Assembly (NCBI GenBank): GCA_036874045.1
Contig: JAZBRI010000003.1
Span: 7,266,501 to 7,330,500 of the forward strand
DNA length: 64,000 bases
Direction of reading: 5' to 3'
From: Cymodocea nodosa
Taxonomy: Eukaryota; Streptophyta; Magnoliopsida; Alismatales; Cymodoceaceae
Shown here: positions 1 to 64,000 of the stretch, in pieces
How positions within the stretch are numbered: position 1 is the first letter of the stretch
Layout: each line of letters starts with the position of its first letter
Translations under genes and position numbers: made by a program
The notes under the pieces: generated by a model
What the model saw: only the letters and a program-made list of their open reading frames with translations
What the model was told of the DNA's origin: nothing
Database searches by the model: none

Positions 1-811
1 CATATAGTTTATACCAATATGACTACTGATTTATTGAATCAACATTAGTACTTTTGAAAACGTTTATTTGAGATACATTCTTTTATTCTCCTTGAATTAA
101 TCGAATTGAGTTCAAAGTTGTGTTTTGATTCATATACAGTAGGAATTGATTCTGGAAATCATTTTTGATGATGTTAGGATAACGGAAGTCTTTGAAAAGA
201 AAATGTAAAAGTATAGTTATACTTAACATCTATTGTCACTACAAGTATATTTTGTATTTTGATTGAATATATTTGAAGTATATTTGTAGGGGGAGCATTA
301 ACAATGTCAAAAACAGATTAATATAATTTAAAATACAAATCTTAGTTAATCTGAATTAATGTCCTTTTAAAATCTTGATGAAATAATTTAAAAAGACAAA
401 TAAACTATTCTAGATTCAAAAGACAAACTGTTCAAATAGTTCACAATGTTCCCAAGATAATGTTAAGTTTAGCATGTGTTTTGTTTTCGGAAGGTTTTAG
501 TTGGAAGCATCCGAAACTTGTTTAAGTGTACTAACTAAACGTTATATTAGATAAGGTAACGTGTAAAACTGCCTCTAGACAGCGTTTTACTCATTAGGTT
601 AGTTAACTCAACGAGTTATACTTGAATATTTCGGGTACCTTGATTGAATAAACTTTATTCAATATTTATTTAATTTCTAAACCCGACTTATCTTCACGTT
701 GAGTTATACGTCAAAAAACCCTATTTAAACACTTATAACACGGGGACTTAGGTTATTTGTAAACTTTGTCAAGAAAATCTTTCCCGCTTGTTGCTGTTAC
801 AACATGCGACG

Positions 812-3079
812 ATGGTCTCCAAGTTCTACAAAGGTCGTGGCAAAGGAAAAGGTAAAAGCAAAAGAGATGCAAAAGGAAAAGAAATACAGAATGATGAAGT
901 TCCACGTACTTGGTTCAAGAAAATATTTCGAGTGGACAAAAGGTTAGAAGAACTTTATAGAGATTACTTCTTTTCTTAGGATATATTAGATGAAGTTAGA
1001 CAAGAACTTCAACATACTGATGCAAGTATTACATACATGGGTATTCGAAGTAAATATGATAGAGAATACAGAATGAAATGTGTAGAGATTGCATTTTTGG
1101 AACAGTATGCAAAATATTTGGAAAAAGGTGTAGGTTCATCAAATAGAACTCCTCAAACTCCTATAAACGGTACAAGACTACATGCATTTGAGGAAGAGCA
1201 TGAATCAGCTGTCCCTACTCCTTTATATTCAAAACAAGTAGAATCAAATATTGCTATAGACAAAACAAAAGTTGATAGTCTTCGAAAGGTCGTTGCAATA
1301 GAAAGTGCCTTAGAAGAATTACAGCAGAAAACTTTTATGGAGCAATTTGAAAAGAAAATAGCAATACTTGAAAAGGAGAAACAGAAATGTTATAGAAGAA
1401 GGAAAGTCAGAAAAATTATGTCTAAGCAAACAAAATCTTTTGAAAAAGGAAAATCAGATGAAAATTTATTTCCAAAGGACAATGTATGTCTAGACATTAT
1501 ACCTTTTTGTGCATCTGATAAACTCATCAGTTCCGAACACACTGAAACTGATGAAGATAATGAGACTTTATTTTCCCTTGCTAGAAAGCTTGAGAAGAAA
1601 TACAAGTCAAATATGAGCTCAAGTTTTTCTATTAGTACAAGTTCTGATGATGTAGAAATTGACAAATCAAAGCATCAGACACCTGACATTGAACAAGTTA
1701 TTGCAGATATAATTGACAATGTTGAGACAGTAACTAGTTCAAAGGCTGAATTGTCTAGAGTAGCAAATATTGAAATTGTTAAGACTCTAGAAGAGCTAAA
1801 AGTTAACCAGCCTTCTACAAAATCTATAGAAGTAGAGTCTGAGAATTCACAGCATGAATCAATGGAAATATCTGTTGAACAAAATGAACAATTACAGACA
1901 GATACACCGGCTGTAGAATTTGTAGAAAAATTGTACTATGAACATTCTATAGAGATTGAAAAAATGAATGTTGAGCATATTGACAATGTTCCTAACACTG
2001 TTGAAGCTGAAGAATCAAGCTTACCTGAGCAGCTTCAAGATAATATTTTGGAAGAGGAACAACATGACATTCATTTTGAAGAAGAGGTTCCTGAAGATGA
2101 ATTAAACTTTTAATCACGGCTTCAGGTATCACCTTCTTCGTGTACAATGTTAAACATTCAAGGTAATACAATTCATTTTAGATCTGAAGAAGCATTGCAG
2201 AAATACAATAATCTGATTACATGTCAGATTCTACATGCTCGTCCAATAAAATTCAGAAATTTGATGGACATAAGAGATCTGTTTGAGTTTCAAGGCCTCA
2301 TTAAATTCTTGCCAGTAGGAACGAAATGGAAGCAATACACAAAGCTTATTGCAGCTTTTTATAGCAATCTGGTCAAGAATGGAAATTTTCTGAAAACTCA
2401 AATAAATGAACAGGAGTTTATATTGTCTCCTGAATTAATTTTTGAAGTTTTAGGATTAAAGAATGAAGGTGTTGTTGTTACCAATAGATTTGACATGATA
2501 AGACAACTAGAATGGAACATTCAGTCTTTATCAAAAATTCCAGATGTATATTCTGAAATGAGATTAATGGAAAATCTGAATGCAGAGGCAAGGTTTATTG
2601 CAAATATATTGCATGCAAATTTATTTCAAAGAGTTGGACACAATATGGAAGTCAGTAGAAGTTGTTTATATGCAACTTATAGCTTGCTGAATAGAATTCA
2701 AATAAATTGGTTTGATGTTTTCACTTCTCAACTACAGCATATGAGTTCAAAGTTATTTTATGGTGATGCTGTACGTAGACTCATTGCAAGCCAATTGAAT
2801 TTATCCAACTAGCCTTCTGAAACTAAAGGCATGAGAGCATTTAGTGTTAAAGATTTGCAAAAATTCCAAGCCATGCATAAACCTCAACGACAACAACAAC
2901 AACCTAATACAGACCATATACAACAACAACAAAATCAAAGTTATTCAATTCAAGCAGAACAGCAAACCTAGCTACCTCCTGACTTAGATGCAGTGCTTAA
3001 CGACATCAGAAATGATATTAGGCTTCTAGGAGATAAAATATGTAATGCTATAAGTGATATACTTAGGAGGGGTCGCTAA
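812..3079 (+). pseudogene. Sirevirus post-pol accessory gene region (env position), family A
   Basis: A coding region between pol and the 3' LTR, where Sireviruses often carry an env-like ORF. The start is lysine and glycine rich (GRGKGKGKSK). The middle is a long acidic, coiled-coil-like stretch rich in Glu, Ser and Thr. The last third, about 2147-2812, is a globular domain with RPIKFRNLMDIRDLFEFQGL and a FYSNL motif, followed by a Gln-rich tail. That domain resembles the 'putative plant transposon protein' family (Pfam Transposase_32/PF20167, by memory of its look, not searched). I see no signal peptide or clear membrane segment, so a true envelope role is doubtful. The same domain is present at 11120-11770 and, on the minus strand, at 47960-48300. 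The region is broken in about two or three places. Function is unknown. Confidence 0.7.
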
Positions 3080-3258
3080 CTGTTTTTGTTTGTTTCTGAA
3101 TACAAAATGTAATGTTTGTATTACTTGTTTGATTCATTGAACAATACATTTTTCTGTAAATGTCTTCAATTATTATTCTTGTTTACAGAAAGAGTTGTTG
3201 TAATTATATCTCTTATATATGTATATATATTCTTTGTAATTATCTTTTTGATTAATGA

Positions 3259-3272
3259 CAAAAAGGGGGAGA
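3259..3272 (+). promoter_or_regulatory. Internal polypurine tract copy (family A)
   Basis: CAAAAAGGGGGAGA is identical to the tract next to the 3' LTR at 3565-3578. Repeated polypurine tracts are a described habit of Sireviruses. The family B element has the same pair at 12362 and 12414. Confidence 0.7.
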
Positions 3273-3564
3273 AATATTATAAAAAGATGATTATGATCTT
3301 AATTGCATATATATATTATAAAAGGAGATGTTATTTAAATGGTTATTGTAATCTAACAGATGATAATTAGAAAACTGATACTTATATAATTATTGACATT
3401 TGAGAGTTTTAGTTCTGAGAGGTAAAATTTACACAAACAATAGAAATAAGCTTAAATGAACTTAAGTCAACAAACAAGTTTGTTGAATTAAAAGTTAACC
3501 CAACGAAGGTGCTTTGTTGAGTTATACATATTTCATAATTGATTTAATATGGTTTTGTCATCAT

Positions 3565-3578
3565 CAAAAAGGGGGAGA
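3565..3578 (+). promoter_or_regulatory. Polypurine tract at the 3' LTR (family A)
   Basis: CAAAAAGGGGGAGA lies two bases before the LTR start TGTTGAG. It would prime plus-strand DNA synthesis. It sets the left border of the LTR at 3580. Confidence 0.85.
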
Positions 3579-4198
3579 TTGTTGAGTATTTTTGTTTTGA
3601 TGATGTGTGCTGAATGAAAATAATCATATTTGCTCAATTACTATTGCTTGTGAAAAGAAATTAAAATCATCAATTAATACAGAAAAAGCTTACTGATATA
3701 AATACTTGTCTGTATTGGATCTGAAATTAATAACTAGTCGTTTCGTTGTATTAATTTCTCATTTAGCTAAACGTTAAGTTAACGTGTGTTTTTATTGAAA
3801 AGCATGATATGTTTTAATGTTATATCTTCTGTATCATGAAGAGTGCACGTTTAGACAACTCGTTAAGTTAGAGTTTTGTTTGTATAGAGGTCACGTGAGA
3901 ACTCGTTAAGTTAGAGGCTTAAAGGTTAAAATAGGTCATGTGATAACTCGTTAAGTTAGTGAGTAAAAGAAGAGACGAACTCGTTAAGTTAGTGTTATAC
4001 ACGTGGTGAAATTATAAGTTACGAATGTTGTATTGTATCACGTGAGGTGCACATGTTTAACTCGTTAAGTTAACATAACTAAACGCGTTGAGTTGCTATA
4101 TTGAACACTAAGGCAACGCGTTAGGTTAGCGTTATAAACTTAAGTTGTTATTTTTGCATATGATAAAATTCTTATTATAAAAACATTTGTTTATTACT

Positions 4199-4312
4199 GG
4201 TTCGTTGAGTTATCATAAAACAACGGAGATGGTTTGTTGAGTTATCATAACTCAACGGAGATGGTTCGTTGAATTAGCATAACACTACGGACTTAGTTCG
4301 TTGAGTTAGCTA
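4199..4312 (+). repeat. Tandem palindromic array in LTR U3
   Basis: Roughly four units of about 32 bp, each of the form GGTTCGTTGAGTTATCATAA followed by CACAACGGAGAT. Each unit is an imperfect palindrome (GTTGAGTTA...TAACNCAAC). The same array is in the second family A LTR near 41060-41175. The arms contain CNGTTR/AACNG cores that plant MYB proteins are known to bind; binding here is inference. Confidence 0.75.
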
Positions 4313-4779
4313 CAGTACTTGTCACGTGAAATGGCACATGAGGAACTCGTTAAGTTAGAAACATTAAGTTATATATATACTTGTGTTACTCATTTAGTTA
4401 ACATTAAAGTAACGACTTCTTATTACATTGATGAAAAACTTTTGGACGAGAAAGTTTATTTTGCAGGAAATTTTTCAGAGATCCAGGACTGATGATTAAA
4501 GAAAATTTGAAAAATAAACGTGGGTTAGAACGTGTGTGTTTCGATGAAGGAAAAAGAAAAGACGTGGAGAAGTGGAAAACTGGTGGTAGTTCAACGTGAA
4601 GGATATGCATGAAATGAAGATACAGTATAAAAGGCATAGAATTCTCGTTGATCAATTTATCCTTGCACACAAAAAGAAAAATCTTTTCAAGGATCAAATC
4701 ATCCCTGCACACCAAAAGAAAAATCTTTTTCAGGGATCAAAAACACCTTCTCGGGGAAAATCTCTCAAGTGGAAGAAAG

Positions 4780-4966
4780 TTCAGTGAAGCATAAAAAGGT
4801 AAGGTTTTCGTCACTGAAGATTTGAAATATCAGAAGAAAGCAAATTCAGTGAAGCATAAAATGGTAAGATTTTCGTCACTAAAGATTTGAAGTATCAGAA
4901 GTAAGTAAATTCGGTGAAGCATGAAAAGACAAGATATTCGTCACTAAAGAATTGCTGAAAAAGAAA
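4780..4966 (+). repeat. 65-bp tandem repeat in LTR, about three units
   Basis: Units start at 4780, 4845 and 4910, each opening TTCAGTGAAGCAT (third: TTCGGTGAAGCAT) and containing TTCGTCACT. The other family A LTR has only two units (41599 and 41663), so the copy number varies between LTRs of one family. Confidence 0.85.
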
Positions 4967-5254
4967 AAGAAGAGGAAAGATCTCAAACAAGAAGAAAAGT
5001 TTTAAATTCTGCAAATTAGTTTTCTCTGTTTGTAGTTATGAAATTGTTTAGATGATACATGGTATTGAAATATAATTGCGTCTACAATTTCTAAGGAGAA
5101 TTGAATTGTATATTGTAATTGAAACCTTGAATAAAAATGATTTTATGAAAACAATGTCTCGACTTGTTGTTGAGTTTTAAAGTTTCAATTATATAGCAGA
5201 AAATATTAAAAATACACAATTCACCCCCCTCTTGTGTAGCCATACGACCCTACA

Positions 5255-7530
5255 ACACCGTTTGTGAAGAATTAGGCATAGATCATAGGTACTCATTTCC
5301 AAGAGCTCCTTCACAAAATGGGATAGTAGAACATAAAAATAGATCACTTCAGGAAATGTCTAGAACCTTGTTAAATGAGAATAAGTTCCCCCTATTTCTC
5401 TAGGCAGAAATAGTTCATACAGCATGCTATGTTATAAATAGAGTACATCTAAGACCATTTTTAGATAAAACTCCTTATGAGATATGGTATAATAGGGTTC
5501 CCAAAATAAGTTATTTAAAATCCTTTGGCTGTAAGTATTTTATTTTAAACACTAAGGAACGAAGAGAAAAATTTAGAGCCAAATCAGATGAAGGTATTTT
5601 TGTTGGTTATTCCACTAGAAGTAAGGCATATAGAGTTTTTAACAAATCAACAAAAACCATTGAGGAAACCCTACATGTGAAATTTCATGAAAATTCTCAT
5701 TTGGATGTTAGACATGCTGAAAACTTTGATTTAGAAATTCTCCCAGAAATGGTACCAAATGATGTTGATAGAGAAATTGAGAGATTATTTGACGGAATAA
5801 GAAATATAAACTTAAAGGATGAAAATTTAGAAGAAAATAATGTCATACTTATAGGAAATATGGAACAACATAGAAATTGGCGTTATGCTTCATCTCATCC
5901 TATCGATCAGATAATAAGCGATCCTAATCAAGGAGTTAGGACTAGGTCATCAGTAGTCAACATTTGTGGTGCTTATTCATTTGTTTCTTTATTAGAACCT
6001 AAGAAAATTAAAGATGCCTTAAAAGATGAATTTTGGTATTTAGCTATGCAAGATGAGCTAAATCAATTTATAAGAAATGAGGTATGGGATCTAGTTCTAC
6101 CACCTAAAAATAAATCCATAATAGGAACAAGGTGGGTATTTAGAAACAAAGTAGATCAAGATGGACATATAGTTAAAAATAAAGCTAGATTAGTTGCTCA
6201 AGGTTACAAGCAAGAGGAAGGAATTGACTATGATAAAACATTTGCTCCTATTGCTAGACTAGAATAAATACGAATTTTGTTAGCATATGCTTGTTATATG
6301 GATTTCAAATTATATCAAATGGATGTTAAAACTACTTTTTAAAATAGATATATAAAAGAAAAAGTGTATGTAAAACAACCTCCAGGTTTTGAAGATTCAA
6401 AACATCCTAAGTATGTTTATAAGCTTAAGAAGACACTATATGGCCCTAAACAAGCCCCTAGGTCTTGGTATGAGAGATTATCTAAATTTCTTATGGAAAA
6501 AGGGTATTCTATGGGAAAGGTAGATCACACTCTTTTTATCAAGAAGATCGAAAAAGATATATTGGTAGTTCAAATCTATGTAGATGACATCATATTTGGA
6601 GCAACAAATGATAAATTAGTTGAGTCCTTTTTGAAAGACATGACTAATCAATTTGAAATGAGTATGATGGGTGAACTATCATTTTTTCTATGCTTACAAA
6701 TTAAGCAATTAGATCAGGGTACTTTTATTTCACAAGAAAAATATACTCAAGATTTATTAAAGAGGTTTGGTTTAGACAACACTAAAACAAAGAATACACC
6801 AATGAGTACTATCACCAAGTTGGATAAAGATGACTCTGGAAAAACTGTACATGTAAAATAATATAGAAGTATGATTGGTTCATTACTTTATTTAACAGCT
6901 AGCCGACTAGATATTATGTTTAATGTGTGTACTTGTGCTAGATATCAATCTAATTTTAAGAAATCACACCTACTTACTGTTAAACAAATTTTTAAATATC
7001 TATTAGGAACCATCAATTTCGGATTGTTTTACTTTAAACACAATTCTTTAAATTTAGTAGGTTATAGTGATGTTGATTTCGCAAGATGTAAGTCTAAAAG
7101 AAAAAGCATCAGTGGCACTTATCAATTATTAGAAAATTCTTTAGTGTCTTAGTTTAGCAAAAAGCAAAATTATGTAGCATTATCTACAACTGAAGTTGAA
7201 TATATAGCTGCCGCACTTTGCTGTACTCAAATCTTGTGGATTAGACAAACTTTAAAAGATTTTAATTTAGACTATGAACCAACTAAGATTTTCTGTGATA
7301 GTAGTTTTGCAATAAGTTTGTCTAAAAATCTTGTCTTACATTCACAAGCTAAACATATAGAAGTTCGACATCATTTTCTAAGAGATAATGTTATAAAAGG
7401 AAAAATAGTATTAAATTTTGTTCCTACTACAGAATAATTAGCAGATCTATTTACAAAACCCTTAGATGAAAATACCTTTTCAAAATTACGATTAGAACTT
7501 GTTATCTGTAGGTTATCTGATGTTTAAATT
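5255..7530 (+). pseudogene. Copia pol: integrase end, reverse transcriptase, RNase H (family B)
   Basis: Integrase core end around 5255-5700 (HRYSFPRAPSQNGIVEHKNR, then [15 protein letters not shown] and a KSFGC motif). Reverse transcriptase is about 6000-6860 ([45 protein letters not shown]). RNase H is about 6870-7500 (TKPLDE near the end). Gene order and motifs are Ty1/Copia, Sirevirus lineage. It is broken in about half a dozen places, so it is a fossil. Protease and gag are not in the window. Confidence 0.9.
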
Positions 7531-9553
7531 GTCATGTTCATTGCATTTTGGTTTGTTATAAAGGTAGTTTTAGAATTTAATGTCTTCATTATTAAAAACA
7601 AAAAAAAACAAAACAAAACAAAATATCTATTTTTGAATTACAGTTTTTTGGTAGTTAAGAATTTATGAAATTCTGATTTTTATTGAAGTCAATTTATTTA
7701 AGAAAAATTCAGAAAAGATTACTTAAGGAAAGTTAATTTGATTCAATATGAGTGCCAATTGTATTTTTGTTACTTATGTATATGCTATTACAGAGATTTT
7801 AATAGGAAAATACATAGAAAGTATGTACTTTTTATTAAAGGAAAGTTATTAACATTCTGTTAGAAAAATTAAGTCTTGTGGTTGACTCTAATTTAAATTT
7901 ACTATCTTGTTTTTTTTTTTTTTTTTGCAATTACTTGAGTAATTAAGTCCGTTGGGGGATCTTAAACCCTAGTCACTTAAACCAACTAATTTGGGATGTA
8001 CTGATTGAAAACTTATTTTGCAAGTAATTTAGATTATATTTAAAATAAAATAAAATAAAATTACTTGTTCTCACTTATCATTGAGTAACTGGTTATCTTT
8101 CCCCTAAGCAAGGGATTGTGATCACGTAAAAAGATGATATTGTGGGAGGTAATACATAATATATATATATATATATATATATGAATATATAAAAAAAAAG
8201 GGGGGGGCAATGTACTCAAGCTTAATTTATTGTCAAGGTGTTATAACAATCCTACCATAATCTATGCATATAATCTTTGTTATTTTTCCTTGTTATTATC
8301 TACTCTTTACACATAATGTATGATATTTATTGTCTTAAGTTTGTGTACTCATTATTAAATTCTTTTAAGTTCCTGAAGGTATATCTTTATGAATTATCTT
8401 TTGTAAACTAAATAAGATAAAAGCCAGAAAGTCTAAATTGTTAAATATATTACTTATTTCTATATTCAATTAATATTTAAATATATATATATATATAAAA
8501 TAAATAAATAAATAAATAAATAATAGAGAGACTCAAATCTATTTAAGGCTTAGTAACCAACTTAAGTAAGCTATTTTGACCTTTTAAAGCCAAATCAATT
8601 TAGGGCTTGGCAACCTAGTTTAAGTACGCCATAGATTCTTTAGACTACATTTATATAGGGGGAGCAATTTCTCATATAATAATTCAACTCTTATGAACTA
8701 TTATATGTTTTCATAAAAGAATCTGCATAATTTAAGGAAATTAACATTAATTCAATACATTTCTGAACTGTCGGTGAAATACAAGCTTTTTAATTCTTAA
8801 GTATCTGAATTTTCTGTGATTTCGGAAGATTATATTGTATATATTGGACAGTTATGTTTTAAACAATCAATAGAATATTTTATTATTTCCTGAAGTACAC
8901 ATGTCGAAGCCTAAATGTATATCTTAAATGAATGTTCGGTAAGTTATCTGGTAACTCTCCGAAATGCATCTAAGCATCGGATAGTTAGGTTTATAAGTAT
9001 TCGAAAATATCTGAACACCTTAAGTTAGAATTATGCACGTGTTGAATTTCATTGCTTTATTATGTCTTAGTCGAAACTCGAATAGTTATGTTTAACTCTT
9101 CAACTTTCACACCTATCTATTCTAGAAACTCGAACAATTAACTTAATATTCTTATATTTTTCTGAAAGACTTAATCTCTAACAATAACTATTCTTGTTTG
9201 TCGTATAGTTATATGCTTTACTGCTCACAAAACTCAAATAGTTATCATAAGTCTTCGAGTTTTCTCACTTTTCACTTAGCCCGAAGTTATTTTCTTTACA
9301 CGAACAGTTACGCTAAGTATTCTACTTTTGTCAGTTGTAAAACTCGTATAGTTATTGTAAGCATTCGAGTTATTTATCAGTAACGGATCTTATATTTATG
9401 ATTTCAATAATTGAATCCATTTATCCATTTATAAACTCGAAGAGTTATAAATGTTTTATTGACAACCTTTCGTGTTTCTACCTTGGTAAAACCCTAGTTT
9501 CACAATCTTTACTTCCACTAAGTTCTATAGTGCATAGTGAAGATTAATCGACA
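7531..9553 (+). other. Post-pol spacer with simple repeats and LTR-like motif block
   Basis: No gene. Simple repeats lie at about 8159-8182 (AT)n, 8480-8497 (AT)n and 8498-8522 (AAAT)n. A GGGGGAGC tract lies near 8658. From about 8670 to 9042 the sequence matches the U3 of the Gypsy family C LTR (best compared with 44603-45262), including CTGAACTGTCGGTRA, TTATTTCCTGAAGTACAC and GCATCGGATAGTTA. From 9042 to 9480 there are many ACTCGAATAGTTAT-like motifs. The block sits directly upstream of the accessory gene and could act as an internal promoter (inference). Confidence 0.65.
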
Positions 9554-12118
9554 ATGTCAGGACGTGGAAGAGGACATGGTAGAATGACAAAAGTGCAGAA
9601 AAGAGAGCTGGAACTTCAAAAAATACAAAGTGAAATCAACGACATCTACTCAAGGTATACTTTTACAAATGAAGTACTACATGAAATTAGAAAAATTGTT
9701 CAAGACGAGAAAAATTTCTGTTAGAAGTTTATTTGCAATTATGCTGAAACATAGTTTAGACTAAAACAGACTGAACATTCTTCATTACAACTATGGAAAC
9801 AAACTTTACAACCTAACCCTGTAGTTGTTACAAGTTCTAGACATGTACCTGAAAAATCGGTACAATCTATCGCTTACTATGGAAAGAAATGGGGACCAAT
9901 GATAGAAAATGCAAACAAGGAATTAGAATCTTTATATTCCCAACATTATTTTCCCCTAGCTATTTTAGATGACATTCAACAGTATATAGATGAACAAAAA
10001 ACTGCCATTAGGAAAATGGGTCTTCGAAGTGAAGGACAAAAAGTTTATCAACTAAAAATGGTAGAGGTTGAGAGCTTAAAACTCTATATTCCATTATTAC
10101 AACCTAGGCATCATGGTGGACCATCACAACCACAGGTGCCTTTAACAAGAGAAATTAAGAAAATTTTAAAACCTCCTGAATAACCAGAAACATTGCAGAC
10201 ATATAGTCAGACAAAGAAAAAGACATTAGAATATTTTGGACTAACTACAGATGTACAAGGTATATTGCAGCAAAAAGAAAAATCATTGAAAAATGGAAAA
10301 CTATGTTCCATTGTAGAAGCTAGATAGACGTTTGTGTCAGGAATTCCAGCAGATGTGACAAATATTGGATTACAAGCATACACTCTAAGGTATTGTGTCA
10401 CATTAGTGCATAATGTATCTTTTAATACAATGGACAATTTTTCACATCATGCTGCAAGCACACATTCTTTTCCTATGGAAAGAGAACATGTAGGAAATTT
10501 TGATGATACAAATACAGATGATATCAATTTTGATGATATTTTTGATGATATAGACACTAAGTCTATAAATGTTGAAGATATTTCATCTGAAGAGGAATGT
10601 ACAGATATTCTTCCTTTAACTGTATCTTGGATAGAAACTTTTGATTTTTGGTATAGTTACTTATACTATAGTTTATACATATGGTTATGTCTGTTACAAT
10701 ATATAATATACTTGTTGATAAATGTATATAATCAACAACATACATAGTTACAGATTGAATATCACACTGCCAATGTCTCAAGTATAGAAATTTCAAAAAT
10801 ACAGAATGAATCTATTATAGACCATTCTTTCCTACAGAGATAGTTGTTGTATAGATCAATCATAGACATAAATGTTGCTGATAGACAGATTGATATAAAG
10901 ACTATTGCTACTGATATGTCTCAAGAAGAACAAACAGAAGAATTTTAGTAGATTATTGATACGACAATAACAAATATTTCAGACATTTATGCCAGCTTTG
11001 ATAGAAATTCCACCAGTTCTAAAAGCTCTGAAAATATAGATACTGCTGATATTATTAAAACCAATCCCAAATTAGAACATCATGACAGGAAAATACCTAA
11101 TCCTGAACAGAGTTTAGATGAAAATATAATATTATGGTTCAGAAATAGTTCATGTTATGAAAAATTTCAAGCATATAGAACTTTTACAATTTTATATTCA
11201 AGACCAGTTAAGTTTGAAGGGATGGCACATATACGAGAAATGTTTGAATTTCAAGGCTTGTTAACTCTACTTCCACAATAGCCAGACCATCTTATTATAC
11301 TAGAACTTATCAGTTGTTTTTACTCAAACTTAATAGTGGAATAAGGTATTCCTATTTCCAATATACAAGACAATGACATATATTTAACTCCAGATTTACT
11401 CTATCAAGTACTTGATCTGAAAAATGGAGTTAAATTATTAGAAAGAAAATAGGTTTATCAATTGGGATGGGACATTAAAAGTTTAGCCAAAGATCCAACT
11501 GCCAACAAACCAATGAGATTACTAAATGATTTAAATGGTCAAACACGTTTTATTGCAAAAATACTGCATGCTTCATTGTTTCAAAGGTTTAGTCATAGTG
11601 CAGAAGTTGGTAGATGTTGTCTTTATGCTACATATGCATTAATTAACCATATACAAGTAAACTGGTATGATATTTTTGTTTCTCATATCTTACATTTGCA
11701 GAGTAAATTATTTTATGGTGATACGATTTTGAGAATTGTGGCAAGTCAAATAGATATTACACATTGGCCATAGAAAAGATTAAAGTCAAGATCTTTCTCT
11801 ACGAAGGAACTACAAAAATACCAGGAAGCAAATACACCTGTAGTTCAACAACAACAACAGCAGGATAGGCAAACACAATCACAATAGCCACAGCAACAAT
11901 CAACACAATTTTCAAAACAACAGCAACATATAGATATCAATACAGGTATACATATAGATACAAATACAAGTATAAATATAGACATCCATACTGAATTTTT
12001 ACAGCAACCATCACAAGTTTCACAAAATGATTTAGATCAAGCAGTAATTGATCAGATAAATAGATTAAATACAGAAATTGCAAAGCAAATTTCAAATACT
12101 CTGATCAGTATTTTTTGA
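9554..12118 (+). pseudogene. Sirevirus post-pol accessory gene region, family B
   Basis: The counterpart of 812-3079. It starts MSGRGRGHGRM, again a Gly/Arg/Lys-rich opening, then charged helical sequence, an acidic middle with DDINFDDIFDDID, and a globular domain at about 11120-11770 (RPVKFEGMAHIREMFEFQGL, CFYSNL, LLYQVLDLKNG, RFIAKILHASLFQRF, CCLYATYALINHIQVNWYD). A Gln-rich tail follows. This is the same domain as in family A and in the Athila copy at 47960-48300. It is heavily broken (more than ten places). Function is unknown. Confidence 0.65.
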
Positions 12119-12361
12119 AGACAAAGAGGCTTGTGATTATACAAATTATGTATTACATAATTTATGTATTGTAATTTGTTACCAAAAATATTATGTAAAC
12201 TGTTTATTGCATTTAATGCTCATGTGATTATTTTTCACAGTTTATGTTTAAATAGTTTATGCTTAATCCATGAAAGTTATGCATGTTTAAAAATATCTTT
12301 TTGAACGATATGTACTTAGAATATTTTTCTTCCTTACATTTTATTTACTTTTTTATAATGC

Positions 12362-12427
12362 CAAAAAGGGGGAGAAGAGATAGATTATTTGACTTAATAG
12401 GTTTTGGCATCATCAAAAAGGGGGAGA
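12362..12427 (+). promoter_or_regulatory. Paired polypurine tracts (family B)
   Basis: Two identical CAAAAAGGGGGAGA tracts at 12362-12375 and 12414-12427. The second abuts the LTR start (TGTTAGGAA at 12429). They match the pair in family A. Confidence 0.8.
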
Positions 12428-12428
12428 T

Positions 12429-13644
12429 TGTTAGGAATTTTGTTTTGATGATATATGCTTTATTAAAGTTTAAGTGATAAGTCTAAATAATATTCTCTAA
12501 GTATATTTCTTTAAGTATAATAGTTAATAGATTATCGAAAAGTTTCATTTTTATGTCGGATAAGTTAAAGTTTTCCGAAGAGTTAGATTTTTGATAGTTA
12601 AACTTTCAGATAGTTAACGTTTCGTTTTTGTCGAATAGTTTATGTTAAAAACTCATATAGTTAAGTTATCTGCACGTGTGTTTTTAATGTTTTAAGTTGT
12701 CACGTGTTTTCCATGTGCATTTGGTAATGAAAATCGAATAGTTAGATAACTATTCAAGTTTTTATACGCATGGATAGATAAGTCTTCGAGTTTTATAAAA
12801 TGACTAACGAACAGATAAGTTTGCTATGTTTAGTCACGTATTTTGCAGGTGCAAAAACTCGAAGAGTTACAGATAAGTATTCGAGTTTTTACAGGACTTA
12901 AAGGATAAGTGTTCAACTAAATCGAAGACTTAGAAGATATTCTACAAGACTCTAGGAAGATAAAGTTTCGGTGAATCTACAAGTGAAGATCGTGGAAATT
13001 CAAAATGATAGTGGAGAAAGTGGAAACTCAAAAAGATAGTAATTTGGATTAAAGAAAAAATTAGTACGTAGATTATGGATTATGGATTAAGTGGATGAAC
13101 ATGCTGAACATGGAGACGTAATTCGACTACTAATAGAGAGTACGAACTACATTACAATTAAGGATCCCAATCTCAAAAATCAAGTCTGAATATTCAATCT
13201 AGATCCCTAACTAAAAAGTTAAGTTTGAATATTCATATTCTGAAAAATTCTCCAACATCAGAAGAGATTCGAAATTCCAAGCAATTTCAGAAAAGGAGCT
13301 GCAAATGCAAGAAGTCTGGAAATTCAACAATTAGAGAAGAAGAGATATAGAAGTTGAGCAAAGAAAAGGAAAGAAGCTGTGTGCATAAAGATCATGTTTT
13401 ATACAATTCGAAATTAGTTTTGAATAAGAGCTTTATTTTTCTATTTGAATTGTATATCGAACATTACTGTATCAAAACTTTCAAGAAGAGAATTAAGCTG
13501 AAAAGATATTGTAAATTCTATCCTTAAAGATTATAAAGAATAGAATTTCATTTACGAGTGTTTTGTTCTCTTGTTTTATCCGCTGGTATTTTAATTACTA
13601 AAGACACAATTCACCCCCCCTCTTGTGATACAGACGATCCTACA
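12429..13644 (+). repeat. 3' LTR of family B Sirevirus (B1)
   Basis: About 1216 bp, TGTTAGGAATTTTG...GATCCTACA, with the Sirevirus C-rich end CACCCCCCCTCTTGTG. It shares most of its length with the solo LTR at 17584-18869. U3 carries TCGAATAGTTA/TAACTATTCAA palindromes and CACGTG G-boxes near 12710. Confidence 0.85.
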
Positions 13645-14879
13645 ATAGTATCCGAAGAGTAAAACAGTAGAAATACCATCGAACAGTTAGAAGGATAACT
13701 ATCTAAATTTACAAAGCCTTCGAAAAGTTAAATGATCGGATAGTTAAGAAAGATTGAATGATCAAAGAGTTAAGGAATTAACTATTCAAAAGCTAAAGGA
13801 CTTTTCGGTAAGTTAGAAAATCTAACTATCCGAAACTTAAGTCATTCAATTACCTATGTGCAGAAATCCAAACAAAAGCTTAAAAGAAGAATCGGAAAGT
13901 TACTATAGCTAACTATCCAAAATCTTGAAGAGTTTCAGTGAGTTACAAGTATAACCATCTAGAACTTAAGTTAGTCTATTATGCACGTGCTGAATTAGAT
14001 AAAGCAGTCAGAAACTTAACAAAGGATTTCGGAGGGTTACTGTAGCTAACTATCCGACAGTTAAATAATAGTTTGGTAAGTTACAACTGCAAGTATCCGA
14101 TTGAATGACAGCTCATTGTACAACCTGAAATCCTACATGGCAGAAAGACTTAAGTGATTTTTCGGTGAGTTAAAGATGTTCTTCAGTGAGTTACACATAT
14201 AACCATCTGAAAATCGAAAGGAATTGGAAGGTTGCTTACTGAACATCAGATAGAACAGTAACTTACTATTTTTAGGATTGCTACATATCCAGTACAGTAG
14301 AAAACATCTGTTGGAAGTAAATATGTTCGTTATACTTCTTGGTATATATATGAAAAGTAAAGAGAAGATCAAATTAACGAACATATCATACTATGAGCTA
14401 CACACAAAAATTCCAGATACACTCTCAAGGCAACAACATCCAAGAATACTCTTCAAGAGTCATTGCAATAGAAAAGCTCCCTGTGCATAAACTCTAATAG
14501 AAAGTTCAAGTTGTTGGTTCATGAGTTTCAACCTAAAAACTCATTGTTGGTTGAGAGCTTCAACTTGAAAGCTCAAAGAAAGGTTGGTTATTGAGCTTAT
14601 ACCTGAAAGCTCTAAGTGTTGGTTCTTGCTTCAACCTAAAAGCAAGTTTTGTAAGTACTTGTTTACTTAGTGGAGCCCAAGTGTATCTTGGGGGTGGACT
14701 AGCTAAGTTGGTGAACCACCTAAAATTTTGCCTTGTGTTCTCTTTCTTTCTTCTATTTAGCTTTGAGTTAATTTATTTCATCTCCTCACTTTTAAAATTA
14801 GTCAATTCTAAATTAAAAGAAGTAAAATTTACACACTTCACCATTCACCCCTCCTCTGGTGAGCTTATCGATCCTAACA
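13645..14879 (+). repeat. Sirevirus LTR, family D, right part (interrupted by El-1)
   Basis: The right part of an LTR that ends ACCCCTCCTCTGGTGAGC...CCTAACA at 14879. Its left part should lie beyond the left end of El-1, outside the window. U3 is packed with CGGTAAGTTA...TAACTATCCGA palindromes (13660-14260). Downstream is a tandem hairpin block at 14505-14655. It is inserted in the F-box gene fragment of the Athila element that starts at 14880. I cannot tell whether D is a solo LTR or the end of a full element. Confidence 0.7.
14505..14655 (+). repeat. Tandem hairpin repeat in LTR D
   Basis: About four units near 38 bp, each with GTTGGTT and a stem of the form GAGCTTCAACTTGAAAGCTC. Each unit can fold on itself. 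It lies in the likely R/U5 part of the LTR. Confidence 0.65.
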
Positions 14880-15076
14880 ATTTCAAATATAGATAGTGAA
14901 AGACCTGAACAAATGGAAGTGGGAAGATGAGAACATTGAATTATATGTGGAAATAGAAACACCTACATCATCATGGTCAAGAAAATGATCCTTATCTACA
15001 TTTCAATTCATTAATGGTAATACTCTCATATTTAGTATTGATAACATATTGCAAGTTTATAGATTAAAAAGATAAG
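14880..15076 (+). pseudogene. F-box accessory gene fragment (3' end) in Athila element
   Basis: It matches the last 60-odd codons of the intact F-box ORF at 60867-61907. Shared motifs include NKWKWEDENIE (NEWKWEEEYIE in the intact copy), VEIETPT, FINGNTLIF and NILQVYRL. The left border is exactly the CA end of the family D LTR. The fragment shows that the F-box gene is a regular part of this Athila family rather than a one-off insertion. It is broken. Confidence 0.8.
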
Positions 15077-16057
15077 CAAACCACATTAAAGTAGAATTAA
15101 CTACAAGGAGAATAATGCCTAAAGGTTTTGCTTAGACTGACACGTTTATTCCATTTGTCACTACTTTTCAGTCATGTTCTTAAATTGTGATTTTATAGTT
15201 TTTAGTGTGTTTTCTATTTTTATTTATATATAAAGAAAAAAAAGAGAAAGGAAAAATTTTAGTTTACATTTTATTTATCTTACAAGAAAAAAATAAAAAT
15301 ATCAATTCAGTTTGTTGGTATCTATTTTGAGAAACCAACTAACTTGCTTGTAAGCCACCAAAGGCATAGTAGTTTGGGTTCTATATAATGCACATATCTA
15401 ACAAAATATGTTTTATAGTTATTTGTTATTTTGTTATATGCTTTACTTTTAATTGTGAATGAAAAGTTTGTCAGAATCAAAAGTTGGAATATATTAATGG
15501 AGATACAAACAAACAAGGTATGTCGATTAATTACTTATCTTGAATTTATATTCATGTGCAGTTTGTGGAGTTATTTAGTAACTTAATGAACTAAGTTTGT
15601 TGATTTAGGTGCTAAGCTAACAAAATAGTTTATCATGCTTGCTATCATATACTATATTTTCTATAAATCTTTTACATTGAGGACAATGTAAAATGTAGGT
15701 ACACGAGAGAGGTAATTAAATTAAAATCAAAGTAATCTTTTTAATTGTATGAATTAGGATTGTTCTACAAATTTCTGTAGAATCTGAAAGTTCACTGTAA
15801 CTATTTGAAAATTATTTGAAACCTTCTAATAGTTGAAATTGTAAAAAAAAAAATTTAGCAACTATAACAGTCCAAAAATTATATTTAGGATCTTACATAA
15901 GATACTATAATACTTTACTATTAATACAAATTTGAGATATCTTATCTTATGTTTTTACTAAATTTTATGAGTTTAATAATTTTACAATTTTAAAAGGAAA
16001 TCAGAATGCTTAACTAAAACTCAGAAATTCATTTGAAATTCTAAAAAGTTGAATTGC
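15077..16057 (+). other. 3' region of Athila element G0
   Basis: No gene beyond a short conserved tail (15114-15182) that matches the small ORF at 61933-62001. Further blocks match the G2 3' region: TTTGTTGGTATCTATTTTGA, GCCACCAAAGGCATAG, and the hairpin at 15671. Confidence 0.7.
15671..15692 (+). other. CATTG-AGGA-CAATG hairpin (Athila 3' region)
   Basis: TTTACATTG and CAATGTAAA form a 9-bp perfect inverted repeat around AGGA. The same hairpin is at 62410-62431 in G2, with one arm change. Similar ACATTG-GGGA-CAATGT elements are familiar upstream of the Athila polypurine tract. Its role is unknown; an RNA signal is possible. Confidence 0.75.
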
Positions 16058-19000
16058 ACTTTAGAATGAAAAAGTGCATAATATTAATGGTTAATGAATG
16101 GTTAATTACATAATATTTAGCTTATCATATGAGAATTAAGTCATTATATCATAATTATACTATTACATGCCTTAAATACAGAATATGCATAATTTCAAGG
16201 AATTAGCATTAATTAAATATCATTTTTGAAAGATTGAAAGCATAGTACGTGTGGTTTTATAAAAGTTTATGAAAGTTCATAGAGTTACTAAGGTAAGTTT
16301 ACGAACCTTTGTAATGTTATTAATGTAAGTTTATAGACCCTTGTAAAATTATTAAGGTAAGTTTACGGAACTTCGTAAAGTTAAGAATTATTTCACATGT
16401 TTACTTTTGAATGATTAAGAATTACTTCTTTTGCATATTAAATGTTAAATGTTATAAAAATATTTATTTTATTAAACTATAGAGCTAAACGAGTTTGTTG
16501 AGTTAAGCTTAACTCAATGAGGTAAGTCCATTGAGTTACAGTTAAGTCAACAAAGTAAGTCCGTTGAGTTACACTAACTCAACAAACCAATTATTTTCTA
16601 CTATTCAACTATGAGCAATTACAAAAACAAGAAATTTGAAGGAAAACCATGATTGCACGTATCACGTAGGATTTAAATCATGGAATTAAGAAGAAATCAC
16701 CATCGTTGATACAAATGAAGGAAATCCAACCAGTCATTTAGGCGGAAGTAGTTATTACTAAAAGAAATATAAAAAGAAAAGAGAAAAAACGAAGAAAGTG
16801 TAGAGAACCGCACTAACTACAGCAAGTATCAGTCGTTCCTTGAAGTTCCACCAAAACCACACTATCAATCACCAACTATCGAAGGTCTGTGAGGATACTT
16901 TTCGGATGTCAGGTTGATTCTAAGCCAAACACGGTGGCTGACAACTACTATGAGAAGTGATCATGTTGCAAGAAGGGAAACAATTTTCACCAAGCACCGA
17001 ATCATCTCTTAAACTTCTAGCCTTGGTTTCAGGTTGATGTCATAATACTAAAGAGGAGATCAACTTACAAAGTCTCAAGTAATGATTCTATAAGGAGAGA
17101 GGCACATGATAGTAAGTGATTAAGTTTTCAATGGTGTAATCGCGTCGCATGTAATGACAGAAGTTTTTACTATCAATAGAGAATTTTACATTTCACCTTT
17201 TGTTCATCTTCAGGAACATATTAAAACAAAAACAACCAAAAACTCATTATCTATTTTTATATTTATCAAATCAATGTTGTATCGTTTGTTTTGTATTATT
17301 AGTAATGTTAGTATTGTCAATATTGTTCAATGTTTTATGTTTATTTCATTCTAGAAAATCGTCTTACTGATTATTGAAACCAGTTCATATGCAATTCTGA
17401 AATCCTAATTAATATGGTTACTATTTGAAATATCTAAATGTTAGTGTTTATTAATGATAAATACCGTATAAACTAACATTAAAAGCTTAATTGATATTGT
17501 TTACATTCGATGGAACTGCCTAATGGATGGCTGAATTCCTTTGTGAATAGCAAATGTAATTGGAAGTTACTAGTGAGACTCGTTGTTAGGAATTTTGTTT
17601 TGATGATGAATACTTTATTAAAGTTTATAAATAAGTCTAAACAATATTTTCTAAGTATAATAGTCATGTAATTAAATGTTTCAAAAAGTTTCATTTAGAA
17701 TTTCAGATAGTTAACTTTTGGATAGTTAGATTTTCGAATAGTTAAAGTTTTCAAACAGTTAGATTTTCAGATAGTTAAACTTTTGGATAGTTAACGTTTC
17801 GATTTAGTCGAAAAGTTATGTTAAAAACCCGTATAGTTAAGTTATCTACATGTGTGTTTTTAATGTTTTAAGTTTTCACGTGTTTTCCATGTGCGTTTGA
17901 TAATGAAAATCGAAGAGTTAGATAACTATTCAAGTTTTTATACGCATGAATAGATAACTATTCAAGTTTTATAAAATGACTAACGAATAGTTAAGTTTTC
18001 TTTGTTCAGTCACATGTTTTGCAAGTGCAAGAACTCAAAGAGTTATAGATAAGTGTTCGAGTTTTTACAAGACTTAAAGGATAAGTGTTTGACTAAAACG
18101 AAGACTTAGAAGATATTCTACAAATCTCCAGGACGATAAAGTTTCAGTGCATCTACGAGTAGAAATCGTGGAAATTCAAAATGATAGTGGAGAAAGTGGA
18201 AATTCAAAATAGAAAGTGGACATAGTGGAAATTCAAAAAGATAGCGGAAATCGTGGATAATTTGAAATTGAAATTAGTACGTGGATTATGGATTAAGTGA
18301 ATGAACATGCTGAACGTGAAGTCATAGTTCAACTAATAAAAATAGAGAGTACGAGTTGCATTACGACCATCCTAATCCCCAATCACAAATTGAAAAACCA
18401 AGTCTAAATATTCAATCCAAATCTCAAATATCAAGTTTGAATATTCAACTACATATCAAATCTAGAAAAATTCTCCAATATTGGAAGAAGTTTGGAATTT
18501 CAAGCAATTTCAGAAAAAGGAGTTGCAAACGCAAGAAGTTTGGAAATTCGACAACTGAAGAAGAAGAGATACAGAAGCTGAGCAAAAACAAGGAAAAGAA
18601 GCTATGTGCATAAAGATCAGGTTTTATACAATTCAAAATTAGTTTAGAATAAGGACTTTATTTTTCTATTTGAATTGTATATCGGACTTTATCATATCAA
18701 AACCGACAAGAAGGGAATTGAGCTGAAAAGAAATTATAAATTCTTTCTTTAAAGTTTATAAAGAATAGAATTTTATTTACGAGTGTTTTGTACTATTATT
18801 TTATCCACTGGTGATATTAATTACTAAAGACACAATTCACCCCTCCTCTTGTGATACAACAATCCTACACTTATGGAGTTAACTTAAGTCCATGAGGATA
18901 GTCCATTGAGTTAACTATAACTCAACGAACTTAGTTCGTTGAGTTAGTAGTAAATCAATGGAGTGCGTAATTCAACACAAAAAAAAACCTCTAGTTGTAA

Positions 19001-19195
19001 AAATCAAAATAATACAAAACTTTTACTCAGTCTCTGTGGGATCGACTTGTATTTACACATTTATGCAATAGACATTGTGCACTTGCAATTAAATACAAGT
19101 TAGATTTAATATCTAATTTGTGAAAAATTATTTGTTTACTTCTAAAAGAAATTATAAACATATATTTAAGCAAACAAATACCCAAACATTAGTCG
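16058..19195 (+). repeat. 3' LTR of G0 (family C), split by a solo LTR
   Basis: It begins near TTTAGAATGAAAAAGTGCAT and ends about 19195, matching LTRs at 44482, 54075 and 63759. It contains GTTGAGTTA palindromes at 16495-16585 and 18895-18965, and the GGGATCGACTTGTATTTACA block near 19030 typical of Athila/Tat LTR ends. The solo family B LTR (17584-18869) divides it. The right border with the Copia fragment at 19198 is approximate. Confidence 0.75.
17579..18874 (+). mobile_element. Solo family B Sirevirus LTR with target duplications
   Basis: The LTR is 17584-18869 (about 1286 bp, TGTTAGG...CCTACA). It is flanked by CTCGT (17579-17583) and CTTAT (18870-18874), a 5-bp target duplication differing only by two transitions. 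The related LTR at 44482-46680 has the uninterrupted site GCTCGTGGAGTTAAC at 46313, which shows the original CTCGT target. There is no internal coding sequence, so this is a solo LTR from LTR-LTR recombination. Confidence 0.9.
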
Positions 19196-19197
19196 AT

Positions 19198-21117
19198 CCT
19201 TAATGGAGAAGCCAAGGTTATCAAACTCCACATTAAGTATATTATTGTTACATAGTCACTCTACCTCTACAAATAACATGCAAGAGCAACACCATATACC
19301 AAGCAACATTCCAATTATCTATCCAAGTACAACTCATGGTATAATTAAGCCATCTAGTGATTTAGAATCTATTAGTATCAATAATGACTCAACATATTCA
19401 ACTTCTAAAGAAAATCAACCAATCATATCTATGGAACAACCTACTGATGAGCAACACAAAATTCCCATCAATGATAACAAACCTATCACAAGATCAAGTA
19501 GAGGCATATTTAAACCCAATCCTAAATATGCTCTTGTTGTTATGGGAACATATAAAATCCCAAGTTCTATTTCTAATGCTCTACAATATAGAAATTGGAG
19601 AGATGCAATGAAAGCTGAATTTGATTCCTTGCAATATACTAATACCTAAAAATTAGTTCCACCACCAAAAGACATTAATCTTGAAGCATGTAAGTGGATT
19701 TTTAAAGTAAAGGAAAAATCAGATGGAACAATAGATCGATATAAGGCAAAGCTTGTTGCCCAAGGATTCTTCCAACAGCATGGTGTTGATTATAATGAAA
19801 CATACAGCCTTGTCATTAAATTAGTGACCATTAGACTTATTTTAAGCCATGCCTTTAATTGTGGATGGAGCATAGGACAATTAGACTTCTCAAATGCATT
19901 CTTACATGGTGATATTGATGAAGACATATATATGAAACAACTAGAAGGCTTTGTTAATCCAAATAAACCAAATTATGTATGCAAACTTCAAAGGCCACTC
20001 TATGGATTAAAGCAAGCTCCACGTCAATGGTTCAATAGACTTCATTGTTTTCTATTGAATAAGGGCTTTCATGACTCTAAATGTGATGTCTCATTGCTTA
20101 TCAAAAAATCTGTAAATTTAATCACCTATATTCTAGTTTATATGGATGATATTATAATCATTAGATCCAACAATTCAAAGGTTTAAAGTACTATGAAGGA
20201 CTTAAGCAACTAATTCACTATTAGAGATTTGGTTGACCTACACTACTTTCTTGGTGTGGAAGTAAAGTAGACTAGAAATAAATTGCATTTGTCACAATCT
20301 AAATACATTATTGATTTTCTCAAAAGATTTAAATTAGATGGTTCAAAACCTTGCTCTAGTCTAATGGCATCATCCACAAAATTAACTAAGGATCAGAGTG
20401 ACATACTAAAAGATCCATTTGAATTCAGGAGCTTAGTTGGACTTCAATACCTAAGTGTCACACGCCTTGAGATCACTTATGATATGAATAAAGTCTATCA
20501 ATTCATGTCCTAGCCAATAACTGATCATTTGAAAGTTGCAAAACGAATAATGAGATATCTCAAGCGCACTATCACTCATGGTATAGTGTACTCCAAAAGT
20601 AGTTCATCAGCTACTCTTGTCTTGAGTGATACAACAATGTTAAATGCTTATAGCGATGATGACTAGGGGGAGATCCTAATCACATATGCTTCCAAGCAAG
20701 ATTTTGCATTTTCTTTGACAATAATCCAATATCATGGTATTCTAAGAAGTAGAATATGGTGGTCATTTCTAGTATAGAGATGGTATACAAAACTTTAACT
20801 CAAACTGCTTGCAAAGTACTATGGCTCAAAATGCTATTACAAAAACTATACATCATATCATCTACTCCAACCATATGGTGTGACAACTTAAGTACAATAC
20901 ATTTGACAATCAATCCAATTCAACATGCTCAAACAAAGTATATTGATATCAATATGCATTTTCTCTAGGATCATATCAAACATAATCACTTTACAGTCAA
21001 ATATATTCCCTCTTCAAATCAGTTGGTCGAAGCTCTCACAAAACCAGTTGATATTATAGAATTCAAACATTTCTGACAAACTTTCCATTAGTGACCCTCC
21101 TTCAACTTGAGAGGAGA
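19198..21117 (+). pseudogene. Copia pol fragment (reverse transcriptase, RNase H), Copia-1
   Basis: The right part of a Ty1/Copia element. A linker with RSSRGIFKPNPKYALVV precedes reverse transcriptase (about 19570-20520; CKWIFKVKEKSDGTIDRYKA, LDFSNAFLHGD, LYGLKQAPRQWFNRL, VYMDDIIII). RNase H is about 20560-21060. The polypurine tract TTGAGAGGAGA (21107-21117) abuts an LTR at 21118. It is not Sirevirus; the lineage is not fixed. Broken in roughly ten places and lacking its left part. Confidence 0.85.
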
Positions 21118-21356
21118 TGTTAATACATATCAAATGATTCAATTTGTTTTCTTATCTATTATTCTTTCTCCTCATGTGACTTGCACATGAGGTTATTAGA
21201 GGTGTCTCCTTTAGAACCTTCATTCTAAAAGGCTTGTAACATATATTCAATGATATCATTATTCGAATTATTACATCCATTCCTTGTGCTCTTCTTGTTT
21301 CCTTTGCTTTTTCAAAGTAAGAGCACACCAAAAACTTGCCACGTTGTCTGCCATCA

Positions 21357-24300
21357 CTAGAGCCTAGAGGTGTTAATGGATTAGGTTAGGCTGGGCCTAA
21401 ATTTTTTTAATTTTTTTGGGACAACCCAACCTAATTTGAAATTTTTTCAAGGTAGATTGGCCCAACCCAAAAATTTTTAAGATAGCCCAACTCGACCCAT
21501 AGCCCTACTCACTTTTATAATTTTTTATTTATTTTTTATTTCTTTCTTCAGTTTAACTGAAACTTCAGTCTAACCAAAGTTTTTTATTTTTTCATCAATC
21601 TAACTAAAGCTTGACTTTGGTCTAACCAAAATTTATTATTATTTTTTTTATACGGTCTTACCGAAGCTTAACTTTGGTCAAATCGAAGGCTTTGATTTTT
21701 TTTAACTTTTTTTTTTTCTTCAATCCAATCAACCAAAGTTTTTTATTTTTTCCTTCGGTCTAATTGACTTTTTTATTTATTTATTTATTTTTTTTATTTT
21801 AAATTAAAATAAAAAAAATTACAACGTTATCCAATAATCAATTATCAATTCATCATTTAAACACATTATTTTATTTAAAAATACATGAACATTAAACATA
21901 AGTCATCATTCATAAATCATGATTCATCACATTAACATCAACATCAAGACAACATCAATGCACCATTCATGATTCATCATCCATCAACACATTCAAACAC
22001 AAGTCATAAAGTTAAAATAATTATTTTATTCTTAAATATAAATTAAAAATACATTATTTTTGTAATTACATCAAATATTTTTACATTTAATGTACATAAT
22101 TATATTTAAACATTTAAATTTGTAAATTCATCGATGAAGTCATCTTTTTGTTGTTGTCCACGAATATGAGCAAACTCTTAGTCTTTAATATACATTAATG
22201 CTTCTAAAATGTCATCTTTTAATCTAGTTCTTCTATCATCTAATATATTACCACTAATACTAAATGTCTATTCACATGCTACAAAAGAAGTTGAAATTAT
22301 TAGTAAATCTCTAGCCATTAATGATAAAATAGGAAATGTGCGTTTTTGTGTTTTTCACCAATTTATTACATCAAAATCTAGAAAATCAGGATTATCTCTT
22401 ATTAAATATCTATGATTAAAATTATTTAATTCTTTCCTATTTGTTATGTTAAAATCACTATGTTCATCATCAAATATACTATAATCAATTATTGATGATA
22501 ATGACGATGGTTGTGAAAAGTAGAACATATTTTGTGTTTGTTGTGTTTCATATTTTGTAACATACATATTAAACATATTATTTAAACTTTGTTCTATATT
22601 TTCAATTATTACATTAAATTCTACATTTAAACAAGTTTGTATTATATTTATTAATTTTTTAACAACTTTTAATTTAGTCCTAGGATTTAAAAAAGGAGTT
22701 AATATATATAAGAGAGGTATCTTATTCCAATATTTTAAAAAATTTTCTTTCATTTTGAAAACTATAGGTGCAAAAAATGGATAATTACTATAATTATTAA
22801 AAACTCTTGTAATATTATGTAAGTGGTGGATTGTATAAACAGATGTACAATAATATATTCCTAATAAATGTTCTATTATATTATAAAATGGTTTTAAAAA
22901 TTTAATAAAATAATTAACTATTGCAAAATCATTTTCATCTAGTGGTGTTATACTATCATCTATTCTACCGTTATAATAAGTTTTTATAGCTACTTTATAA
23001 GGTAAACAATTATTTAACATTAAATATAATGAATTCCACCTATGAGAGACATCCATTGTAAATGTTTTATGTGGTAATTCAAATGAATCACATACATGAT
23101 TAAATTCTTATTATCGTCTATCACTAGATAAAATGTAATTTAATGCAATTCTAATATTTTCTAAAAAAGGTTTTAATTCTTCGACACCTACTTGAATTAT
23201 AAGATTAATTATATGACATACATCTTTGGTGAAATAAATCAAAATCATTTGGAGGAGTTAATCTAGTTTTATAGATAGGGATAGTTGCATTATTACTAGA
23301 TGCATTATCAAATGTAATATCACCTATTTTTTCTTTAATTCCATAAAATTCAAAAATTTCCATAATAGTAGAAAAAATATTTTAAGCATTACGTAGATGA
23401 TTTATTCTTCTAAATCCTATTAATCATTTTTGCAAAATCCAATTATCATCAATAAAATGTGTAGTAATAGCAATGTATCTTGCTTTAATTCTACCCTCTC
23501 AAATATCAGATGTGCATGCTATAGATGTGTTAATAGAACCTATTATATTAACTAATTATATTCTAAGTTTATTATAAAGTTCAATAATATCTTGTCTAGT
23601 TGTATTTCTATAAACTTTTTTAAATTGTGGATAATAAGCTTGTGAAATACATTCTTGAAAATGTTGACTATCACCAAAATTAATAAGTAAATTTTGAACA
23701 ACAATAAATTTAACATGTAATTCTCTAACATTACTAGAATCATAATGTCGTTGCATTATATTACCTTTAGTGTTAAAATTAAGTTGTGTTTGAATTCTTT
23801 TATTTTTTTCAAGATTTTTAGATGAACAATTAGTTACATGTCTAGATAAATGACTTGTACCACCTGAAGCTTTGCATGAAAAGTTTGCATTACAAATGTT
23901 GTAATAAGCCCTCTCCACCATAATACCATCTCTTAGCTCTTTCATCTTTATTGTAAATTTCAACCATAAATTTGACATTCTTCTTGATTTAGTAGTAGTA
24001 GTTGAAGTTAATGCTTTAACTTCCATAGTTTAAACCTAAGAGTAGTGTTGTTCCTACTCAAAATCGTCACCAACACTGTCTGCATCAACAATGCTATTGA
24101 AAATGAAGTTATTGAAGTTGTGTGCTATTTTTGCAAAGAATTTGACTTGAGAGTTGAAGAAAGCTAAAGCTTGAAAGATGAACTTTATATTTTATGTCAA
24201 AAAGAGAGAAAATTGAATAAGTATAAATTGTGAAAAAATATCTAGCATTCTTCTCTATTTATAATTTTTCCATCACCATTCATCTCTCTCTCTTTCATCA

Positions 24301-24703
24301 ATTCATCCTTCTCTTATTTTCTATTGATTTCAACATTCATATTTTACGAACATTATTTGAACATTCATATTTTAATAACATTATTTTAACGTTCATTCTT
24401 TACGAACGTTAAAACAACGTTTGTTTTTCAACATTCATTCGTAAATACAAACAAACATTAAAAGGGTTACAAACTTACAAATTAAACCTCCAAGCTAGCT
24501 AGTGCTCGACCCACGAGCTAACTCATGTTCGACCCAAATTGACTCATAGGCCAACTCAACCCAACCTAAATTAGCCCATGAGTTAGCTCAACTTACAAGT
24601 TAATTTTCTAATATATTGAAATCAAGCTGATTGAATCAGCCCTTACATGTTAGGTGAGGTTGGCCTATAATAGTCTGACTTAATTGACATCTATACTAAA
24701 GTC
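21357..24703 (-). mobile_element. hAT DNA transposon with TIRs and 8-bp target duplication
   Basis: The element spans 21365-24695 (about 3.3 kb). The left end is TAGAGGTGTTAATGG and the right end, read inward, TATAGATGTCAAT; these are imperfect terminal inverted repeats of hAT style. Target duplications are CTAGAGCC (21357-21364) and CTAAAGTC (24696-24703), six of eight matching, differences being transitions. Subterminal runs of GCCCAACCCAA-like repeats lie at 21400-21500 and 24490-24640, where hAT transposases are known to bind. The transposase reads on the minus strand. The element is old. Confidence 0.85.
22150..24026 (-). pseudogene. hAT transposase, broken
   Basis: Read on the minus strand from ATG at 24026. 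The N-terminal part (24026-23559) contains a BED-type zinc finger (LWLKFTIKMKEL, then a GGTSHLSRHVTNC end). The first zinc cysteine appears to be Tyr (AYYNIC). The middle part (23056-22358) has DVSHRWNSLYLMLNNCLPYK and a hAT RNase-H-fold region. The C-terminal dimerisation domain follows (SLMARDLLIISTSFVACE, then TFSISGNILDDRRTRLKDD). A TGA stop follows VINW at about 22353, a second stop lies inside the dimerisation motif after FVACE, and the 23057-23555 stretch is frameshifted. The gene cannot give a full transposase. Confidence 0.85.
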
Positions 24704-24714
24704 CCCTCTAACAA

Positions 24715-24727
24715 TGGTATTAGAACC
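24715..24727 (+). promoter_or_regulatory. Primer-binding site like initiator-Met tRNA (Copia)
   Basis: TGGTATTAGAACC differs from the usual TGGTATCAGAGCC by two transitions and starts one base after the LTR end. This is where a tRNA would prime minus-strand synthesis. Confidence 0.65.
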
Positions 24728-25250
24728 AAGGTGATCCCCGAGCATGCCCTGCTCCTCTATTCTGCCACACACCATGATTGTGCACGTTTGCTAATACACA
24801 TGCCCCTCCTTTGCGCACGTGCACCCTCCACCGCTCAAGCGAAAGGCCTTCGCACATCCACCGCCACTTGGCCTCCTACATTCACCAACTCAACCAAGCA
24901 CGCGTCCGCCGTCGCTTCTCCAACCTTGACATGCGTCCGCTGCCGCTCGACCTCTTGCGTTCGCCGCCCAAACCACGCACGTCTGTCGTCCCTCCCCCAA
25001 CCTCGACGCACGTCTGCTATTGCTCTAACTCTTGCGTTCGCCAACCCAATTGTGTGCACATCTACTACCGATCTGCCTCCTGTGTTCGCCACATGCCGCC
25101 TATCCCCCGCATTCAGTCTCTCACACTTGGATTTCCACGTGCGCCACTTGCGCCACCATACCCCACCCTTCCCACGCATGACCGCTAGCATTCACCACAA
25201 CCGTGCACATCTACCCGATTTAAGGGGCGATCGGTTAGGAATTCCTGTCG
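24728..25250 (+). other. GC-rich island after the LTR, no supported gene
   Basis: About 500 bp much richer in C and G than its surroundings, with long open frames in several frames on both strands. None shows a recognised domain; the translations are low-complexity His/Pro/Arg/Ser. It follows a primer-binding site, so I read it as the leader or decayed gag start of a Copia element, possibly the Copia-1 family. Confidence 0.4.
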
Positions 25251-25643
25251 TTATCCCTCTCTTATTATTTATTAAATATATACATATAAATATTTAATAT
25301 ATATATATATTGTTTTTGGTTCATTGCATGCTGAATTGTTTATTATTTTTAAGAAAATCACAAGCCAATTTTTGTTAAGCATATTTGATAATTACATGCT
25401 TTTAATTGTAGTTAGATTTAATTACTTGTTTTAGTAATTAAAAATTCAAATTACATGATTTAATTAGTTAAAGGATAATTTTTGCATGAACATCTTGTTA
25501 TTTAGTTTAAAATTTCTGTTTTGCATGCATTTTTATTATTAGTTATATATATTTTCCCTTTGAAAAATAAAAAATCAAAAATAGTTATTGTGAAAATTGC
25601 TTGAAATTAAAAGAAAATCATATTTTGTTATAGATTTGCATCT
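25251..25643. other. AT-rich stretch, nothing recognised
   Basis: AT-rich sequence with no gene or clear repeat. It may include an eroded LTR/leader of the Copia element that follows. Confidence 0.4.
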
Positions 25644-28600
25644 ATGGTTGCTAGTAAATTAATTTCTAATGAGTTGGCAAGAGCTGAAAGACTCAATGAA
25701 GCAAATTATGACATGTGACATAGAAAAATAAAATATACTCTTATTTATGACAATCAAGAATATATTACTAAGTTTATTCCTCTAGAAATAAATAATAATG
25801 CTTTAAAAGTAAAAGTTAGAAAATTGAAGAAATAGAAATCTAATGATCAAAAAGCAAAAAGTATTATGTTAATATTTATGGAAAATAGCTTAGTAAAATA
25901 TGTCAAGGTATATGATGCTTCACATGAATTGTGAAATGCCTTGAAGGAGATATATGATAAGACTATGGAGATAAATACTCAAATGCTTCTTAAGAAGTAT
26001 AATTCTTGCAAAATGTAGGAAGGACAAAGTAGTATAGAGTATATTAACAATATAGTCATGTTGGCCAATGACCTCTAGCTATTGTAGGAACTCTGATACT
26101 AAAAAAGTTGTAGATAGTGACCATTTTGAATAGTTTGTTGAACAATTTTAACATGATCACTACAACTCTTAGATCAACTCTTATTTAGCTTTTAGAACAG
26201 CCAATAAGACTAGGATTGGAGTAAAAACTTATAAACAACTAAAAGTGATATGAGACAAATCTAGAAGAGGCCAATGTAGCATTCTAGCATCAAAAAGGAA
26301 AGAAAAAATTAAGCAAAAAATAGTTTAAGTCACAACCACCTCCTAAAAGGAAGCCTCATGAATCTTGTTATTCACATGGGCAATTTGTTCATGTTAGATC
26401 AAATTGTCCAAACAAATATGGAACAATGATAAGAATTTGGAACAAGCTTCTAAAGCCAAGAGAGTATTTATTGGGGTTGTGAAATGCAAGGATGTTGTAA
26501 TTCCTAGCTTCAATGACTAGTAGATCAATTTTGACACAACCCAATAAGTAGCAAGGATAAAGAAAGGAATGGAATCACTTAAAGAATTTAAGTCTAAGGA
26601 ACAATGCATCTATATGGTGAATAATATATATTTAGATGTAGAAGGCATCAACAACTATTGACTACATCTAAGCGATAGCATTATGCTTCCAAAGGATGTT
26701 TTCTATGCTCTTGGAATGAGGAGGAATTTAATTTCTATTTCTATATTATTAAAGAATAATCTAAAAGTTCATTTTAATAATAAGTGTGTGTCAATTGAAA
26801 AAGATTCAAAAGTGTTTACTATGGATTATTATGTACTAGAACATGATCTTTTCCATATTTCTATAATTGATAATGAAGTCTATGAAATAAATGCTTTTTT
26901 TTATTGTTCTTTGTGTTATTTGATAGATTATGAATTGTGACATTCTAGATTAGGTCACATTGGAAAATCTAAAATGGAATAAATGGTAAAAATAAAACTC
27001 TTGCCAACAATTAAGAATCTTAATCTAGAAAATTGTCAACATTGTTTAGTCAAAAAAATGACAAAAAAACCCTTTGGAAAGGCAATTAGGTCAAATGAAT
27101 TATTAAGCTTAATTCATTTAGATGTATGTGATCTACTAAGTATAAAAACTTATAATAACAAGGAATATTTTATGACATTTATAAATGATTTCTTTAGATA
27201 TACTTATGTCTATTTAATATCTCATAAAATGGAAGTAGCAAATTATTTTGGGAGATATAAAATGAAATTAGAAAAGTAACTTAGAAGGAATATTAATGTG
27301 TTAAGATCAGATAGAAGTAGGAAATATAGTTCTAATGAATTTAAATAGGTTTATAAAATACATGGAATTAAAAAGTAAGTTATAATGCCTTATATGTCAT
27401 AACAAAATAGTATGCCAAAAAGAAAAAATAGAACTTTAATGAATTTTATAATATGCATACTTTCACATTCTAGGTTTTCCAAGAGATTTTGAGGAGATGC
27501 TGTACTTGCAACCAATCATGTATTAAATAGAATACCCACCAAATCTATTTAAGTTACATCTTATGAATTATGGACTAAAGTAAAGCCTAACTTGAATCAT
27601 TTAAGTAAATAGGGTTTTATAGCACATATGCTTATTTTTACATAGCGTAGTAATAAGTTAGAATTTAAAACCTTAAAAGGTAGATTTATTGGATATTGTG
27701 AAAATTCTTTTGGCTATAAATTTTTCTATATAGAAAGAAAATAATTGAATATAGAGATGCTACCTTTCTAGAAAATGTGGAAGAAAAGGAAAAAGATGAA
27801 AATGATATAGACCCTTTCTCTGTAATGGATGATCAATTTAATATGTTCCTAGAAGTGACTCTTAGAAATAATTAGGAAGAAAAGCCTAATATTGAGGATA
27901 GACAGGAATCCATGGAAATTGTGAGACATGATCAAGATGTTCAATAGAATATGAAAGAGCCAAATGTAAACCAAAATAACCAGGCATAGGTTGGCAATAA
28001 AAGAAAAAGAATTCAACCTGTATGGATGGATGATTACCATTTATATTCTTGTGAGTCTCCATGCTTATTAATTGATATAGAGGATAAGCACATGAAACTT
28101 AGGATGTATAATGAAATGCTTAAGTCATGAGAGAAGAAACGGTGACTTAAAGTAATGAATGAAGAAATTGATACCATGGAAAGAAATTAAGCTTGGGAAT
28201 TTTGTGATTTACCTGAAGGTAGGAAGGTTGTAGGATGTAAGTGAATATTTAAGAACAAGTTGAGAGTTAATGGGTCTATTGAGAAATATAAAGCTTAGTT
28301 AGTTGTCAAAGGTTTTACTCAAATACTTAGAATTGATTTTTAGGAAACTTATTCTTTAATAGCTAAGTTCACATCAATAAGAATAATATTGGCAATTATA
28401 GCATACTTTGATTTAAAACTACATCATATAGATATAAAAATTGCATTTTTGAATGGAGATTTATAGTAAGGCATTTATATCTCACAACCTCAGGGTTTTT
28501 AGTTGGAAGTAAATGAAACTAAAGTATGCAAATTGAAAAAGTTAATACATCATTTGAAACAATCGTCTAAACAATGATATTAAAAATTTTATGATGTAAT

Positions 28601-29570
28601 CATGGAAATAGGATTTATCTCAAATAGACTAGATAATTGTGTATATATGTAGAAAAGTGAGAGTAAGTTCATAATGTTATCCTTGCATGTAAATGATATT
28701 TTACTTATCGAAAATATATTGACCTATTGAATAATATAAGGAAAGAAGTTAGCTTATAATTCGAAATGAAGGATATGGGCACGACATTATATGTCCTTGG
28801 AATTCAAATCCTAAAGGATTAAGAATTGGGGATATTAAGTATGAGTTAAGAAAGATACCTATGGTCAATACTTAAAAGTTTAGAATGCAAAATTATTATC
28901 CTACTCCTACACTGTATGTGTATGAGAAAAGATTAAGTAAGGATTAGTGTTCTGGAAAGGGAATGAAACCTTTAAAAGTACTTTATACACAAGTGGTCAA
29001 AAGTCTTATGTATGCAATGATGTGCACACTACCAAACTTGACATATGTCGTGAGTTTGATAAGTAGATATCAAAGTAATCTTGAAATAACACATAAGAAG
29101 TTTTCAAGAGGATTATGAAGTACCTCAAAGGAACTTTACACTACAAGTTAACTTTTTAAGTAAATGAGCTTTAAGTGCTTAGATATTTTGATGCAAACTT
29201 GAGTGGTGACAAAGATGATAGAAAGCCCACTTTGGGACATGTGTTGATCTTTGTAGGTGGAGTTGTGTTTTACGAAAGCAAAGGTGTGTGGCACATTACA
29301 CATAGGAAGCTAAATATGTTGCTTTAACATGGCTACCATACATGTAGTTTAGTTTAAGAGATTTTTAGATGATTTAAATCTTAATTTAGTAATTAGTTCA
29401 ACTAAACTTCATTATGATAACCAAACTACAATAAGTTTTATTAACAATGGAAGTGGTGTAAATACTTCAAGAGGAAGACATATCAATTTGCATCATCACT
29501 ATGTTTGTGATATTGTGAAAGAGGGGAAATAAAATTAACTTATATCTCCACAAGTGACATAATTGCTAAT
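25644..29570 (+). pseudogene. Copia gag-pol, heavily decayed (Copia-2)
   Basis: Nearly the whole Copia order is visible. Gag starts near 25644 (ISNELARAERLNEANYDM), then the zinc-knuckle area near 26350, the protease/linker area to about 26940, GAG-pre-integrase at about 26938-27280 (ENCQHCLVKKMTKKPFGKA), integrase to about 27700, reverse transcriptase at about 28150-28850 and RNase H to 29570 (KLTYISTSDIIANF). It differs in lineage from Copia-1. Dozens of breaks make it much older than the Sireviruses here. Its 5' LTR is not recognisable and its 3' end is replaced by a hAT fragment. Confidence 0.85.
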
Positions 29571-30278
29571 TTTCTAAATTTTGATGTAATTAATTGGTAA
29601 AAAAATAAAAAGATACATTTTCTATTTTATCTTTAATGGCTAAAGATTTATTAATAATTTCTACTTCTTTTATAGTATGTGAACAAACATTTAGTACTAG
29701 TGGTTATATATTAAATGATAGAAAAATAATATTAAAAGAAGATATTTTAAAAGCCCTAAAGGTTAAGAGTTTGCTTATGTTTGTGGACAATAATAGTAAA
29801 ATGAATTTAGAATTTTAAAATTTTCAATATAATTATATAAATCAAATGTAAAAATATCTTATTTAATATTTATATCATAACAAGTTACAACATAATTTTA
29901 ATTTCAATTTATAAATAAAATAATTTATTTTAACTTTATGACTTATATTTGAATGTGTTGATAAATGATGATTTGATATTAATGTATTGATATACTTATA
30001 AATGAAATAATTTATTTCTTTTGTGTTGATATTTTTAAATGTTGTGATTTAATAATACTTAGATTTAATTTAATATATTTACTAAAAAATATATAAAACA
30101 TTAAAAAAATTAGCTTACTAACCCATGGGCTAGCCTACAAATAGCCCAAGCCCAACCCATATAAGTCAGGTCCTCCCTATAAAAGTTTTTAGCTCGGCTG
30201 GCCTAGTCCAACCCGTAGCTTGTATGGACTTCTACTTTGTGGGTAAGGCTAGTCTAGCTCAACTTACTTACATTTCTA
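29571..30278 (+). mobile_element. hAT element 3' end fragment, plus strand
   Basis: The C-terminal dimerisation region of a hAT transposase is at about 29575-29815 (SLMAKDLLIISTSFIVCEQT, then FSTSGYILNDRKIILKED, ending KMNLEF). It is close to the minus-strand copy at 22150-22400. Downstream are the subterminal GCCCAAGCCCAACCC-like repeats (30110-30270), and the end, read inward, TAGAAATGTAAGTA, matches the hAT TIR. The left side is fused to Copia-2. Orientation is opposite to the complete hAT at 21365. Confidence 0.8.
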
Positions 30279-32055
30279 ATGCAAATATATTCAATCGATA
30301 CAATCAAATGTAGTCACATGAAATCTATTTGATGAACAACTGTGCCTTTTCCAAACGTGTATATGTAGATGTCCAACAAATTGGTAAATATATGCATAAA
30401 AATTATATATTTATCTTTGATAATATATATAAATAGACGTGCATAAAGAATATGTATTTAACAAATATTATGAAATATGAATATTTAAAGTAAAATTATA
30501 ATATTTTAGATGTAAAATATAAATATCTAAAATAAAATTAAAATATTTTATATCTAAAATATGTACATCAAAGTGAAATCAATACTTTTGGATATTAAAT
30601 ACACAAATATCCAATGGATACTAAATAGACAAATATCTAAAATTAAATCAAGATATTTTGGATATGAAATATACACAAAATTAAATTGAAATCAATATAT
30701 TTGAATGTTTATTATATAAATATTTAAAACATCATAAGTACATTTGGATATGATATATATATATATATATATATATCTAAAATATAAATTACTTATATAT
30801 AAATCTAAATTATCTAAAATATTAAATCTCTACTCTATGATATGAGTATTTCAAAAAAAATATAAAGGAGATACTATAAGTAGGAGTATAAATTTTCTAC
30901 AAGATATTTAGATATTAAATATATAAATATTCAACATTTCATATATATTTGATATAAAATATATAAATTTTCAAAATATTATATATGTTTAAATATAAAA
31001 TATATAAATATTTAAATAAAAAATACCAAACTGATTCTAAACTATTTAAACTTTCATAAAATAGAGAGAAAAGAAATGTAGACCGAATGGACCAGCAAAA
31101 GAAAAGAAGAGGAAGAAGATCGATGAAATGACCCAGGCCACCAAAATGTTGAAGGAAAAAAACAACAACAAAAGACCTGGAAGGAAAAAAGTTAAATAAC
31201 CTTGTACACAGTCAAACCATCAAAATGTACTTAAACATATCTAAAATATCATATGCTTTTAAACATAAATTTAAACTATTTAAAATATATTTTGATATAA
31301 AAACATATATGTCAATGTTAAAATATTAAAGAGAAAATGTATAGATGTTTAAATTACTAAAATATCTTTATATATGATCAAATTACCAAATACTCTTATA
31401 TTCATGTTTAAATAACAGTCTAAATTATCTAAAGTTTTAGAAAATATGTACATTTGGACATGAATATAAAAAAGAAGAAGAAAGCCCGTGCTTAAGGAAT
31501 TAATGGATATGAATCATGGAAGAAATAAGAAAAAGAAGAAGAGAGCAATCCCCTTAAATGGAAAAATGCGGTTCAATTACTTATGATTTGAAAAGAAAAA
31601 CATTTGATATACGAAAAACTTCCTTAGAATGAGTTCAAAAATATTTTCCATGAAAGCTCTCCTGCCAAAAAAACATTTGATATTCGAAGAGTTCTTTTAC
31701 ATGAGCTAAAAATATGACATACAAAAGGTATATGGCAAATGAAAACTCTTTTAGATGAGATGACAACGTATATAATATATTGTCAAAAAATATATTGAAA
31801 ATGTGAAATGCCCCATTATACATGAGCATAAAATTTTTGTTATGTATCAATTGTTGTATTCATTTTCATTAGTGGAAACATAGATTTTTTTATGTTAGAT
31901 TCATTATTTCTATCATGTATGACAATTGTTTATGAAGTTGTTCACGATAATTAACAAATCTTTATTAAAAGTGATTCAAGAGAGATCTAAAAAAATAAGC
32001 ACTTAAAAGTATAAATGAATTTTTAGGACACGAAAAAATACACTTAAAATACTAA
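30279..32055. other. AT-rich intergenic tract with short ATAAATATC-type repeats
   Basis: No gene seen. Between about 30400 and 31450 the motif ATATAAATATCTAAAAT and variants recur many times. An (AT)n run is at about 30752-30776. A similar tract is at 39960-40326, on the other side of the host gene. Confidence 0.55.
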
Positions 32056-32420
32056 TGTATTTTCGTGTCCACATAGATGATATTCTCTTGATCGGTAATA
32101 ATATCAATTTGAAAAATCCTTTTCTTACTTGGTACAATCAGCAATGGTTTTCCAATTAAAAATTTGGGTATTCCTAAATACTTCTTTGGAATTGAAATTC
32201 ATCATACTGATAATGAAATTTATCCTTCTAAGAAGAAGAATGGTACGATCTTCCATGCAAGACAAACCTTGTAGATCCTAAACCAATTAATACACCAATG
32301 GTTGTCATGACTATCTCCATGCATCAAGGTGATCCTCTATCAGATCTAACTCTCCAAGTGAATGGTCCTTTGTAATATCTTCGAATCTCTCACCTGATAC
32401 CTCCTTCTGTGTTAATAAAA
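32056..32420 (+). pseudogene. Copia reverse transcriptase relic
   Basis: A short fragment with HVDDILLIGNN, then a region reading like the Copia motif KYFFGIEIHHTDNEI and a tract resembling VDPKPINTPMV. It matches the part of Copia pol just after the YVDD box. No LTR is attached. It is broken in several places. Confidence 0.7.
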
Positions 32421-32760
32421 TGTATTACAATAGTTTGTAATAATGAAATCGGCAACAAAAAAAGAGTGGGAGACCATAGCCCTTCACGGCCAAGAACAAA
32501 AGGTAGGCAAAGCAAAGAGCATGCACAGAAGAAGTTTAGGGTTCAATAATAAGAGAGATGAACATGTTCCGAAGGAAAGTGCAAGATAAAGGATGAGATG
32601 GATTTGTATAAGCTTTGCTTCACATGGGTCTCCATAAACTCCAAGTGCTGTTGCTGCTCATTTAAAATCCCATTCCAGATCAGGGCGCATGTGAACATGA
32701 GGGTCGCAATGGTTGGTGTCTCTCCTTGTCCATCGCTGCGTAAGGCTCTCTGGCGCTCTG

Positions 32761-32798
<38 letters not shown>

Positions 32799-33780
32799 GG
32801 AGTCCATCATATAGAAAACCCCACACTTGTTCTCGTGCCAACCATGTTGCAAAAGAACATGAAAAAGATTCCAAGAGAAAAGGTAAATGATTGGCGTGGT
32901 TTGGAAATGGTTATATATGCTCATTGCACCTAAAGAAACTCCTTTTCAGTGAGGCAAAGGTTAACAAGAGTTGTTAGAATCTTGGCCTCTTCAGTCTTTC
33001 ATGTGGTACTCAAGCTTCCACAGCTCAGGCAAGGGAAGTGCCGATCGATCCATGATCATCCAAAAGGAGAGCGGGGGCGTTCTTTATTGTTTATGGGCAA
33101 ACATAAGTCTGCACGTAGTGGGAAATAAAGATCCACGTTGATTGCTCAGTGCAGACATGAAAATTTACCTTATGATTTTGAACAACCAGCAGCATATCAG
33201 GTGGATGGTTTGGAGATTATCAGAACACAAGTATGGTACATTTTTTTATTGGGAAGAGAAGTGGGTGTACGAAAAGGACAAAGCGAACTCGACTAGAATG
33301 GGAGTTAAATCACATGTGTTTTGCAGACTATTTACCAATATCGATTTATGATGAACTGCCATTGCGGGTTTTAGTGGTTCGAAATCTCAGCATGTCGTAG
33401 GGTATTATGTGCTTTATTCCCTTTCCATTTCTCCTTAATCCCTATAATATTTCTATATATTTTTCATCCTAAAGATTTGTCTTTCACCCCTACTAAAATA
33501 CCTGAGCTGTTCTGCAGCAACGTGTCCTGCAATTTCTGACTTCAACAAACCTTTGTCAGCAATACTTACTCTCAATTTTAAACTCTCCTCCTCCATGGAA
33601 CTATTCTACCACCTTCTTATACCATTGTCATAGTTTCGAATCTTAATGAAATATACGTATATGTTGCTCTTAAACAGCAGAGTTGTTACTGTGCTTTTTT
33701 AGAACCGAAGAAAATACAAGTCACTCTCTCTGCTCAAGCACTCAAACAAAAAGGTCATCAGTCCAATCGAACAACATGGG
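32421..33780. other. Upstream flank of the receptor kinase gene
   Basis: No gene supported. A (CT)n run lies at 32764-32796; open frames across it on both strands (Leu-Ser or Arg-Glu repeats) are products of the repeat. Composition becomes less AT-rich toward the gene. Confidence 0.5.
32764..32796. repeat. (CT)n microsatellite
   Basis: About 16 CT units. It lies roughly 1 kb upstream of the likely transcription start of the receptor kinase. Confidence 0.95.
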
Positions 33781-33785
33781 CTTGG

Positions 33786-33796
33786 CTATATAAAAG
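33786..33796 (+). promoter_or_regulatory. Candidate TATA box of the receptor kinase gene
   Basis: CTATATAAAAG fits the plant TATA consensus. It would place the start near 33820 and give a 5' leader of about 310 nt. A second, weaker candidate (CATATATTTC) is near 34021. Confidence 0.5.
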
Positions 33797-33845
33797 TAGA
33801 CATGTAGGTTCATGATAGACTCTCTCAGACATACACATTCTGTCC

Positions 33846-34092
33846 ATGATTCATGTCGGCCTGAGCCTCTCTACAGTCCAAAGGCTTCTCTGTTTTGTAT
33901 TCAAAAAGCCCCCAATCAGCTGTTGCAGAATCTACTACCTCGCGAGTTGTACTGGACCAAATACAAGCTTGGTGGTTGAGAGCACACTATCTTATTGAGT
34001 CCCCTTTCATCTTCGATGTCCATATATTTCCCATTCCTTCTCTTCTCCCGTTGGTGGTGACCACTTTCCAACACTACATGGCACTTGACTAA
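33846..34092 (+). other. Upstream ORFs in the receptor kinase leader
   Basis: If transcription starts near 33820, four AUG-started ORFs precede the main start: 33846-33998 (50 codons plus stop), 33853-33864 (3 codons), 34016-34060 (14 codons) and 34078-34092 (4 codons). The last ends 39 nt before the main ATG. Such ORFs commonly lower translation of plant receptor kinases; an effect here is inference and depends on the true start. Confidence 0.45.
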
Positions 34093-34131
34093 GTCACCAG
34101 CAAGAGCAGGGGAGGAGAGAAAGAAAACAAG

Positions 34132-37100
34132 ATGGGGTGTGCTATGCCCATGTCCCTCTTCCTCTCTTTGCTGCTATGCTGCATTGCCTTGCCTGGCCCA
34201 GGAGCGGAAGCCGACGAAGTGTCCGTGTTGCTCTCCATCAAATCGGGCCTCAACGACTCGTCCAATGCTCTTCACGACTGGGAGGACGAGTCCCGGCACT
34301 GCAACTGGACTGGCGTTCGGTGCAATTCCGCTGGACAGGTCCAGAGTCTCGACCTCTCCCACACCAACATGAGTGGGAACGTCACCGACGACATCAGCCG
34401 TCTTCAGGGTCTTGTCTACCTCAATCTCTGCTGCAACTCCTTCTCGTCCTCGCTCCCCAAGTCCTTCTCCAATCTCTCTAGGCTTAAGGTGTTCGACGTG
34501 AGCGACAACTTGTTCAACGGCCACTTTCCCAGGGGGCTAGGGGAATCGCCGGGGCTGATAATTGTCAAGGCGTCCGGGAACGACTTCGCCGGGGAGTTGC
34601 CGGAGGATCTTGGTAATGCGACGTCACTGGAGACTCTGGATTTCCGCGGGAGCTACTTCGAGGGGACCATACCAGAGTCCTACAGGAACTTGAAGAAGTT
34701 GAAGTACTTGGGCGTGTCCGGCAACGAGCTCTCCGGACGGTTGCCGAGGTACTTGGGTGAGCTTTGCTCGTTGGAGACACTCATAATTGGATACAACAAG
34801 TTTACAGGTCCTATCCCTTCGGAGATCGGGAACTTGACGAATCTCCGGTATCTCGACGTTGCGGTTGGGAACTTCGGCGGACGGATACCGTCGGCGTTGG
34901 GGAGACTCCAGCATCTGAACACCGTCTTCCTGTACAAGAACAAGTTCGAGGGTGAAATCCCGAGGGAATTTGGGAACATATCATCGTTGGCATTCTTGGA
35001 TCTCTCCGACAACATGATCTCCGGTCCGATCCCGGAAGAGCTCGGCAGGCTCGAAAGGCTTCAGCTGCTGAACCTCATGTGCAACCGACTGGTCGGCAAA
35101 GTCCCAGCTGAAATAGGGGAGTTGAGACAACTGCAGGTGCTTGCGCTGTGGAACAACTCCCTCACCGGTTCCCTACCGGCCAACCTCGGGCAGACTTGCC
35201 CACTTCGATGGCTGGATGTCTCGTCCAATTCCCTTTCCGGTGGGATCCCCACGGGTTTATGCGACGGTAAGAATCTGACAAAGCTGATCCTCTTCAACAA
35301 TGAGTTCACAGGCCCGATACCGACCAGCTTGACGGAATGCGTGCCGCTGGTACGCGTGAGAATTCATAACAATCGACTGAACGGAACAATACCCAGTGGG
35401 CTCGGGAATCTTCCGAAACTCCAGCGATTGGAGGTGGCCGGGAACGACCTCGGAGGTCCGATACCGGATGACATCTCCTCGTCGACGTCGCTCTCGTTCA
35501 TCGACATGTCAAGGAACCACATCCAATCGGCTCTTCCGTCAAGCATCTTCTCTATCCCAAGTCTCCAAAGCTTCATCGCTTCCAACAACGAGCTGATCGG
35601 AGAAGTCCCCGATCAGTTCCAGGAAAATCGATCGTTAACCGTGCTAGACTTATCGAACAACAATCACTCCGGCCAAATTCCCGCCAGCCTGGCCTCTTGC
35701 AGAAGGCTGGTCATCCTCGATCTCTCGAACAACACGCTTACCGGGGAGATTCCCATTGCCATCGCCATGATGCCATCGCTGTCATTTCTCGACCTCTCCG
35801 ACAACGACCTCACCGGCTCCCTGCCCATCAAGCTCGGCACATCACCGGCCCTCGAGACGCTCAACGTCTCCTACAACAAGCTCACCGGGCCAGTCCCTGC
35901 CAACGGGGCCTTGAGGACGATCGACCCCTCCTTTCTCATGGGGAACCCGGGGCTCTGTGGTGGCGTGTTGCAGCCGTGCTCTGGTGCCCATACGCCGGAG
36001 TTCTTCAGTCGGAGAAATGCACACCTCAAGCACATTGTGGTTGGATGGACGGTTGGCGTCACGGTTGTGTTTGCCCTTGCGTGTCTGGTTCTTGGAGTAA
36101 GGCGGACGTGCCAGCATTGGCAATCGGAGAGAGGACTTCTCTACTGCGGCGACAGGTTCATGGAAGAGTCCGGGGAATGGCCGTGGCGGCTAACGGCCTT
36201 CCAGAGATTAAATTTCACCAGTGGCGAGATTCTTTCGTGCATTAATGATTCAAACATTATCGGTATGGGTGCCACCGGGATTGTCTACAAGGCAGATTTG
36301 CGCCGCCACCATACAACAGTGGCAGTGAAGAAGCTCTGGCGGCCGGATTCGGGCGTTGACGGTGGCGTCGCTGCCGATTTAGCAGGTATGGATAGTGGGT
36401 GCGAATGCACGAATCCAACGATCATTTTCAATTCCAACAAATAAATAGAAACCTGTAGATTTCCCTGTTGTAATCTAAACAATTCGTTGTTGATGATTTG
36501 ATTGATTTGTATAATCATCAGGAGAGGTGAACCTCCTCGGCCGTCTTCGGCACCGGAACATCGTCCGGTTGTTCGGCTTCCTCCACAACGACAACGACGC
36601 CATGATCGTCTACGAATACATGCCGAACGGAAACTTGTGGGAAGCACTCCACGGCGGAGAGAAGCAGGGGTGCTCGGCAGCCCCAGTCGGCTTGCTGGTG
36701 GACTGGGTGTCGAGGTACAACGTGGCCGCTGGCGTCGCGCAAGGTCTGGCTTACCTCCACCACGACTGCTACCCGTTGGTGATCCATCGCGACATGAAGT
36801 CCAGCAACATATTGCTCGACGGTAACTTGGAAGCCAGAATCGCTGATTTTGGGCTGGCGAGGATGATGCTAAGGAAGAACGAGACCTTATCGGTGGTCGC
36901 CGGCTCCTTCGGCTACATCGCTCCCGGTCAGTGTCTCGTCAAATTTACGACAAATTATCTCCCACACCGCCTCTTTTGCTAATCATCGCTGCTGCGATTT
37001 CTATGGCAATTCGTTTCTCAATTTGCAGAGTACAGCTACACAATGAAGGTGGATCAAAAGAGCGACATCTACAGCTTCGGGGTGGTTCTCATGGAACTCA

Positions 37101-37438
37101 TCACCGGGAAGAAACCCATCGAACCAGAGTTCGGGGAATGCCAAGACATAGTGGGCTGGGTGCGCGAGAAGCTCCAGCGCAACCGAGGATTGGAGGAAGT
37201 GTTGGACCGGGACGTCGGTGGGAAATGCCAGCACGTCCAAGAGGAGATGCTGCTGGTGCTACGCATTGCCGTGCTCTGCACCGCCCGGTTGCCCAAGGAC
37301 CGGCCGTCCATGAGGGACGTTCTCACCATGCTCGCCGAAGCCAAGCCGAGGAGGAAAAGCAGCAGCAGCTCCAGCAGCGCCGCCGTCAAGGAAAAGCCAG
37401 TGTTCAGCACAACAGCGGCATCAGACGACTACCTTTGA
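34132..37438 (+). CDS. MIK1: LRR receptor-like kinase, MIK1/PXL type (three exons)
   Basis: Exons are 34132-36385, 36522-36926 and 37029-37438; both introns (136 and 102 bp) are GT-AG and in phase 1. The product is about 1022 residues, near the size of Arabidopsis MIK1/PXL2. A signal peptide covers about residues 1-25, then an LRR N-cap ([10 protein letters not shown]), about 21-22 plant-type LRRs, a C-cap ([13 protein letters not shown], from residue 604) and one membrane segment (about 634-658). The kinase has GMGATGIV (711-718), VAVK with Lys733, HRD at 840-842, DFG at 860-862 and APE at 885-887, so it looks active and is an RD kinase. Family members sit at the plasma membrane and sense peptide signals; MIK1 and its PXY/PXL relatives act in pollen-tube attraction and vascular patterning. 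The exact orthologue (MIK1 versus PXL1) is not settled. It is GC-rich, unlike all its surroundings, and looks intact. Confidence 0.9.
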
Positions 37439-37667
37439 GAACCTCGATGGTTTTCTCATGACGTCAGATATATAGAGAGGGTGTACTTATTCAGCCTTCA
37501 GTGATGGGACTTTGTGAGATTCGGTACTAGAAATTTGATACTAATGTGACTAATAATAATTATCACAAGAAAATGCGACCGAAACGTGATAACAAGATTC
37601 GTTGTCTAACAAAGTATTGCTATACTTTGGGCGCACAAAAAAAATCAAATTTATACTATTCGATGTA
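37439..37667 (+). other. 3' flank of the receptor kinase gene
   Basis: It probably includes the 3' UTR; AATAAT near 37550 could serve as a weak polyadenylation signal. Nothing else seen. Confidence 0.4.
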
Positions 37668-38400
37668 CGAAAGGGAGGGGCAGAAATCTTTTTTATACTC
37701 GACCTTTTGAATTCGAAATTCTCTCAATCGTCGCCCTCGTCCTATCCAAGTTTGAAACATCGGTCCACACTGTTGTCTAATCTTTCATTCGTCATCGTGC
37801 ACAAACTTCTATTTACACACGATCATCACTCTCATTGTTTTCCGCTTTACATCCACAAAACTAACTCTACTTCTTCCTCTCCGCAACAGCAAGGAGGAGG
37901 ACGTCCTTGGAAGACTTTCAAACTAGGTCAACGGAAAGGAGGAGCCTTTCAACATAGGTGCAACTTGAATTTGCTTAAAAGTAATTAAGTTGTATTTTAG
38001 TTATGGATGTTATTTGTTCGTTTGATAGATTTTTTAGTGAGTACCATGAAGTTTTTTTCTTCTTCTATAGTGTACCATTTCATTTCTACAATGTATATGG
38101 GATTCCAACTATAAAAGGGAGGGGCGGAAATCATTTCCGTGTTCGACCCTTCAAATTCGAAATCCCCCTCCCCCCCATTGTCACCCTCATCTCTTCGTGA
38201 GCTCCAAACATCGATCGACAAACCCTTGTCCACGCACGATTGTGACTTTCGTCATTTTCCACTTTACATCCCCAACCTTAACTGACTCTACCTCTTCCTT
38301 CTCTCAACGGTAAGGAGGAGGACATCCTTGGAAGGCTTTCAGGCTAGGTTGATGGCAAGGAAGAGCCTTCCAACATAGGTGCAACATGGATTTGCTTGGA
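37668..38400 (+). repeat. Old direct duplication, about 320 bp units
   Basis: Segment 37668-37980 recurs at 38113-38396. Shared landmarks are AAAGGGAGGGGC, GAATTCGAAAT/AAATTCGAAAT, CAAGGAGGAGGAC/TAAGGAGGAGGAC, CCTTGGAAG and CAACATAGGTGCAAC. The adjoining block 37990-38106 recurs at about 38700-38820 (TGTACCAT, CATTTC, CTACAA). So a larger composite unit was duplicated. It is diverged, with no coding potential that I trust. Confidence 0.7.
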
Positions 38401-39960
38401 GGTGGCCTACACGGGTTCATGAGGTACATGGTCTGCATTTCCAGTGGAGAACTGCATTGGATCACTTCAACCTAGTCGTGATCACATCAAAACTGATCTT
38501 CTTAAGATCGTTTCTTTATCCTTGTGTGAGGAGCGGTAGGCATCCATCTATATTTCCATGTTATTTTGAAAGATCAATAACTATGTTTTATATTTTGTCA
38601 AAAAAAGGAAAAGATACATCTTTGTTTATATTTTAGTTGATATTCAATGATTTCAGGGAACGTCTAATTTGATTCTAATGCATATATGCTAATTTTTTAT
38701 GGTAGTTAAGTTGTAAATGTTATTAATTCATTTCTAAGTAGGAATTTGATAGATTTTCAAGTAGTTTTTTTTGTTGTACCATAATGTACTATTTCATATC
38801 TACAACACATATGTCATTTAGGACTAATTTTTTAATGCACTATTTCATGTTATTTTTGTGTGATTTTTTAGTTGAAGGTTGGATTGAGCTTTCAATCATG
38901 TATTATGCTATTTCAATTAGTGGGTTCATTGTGTTTTTCAAAACAAAATATTTATAGTAGCTATTGTTCACATGCAGAACTGTCTATCTACGCGAGAACT
39001 TTGAGTGTTGCGCTACCATCAATTCATGAAACCTTGATTTATTAATTTTCTTAATAGAGTTCTTGTTAAGCTTTCCAATAAAGGTTTAATCAATAATGTT
39101 GTAGTTATATTTGAGGATTTATGAATTCCTGAAGTTAGATATAATCATTGTTTGTAATTTGAAGTTTGTTTGCACTGCGGACATAGACATAGAAATCATT
39201 GTCTGTTGTCTTATTTTTAACGTCTCGTATGTGCTCATATGTAGGACATGGATAGCTCTCATAAGAGGAAAATGCGAGGAAGTTTTACTGGTTGGATTAC
39301 AAAGGCTGATGAGTTGATATTATCATTAATTTGTGAAACTGTTAGAAAAGGAAATGTTAAAATACCAAATAGTAAAATGAGAACTGAAACTTAGTATAAT
39401 AACGAGAAAACAACATTAAAGAAGGAAAAGAAAATTGTTAGCGTTTGCTTAAAGATATAAAAAATAATACACAAAAATTATAACAAAATTATAAATCAAA
39501 ACGATTAAGGTTAAAACTATATTAACAGTCATATAGATAGTCCACTTGAAATATGGACTAAATTTGTTGAACTTGGTAACCTCACCAAATTTTGGGTGCA
39601 CCGCCGTGGCATCCCTCCCTGTCGTTCCATCAAACTCTTCCATAACCCGCATAACAAGGGAAAAAAACGTATCTTCGCAGTCTCCTTAAAAGAAATCAGA
39701 CTGTGATAATGTTGATAAAAAAAACGTTGTCATACTTCTCCTAAAATAGAAAAAAGGAAAAAGTTGTCAACCAAACTATGATCGTGATGAACTTTGAAAG
39801 TCATCGTCTTATCATCAAATTCCACCAAACATGCTTACTAGAGATGAGAAAGATAACCAGACAAATGTCCAAGGAGATGAATCGTTAAAAAAAAAAAGAT
39901 AGTAAAGAAGAAAATAAAAAAAGAGAGAAAAAGAAAAACTAATAGAAAAAGGAGGGAAAA
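38401..39960. other. Intergenic, nothing recognised
   Basis: Apart from the second copy of the duplicated block (about 38700-38820), I see no gene, RNA or known repeat. A 67-codon minus-strand frame at 39449-39652 has no recognisable motif. Confidence 0.4.
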
Positions 39961-40326
39961 GTGATAAAAAGAATATATATATATATATATATATATGAAA
40001 GTAAATATAAAGTTAAATATTTTGGATATAAAATATAAGTATCAAAAAAAATAGTAGATAGAATATTTTATATCTAAAATATAATTAAATGTAAATATCC
40101 AAAGGTAAATATCCCAAAACATTTATATTTTAGACACCTAAAACATGAGTAAATGTTTTAGATGGAAATACTAATGAAATTAGAGTATTTCATACAAAAA
40201 TATCTAGGCAAATAAAGCTAAAATAATTTAAATCTAAATATTCAAAAGAAAAAAAGAAAAATATAAGTACCCAAAACAAAGAGTAAAGCCCTTTAAATAT
40301 AAGAGATAAATATCTATAATGAAATT
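39961..40326. other. AT-rich tract with (AT)n and ATAAATATC-type repeats
   Basis: An (AT)n run lies at about 39972-39996, then short repeats like those at 30400-31450. Family A LTR A2 begins at 40327. Confidence 0.6.
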
Positions 40327-41995
40327 TGTTGAGTATTTTGTTTTGATGATGTATGCTGAATGAAAGTAATCATATTTACTCAATTACTATTACTTTTGAA
40401 ATGAAATTAAGAACATTAATTAATACACAAAAAGTTTATTGATATAAATACTTGTCTGTATTAGATCTGAAATTATACTAAGTTAAATAACTAGTCATTT
40501 CATTGTAGTAATTTCTCATTTAACTAAACGTTAAGTTAATGTGTGTTTTTATTGAAAATCATGATATGTTTTAAAGTTATATTTTTTGTATCACGAACAG
40601 TGTACATTTAGACAACTCGTTAAGTTAGAGTGTTATTTGTATAGAGGTCACATGAGAACTCATTAAGTTAGAAGCTTAAAGTTATATTTTTTGTAATATG
40701 AGCAGTGCACGTTTAGACAACTCGTTAAGTTAGAGTGTTATTTGTATAGAGGTCACGTGAAAACTTGTTAAGTTAGAAGCTTAAAGGTTAAAATATATCA
40801 CGTGAGAACTTGTTAAGTTAGTATGTTAAAAAAGAGACAAACTCATTAAGTTAGTATTGCACACGGGGTGAAAGTAAAGGTTACGAATGTTATATTGTAT
40901 CATGTGAGTTGCATATGTTTAACTCGTTAAGTTAACATAACTGCACGTGTTGAGTTGTTATATTGAACATTAAGGTAACACGTTAGGTTAGCGTTATAAA
41001 CTTAAGTTGTTATTAATGCATGTGGTAAAATTCTTATTATAAAAACATTTGTTTATTATTGGTTCGTTGAGTTATCTGTGATACAACGGAGTTAGTTCGT
41101 TAAGTTATCGTAACACCATGAAGCTTGTTCGTTGAGTTATCGTAACACTAGGGACTTAGTTCGTTGAGTTAGCTATAGTACTTGTCATGTGAATTGGCAC
41201 ATGAGAAATGCGTTAAGTTAAAAACGTTAAGTTATATATCTACTTGTTTTACTCATTTAGTTAACATTAAAGTAACGACTTCTTATTACAATTGATGAAA
41301 AATTTTGGATGAGAAAGTTTATTTTATAGGAAATTTTTTAGAGATCCAGGATTAATGATTAAAGAAAATTCGAAATGTAAACGTGGGTCAGAACGTGTGT
41401 ATTTCGATAAAGGAAAAAAAGAAGACATGAAGAAGTGGAAAACTAGTAGTGATTAAACGTAAAGGATATGCATGAAATGAAGATACAATATAAAAGGCAT
41501 AGAATTCTCGTTGATCAGTTATCCTTGCACACCAAACGAAAAATCTTTTTAAGGATCAAAAACACCTCTTCGAGGAAAAGCTCTTAGATGGAAGAAAATT
41601 CAGTGAAGTAGAAAAGGTCAAATTTATGTCACTAAAGATTTGAAGTATCAGGAGAAAACAAATTCAGTGAAGCAGAGAAATACAAGATATTTGTCACTAA
41701 AGAATTGCTGAAGAAGAAGAAAGATCTCAAATAGGGAGAAATATTTTAAATTTCACAAATTAGTTTTCTTTATTTGCAGTTATGAAATTGTATAGATAAA
41801 ATATGGTATCGATATATAATTGCATCTACAATTTCTAAGGAGAATTGAATTATATATTGTAATTAAAACCTTGAATAAAAATGATTTTATGAAAACAGTG
41901 TCTCGACTTGTTTTTGACTTTTGAAGTTTCAATTATAATCGAAAATGTTGAAAAACACAATTCACCCCCCTCTTGTGTAGCCATACGATCCTACA
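40327..41995 (+). repeat. 5' LTR of family A Sirevirus (A2)
   Basis: TGTTGAGTATTTTG...GATCCTACA. It has the same palindromic array (about 41060-41175) as A1 and two units of the 65-bp repeat (41599, 41663) where A1 has three. It also has an extra copy of the GTGCACGTTTAGACAACTCG block (about 40590 and 40700). Confidence 0.85.
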
Positions 41996-41997
41996 AG

Positions 41998-42009
41998 TGG
42001 TATTAGAGC
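41998..42009 (+). promoter_or_regulatory. Primer-binding site (initiator-Met tRNA)
   Basis: TGGTATTAGAGC, two bases after the LTR end. It differs from the standard Copia site TGGTATCAGAGC by one transition. It confirms the LTR border and the plus orientation. Confidence 0.85.
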
Positions 42010-42194
42010 TGGTTAATAATCATTGATATAAAATCGATACCAACTTACTTAATATCATTGCTTATTCTGCCTTCCTTGTTTTTAAACAGAAATTGATATC
42101 TGAGCATACATTTAACCCTCTTAATTTAAGGCTTAAGTTGTTTTAAAGTTGTTAAACTGTTTAAAATCAAATAGGTTGAAAAATCTAAGGTAAG

Positions 42195-43714
42195 ATGGCT
42201 ACTAGAAATGGTAACTTTTCTTTGTATGAAGGTCAAAATCTTAATCGTCATTCTTTATTTGATGGAATACATTTGAATATTGGAAATATAGGATGATAGT
42301 CTTTCTTCAAAGTATAGATCATAAGTTGTGGTTCATGATTTCTAAACCATATTCTTTGTTAACTACCCCTTATAATACTTGGACAATTACTGAAAAAGAA
42401 AATGAAACTCTAAATACTAAAGGCTTAAATATTTTATTTTGTGCATTGAGTTATGAACAGTTCAGTAAAGTGTCGGCATATAAATCTACTTATGAGGTGT
42501 GGCATGCATTAGAAGTTTCACATAAAGGTACTTTTCAAGTTAAAGAGACTAAGATTAACATGTTAATTCATAAGTATAAATTCTTTAAGATACATGAAGA
42601 CGAAAGTATTTCTGAGATGTTTTCCAGATTCCTTGATATCATAAACTTTTTAAAATGCTTAGGAAAGAATATTGAACAGAAGAATTTGGTGAGGAAAATT
42701 CTCAGATCCCTAAGTTCTAAATGGTCTTGGAAAGTGACATCAATTGAGGAATCACGAGATTTAAATGTTTATACTATAAATGAACCTATAGAAAATTTAA
42801 CAACTTATGAAGTTCAATTAAATGAATCATTGAGTCACAACAAACTAAAAATGAAGAAAGAAATAGCCTTCGAAATTAATTCAGATTTTGATATATCTAC
42901 TGATTCTAACGAGAATTTATTTTTGCTGACTAGGAAATTCAAGAAAACATGGAAAACTAAGAAATAACAAAGGAACATAAATGATAAACCCTCAACGTCA
43001 AAATCATTGAATGACAAGAATTCTTCATTTAGAAAGTATGTATGTTACAATTATAAGAAACCTAGACATCTTTCTCCAGATTGTCCTATAAGGAAAAATG
43101 AAAAACATGGTAGGACAAATCAGAAGAAGACGGCTCAAAAAACTTAGAAAAAATTTTACAATAAAAATACTTTGAAGGTCACTTGGGATGACACGTCAAA
43201 AGTCTGAATCTAAGGAATTATCATCAAAATCTTCACATTTAGAAGAAGAACAAGAGTTAGAAGACGTTGCTCATGTGTGCTTCATGACAGATAAGTTTGA
43301 GGTAATATTTGATCCTAAAAGTCATTCAGATTTTAACTTTGATGAATTATTATGTGCTTATATTACAAAAACTTAAAGCTTGTAAATAGGAAAATAAGAA
43401 TATTAGAAACTCTTTGACCATAATGGAAGAAGAAAATTGTTTCCTGTCTACTATTTTAGAAAAGTTTAAATGTGATAATGAAAATCATGATAGAGATTTG
43501 CATAAATTTAGATTTCATGAATGTGTCTTGCATGAACAAATACAGAATACAAATAATGAAAAATTAAAGATATAATCTAAAAATGAAATGTTGAGAAACA
43601 ACATAAAGGATTTTGAGTTAGAGATTGATAGATTAAAAATGAGAGAGCTAGATTTAAATTCCACAATTGAGAAATGGAATTTAAGTCAAACTAAGTTTAA
43701 GGAAATTTGTTGTA
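42195..43714 (+). pseudogene. Sirevirus gag (family A)
   Basis: It starts MATRNGNFSLYEGQNLNRHS, then the UBN2/gag-type core around 42290-42840 (TYEVWHALEVSHKGTFQVKE, KINMLIHKYKFFKIHEDESI, SEMFSRFLDIINFLKCLGK). A zinc-knuckle-like motif (KPRHLSPDCP) is near 43050-43110, followed by acidic sequence. Typical Sirevirus gag order. It is broken in a few places and stops short of protease. Confidence 0.85.
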
Positions 43715-44481
43715 TTTAGAATTAAAACATAAAAATCCTAAATTTTACATTTATAAACCGCAAGCGCATGGTACCTATTATATTAAGTATATGCAAGAGC
43801 GAGTCGAACCTCAAGGAGCTTGTCTTAAACGAATTTAAGGAAATAAATGCTTAGCAAAATACTCACATCACTAAAGCTATGATAAAACTTTAATTACAAA
43901 TTAATAGATAATAATTACATAAATACAATAAAGATTTCAAATATCTCCTAAAATCCAATAAACTCCTAAGGTTAAACATTAGGAAACTCAAGAGAATTAA
44001 TGAGTTTCATCTCTGAAATTACAGAAATTAAGCCCAACTTCTAACTCTCCCTACATCCAACCTGAACATTGAAAAATCCAGAGAAAATATTGGTTAGAAA
44101 GATCCTCGAGTTATCTTCAAAATGGCAGTAATTTCATGGACTAAATCATTATAAAACTCTAGAAACGTTGGATTTAATGATAGGGCACAGAATCGTTCTG
44201 TAAACTTTCCAAAAATGCACATTTGGTACAAAAATCATATCTCAGTCAAAACTCCATGAAATCCAATGAAATTAGAGGGCTTTGAACAAAGACTCGTACT
44301 ACTAACATGGAAAATTGATAGAAAAGCTTTCCATAAAGATTGCAGTGCAGGAAACACTCAAGCGTCAAGCATTGAAACTAGCAGTCGAACAGGAATTCAA
44401 AATTGCTGCGACCTTTGAGAGAAAAAATCAAAAACTAACGAAATACATTCTGGAAAAATACAAAATTTACATGACTGTAAT
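43715..44481 (-). repeat. Athila/Tat-like LTR piece (family E), minus strand
   Basis: Read on the minus strand it ends in GAGGTTCGACTCGCTCTTGC...CATGCGCTTGCGG, the usual layout of Athila/Tat LTR ends. It continues past the inserted solo LTR C1 at 46681. A block here (around 43990-44200) is a diverged repeat of one at 46820-47030. No gene. Confidence 0.5.
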
Positions 44482-46685
44482 TGTTTAGAATGAAAAAGTG
44501 CATATTATTAACGGTTAAATGATGGTTAATTGCATAATATTTAGCTTATCATATGAGAATTAAGCCATTATGTTATAATTGCACTGTTATATGCTTTAAT
44601 TGAAGAATCTACTTAATTTTGGGGAATTAATGTTAATTTAGTATATTTCTGAACTGTCGGTAAGTTGTAGGTTGTGAAATTCTTAAGTATCTGAATTTTC
44701 TAATATTTCGGACAATTATGTTTAACATATCAGACACATTTCGGACAGTTATGTTTAATAGACCGAACATGTAAGATAGTTATGTTTAAAATGCCGAACA
44801 GTTATGTTTTGAAAGGATATTTTATTATTTCCTGAAGTACACGTGTCGAAACCATAATACATAACTTAAGTGAACTTTCGGTGAGTTATCTATAACTATC
44901 CGAAATTGCAGTTGGGCATTGGACAGTTATATGTGTAACTCTCTGAAATCTCTTTTTATTTATAAAATAGTTGAGGACACGTGTCATGTTCTAGGAAAGT
45001 GACTTAAGTGGATTTTCAGTGAGTTATCTTTAACTATCCAAAATGCATCTGAGCATCGGATAGTTAGCTCTGTAACTCTCTGAAATGTTATTTTATGATT
45101 AAATTGCTATTGACATGTGTCGAGATTTGGTAGATTTACTTAAGTTATATATCGGTGAGTTATTTATAACTATCCGAAATGCATTTAAGCATCGGATAGT
45201 TAAGTTTATAAGTATCTGAAATGCACCTAAGCATCGGATAGTTAAATTTATGCACGTGTTTTATAGTTAAATCAACGAAGAAAGTCTGTTGAGTTATCTA
45301 TAACTCCACGGACTATGTATTTTCTAATATGCCACTATAGCGGTTGTAGGAATAGATAGTTGGAAGAGAAAAACCACAATTGCACGTATTGTGTAGGGAG
45401 AAGAAATCATTGTCGTTGATATGAATGAAGGAAATCCAATCAACCATTCAAGCAGAAGCAGTTACCACTGAAGAAATATAAAAGAAAAGAAGAAAAAGAA
45501 GAAAAGTGTGTGATCAATGGACGACCAGTGTGTATAGAGGAGGAGCACCGAGCTTTCTGTAGGCAATATCGGCAATTCTCCAAAGTATCACACCAACTAT
45601 CGTTACCACCACCACAATCACCAACCATCGGAGGTCTGTGAGAATACTTTCTTGATGTCGAGTCGATTCTGAGCCAAACATAGTGTCTGACAACCACTGT
45701 GAGGAGTGATTGCGTCACGGGAAGGGAAGCCATTTTCACCAAGCATCGACTCATATCTCAGGAGATCGTAAAGTTTCTAGCCTTGGCTTCGGGTTGATGC
45801 CTGTATGCTGAAGAGGAGATCATCTTGCAATTCTGGACTTGCGATTCTATAGAGAGAGGAGACAGAATTGTAAGTGGTTTAATTTTCAGTGGTGTAATCG
45901 TGTTGCAAGTAGTGTCGGAAATATTTACTGTCAAGTGAGATTACTTTACATTTCACCTTTCGCCTATTTCCATGTTCATATTAAAACACAAATACAAAAA
46001 TAAATTATCTATGTTTGTATGTTGTATTTGAGTGTTGTATTGTTTGTGTTGTATCGTGATTAATGTTATCTTTGTCAGTGTTGTGATTGTTTTATGTTGT
46101 TTTAGTTTTATAGTTTACTGAAATTGGTTCATTCAAAAGACTTAAAGATTTTAATGGTTACTGTTTGAATTATCTGAATGTTAGTATTGCTTAATGATAA
46201 ATCCAATGTTAACTAACATTAAAGAGCTTAATTGATGTTATTTACAATCTATGGAATCGCCTAATGGTTGGCCGAATTCTTCTATAAATAACAGTATTAA
46301 AAAGAAAAGACAAGCTCGTGGAGTTAACTTTAGTCCACGAGGTTAGTCTGTTGAGTTAGCCATAACTTAACGAACTTTGTCCGTTGAGTTAATTGTAATT
46401 CAACGGAGAGCTTATTGAATATATAAATTTGATTATTAATAAACGAATAGTTCTCAAGTTCTTCAGCAATTCCCTATGGGATCGACCTATACTTGCACAC
46501 TGATACAATAGACACTATGCACTTGCAGTTAAAGTACAAATTGGAATTAATATCTAAATTGTATTAAAAGTTGTTTGTTTACTTCTAAAAGAAAGAATAG
46601 ACATAAAGATAAATTAACTAAGTAAAAACAGAAGTAACAAATCCAAGTTTTTTTGGTGTAGTGTTGGGAAAACACAAATAGTAAT
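44477..46685 (+). mobile_element. Solo Athila LTR, family C (C1), with perfect GTAAT duplications
   Basis: The LTR is 44482-46680 (2199 bp, TGTTTAGAATG...ACAAATA). GTAAT flanks it on both sides (44477-44481 and 46681-46685). There is no internal sequence. It is rich in CGGATAGTTA/TAACTATCCGA and GTTGAGTTA palindromes. It preserves the empty site for the solo LTR at 17584 and lacks the Copia-like patch found in C2. Confidence 0.9.
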
Positions 46686-47959
46686 CTACACAAAATTTCT
46701 TACAAAATAGAATCAAGAAACACTAAAAAACTCTACGAAAATGTCTTCTATGAAAGGAGTAATGTAGGGCAGGATTCTATTTGGCTAGAATCCGAAGCTA
46801 CAAAAATCTGCTCCCTTCCTAACTTGTTCTCTGAAATCACAGAAAATATCTCTACTTATAAAAATGATTTCTCTCAAAATAGGCATTGAAAAATTCTGTA
46901 AAAATATGCATTGGAAATTGTTTCAAGTTATCTAAAATGACATAGTGATTTTACAGTCTAAATCGTCCTCAATTGAAAATAACATTAAGCCCTATTGAGG
47001 TGCGCAAAACGATCTTGAAGTAATGCAAAACGCTCACTCACAGTAAAAACTCGAGAACTTTATCAATTCTTCATGAAAGTCTACAAAATCATAATTGAAC
47101 GAAAGTAGACTCATCAAACTCAATTTACAGATCTTAAAAACATACTGCATAGAGGGAGAAATTGCATCAGACATTTCCACAAAACTACTGATCAAAAATG
47201 TGATTTTGGACTAAGAATACACTCTTCGTATAAAATGGAAAAATCAAACCAAACGTGCTCAAAAAATTAAACAAAGTATACAGAAAGAATCGTCTTTTAT
47301 TTCTTTACAAAAACGGCTTAAGAATCGATGAAAAAGATTGAGAAAAACTCGATTTACAAAGAAAAAAACACAAGGAAAGTTCTATCTTTACAGTAAACAA
47401 ACACCTTGACTACATGTATTCACATATCTACACAAAAATCATTCATTTTTAGAGGCAAGTTTCATTAAATGAACTAAGAGTTTTACAACATAAAAATGAA
47501 GATTATACTACTAAACCTAAACATGCAAAGACATATGCAATACAAAAACAATGTCAAACACAATGATAACACAATATATGCAAACATAATGATAATTTTT
47601 TTGGTCAACCCACTCCAAGTTATACCTTTAAATCTCTAGCACCTTGAAGTAAGCTCCTAAAGTTGGCCTCCCTCACATCCTCAAGACTCCAACATGGCCT
47701 ATCACACCATGTTTTCCTCTTGAAATACTAAGGGGCTTCAAGATTTCACCAAAGGATGAAGGCAACAAGCTTCCTTCTCATGGACGTCCACCAACCATGC
47801 CCTAGTTGGCTCCTTCCTTGCTTTCTCTACACATATCACCTCCAAACTAGATGAAGAGGCCTCTCCACAAGAGGTTCCTACTGTCCTCCACACAAGAAAG
47901 TTGTACACCGAAGAAGAAGGGAAGTTGCACCCAACAAAAATCACCTTCTACGCACCCAT
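46686..47959 (-). repeat. Athila/Tat-like LTR piece (family E), continued
   Basis: No gene. The block around 46820-47030 resembles 43990-44200 (CTCTGAAATYACAGAAA, GCATTGAAAAAT, the ATTAAGCCC/CATTAAGCCC stretch). The 47600-47959 part is more GC-rich; read minus it has CTTGTGGAGAGGCCTC and ATGGTTGGTGGACGTCC. I think it is U3/R sequence of an Athila-like LTR. Borders are uncertain. Confidence 0.4.
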
Positions 47960-49790
47960 GTCCTTCCTTGGAGCTTCCTCAATCCAAAAATGTTGTAGAG
48001 AAGCTCTAGTGTTATCTATACATCAGCTTCCTCCACGTTGGAAATTAATTGTCCTTCTTCTTCTCTTAAATTAGCATAAAAACAAGACACTAGATTTTCA
48101 TATATTGCATGCCCTTTCTGCTGAGAAATAAATTGTAGTAGACCTAGGAACTCAAATAATTCCTTAATTTCTTACATTCCGTCCCAATTTACTGGTCTGC
48201 TGTATATGATATCATAACCCCTATTCTCTTGGTATTTGCTATAAGCTTCCTGACTTCAAAAGTGTATTTCATTCAGAACTGTTGCTTTAGTCGGGTTAGA
48301 AATGTGACTTTGTTGTTCTAGAGGGGTTTGTTCTTGATCTTCCTCTTCCATAGGTTGAACTTGAATGTGCTGAAAATGTTCTGTAGATTCCTGAACATTT
48401 GCTTTTGCTTTTGTTTGTGGTGGTGAGCCGACAAAACTCTCCACTCTATCTTGAAGTGTTTCATTAAATTCAGTCGAATCTGCAAAGTCATTTTTGTCCA
48501 TGTAGCTTTATTCCACTTCTTGTTCATTATCTGTTCTTTCTTCTTTCTCTTGACTACCAATATGCATTGTCACTGTTCTTTTTGATTCTTTGGTAGATTG
48601 GGATGGAGTCACATGTAATTCAATTTCTACCCTATTTTCTACTTCTTCTTGTACAGGCTATAGACTAATTTTAGTTTGATTTTCTTCTTTTCTTTGCTCT
48701 TGAATTCCAGCCTGATTTTCTTCTTTTCTTTGCTCTTGCTGCTGCTGCTCTTGCTCCTCCTCAGAATCGAATAGTAGGTTCACCAAAATTGGCTCCACAA
48801 GCCTTATTGATGTTGGTACTTCAGATTTAATCTCCTTTTGACATTCAGGCACTATCTCTTTTCCTTTCCTTCGTTTGATTAATTGTGTCTGGTCTTCCTC
48901 TTCTACTTCTGATATTAAATCCATAAACAATAGCTCTGCATGCCTTTGAGCCACAGGTATTGGCTCTTCTTGTTTAATTTTTTCAATATTTGTTGGTCTC
49001 GAAGGACCAGCTTCAGCTTCTCCTCTTGCAGTGAATCTGATAGTGGTTCTTTGATGCTATTCAACTTTAATTTTGTATTGGGCTTTCAATTTTTCTACAG
49101 CCCTCTTTTTGCAAAGTGCATCAAATACTAAGTGTGCTTTAGCTACTACCACATCTTCTAGTTCTCCTTGGTTTTTCCCAACTTGAACCAGTCCTTAGAA
49201 TTCTCTTAATTCCTCTTCAGTTGAAGGCCCCAACATTGTTGCTCGTGCCAACGGCCTGAATGGTGGAACTGAAGGTCCTGGCTGCTATTCCTTAGGAACA
49301 GGTCTTTTAGTAGTCGGCTCCTCTTGTTCTTCTTCTACTTGTTGCTGCCGCCTCATTTCACCCCTTGCACGACCAGCAATGCACATTTTGAACCATAATC
49401 TGGCCTTGTGTTGGATTAGCTTTAGGGCTACTTTGTTGTTTGGCCTGATTTTTCTTTCTTTACTAACAACAATTTCTGTTGCTACTTTGATTCTTGTTTC
49501 CATTATCTAGGGTATTTGTATACCCAAATCTATTAAAACTCTTCTTAAGTTGAAAAGTTCGGATTCTACCTTTTGTAGCTCTCTTTCTCTTATTGTATTC
49601 TAAATTTTTTGTCACGTGTGCCATTCCTCTAACTCTTTCAGAAATTCTAATATGTCAACAGCATCTTCCCAAAACTCAGGCGTCATCTTTCTCATCGTAG
49701 AATTACACAATGATACAGAATCGCTCTAATCTTTTTGTTCTAAGTTCTAACTAATCTACCAGATAACATACCCAAAACCCTAGGTTTTAA
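47960..49790 (-). pseudogene. Post-pol accessory gene region in Athila G1, shared with Sireviruses
   Basis: Read on the minus strand after the integrase. It begins with a basic, charged region (KERKIRPNNKVALKLIQHKA), then long Glu/Gln-rich sequence (SEEEQEQQQQEQRKEENQ), then at about 48300-47960 a domain with IIYSRPVNWDGM, ELFEFLGLL and LVSCFYANLREEEGQLISN. This is the same domain as in the Copia accessory genes at 2147-2812 and 11120-11770. It is broken in several places. Function unknown. Confidence 0.6.
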
Positions 49791-50293
49791 AATAAACTCT
49801 AATTTTAGGCGAGTAATCGGGTCATTTACTGAACCAACTCTCGCTCTCTCATCCGTGGAATTATAGATAACTCCACGAACTAAGTCTGTAGACTTAACTA
49901 CAATACTCCGTTGAGTTATAGTTAACTCAACGAAGTAAGCTTGTTGACTGACTCAAGACTCAACAGAGTAAGTTCGTTAAGTTAAGCGTAACTCAACGGA
50001 CCTCCCGTATAGATAGATATAATAAAAAATACTTAAGATAATAGTTTTTTTTTTCTTCGGTTTTTACTAGTTTAACCGATAATATGTTTCGGTCAGACCG
50101 ACTTTTTTTTCGATTGAACCGATATTATGTTTCGGTAAAACCAATTTTTTTTTTACTAAAAATTAATATAGATTTTTTATGTTCCGATTATACCGATGGA
50201 TCTAGTCGATTAAACTGCAACGATTTTTTTATATTTTATAAATTTATAATTTTTTTTAATAAAAATGAAAATAAAATAAAAACTAATTTCTTA
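49791..50293 (-). other. Post-integrase spacer of G1 with palindromes
   Basis: No gene. It contains short repeats of the type TTCGGTTNNACCGA (50050-50220) and GTTGAGTTATAGTTAACTCAACGAAG-like palindromes (49855-50000). It matches the G2 spacer at 58490-58990. Confidence 0.7.
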
Positions 50294-52993
50294 CTAAGTA
50301 AAGCTTGAGTAGTCCTCTACTCTTACTTCTTCTATAATTTCAAATGAGCTTTTTGGTATTTTTAGAATAGGTCTAAGTCTTTGTTCATTTACTTTAAAGA
50401 TATTCTGATTTATAGGATTTTCAATCTCAATAGCTCTCCATAAGGATAAATATTTCGAACTATGTAAAGTCCTACCCATCTAGATCTTAATTTTCCTAGA
50501 TGGTTATGGAGTCTAGCCATGTAAAGATATACTTCTTGTCCTATTTCAAAGCTTTTTGGAATAATTTTCCTATCATGCTAGGTGGCTGATGCATTGCATA
50601 ATCCAAATGGCATTCTCTTAAAAGTATAAGTTCCATTAAGACAAGTGAAAGTTGTTTTCTCTTGATCCTCTAATGCTACTGGAATTTAATTATAAACTGA
50701 ATACCCGTCTAGGAAACAAAAATATTCTTGCCCTGCTAATCTTTCCAACATTTGATCTATAAAAGGTAAGGGAAAATGATCTTTCCTAGCCACAACATTC
50801 AACTTTCTATAGTCTATACATACTCTCTAGCCTGATTGAATTCTAGTAGGTATCAAGTTTTTACTTTCATTCCTAATAATTGTTAATCCTGATTTCTTGG
50901 GAACTACATGGATTGGGCTAACCCACGAGCTATCAAAAATCGGATAAATTATGTCATTATCTAACCACTTTACTATTTCTTTCCTGACTACTTCTTTAAG
51001 GTTTGGATTTAATCTCCTCTTAGGAATTCTAACAAGTTTAGCATTCTCTTCTAAATATATGTGGTGACAGTATAAAGTTGAATTTAATCCTTTTATATCA
51101 GTCATAGTCCATCCTATTGCTTCTTTATAACTTTTCACTACATCTTTTAATTTAGCTATTTGATCCTCTTTTAAATCTGAAGCAATAATGATTGGATAGG
51201 TTCGTTTCTCTTCTAGAAATATATAAGTTAATTCGGGAGGTAAATGTTTTAATTCTAAATACTATCCATTAGAAGCTAGAGCTCCTAATTGAACATCATT
51301 ATTTTCTAAATTAATTTCTTCCAGATCTCTTTCTATATTTATGCTTTCACTTTCCTCTAAAGTTTCAGAATTGATTTGCCTATTTAATTCTTCTTGAATT
51401 ACATCATCTAACATATCTCCTTCATCTTCTAAAAAGTCTATGGTATGTAAGGACATTTCTAACTCCTTAAACCTTTCTAGTTTAAAAATATTTAATTGAG
51501 TATTCTCATTACCATATGCTAACTTCATTACTCCAGTTTTACAATTTATAATAGCCCTTGATGTTGCTAAAAATGGCCTTCCCAAAATTAAAGATGTATC
51601 ACTATTTTTATGCTTAATTTGTTGGGAATCCAAAATTATAATATCAATAGGATATATAAAGTTTTTGATTTTAATTAAGACATCCTCTAAGGTATCTTAT
51701 ACTTTTATCAGCTAATTGAATAACCGTACTAGTAGGAGTTAAGCCTTCTAATCCTAAGGATGCAAATATATCACTTAACATAACATTTATACCTGCACCT
51801 AAGTCTATTAAGGTTCTTTCTAGAATGGTATTTCCTATGGTGCATGATATAACAGGGATTCCAATATCAGATAACTTTTTAGGAATTTATGGCAGAAATA
51901 GGGAACTACTTTGCTTAACTAAAAAGACCTTTCTAAGAACTTTTCGCTCTCTTTTCTTAGCACAAGGTGGCATTTTCTACAATAGATTTAACAAAGGAAT
52001 GTTAACTTGCACTTTTTCAAAAATTTCTCTAATTTTTTCTTGTTTTTCAGGTATTGTTTGTTATAATCTTTCAGGATATGGTGCTAAAGATTATGATTTA
52101 AAAGATTTTTTTTCTTTCGTTTGATTTGTTTGATCATTTTTAGCCTCATTAGCAGATTCAGATTGTTCTTCAGTGATTTCTAGATTTTCAGTTATTACAT
52201 TTTCATTATCATTTTGATTTTTACTCTTATCCACCATCATATTATTTTCATTTTGAGTTCTTGATGGTATATTAGTTCTAGATCTTAATGTTACACATAC
52301 ACCTTCCAGATTTTCGTTACTCTCATGATGTTTTTGTATATCATTTTCGTGATTATGATCTTCAATTATTTTTAGTTTTAAAGTGCATTCTTTAAATTCT
52401 CTTGTATTAGTATTTTCTTTTGGCTGTGTATTTTGCAAATTATGCAGATCTATAACATTATAATTTTCATTGTCCTATTGCATAACTTGTATTTTCATTG
52501 TATATTCGTCCAATGCTTTTAGTTTTCTTTCTAGATCATCTAATCTCATTGCATTCAATTTTTGATCAATTTTCATTATGGTTTTTTCAGTTTCGTAAAT
52601 TATATCCATTTTAGGTTCTGAATATGCTTCCTTATAGTTTAATTGGTTGATTTCTTGTTGCTGACACATAAAGTATTCTAATTTGTCTAGGTTTTGCTCT
52701 ATACTACGCTCTAGTCTGTCATACCTATCTCAAACTTTAGTGTCTCTCAACATCTTACACATTCTATACTGACCATCAATTGGGTAAACTATAAGATTCT
52801 CATACTCGACTTTATTATATTGAGGATAATTCATTTGTTGTTCATGGGATCTAGCCATTTGCAAATGTCTCAGTTTCAAACTGTTAGAAATGTCGTGTCC
52901 TTCAGAATTGCAGAATTCACATATGCTAATTACAGGTTTCAGAAATCTTTGAGCATAAGCATATGCCATATTCTCAATTACAAAAGAAAACAC
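50294..52993 (-). pseudogene. Athila zinc-knuckle/linker and pol of G1, shortened
   Basis: Read on the minus strand, an ATG at about 52973 lies only some 70 nt after the primer-binding site and opens MAYAYAQRFLKPVISICEFC, a zinc-knuckle-like start (CEFCNSEGHD). Then come a helical linker, a TLRS motif (where Athila gag meets protease), protease (LGRPFLATSRAIINCKTG), reverse transcriptase start ([20 protein letters not shown]) and the integrase C-end ([19 protein letters not shown]). Notably no capsid domain lies between the primer-binding site and the zinc knuckle. Many breaks. Confidence 0.75.
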
Positions 52994-53045
52994 ACAACAC
53001 TCTAGCTATTAAAACGAAACAACTCTAATAGTTGCTTATATGAAT

Positions 53046-53063
53046 TCCCCAGCAATGGCGCTA
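53046..53063 (-). promoter_or_regulatory. Primer-binding site of G1 (tRNA-Asp type)
   Basis: On the minus strand, TAGCGCCATTGCTGGGGA. The usual Athila/Tat site is TGGCGCCGTTGCCGGGGA; the three differences are all G-to-A or C-to-T. It fixes the end of the LTR at 53071. Confidence 0.85.
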
Positions 53064-53070
53064 GAAAACT

Positions 53071-54074
53071 TATTTGGATCTCTAGCACGACACTAGAAAA
53101 CTTGATTGGTTACCTAGCAACGTGTCAGAAAAACTTGGATTTGTTAACTTTTGTTTTTACTTAGTTAATTTATCTTTATGCCTATATCACTAAGTTCCTT
53201 TTTAGAAGTAAACAAATAAGCTTTCACACAAATTAAATATTAATTCCAATTTGTATTTTAACTGCAAGTGCATAGTGTCTATTGTATTAGTGTGCAAGTA
53301 CAAGTCGATCCCACAAGGAATTGCTTAAGAATTGCGAACTGTTCTATTTTTAACAATCAAATTTATATATTCAATAAGCTCTCCGTTGAGTTAACTATAA
53401 CTTAACGGACTAAGTTCGTTGAGTTATGGCTAACTCAACGGACTAACCTCATGGACTTAAGTTAACTCCACAAGCCTGTCTTTCCTATTTAATACTACTA
53501 TTTACAGAGGAATTCAGCCAACCATTGGGCGATTTCACAGATTGTAAATAACATCAATTAAGCTCTTTAATGTTAGTAAACATTGGATTTATCATTAGGC
53601 AATACTAACATTCAGATAATTCAAACAGTAACCATTAAAATCTTTAAGTCTATTGAACAAACCAATTCCAATAAACTGTAAAACTAAAACAAACATAAAA
53701 CAATCACAACACTGACAAATATAACATTAATCATGATACAAAACAAACAATACAATACCCAAATACAAACACATATAAGTTATTTTTGGTATTTTTGTTT
53801 TGATATGAGCATGAAAATAGGCGAAATATGAAATGTAAAGTAATCTCAGTCGATAGTAAATACTTCTGTCACTACATGCGACGCGATTACACCACTGAAA
53901 ATTAAACCACTTACAATTCTGTCTCCTCTCCGTATAGAATCGCGAGTTCAAAATTGCAAGATGATCTTCTCTTCAGCATACAGGCATCAACCCGAAGCCA
54001 AGGCTAGAAGCTTTACGATCTCCTAAGATATGAGTCGGCACTTGGTGAAAATGGCTTCCCTTCCCATGACACGA
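53071..54074 (-). repeat. 5' LTR of G1, part (family C)
   Basis: The reverse complement of the right half of LTR C1 (compare 45720-46680). It carries the GGGATCGACTTGTACTTGCA block and GTTGAGTTA palindromes (53375-53475). Its outer half is displaced by the insertion of G2 at 54075. Confidence 0.85.
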
Positions 54075-54600
54075 TGTTTAGAATGAAAAAGTGCATATTA
54101 TTAACGGTTAAATGATGGTTAATTGCATAATATTTAGCTTATCATATGAGAATTAAGCCATTATGTTATAATTCCACTGTTATATGCTTTAATTGAAGAA
54201 TCTGCTTAATTTTGGAGAATTAATGTTAATTTAGTACATTTATGAACTATCGGTAAATTGCAAGCTGTGAAATTCTTAAGTATCCAAAAATGCATCTAAG
54301 CATCAGATAGTTATACTTGTAACTCTCCGAAATGTTATTTTATGTTTAAATTGCTGCTGACACGTGTCAAGATCTGGTAGATTTACTTAAGTTATAACTC
54401 GTTAAGCTAGCATAACTGTACGCATTGAGTTGCTATATTGAACACTAAGGCAACGCGTTAGGCTAGCGTTATAAACTTAAGTTGTTATTTTTGCACGTGT
54501 TTTATAGTTACATCAACGAAGGAAGTCCGTTGAGTTATCTGTAACTCCACGGACTATATATTTTCTAATATGCCACTGTAGCGGTTGCAGGAACAGACTG
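54075..54600 (+). repeat. 5' LTR of G2 (C2), shortened, with a Copia-like patch
   Basis: It starts TGTTTAGAATGAAAAAG like C1 and the 3' LTR. Between 54396 and 54495 it carries about 100 bp that match the Sirevirus family A LTR at 4059-4159 with about six differences (TGAACACTAAGGCAACGCGT is shared). LTR C1 has unrelated Gypsy U3 sequence at that place. It is shorter than a complete family C LTR and passes straight into the linker region. Confidence 0.85.
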
Positions 54601-54604
54601 GAAT

Positions 54605-55700
54605 ACTTTGTGTGTCAACAACAAGAAGTCAACCAATTAAACTATAAGGAGGCATATTCAGAACCTAAACAGGATATAATTTACAAAACTGAAAAAGCCA
54701 TAAAGAAAATTGATCAAAAATTGAATACAATGAAATTAGATGATCTGGAAACAAAATTAAAAGCATTAGACAAAAATTCAATGAAAATACAAGTTTTACA
54801 ACAGGACAATGAAAATTATAATGTTATAAACCTGCACAACTTGTAAAATATACAGCAAATAGAAAACACTAATGTAAGAGAATTTAAAGAATGCACTTTA
54901 AAACTAAAAACAATTGAAGATCATAATCACGAAAATGATATACAAAAACATCATGAAAGTAATGAAAATCTGGAAGATGTATGTGTAACACTAAGATCTG
55001 GAGCTGATATACCACCAAGAACTCAAAATGAAAATGATATGAAGGCGGACAAGAGTAAAAATCAAAATGATAATGAAAATGTAATAGCTGAAAATCTAGA
55101 AATCACTGAAGAGCAATTTGAATCTGCAATTGAAGTTAAAAATGATCAAACAAATCAACTGAAATAAAAAGAGTCTTTGAAATCAAAATCTTTAGCACCT
55201 TATCCTGAAAGATTACAACAAACAATTCTTGAAAAACAAGAAAAAATCAGAGAAATTTTCTAAAAAGTACAAGTTAACATTCCTTTGTTAGATCTATTGC
55301 AGAATATGCCACCTTGTGCTAAATTTCTAAAGGATTGGTGTACTAAGAAAAGAGAGCGAAAAGTTCTTAGAAATGTCTTTTTAGTTGAGCAAAGTAGTTC
55401 CCTATTTCTGCCATAAATTCCTAAAAAGTTATCTGATATTGGCAAATCAATTCTGAAACTTTAGAAGAAAGTGAAAGCATAAATATAGAAGGAGATCAGG
55501 AAGAAATTAATTTAAAAAATGAGGATGTTCAATTAGGAGCTCTAGCTTCTGATGGGCAGCATTTAGAATTAAAACATTTAACTCCTGAATTAACCTATAT
55601 ATTTCTGGAAGATAAACGGACCTGTCCAATCCTTATTGCTTCAGATTTGAAAGAGGATCAAATAGCTAAATTAAAAGATGTAGTAAAAAGTTATAAATAA
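54605..55700 (+). pseudogene. Athila gag linker and protease area of G2
   Basis: Helical, Lys/Glu/Asn-rich linker (MCQQQEVNQLNYKEAYSEPK), then TLRSGADIPPRTQNEN, the motif that precedes protease in Athila, then PYPERLQQTILEKQ, VQVNIPLLDLLQNMPPCAKF and LKDWCTKKRERK, all familiar Athila gag-pro junction motifs. The protease itself is incomplete. Broken in several places. Confidence 0.75.
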
Positions 55701-55715
55701 GCAATAGGATGGACT

Positions 55716-58463
55716 ATGACTGATATAAAATGGTTAAGTTCAACTTTATGCTGTCACCACATATATTTAGAAGAGAATGCTAAACCTGTTAGAATTCCTA
55801 AGAGGAGATTAAATCCAAACCTTAAAGAAGTAGTCAGGAAGGAAATAGTTAAATGGTTAGATAATGATATAATATATCCGATTTCTGATACCTCGTGGGT
55901 TAGTCCAATCCATGTAGTTCTCAAGAAATCAGGATTAACAGTTATTAGGAATGAAAGTCAAGACTTGATACCTACTAGAATTCAATCAGGCTGGAGAGTA
56001 TGTATAGACTTTAGAAAGCTGAATGCTTTTACTAGGAAAGATCATTTTCCCTTACCTTTTATAGATCAAATGCTGGAAAGATTAGCAGGGCAAAAATATT
56101 TTTGTTTCCTAGATGGGTATTCAGGGTATAATCAAATTCTAGTATCATTAGAGGATCAAGAGAAAACAACTTTCACCTGTCCTAATGGAACTTATGCTTT
56201 TAAAAGAATGTCAGTCGGATTATGCAATGCACTAGCTACCTTTCAAAGGTGTGTGCAGGGCATATTTACTGGAATGACTGATGAATTTTTAGAAATATTT
56301 ATGGATGATTTTACTATATATGGCAACTCATATGAAGTGTGTTTAAGCAATTTAGACAAAATATTAAAATGCTGTGTGGAAAAAAATCTGGTTTTAAATT
56401 GGAAAAAATCTCACTTCATGGTTAAACAAGGAATAGTCTTAGGGCATGTTGTTTCTAAAAAAGGGTTGGAAGTAGATAAAGCTAAAATAGAAGTAATTTC
56501 TAATCTACCAGAACCTAAATCAGTAAAAGATATTAGATCATTTCTAGGACATGCTGGTTTTTATAGAAGATTTATTAAAGACTTTAGCAAGATAGCTAGA
56601 CATTTAACTAATCTATTAAAAGATGTTCCATTTAACTTTGATAAAAATTGCAAGGAAGCATTTTTAAGACTTAAGACTAGCTTAATTTCAACTCCTATAA
56701 TTCAAGCACCTAATTGGAACCATCCATTTAAATTAATGTGCGATGCTTCTGATTTTTCTATAGGAGCAGTGTTAGGACAGAAGATAGAAAAATCTCCTAG
56801 AGTGATTCATTATGCAAGCAAAACCTTAAATGATGCTCAAGTTAATTACACAACTACTGAAAAAGAATTATTACCTATTGTGTTTGCTTTAGAAAAGTTT
56901 AGATCATATTTGATTGGAGCTAAAGTAATAGTATATACGGATCATTCAGCTCTAAAACATCTAATAAAGAAAAAAGAAACTAAACCTAGATTGATCCGAT
57001 GGATATTATTATTGTAAGAATTCAATCTAGAAATTAAAGATAAAAAAGGTTGTGAGAATGTAGTAGTAGATCATTTATCAAGATTACAAATAGAAAAATC
57101 AAATATTGAAATTAAGGATAATTTTCCTGATGAACAATTAATGACCATCAACACAATGCCTTGGTATGCAGACATACTTAATTACTTAGTTACTGGTTTA
57201 ACACCTAAGGATTGGAATAGACAGGATAAGAAATTGTTTTTCTCAAGAGTAAAATATTACTATTGGGAAGACCTTTACTTATTTAAGAAATATCCTGATT
57301 TGGTTTTAAGGAGGTGTGTTCTAAAAACTGAATATTCGAGCATATTGTCTTTCTGTCATGACCAAGCTTGTGGAGGACATTTTGGTTCAGGGAAAACTGT
57401 TGCAAAAATTCTGTAATGTGGGTTTTATTGGCCAACACTATTCAAAGATGCTCATAAATATCGCTTAAGTTGTTTAAGATGTCAACAAATAGGACGAATA
57501 TCAAAGAGGAATATGATGCCTCTTAATCCTATTGTTGAGGTTGAAATCTTTGATGTGTGGGGAATAGATTTTATGGATCCATTTCCTATGTCTAATCAAT
57601 TTAATTACATATTGTTGGGGGTAGATTATGTATCTAAATGGATAGAAGTTATTCCTACAAAAACTAATGATAACAAAGTGGTAATACAATTTATAAGAAC
57701 AAATATATTTGCCAGATTTGGAATACCTAAAGCTATTATCAGTGATAGAGGAACTCATTTTTGTAATAGAAGTTTTGAAGCCTTAATGAAGAAATATGGA
57801 GTAAACCATAAAATTGCAACATCATATCATCCGCAAACAAGTGGACAAGTAGAAAGTGCAAACAAACAAATTAAATTAATCTTGGAAAAAGTAGTAAATC
57901 CTACTAGAACAGATTGGGCTAATAGATTGATAGATGCACTTTGGGCTTATAGAACTGCTTATAAAATGAGCTTAGGTATGTCACCTTTTAGGCTAGTATA
58001 TGGAAAAAGTTGTCATTTACTTGCTGAAATAGAACATAAAGCTTATTGGGCATTAAAAACTCTGAACTCTAATTTAAATCAAGCTGCTGAAAATAGGAAA
58101 ATGCAACTAATTGAATTAGAAGAATTTAGAAATGAAGCTTATTCAAAGACTATAAGAGAAAAAGAGAAAATTAAATTCTGGCATGATAGAAAAATTATTC
58201 CTAAAAGCTTTGAAATAGTACAAGAAGTATATCTTTATATGACTAGACTCCATAACCATCTAGGAAAATTAAGATCTAGATGGGTAGGACCTTACATAGT
58301 TCGAAATGTTTATCCTTATGGAGCTATTGAAATTGAAAATCCTAAAAATCAGAATATATTTAAAGTAAATGGACAAAGACTTAAACCTATTCTGAAAACA
58401 CCAAAAAGCTCCTTTGGAATTATAGAAGAAGTCAGAGTAGAGGACTACTTGAGTTTTACTTAG
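55716..58463 (+). pseudogene. Athila pol of G2: reverse transcriptase, RNase H, integrase
   Basis: Reverse transcriptase is about 55800-56500 ([38 protein letters not shown]). RNase H is about 56700-57050 ([26 protein letters not shown]). Integrase is 57141-58463 with an HHCC finger ([29 protein letters not shown]) and catalytic-core motifs [32 protein letters not shown] and [16 protein letters not shown]. These are diagnostic of the Athila lineage. Most of it is open; only a few breaks. Confidence 0.9.
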
Positions 58464-59085
58464 TAAGAAATCAGTTTTTATGTTTATCTATATATATAAA
58501 ATAAAATAAAAACATTAAAAATATATATAAAACATAAAAATAGTTACGGTTCAACCGACTAGGTATGACCGGAAAATTAAAAAATATTTAGGTCTAACCG
58601 AAGCATAGCATCGGTATGACTGGAACATAAAAAAAAAATTTTGGTTTTACCGAAACATAGTATCGGTTCAACCGAAAGAAAAGTAAAAAAATAAAAAATA
58701 CTTAGGTCTGACCGAAGAGTATCGGTTAAACCGGAAAAAAATAAATAAATAAATAAAACAGAATAGAAAACTTACGAGAGTAAAACTTAGATGTTGCCAA
58801 GTGTTAACTCAATGAAGTAAGTCAGTTGAGTTAACCGTAACTCCACGAGGTCAGTAATATAATATAAGGTCACTCCGTTGAGTTATCTGTAACTCAACAA
58901 AGTTAGTCCATGGAGTTAGCAACAATAACCGACTGTGTTCTGTTGAGTAATCTGTAACTCAACGAGGTTAGTTCGTGGATTAAGCAGAACAGTTATTCTT
59001 TTAACCACAAACGAAACTTCGTCGGTTTAGCGGTTACCAAAATTTGAAATTAGTAGTGGTACACATACCTATTAAAACAGGAACC
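58464..59085 (+). other. Post-integrase spacer of G2 with palindromes
   Basis: No gene. It has repeated GGTNNGACCGAA-type words (58540-58740), then GTTGAGTTATCTGTAACTCA-type palindromes (58800-58985). It matches the spacer of G1 at 49791-50293. After about 59000 the two elements part: G1 goes to the Copia-shared accessory gene, G2 to gag and the F-box gene. Confidence 0.7.
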
Positions 59086-60660
59086 ACGATGCACATTGCA
59101 AGACACGTTCTTGCAACGAGATTTATTCACTTTATGGATGCGCAGTATATATATGAAATAGAATGTTATTTACAAGTTACCAGCACTTTTAAGAGAAAGG
59201 AGAAAGCGTTGGAGGAACTGGAAGGAGAAGTAATTGATTCAACCTTCATCTGACAACAAATATTTATAGAATGGAAAACTTCAGACTGGTATGTAATTAA
59301 TTTTCTGCTATTTATTTATGAGCACATGGACTCGTTCTCTAAGTACTAAACGATTAGTAAGAACACCTACCTAGGAATTTTCGTTGCAGAGGAGTACTGA
59401 AAAACTTTTTGAACTAAACTTTAACGAAATTCTTTGGGGTGTAGCTAACCTTTCTTTAAAAGAGAACGTAGAGATGACTGCTTTAGTAGAAAAACCATTA
59501 GGAGAGATTCTGTATCCTGAATTAATTGATGAACCTTCATGTATTCGATTACCAAACTTTGAGGGAGATAGGTTTGAACTGAAATCTAATTATATTAGTT
59601 AATTGCCACATTTTCATGGATTAGAAAGAGAGGATGCCTATTATTTCCTTAGAGAATTTAACGAAGTTTGTCAAATGATGAGAATGTCGAACATGAGTAT
59701 AGATGCTATTAAACTTAGATATATCCCTTTTGCTTTAAAAGATACAGCTAAGAGATGGTTATATACTCTGTCGCCTGATTCAATGTCTACATAGACTAAA
59801 TTTTGCTCTATTTTTCTAGAAAAATACTATCCAACACATCAAACGATTAAAAAGAAGAAAGAAATATTAATGTCTAGCCAAAAACAGGGTGAATCATTTT
59901 GGAAATATTTTGAAAGATTTAAAGATTTACTGACTCAATGTCCACATCATGCAATGAGTAAAGCACAATTAATAGGCATAATTTATGAAGGCATAGATGT
60001 TTCAACGAAATCTTTATTAGAATCTATTTGTCAAAATGGATTTTTAAAATTATGTAGTGAAGAAGCATGGGCATATTTAGAAAATTTTGCAAAAAGAACT
60101 ACATAGTGGGAAAATTCAACTGAAGCTATTGCAGATAAAAGATTATTGCCAAGAGGAATGCATGAAATAAATTCCAATACTATGCTTGAGGTGAAATTAA
60201 ATGAATTAACAAAGAAAATAGAAGAGTTATCATTAAATCAAAAGCTAGTAGAAAAGAATACAAACATAAATGACTTAGATATTATTTATGCTAGAAACTA
60301 GAGAGATAACTTGGGAAATTTTTATAATCCTAATTGGAGAAATCACCCGAATTTATCTTGAAGAAACAATAATTTCCAAGGAGGAGAAAATATAAATGAG
60401 AAGAACATAAGTTATGAAGTATTAATTGAACAAGGAGCTAGAATAAAGAAATTAGAAAAGATAATCCAACAAGTAAACAATCGTCTAGAATTTATATTTG
60501 GAAATGCTGTAAATCAAAATCAGAATAGAAATATATCACTTAGACAGAAGGAACCAATGGAAGTTAGACCTACTGGAGGATTGCCAATACAAGCTATACT
60601 TAATCCTGCCAATAGAACGGTTAATGAAATTGATACCTCTTCTAGGAGGGCAACTGAATG
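59086..60660 (+). pseudogene. Athila capsid-type gag, located downstream of integrase
   Basis: A short leader reading frame (from about 59091, HIARHVLATRFIHFMDAQYI) and a possible small intron (GTATGT at 59289 to TTGCAG ending 59389) precede the gag core at 59390-60110. Core motifs are FHGLEREDAYYFLREFNEVC, DTAKRWLYTLSPDS, FLEKYYP and FKDLLTQCPHH, a clear Retrotrans_gag/Athila capsid domain. The tail has NPNWRNHPNLS, as in Athila gag, but no zinc knuckle. Its place after pol is abnormal. Broken in a few places. Confidence 0.75.
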
Positions 60661-60686
60661 AAGCAGCATATCTGAAACAACTATCT

Positions 60687-60848
60687 GTATGTATATATGT
60701 TTTTATTTTTATTTTAAGTTAATAGTATCGTAGAATTAATTTTTAACTCAACGAGCTTAGTCCGTTGAGTTATGCCTTAACTCCACGAGGGTGTGCAGTA
60801 GTTATGTTAATTTTTTGTCTTTGGTAAATTTTTGTTTTTATTTTACAG
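60687..60848 (+). other. Candidate leader intron before the F-box ORF
   Basis: GTATGTATAT at 60687 fits a plant splice donor and ATTTTACAG ending at 60848 an acceptor, 18 nt before the F-box ATG. The interval contains a palindromic block (60740-60795, GTCCGTTGAGTTATGCC). Splicing is known in the related Tat/Ogre elements. Unproven; needs RNA reads. Confidence 0.4.
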
Positions 60849-60866
60849 AATCGACAAATAGAATTA

Positions 60867-61907
60867 ATGCAATTACCGTTGGATGCACAAAGGGAAATAC
60901 TAAGTAACTTTTCAGCTAAAGATCTGTGCAAGCTGTGTTGTGTATCAAAGGAAATTAAAGACTGTATTGAAGAAAAATATTTTCAGGGACTACAAGTTGC
61001 AAAAATGACTAAGATTAGAGATGGATTCGTATGGAGGTCATTTAATCGTAGTTCAAATACCTATGAATATCTGGCTATAGAAGAAACTACTGGAATTCCA
61101 CCCAATACATTAGAAGGAATGAGTCATATTATGAGGATAGATGAAGGATTAATCATATATAAGACGAGACTAAGGTATGCAAGTTTATCATTACCTGAGA
61201 TTTTGATAAGAAATCCTATAACAAGAGAAGAATATAATATAGGAAGACCTAATATATTTGAAGCACCAACTGAAAATTGTGGGTCAGCTTTAATATTTTC
61301 TAATAAAAATTCTGCAATTCCTGAAAAATTATATTATTGGAGACCTACAAGAAATTGGGGTGAAGATTTACGCTTAAGTGTGTATAATTTTCTGAACAGA
61401 TCTTGGAATGAAAACATTATAATATATCTAGGACATAAATCATTAATTAACCAAACACATGCCATACTTGATGGTTATATATATTTAGTCACGGAGATAT
61501 CAATAGCATATAGATCTGATTTATACATAGTGAGCATAGATAGTTATGATGATTATATAGAAATTTTACCTGTACCCAGTGAAATAGCTAAACCACCATC
61601 TGAAAAATTTAATGAAATTCAAATAGGAATGTGGTATAATGAAGAAGATGATCCTACTTTATGTCTGATAAGATGGTGGGATGAACTGATGAAATTTCAA
61701 ATATGGATTATGGAAGACATGAATGAATGGAAGTGGGAAGAGGAGTATATTGAAATAGATGTAGAAATAGAAACTGCTACATTACCTTGGAACCAAAAAG
61801 GATCCCTTTTTGCATTACATATCATTAATGGTAATATACTCGTATTTGGAATTTATAATATATTGCATGTTTACAAATTAATTAAAAAGGAACAAGAACT
61901 ACATTAA
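60867..61907 (+). CDS. F-box protein with F-box-associated-like domain, carried by Athila element G2
   Basis: A single open frame of 346 residues between gag and the 3' LTR. Residues 3-39 form an F-box (LPLDAQREILSNFSAKDL, then CCVSKEIKDCIEEKYF), the part that binds SKP1 in SCF ubiquitin ligases. Residues of about 90-340 resemble an F-box-associated (FBA/kelch-like) substrate-binding region: ILIRNPITREEYN, LYYWRPTRNWGEDLRLSVYN, HAILDGYIYLVTE, YIEILPVPSEIAKPP. No membrane segment or signal peptide. The AT-rich codon use matches the element, not the GC-rich host kinase, so the capture is not recent or came from an AT-rich gene. A second copy of the 3' end is at 14880-15076. The role is unknown; an element-encoded SCF adaptor that changes host protein turnover is one possibility. 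It looks whole, and is intact in a broken element. Confidence 0.8.
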   Translation: MQLPLDAQREILSNFSAKDLCKLCCVSKEIKDCIEEKYFQGLQVAKMTKIRDGFVWRSFNRSSNTYEYLAIEETTGIPPNTLEGMSHIMRIDEGLIIYKTRLRYASLSLPEILIRNPITREEYNIGRPNIFEAPTENCGSALIFSNKNSAIPEKLYYWRPTRNWGEDLRLSVYNFLNRSWNENIIIYLGHKSLINQTHAILDGYIYLVTEISIAYRSDLYIVSIDSYDDYIEILPVPSEIAKPPSEKFNEIQIGMWYNEEDDPTLCLIRWWDELMKFQIWIMEDMNEWKWEEEYIEIDVEIETATLPWNQKGSLFALHIINGNILVFGIYNILHVYKLIKKEQELH

Positions 61908-61932
61908 AATAGAATTAATAGCAAGAAGAACT

Positions 61933-62001
61933 ATGCTTAAAAAGTTTGCTTGGACTGATACATTTATTCCATTTGTTTCTACTTTTCAATCATGTTCTTA
62001 A
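61933..62001 (+). other. Conserved 23-codon small ORF after the F-box gene
   Basis: MLKKFAWTDTFIPFVSTFQS and two more residues. The G0 copy (15114-15182) aligns without gaps, and several of the differences are at third codon positions (GAT/GAC, ACA/ACG, GTT/GTC, CAA/CAG). That hints at past coding constraint, but the stretch is short. Confidence 0.35.
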
Positions 62002-63748
62002 GCTGTGATTTTGTATGTTTAATGTTGTGTATTCTGCATTTATTTTTTAGAAAAAAAAAAGAAAGAATTTTGAAGTTTTTCATGTTCATTTTATAAACAA
62101 ACAAAACAAAATATCAATCTAGTTTGTTGGTATCTGTTCTGGGAAACCAACTAGCTTGCTTATGAGCCACCAAAGGCATAGGAGCCTAGGTTCCACACAA
62201 TACATTGATTTATTAATATCTGTTAAATGTTATTTTGTTTTATATTCTGTGTTTATCTAGGAATGAAAAGTTTTTTAGAATCAAAAATCGAAATATGTAG
62301 AAAGAGATACAAATGGAACAAGGTATGTAACCAATTACTTATCTTGAATTTTAAATCAAACAAAACTTTATTCATGCCTGCTACAATTACTGTACTTATT
62401 ATCAAATCTTTTACATTGAGGACAATGCAAAATGTAGGTATGGGGGGGAGGTAATTAAAGTAACAACCATGTAAGTTTGTTAATTAAAGGAATTAAAATG
62501 GTACTGCAAAGTTTTGAGGAAATTGAAAATTTTTATGAACTTGCTGTAATTATCCGATAATTGAGACTGTAAAATTTTTATAAACTACTTGAATGTTATA
62601 TTTAGAAGGCTATAGAAGATGCTATAGAATTTATTATTTATGTAAATCTAGATATAGTATCTTATGATTTTTCTGAATTTCATGAGTTTAACAGTTTCAC
62701 GATTTTAAAATGAAATCAGAATATTTAATGCTTAATCAGAAAATTATCTGAAGTCCTGAAGGAGCTGAGATGTGAATTGTAGATTAAATGAAACACATAT
62801 GATGAAAGATACATTTACTTTGACTAATTGAACTTGTAAAATGATTTATGTGTAGATTTTATTAAACTACAGATAAAGTATGAGCTTATTGTTATGGATT
62901 CATATTTTTAGTAAATGATAGAAGTAGGATTATATGAGATTGGTGTTTTACTACATCTGTATTAATGAAATACGTGCATATACAGTATGTGATTAATGCT
63001 TTGTTTTGTGTGTGCATTTATTTTTAGAAAGAAAAAAAAAAACCTTGAGAGTTTATTGACTTGTTTGATCACTAGCCTTTTGTACTTGAGCAGATAGGTA
63101 TGTAAGGATTGTTGACCTGAAAAAGGACTCTGAAAATCTAGCAACCTAAGATCTTGATCAGATCTGGGATTGTTGATTGAAAGCTCGTTACATGGGTACA
63201 TTAGAAAGCTCTTGTATGATTCAAGCTTGTCAAATTAACTTTTAAAGTACAAAAAAAAAAAGGAAAAGAAAAAAAATATACTATTCTGAAAAGATACAAG
63301 TGTTTTGTGAAATACAGATATCTTATGAATCGAGTATATTTTCTGTTATCTAGAATTGCTGAAATATGAATCTGGAATTGACTTTTGAAGTTGTTTAATG
63401 GAAATACAATTCTTTATTCTACTTGTCTTAATCAGATTGAATTGGATTGTACTTTGATTCGTATGTTGTTGAAATTTCTTTTAGAAAATTTATTGGAAAA
63501 TTCAGGATTATAGATGATGAAAAGAAGAACAAACGATAATATAATTAACACTTATATGAAGATGATATACTTTGTATGTAATTTACATATATTCTAAATA
63601 TCTTTGCAGGTTGATTACTGAAACATACAGATTATATGTTTATGCCGAACAGAAGAAAAAAAACAAAAGGGGAAGAATTAATTCTAGTACTTTTTGAAAG
63701 ACCAATTAATTAGATCTTAGTTTGCTAAGGGACTAGCAAAATTTAGGT
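62002..63748 (+). other. 3' region of Athila element G2
   Basis: No gene supported. It holds TTTGTTGGTATCTGTTCTGG and GCCACCAAAGGCATAGGAGC (also in G0 at 15310-15370), the hairpin at 62410-62431, a GTAGGTATGGGGGGGAGG purine tract at about 62435-62452, and AT-rich filler. A 75-codon frame at 62227-62454 has no recognisable motif. Confidence 0.6.
62410..62431 (+). other. CATTG-AGGA-CAATG hairpin (Athila 3' region)
   Basis: TTTACATTG AGGA CAATGCAAA: one arm change from the perfect copy in G0 at 15671. A purine tract follows within about 10 bases. Confidence 0.75.
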
Positions 63749-63758
63749 ATGGGGGAAG
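63749..63758 (+). promoter_or_regulatory. Polypurine tract of G2
   Basis: ATGGGGGAAG directly before TGTTTAGAATG. It primes plus-strand synthesis and marks the LTR border at 63759. Confidence 0.8.
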
Positions 63759-64000
63759 TGTTTAGAATGAAAAAGTGCATATTATTAATGGTTAAATGAT
63801 GGTTAATTGCATAATATTTAGCTTATCATATGAGAATTAAGTCATTATGTTATAATTGCACTGTTATATGCTTTAATTGAAGAATCTGCTTAATTTTGGG
63901 AAATTAATGTTAATTTAGTACATTTATGAACTATCGGTAAATTACAGGCTATGAAATTCTTAAGTATCCGAAAATACATCTAAGCATTGGATAGTTATAC
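63759..64000 (+). repeat. 3' LTR of G2, start only
   Basis: It matches the first 240 bp of the 5' LTR at 54075, with about a dozen differences counted by eye, mostly transitions. It continues past the window edge. Confidence 0.9.

Follow-up and report, generated by a model that had tools for sequence, protein, structure and literature searches.

Reading of the open reading frames (ORFs) in the stretch of Cymodocea nodosa DNA analyzed here (64,000 nucleotides; hereafter, the window) confirmed a frame of 346 codons on the forward strand at 60867 to 61907; given the base composition of the window, about 1e-10 frames of this length would be expected by chance in 64 kb. A Pfam scan of the ORF placed an F-box (PF00646) at residues 2 to 38 (E = 9.1e-9; 35.3 bits against a cutoff of 20.5), in agreement with the preliminary description of this DNA, which had been made from the sequence alone and had reported an N-terminal F-box and an FBA/kelch-like C-terminal region. 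The C terminus resembles the plant F-box-associated domain weakly: TIGR01640 (F_box_assoc_1) matched residues 166 to 307 at E = 4.9e-6 and 26 bits, under its curated cutoff of 37.9, and Pfam FBA_3 matched at E = 7.4. The domain scan listed no kelch match for the ORF. The gene cannot be called intact, as it had been. ORFs of 373 to 376 codons, with the same start and a common C-terminal stretch, were found in 7 of 47 copies sampled from the genome (see below), and the window copy departs from this frame near residue 339, with about 30 residues lost to a frameshift; it is open, not intact. A protein database search with the ORF gave 1,212 candidates, none at E ≤ 1. That database is rich in plant integrases, so this speaks against a close, word-sharing relative there and hardly addresses distant ones. 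A PDB sequence search gave nothing useful, no relative was found in the viral contigs searched, and a structure predicted without an alignment (mean pLDDT, 39) was set aside.

The ORF lies 3' of RT-RNase H, integrase, and gag frames and 5' of a polypurine tract and an LTR (Table 1), and the placement originally given to it, between integrase/gag and the 3' LTR, is thus correct. The element that contains it spans 54075 to window-equivalent 65610 (C3:7332110); its LTRs are 95.4% identical over 518 nt, and a target duplication matching at 4 of 5 bases (CACGA/CGCGA) surrounds the whole unit, which is inserted in the LTR of a related element on the opposite strand. This minus-strand element has its primer binding site (PBS) at ~53061 to 53042; compared with it, the window copy has lost the PBS, the NC, and a large part of the protease region through a deletion near 55440. 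Behind the integrase of the minus-strand element is another ORF, Q/E rich (48256 to 49760, minus strand), with weak Pfam matches only and in which no F-box was found; it may be other cargo or a separate insertion. The second copy of the F-box 3' end that had been noticed in the window was located at 14878 to 15066 (tblastn, 1.1e-16) and is followed by about 1 kb of common sequence up to an LTR start; this older copy is identical to the window copy at 77.8% of coding and 74.3% of noncoding positions.

Table 1. Features of the F-box element and related copies in the window
Feature	Position	Strand	Basis
Older copy: 3' end of F-box gene and sequence beyond it, LTR start at 16060	14878..16059	+	tblastn
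Related opposite element: LTR end, 5' ORF from NC zinc knuckle, pol	50101..54070	-	Comparison
5' LTR, 3' part lost; begins TGTTTAGAATG; flank CACGA	54075..54592	+	LTR comparison
pol region with in-frame stops	54593..58463	+	Pfam
RT-RNase H	55701-57014	+	Pfam RVT_1, RT_RNaseH
Integrase	57018-58460	+	Pfam Integrase_H2C2, rve
TATA-like motif, candidate internal promoter	59146..59154	+	Counted by eye across copies
Start exon, coding part (MENFRL); donor GT at 59289	59271..59288	+	Consensus rank, copies
Intron containing capsid gene	59289..60848	+	Gone from six genomic copies
Capsid (CA) gene of gag, ATG at 59474, 5 in-frame stops	59390..60658	+	Retrotrans_gag, 1.4e-11
Far acceptor AG, before F-box exon	60847..60848	+	Rank 8 of 3,875 AG
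F-box/F-box-associated ORF, C-terminally short by frameshift	60867..61907	+	ORF and domain searches
GAGGACAATG motif and first purine tract	62413..62452	+	Read; also in second copy, ~15670-15712
Polypurine tract adjoining 3' LTR	63745..63758	+	Read in sequence
3' LTR start; runs past window to window-equivalent 65610	63759..64000	+	Sequence comparison

Several other features were observed in the window. Short TTGAGTTA...TAACTCAA units are repeated in LTRs as well as in the post-pol spacer and the capsid/F-box intron (58780 to 59000, 60728 to 60810, 16494 to 16587, 46290 to 46410, 53380 to 53475, and 49852 to 50001), and a 101-bp unit of the F-box element's LTR (54395 to 54495) has a 94% match at 4058 to 4158, within a repeat that belongs to a different family, exceeding the similarity of the flanks. 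The ORF at 2147 to 2812 matches, below threshold, the putative plant transposon protein family PF20167, with a similar stretch near 11512 to 11722; a GC-rich, LRR receptor-like ORF (34132 to 36444) lies within AT-rich repeats, and a hAT transposase fragment (PF14372, 3.3e-11) is present at 22355 to 23056 on the minus strand. No tRNA gene was found in the 64-kb window.

We searched the 28 contigs (374.6 Mb) of the host genome for F-box matches (best 150 scored of 4,220 candidates) and for the window protein (best 117 scored of 6,654 candidates), the top matches in both cases favoring open copies. The genome contains at least 117 copies of the gene: all 117 scored cover at least 338 of the 346 residues at ≥90% identity, with 48 free of internal stops by our own count and 69 containing them. 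We then took 48 loci at F-box matches (the 8 best, 20 chosen for their long open frames, and a further 20 distributed over the upper list), and the element's F-box gene was present at 47. A capsid gene lies upstream of it at 39 of these 47 and a common downstream region follows it, likewise, at 39; among the 20 loci of 10 kb length, 17 have an LTR downstream and 12 an integrase upstream. The F-box gene belongs to a high-copy retrotransposon family, as had been proposed from the window. An ORF confined to a single locus, a dN/dS of about 1 (see below), and a lone host gene were each looked for, and none was upheld. Taken by itself, the window, with a single ORF adjoining decayed elements, would be compatible with an ordinary host F-box gene next to retrotransposon debris, but this reading is refuted by the gene recurring in the same element surroundings at 47 of the 48 loci and at no fewer than 117 sites in the genome, by the target-site duplication that encloses the whole unit, and by the sole exception and only other F-box gene fetched, that of L005, being unrelated (E = 0.14). 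No donor host gene was found; the window-protein search gave element copies alone among the matches listed. A second F-box at L026 (15 to 2426), about 50% identical and with its own capsid gene upstream, shows that older F-box subfamilies exist.

Across the family, the order is LTR-NC-PR-RT-RH-INT-capsid-F-box-LTR and not the usual LTR-retrotransposon order, in which the gag capsid comes before pol. One stretch at L022 contains an LTR, NC, RT-RNase H, part of integrase, capsid, F-box, and the 3' LTR, whereas L019 (LTR-NC-INT-CA-F-box) and L027 (RT-RH-INT-CA-F-box) cover most of it. The capsid gene is behind integrase at L009, L013, L017, L019, L022, L023, L024, and L027, as well as in the window copy; the 5' ORF starts at the NC zinc knuckle, right after the PBS, at L019, L020, L022, and L025 and in the minus-strand element, and no zinc knuckle was found in the window capsid gene. 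In relatives found in other plants (P0124; P0125 of Tasmannia lanceolata), a single ORF encodes both capsid and protease in the usual way; in this family, therefore, the capsid was relocated behind integrase and NC was left in front. Stop-free capsid genes were seen in none of 19 copies with a long single match and in none of 35 scored in window coordinates, a count disturbed by indels. We also considered whether 59380 might be the remnant PBS of an independent gag element and rejected this, as there is no LTR-like sequence before it and the order INT-CA-F-box is found repeatedly.

The family is one of Ty3/gypsy LTR retrotransposons in high copy number and, judging from its domains, most likely belongs to the Athila clade. 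The GAGGACAATG motif with its purine tract we take to be Athila-like. A PBS of other than the tRNA-Met type would be expected in that clade; the sequence that follows the LTR in copies, TGGCGCCGTTGCCGGGGA, may match tRNA-Asp. The Pfam scan listed no chromodomain in the integrase frame and one RNase H region only, with none between RH and integrase; a second RNase H (aRH) marks the Tat clade, according to PMC6317226. The Athila assignment of the preliminary description therefore fits in that the element is a nonchromovirus with a single RNase H, but not in its extra gene: PF03078 (ATHILA ORF-1) was in none of the frames scanned, the F-box and capsid genes lying downstream of pol instead. In the data given by PMC6317226, ATHILA ORF-1 is downstream of pol in only 16% of Athila-clade members.

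Candidate splice sites were chosen from a consensus before the genome copies were examined. The donor at 59289 ranks 9 of 3,175 GT on the plus strand of the window, and its GT is kept in all 16 unspliced copies that have the site; the ATG of the start exon is kept in 17 of 22. In the alignment, 35 of 44 copies have the far acceptor AG (35 of 39 once five spliced copies are excluded). A nearer acceptor before the capsid gene, at 59389, has consensus rank 34, its AG being present in 19 and missing in 6 of 25 copies. The start-exon ATG is in frame with both acceptors, 59389 (capsid) and 60848 (F-box). The far-splice product would begin MENFRL-NRQIEL before the F-box in the window copy and MESFRL in three spliced copies; the near-splice reading would add 28 codons (59390 to 59473) ahead of the capsid ATG. 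All 29 copies are open across this stretch in the CA frame, the other two frames being closed, and its pN/pS is 0.556 in frame against 0.552 and 0.965 when shifted; of the two, only the open frame argues for coding.

Exactly 59289 to 60848 is missing at 6 of the 47 loci (L012, L020, L025, L026, L029, and L043), four from the 20 long-frame picks and two from the 20 spread-out loci. In a tree, these copies sit on at least four branches among capsid-bearing copies, although some nodes are weakly supported; spliced L012 is placed beside unspliced L022 with a support of 0.97. At L020, both LTRs are present and AGTGG flanks the element on either side, an exact 5-bp target duplication; L025 is flanked by GTCAT/ATCAT. 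The frame from the start-exon ATG is open through the junction in five of the six. The shared GT-AG junction, the separate branches, and the target duplication of L020 together indicate that the six loci are retrotransposed spliced RNA. Internal deletions are common in the family, as in the pol deletion common to L016 and L021, whose ends are not GT-AG, ruling out splicing as the origin of these pol-less copies; it is nevertheless very unlikely that the six-locus gap is a deletion, or the capsid block a later insertion, since the junction is identical in all six, starts with GT and ends with AG, and recurs on separate branches among capsid-keeping copies. A GT-AG intron that contains the capsid gene and ends just before the F-box is absent from the preliminary reading, as is the displacement of the capsid gene behind integrase. 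No copy of the near-acceptor splice was seen among the 47 loci. As the spliced copies retain pol upstream, their source RNA carried pol; they do not demonstrate F-box translation, which would most likely need an internal transcription start. The TATA-like motif before the start exon is found in 19 of 20 copies with the region and is deleted in L022.

The ORF had been described at first as having stayed open while much of the element decayed. We rejected the openness of the lone window ORF as evidence of selection, since the chance of no stop in one copy is 0.085 to 0.19, normal for its age. A comparison limited to the two copies in the window gave a dN/dS of 0.46, which is too weak (bootstrap, 0.21 to 1.07) and was reached in 1.7 to 12.5% of neutral simulations, depending on the transition rate. 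The comparison across F-box copies that had been suggested as a check is more informative: in 561 pairs of 34 copies, 20 of which had been picked for long open frames, dN/dS is well below 1 and goes with rising dS from 0.62 through 0.50 and 0.38 to 0.36 and 0.36. With distance, gag (19 copies) gives 0.55, 0.38, 0.29, and 0.27 and RT gives 0.53, 0.35, 0.41, and 0.35; integrase shows no steady fall (0.49, 0.36, and 0.48). The drop to about 0.36 in distant pairs, like that of gag and RT, shows that the F-box gene was kept by selection. Stops are mostly at CAG, TGG, and CAA codons, as expected of methylated-C decay, and no stop-free F-box was seen in the 10 copies scored among the 20 spread-out loci (L029 to L048). 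The fall of dN/dS with distance is the pattern of genes that were constrained during family spread and free to decay after insertion. Stops in 69 of the 117 scored copies, and the single F-box capture by an LTR element reported from Thlaspi arvense (PMC8764390), would also suit a passive passenger, taken up a single time from a host F-box gene and since carried from copy to copy without use; this is improbable, however, given a distant-pair dN/dS that matches gag and RT and lies below the medians of a neutral simulation on the F-box tail (0.75 to 1.05), and given a codon composition that is the element's own (GC3 of 0.205, 0.203, and 0.201 for F-box, gag, and pol, against 0.71 for the LRR gene in the window).

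The family can be compared with several described elements. Athila, Calypso, Cyclops, and Bagy-2 are described with an env-like ORF and Diaspora without one, and the Bagy-2 env is reported to be spliced (PMC7264820, PMC6317226, and PMC1142308). With this clade, the present family has in common a nonchromovirus Ty3/gypsy type, one RNase H, and an extra sense ORF between pol and the 3' LTR; it differs in that the extra ORF is an F-box gene and not env-like, and in that its capsid gene is behind integrase and inside an intron. A family of Phalaenopsis Gypsy elements with an AlkB m6A demethylase is likewise described as having fixed a cellular domain, with a proposed action on host control (PMC9289625), although the domain differs; the extra domains that section 12 of that survey names (15 over the filter in 121 angiosperm genomes) do not include F-box. 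Ogre, of the Tat clade, likewise has additional ORFs, and its coding region contains an intron that is partially spliced (PMC6317226), but that intron lies between GAG-PROT and RT, and the second RNase H of Tat was not found here. In the Thlaspi arvense case, an F-box gene is also within an LTR element, but the capture is of one gene, whereas here the gene is kept across an element family. Repeated sequences of sunflower are listed as including F-box genes, which the authors credit to shared domains. In the open-licence literature, we found single F-box captures by LTR elements and no element family with an F-box gene.

Our model, which we consider likely as a whole, is that of a rearranged Ty3/gypsy family with its own F-box gene and a start exon common to capsid and F-box. 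Gene order, family-wide presence, past purifying selection, and use of the far splice are shown by the sequences themselves. In the model, both proteins would use the one short start exon: joined to the near acceptor, it would presumably give capsid, and joined to the far acceptor, with the capsid gene removed, it would give an F-box protein starting MENFRL. Transcription would begin at an internal promoter ahead of the start exon, and the F-box protein, once translated, may bind SKP1 as an SCF substrate adaptor, a role suggested by an F-box joined to a putative binding domain. For its target, a host silencing factor is our leading guess, a tentative one, because viral P0 and host FBW2 act on AGO1. 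The polerovirus P0 is described as an F-box-like protein used against AGO1 (PMC6593998), and FBW2 as a host F-box protein that targets it (PMC9035678); their likeness to the element's F-box is by analogy only, and for P0 of Brassica yellows virus, the SKP1 contact is reported to serve stability and not suppression itself. Equally open, and no less doubtful, is a role in which the F-box protein targets proteins that the element itself encodes, or the capsid that is its start-exon partner, and not host silencing; a start exon common to both would provide a common control point, whereas the usual binding of other proteins by the plant F-box-associated half weighs against it. In its fullest and similarly speculative form, our model would have alternative splicing choose between the production of particles and that of an SCF adaptor by which a host silencing factor is removed, the capsid having been moved behind integrase.

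F-box proteins are a type that marks other proteins for destruction. New here are the displacement of the capsid behind integrase and the start exon common to capsid and F-box. Extra ORFs behind pol are common in plant elements, mostly without a known domain; this one has a recognizable domain, selection across many copies, and splicing recorded in the genome. For annotators of this genome, most of the top F-box matches examined are transposon genes. Spliced retrotransposon RNA is shown to have been reverse-transcribed repeatedly, and reverse transcription of spliced RNA has been proposed for Diaspora as a route to sudden gene loss (PMC1142308). With this family, the idea of a transposon-encoded ubiquitin adaptor becomes testable, and if the proposed function is true, a plant element would carry a retrovirus-like accessory gene.
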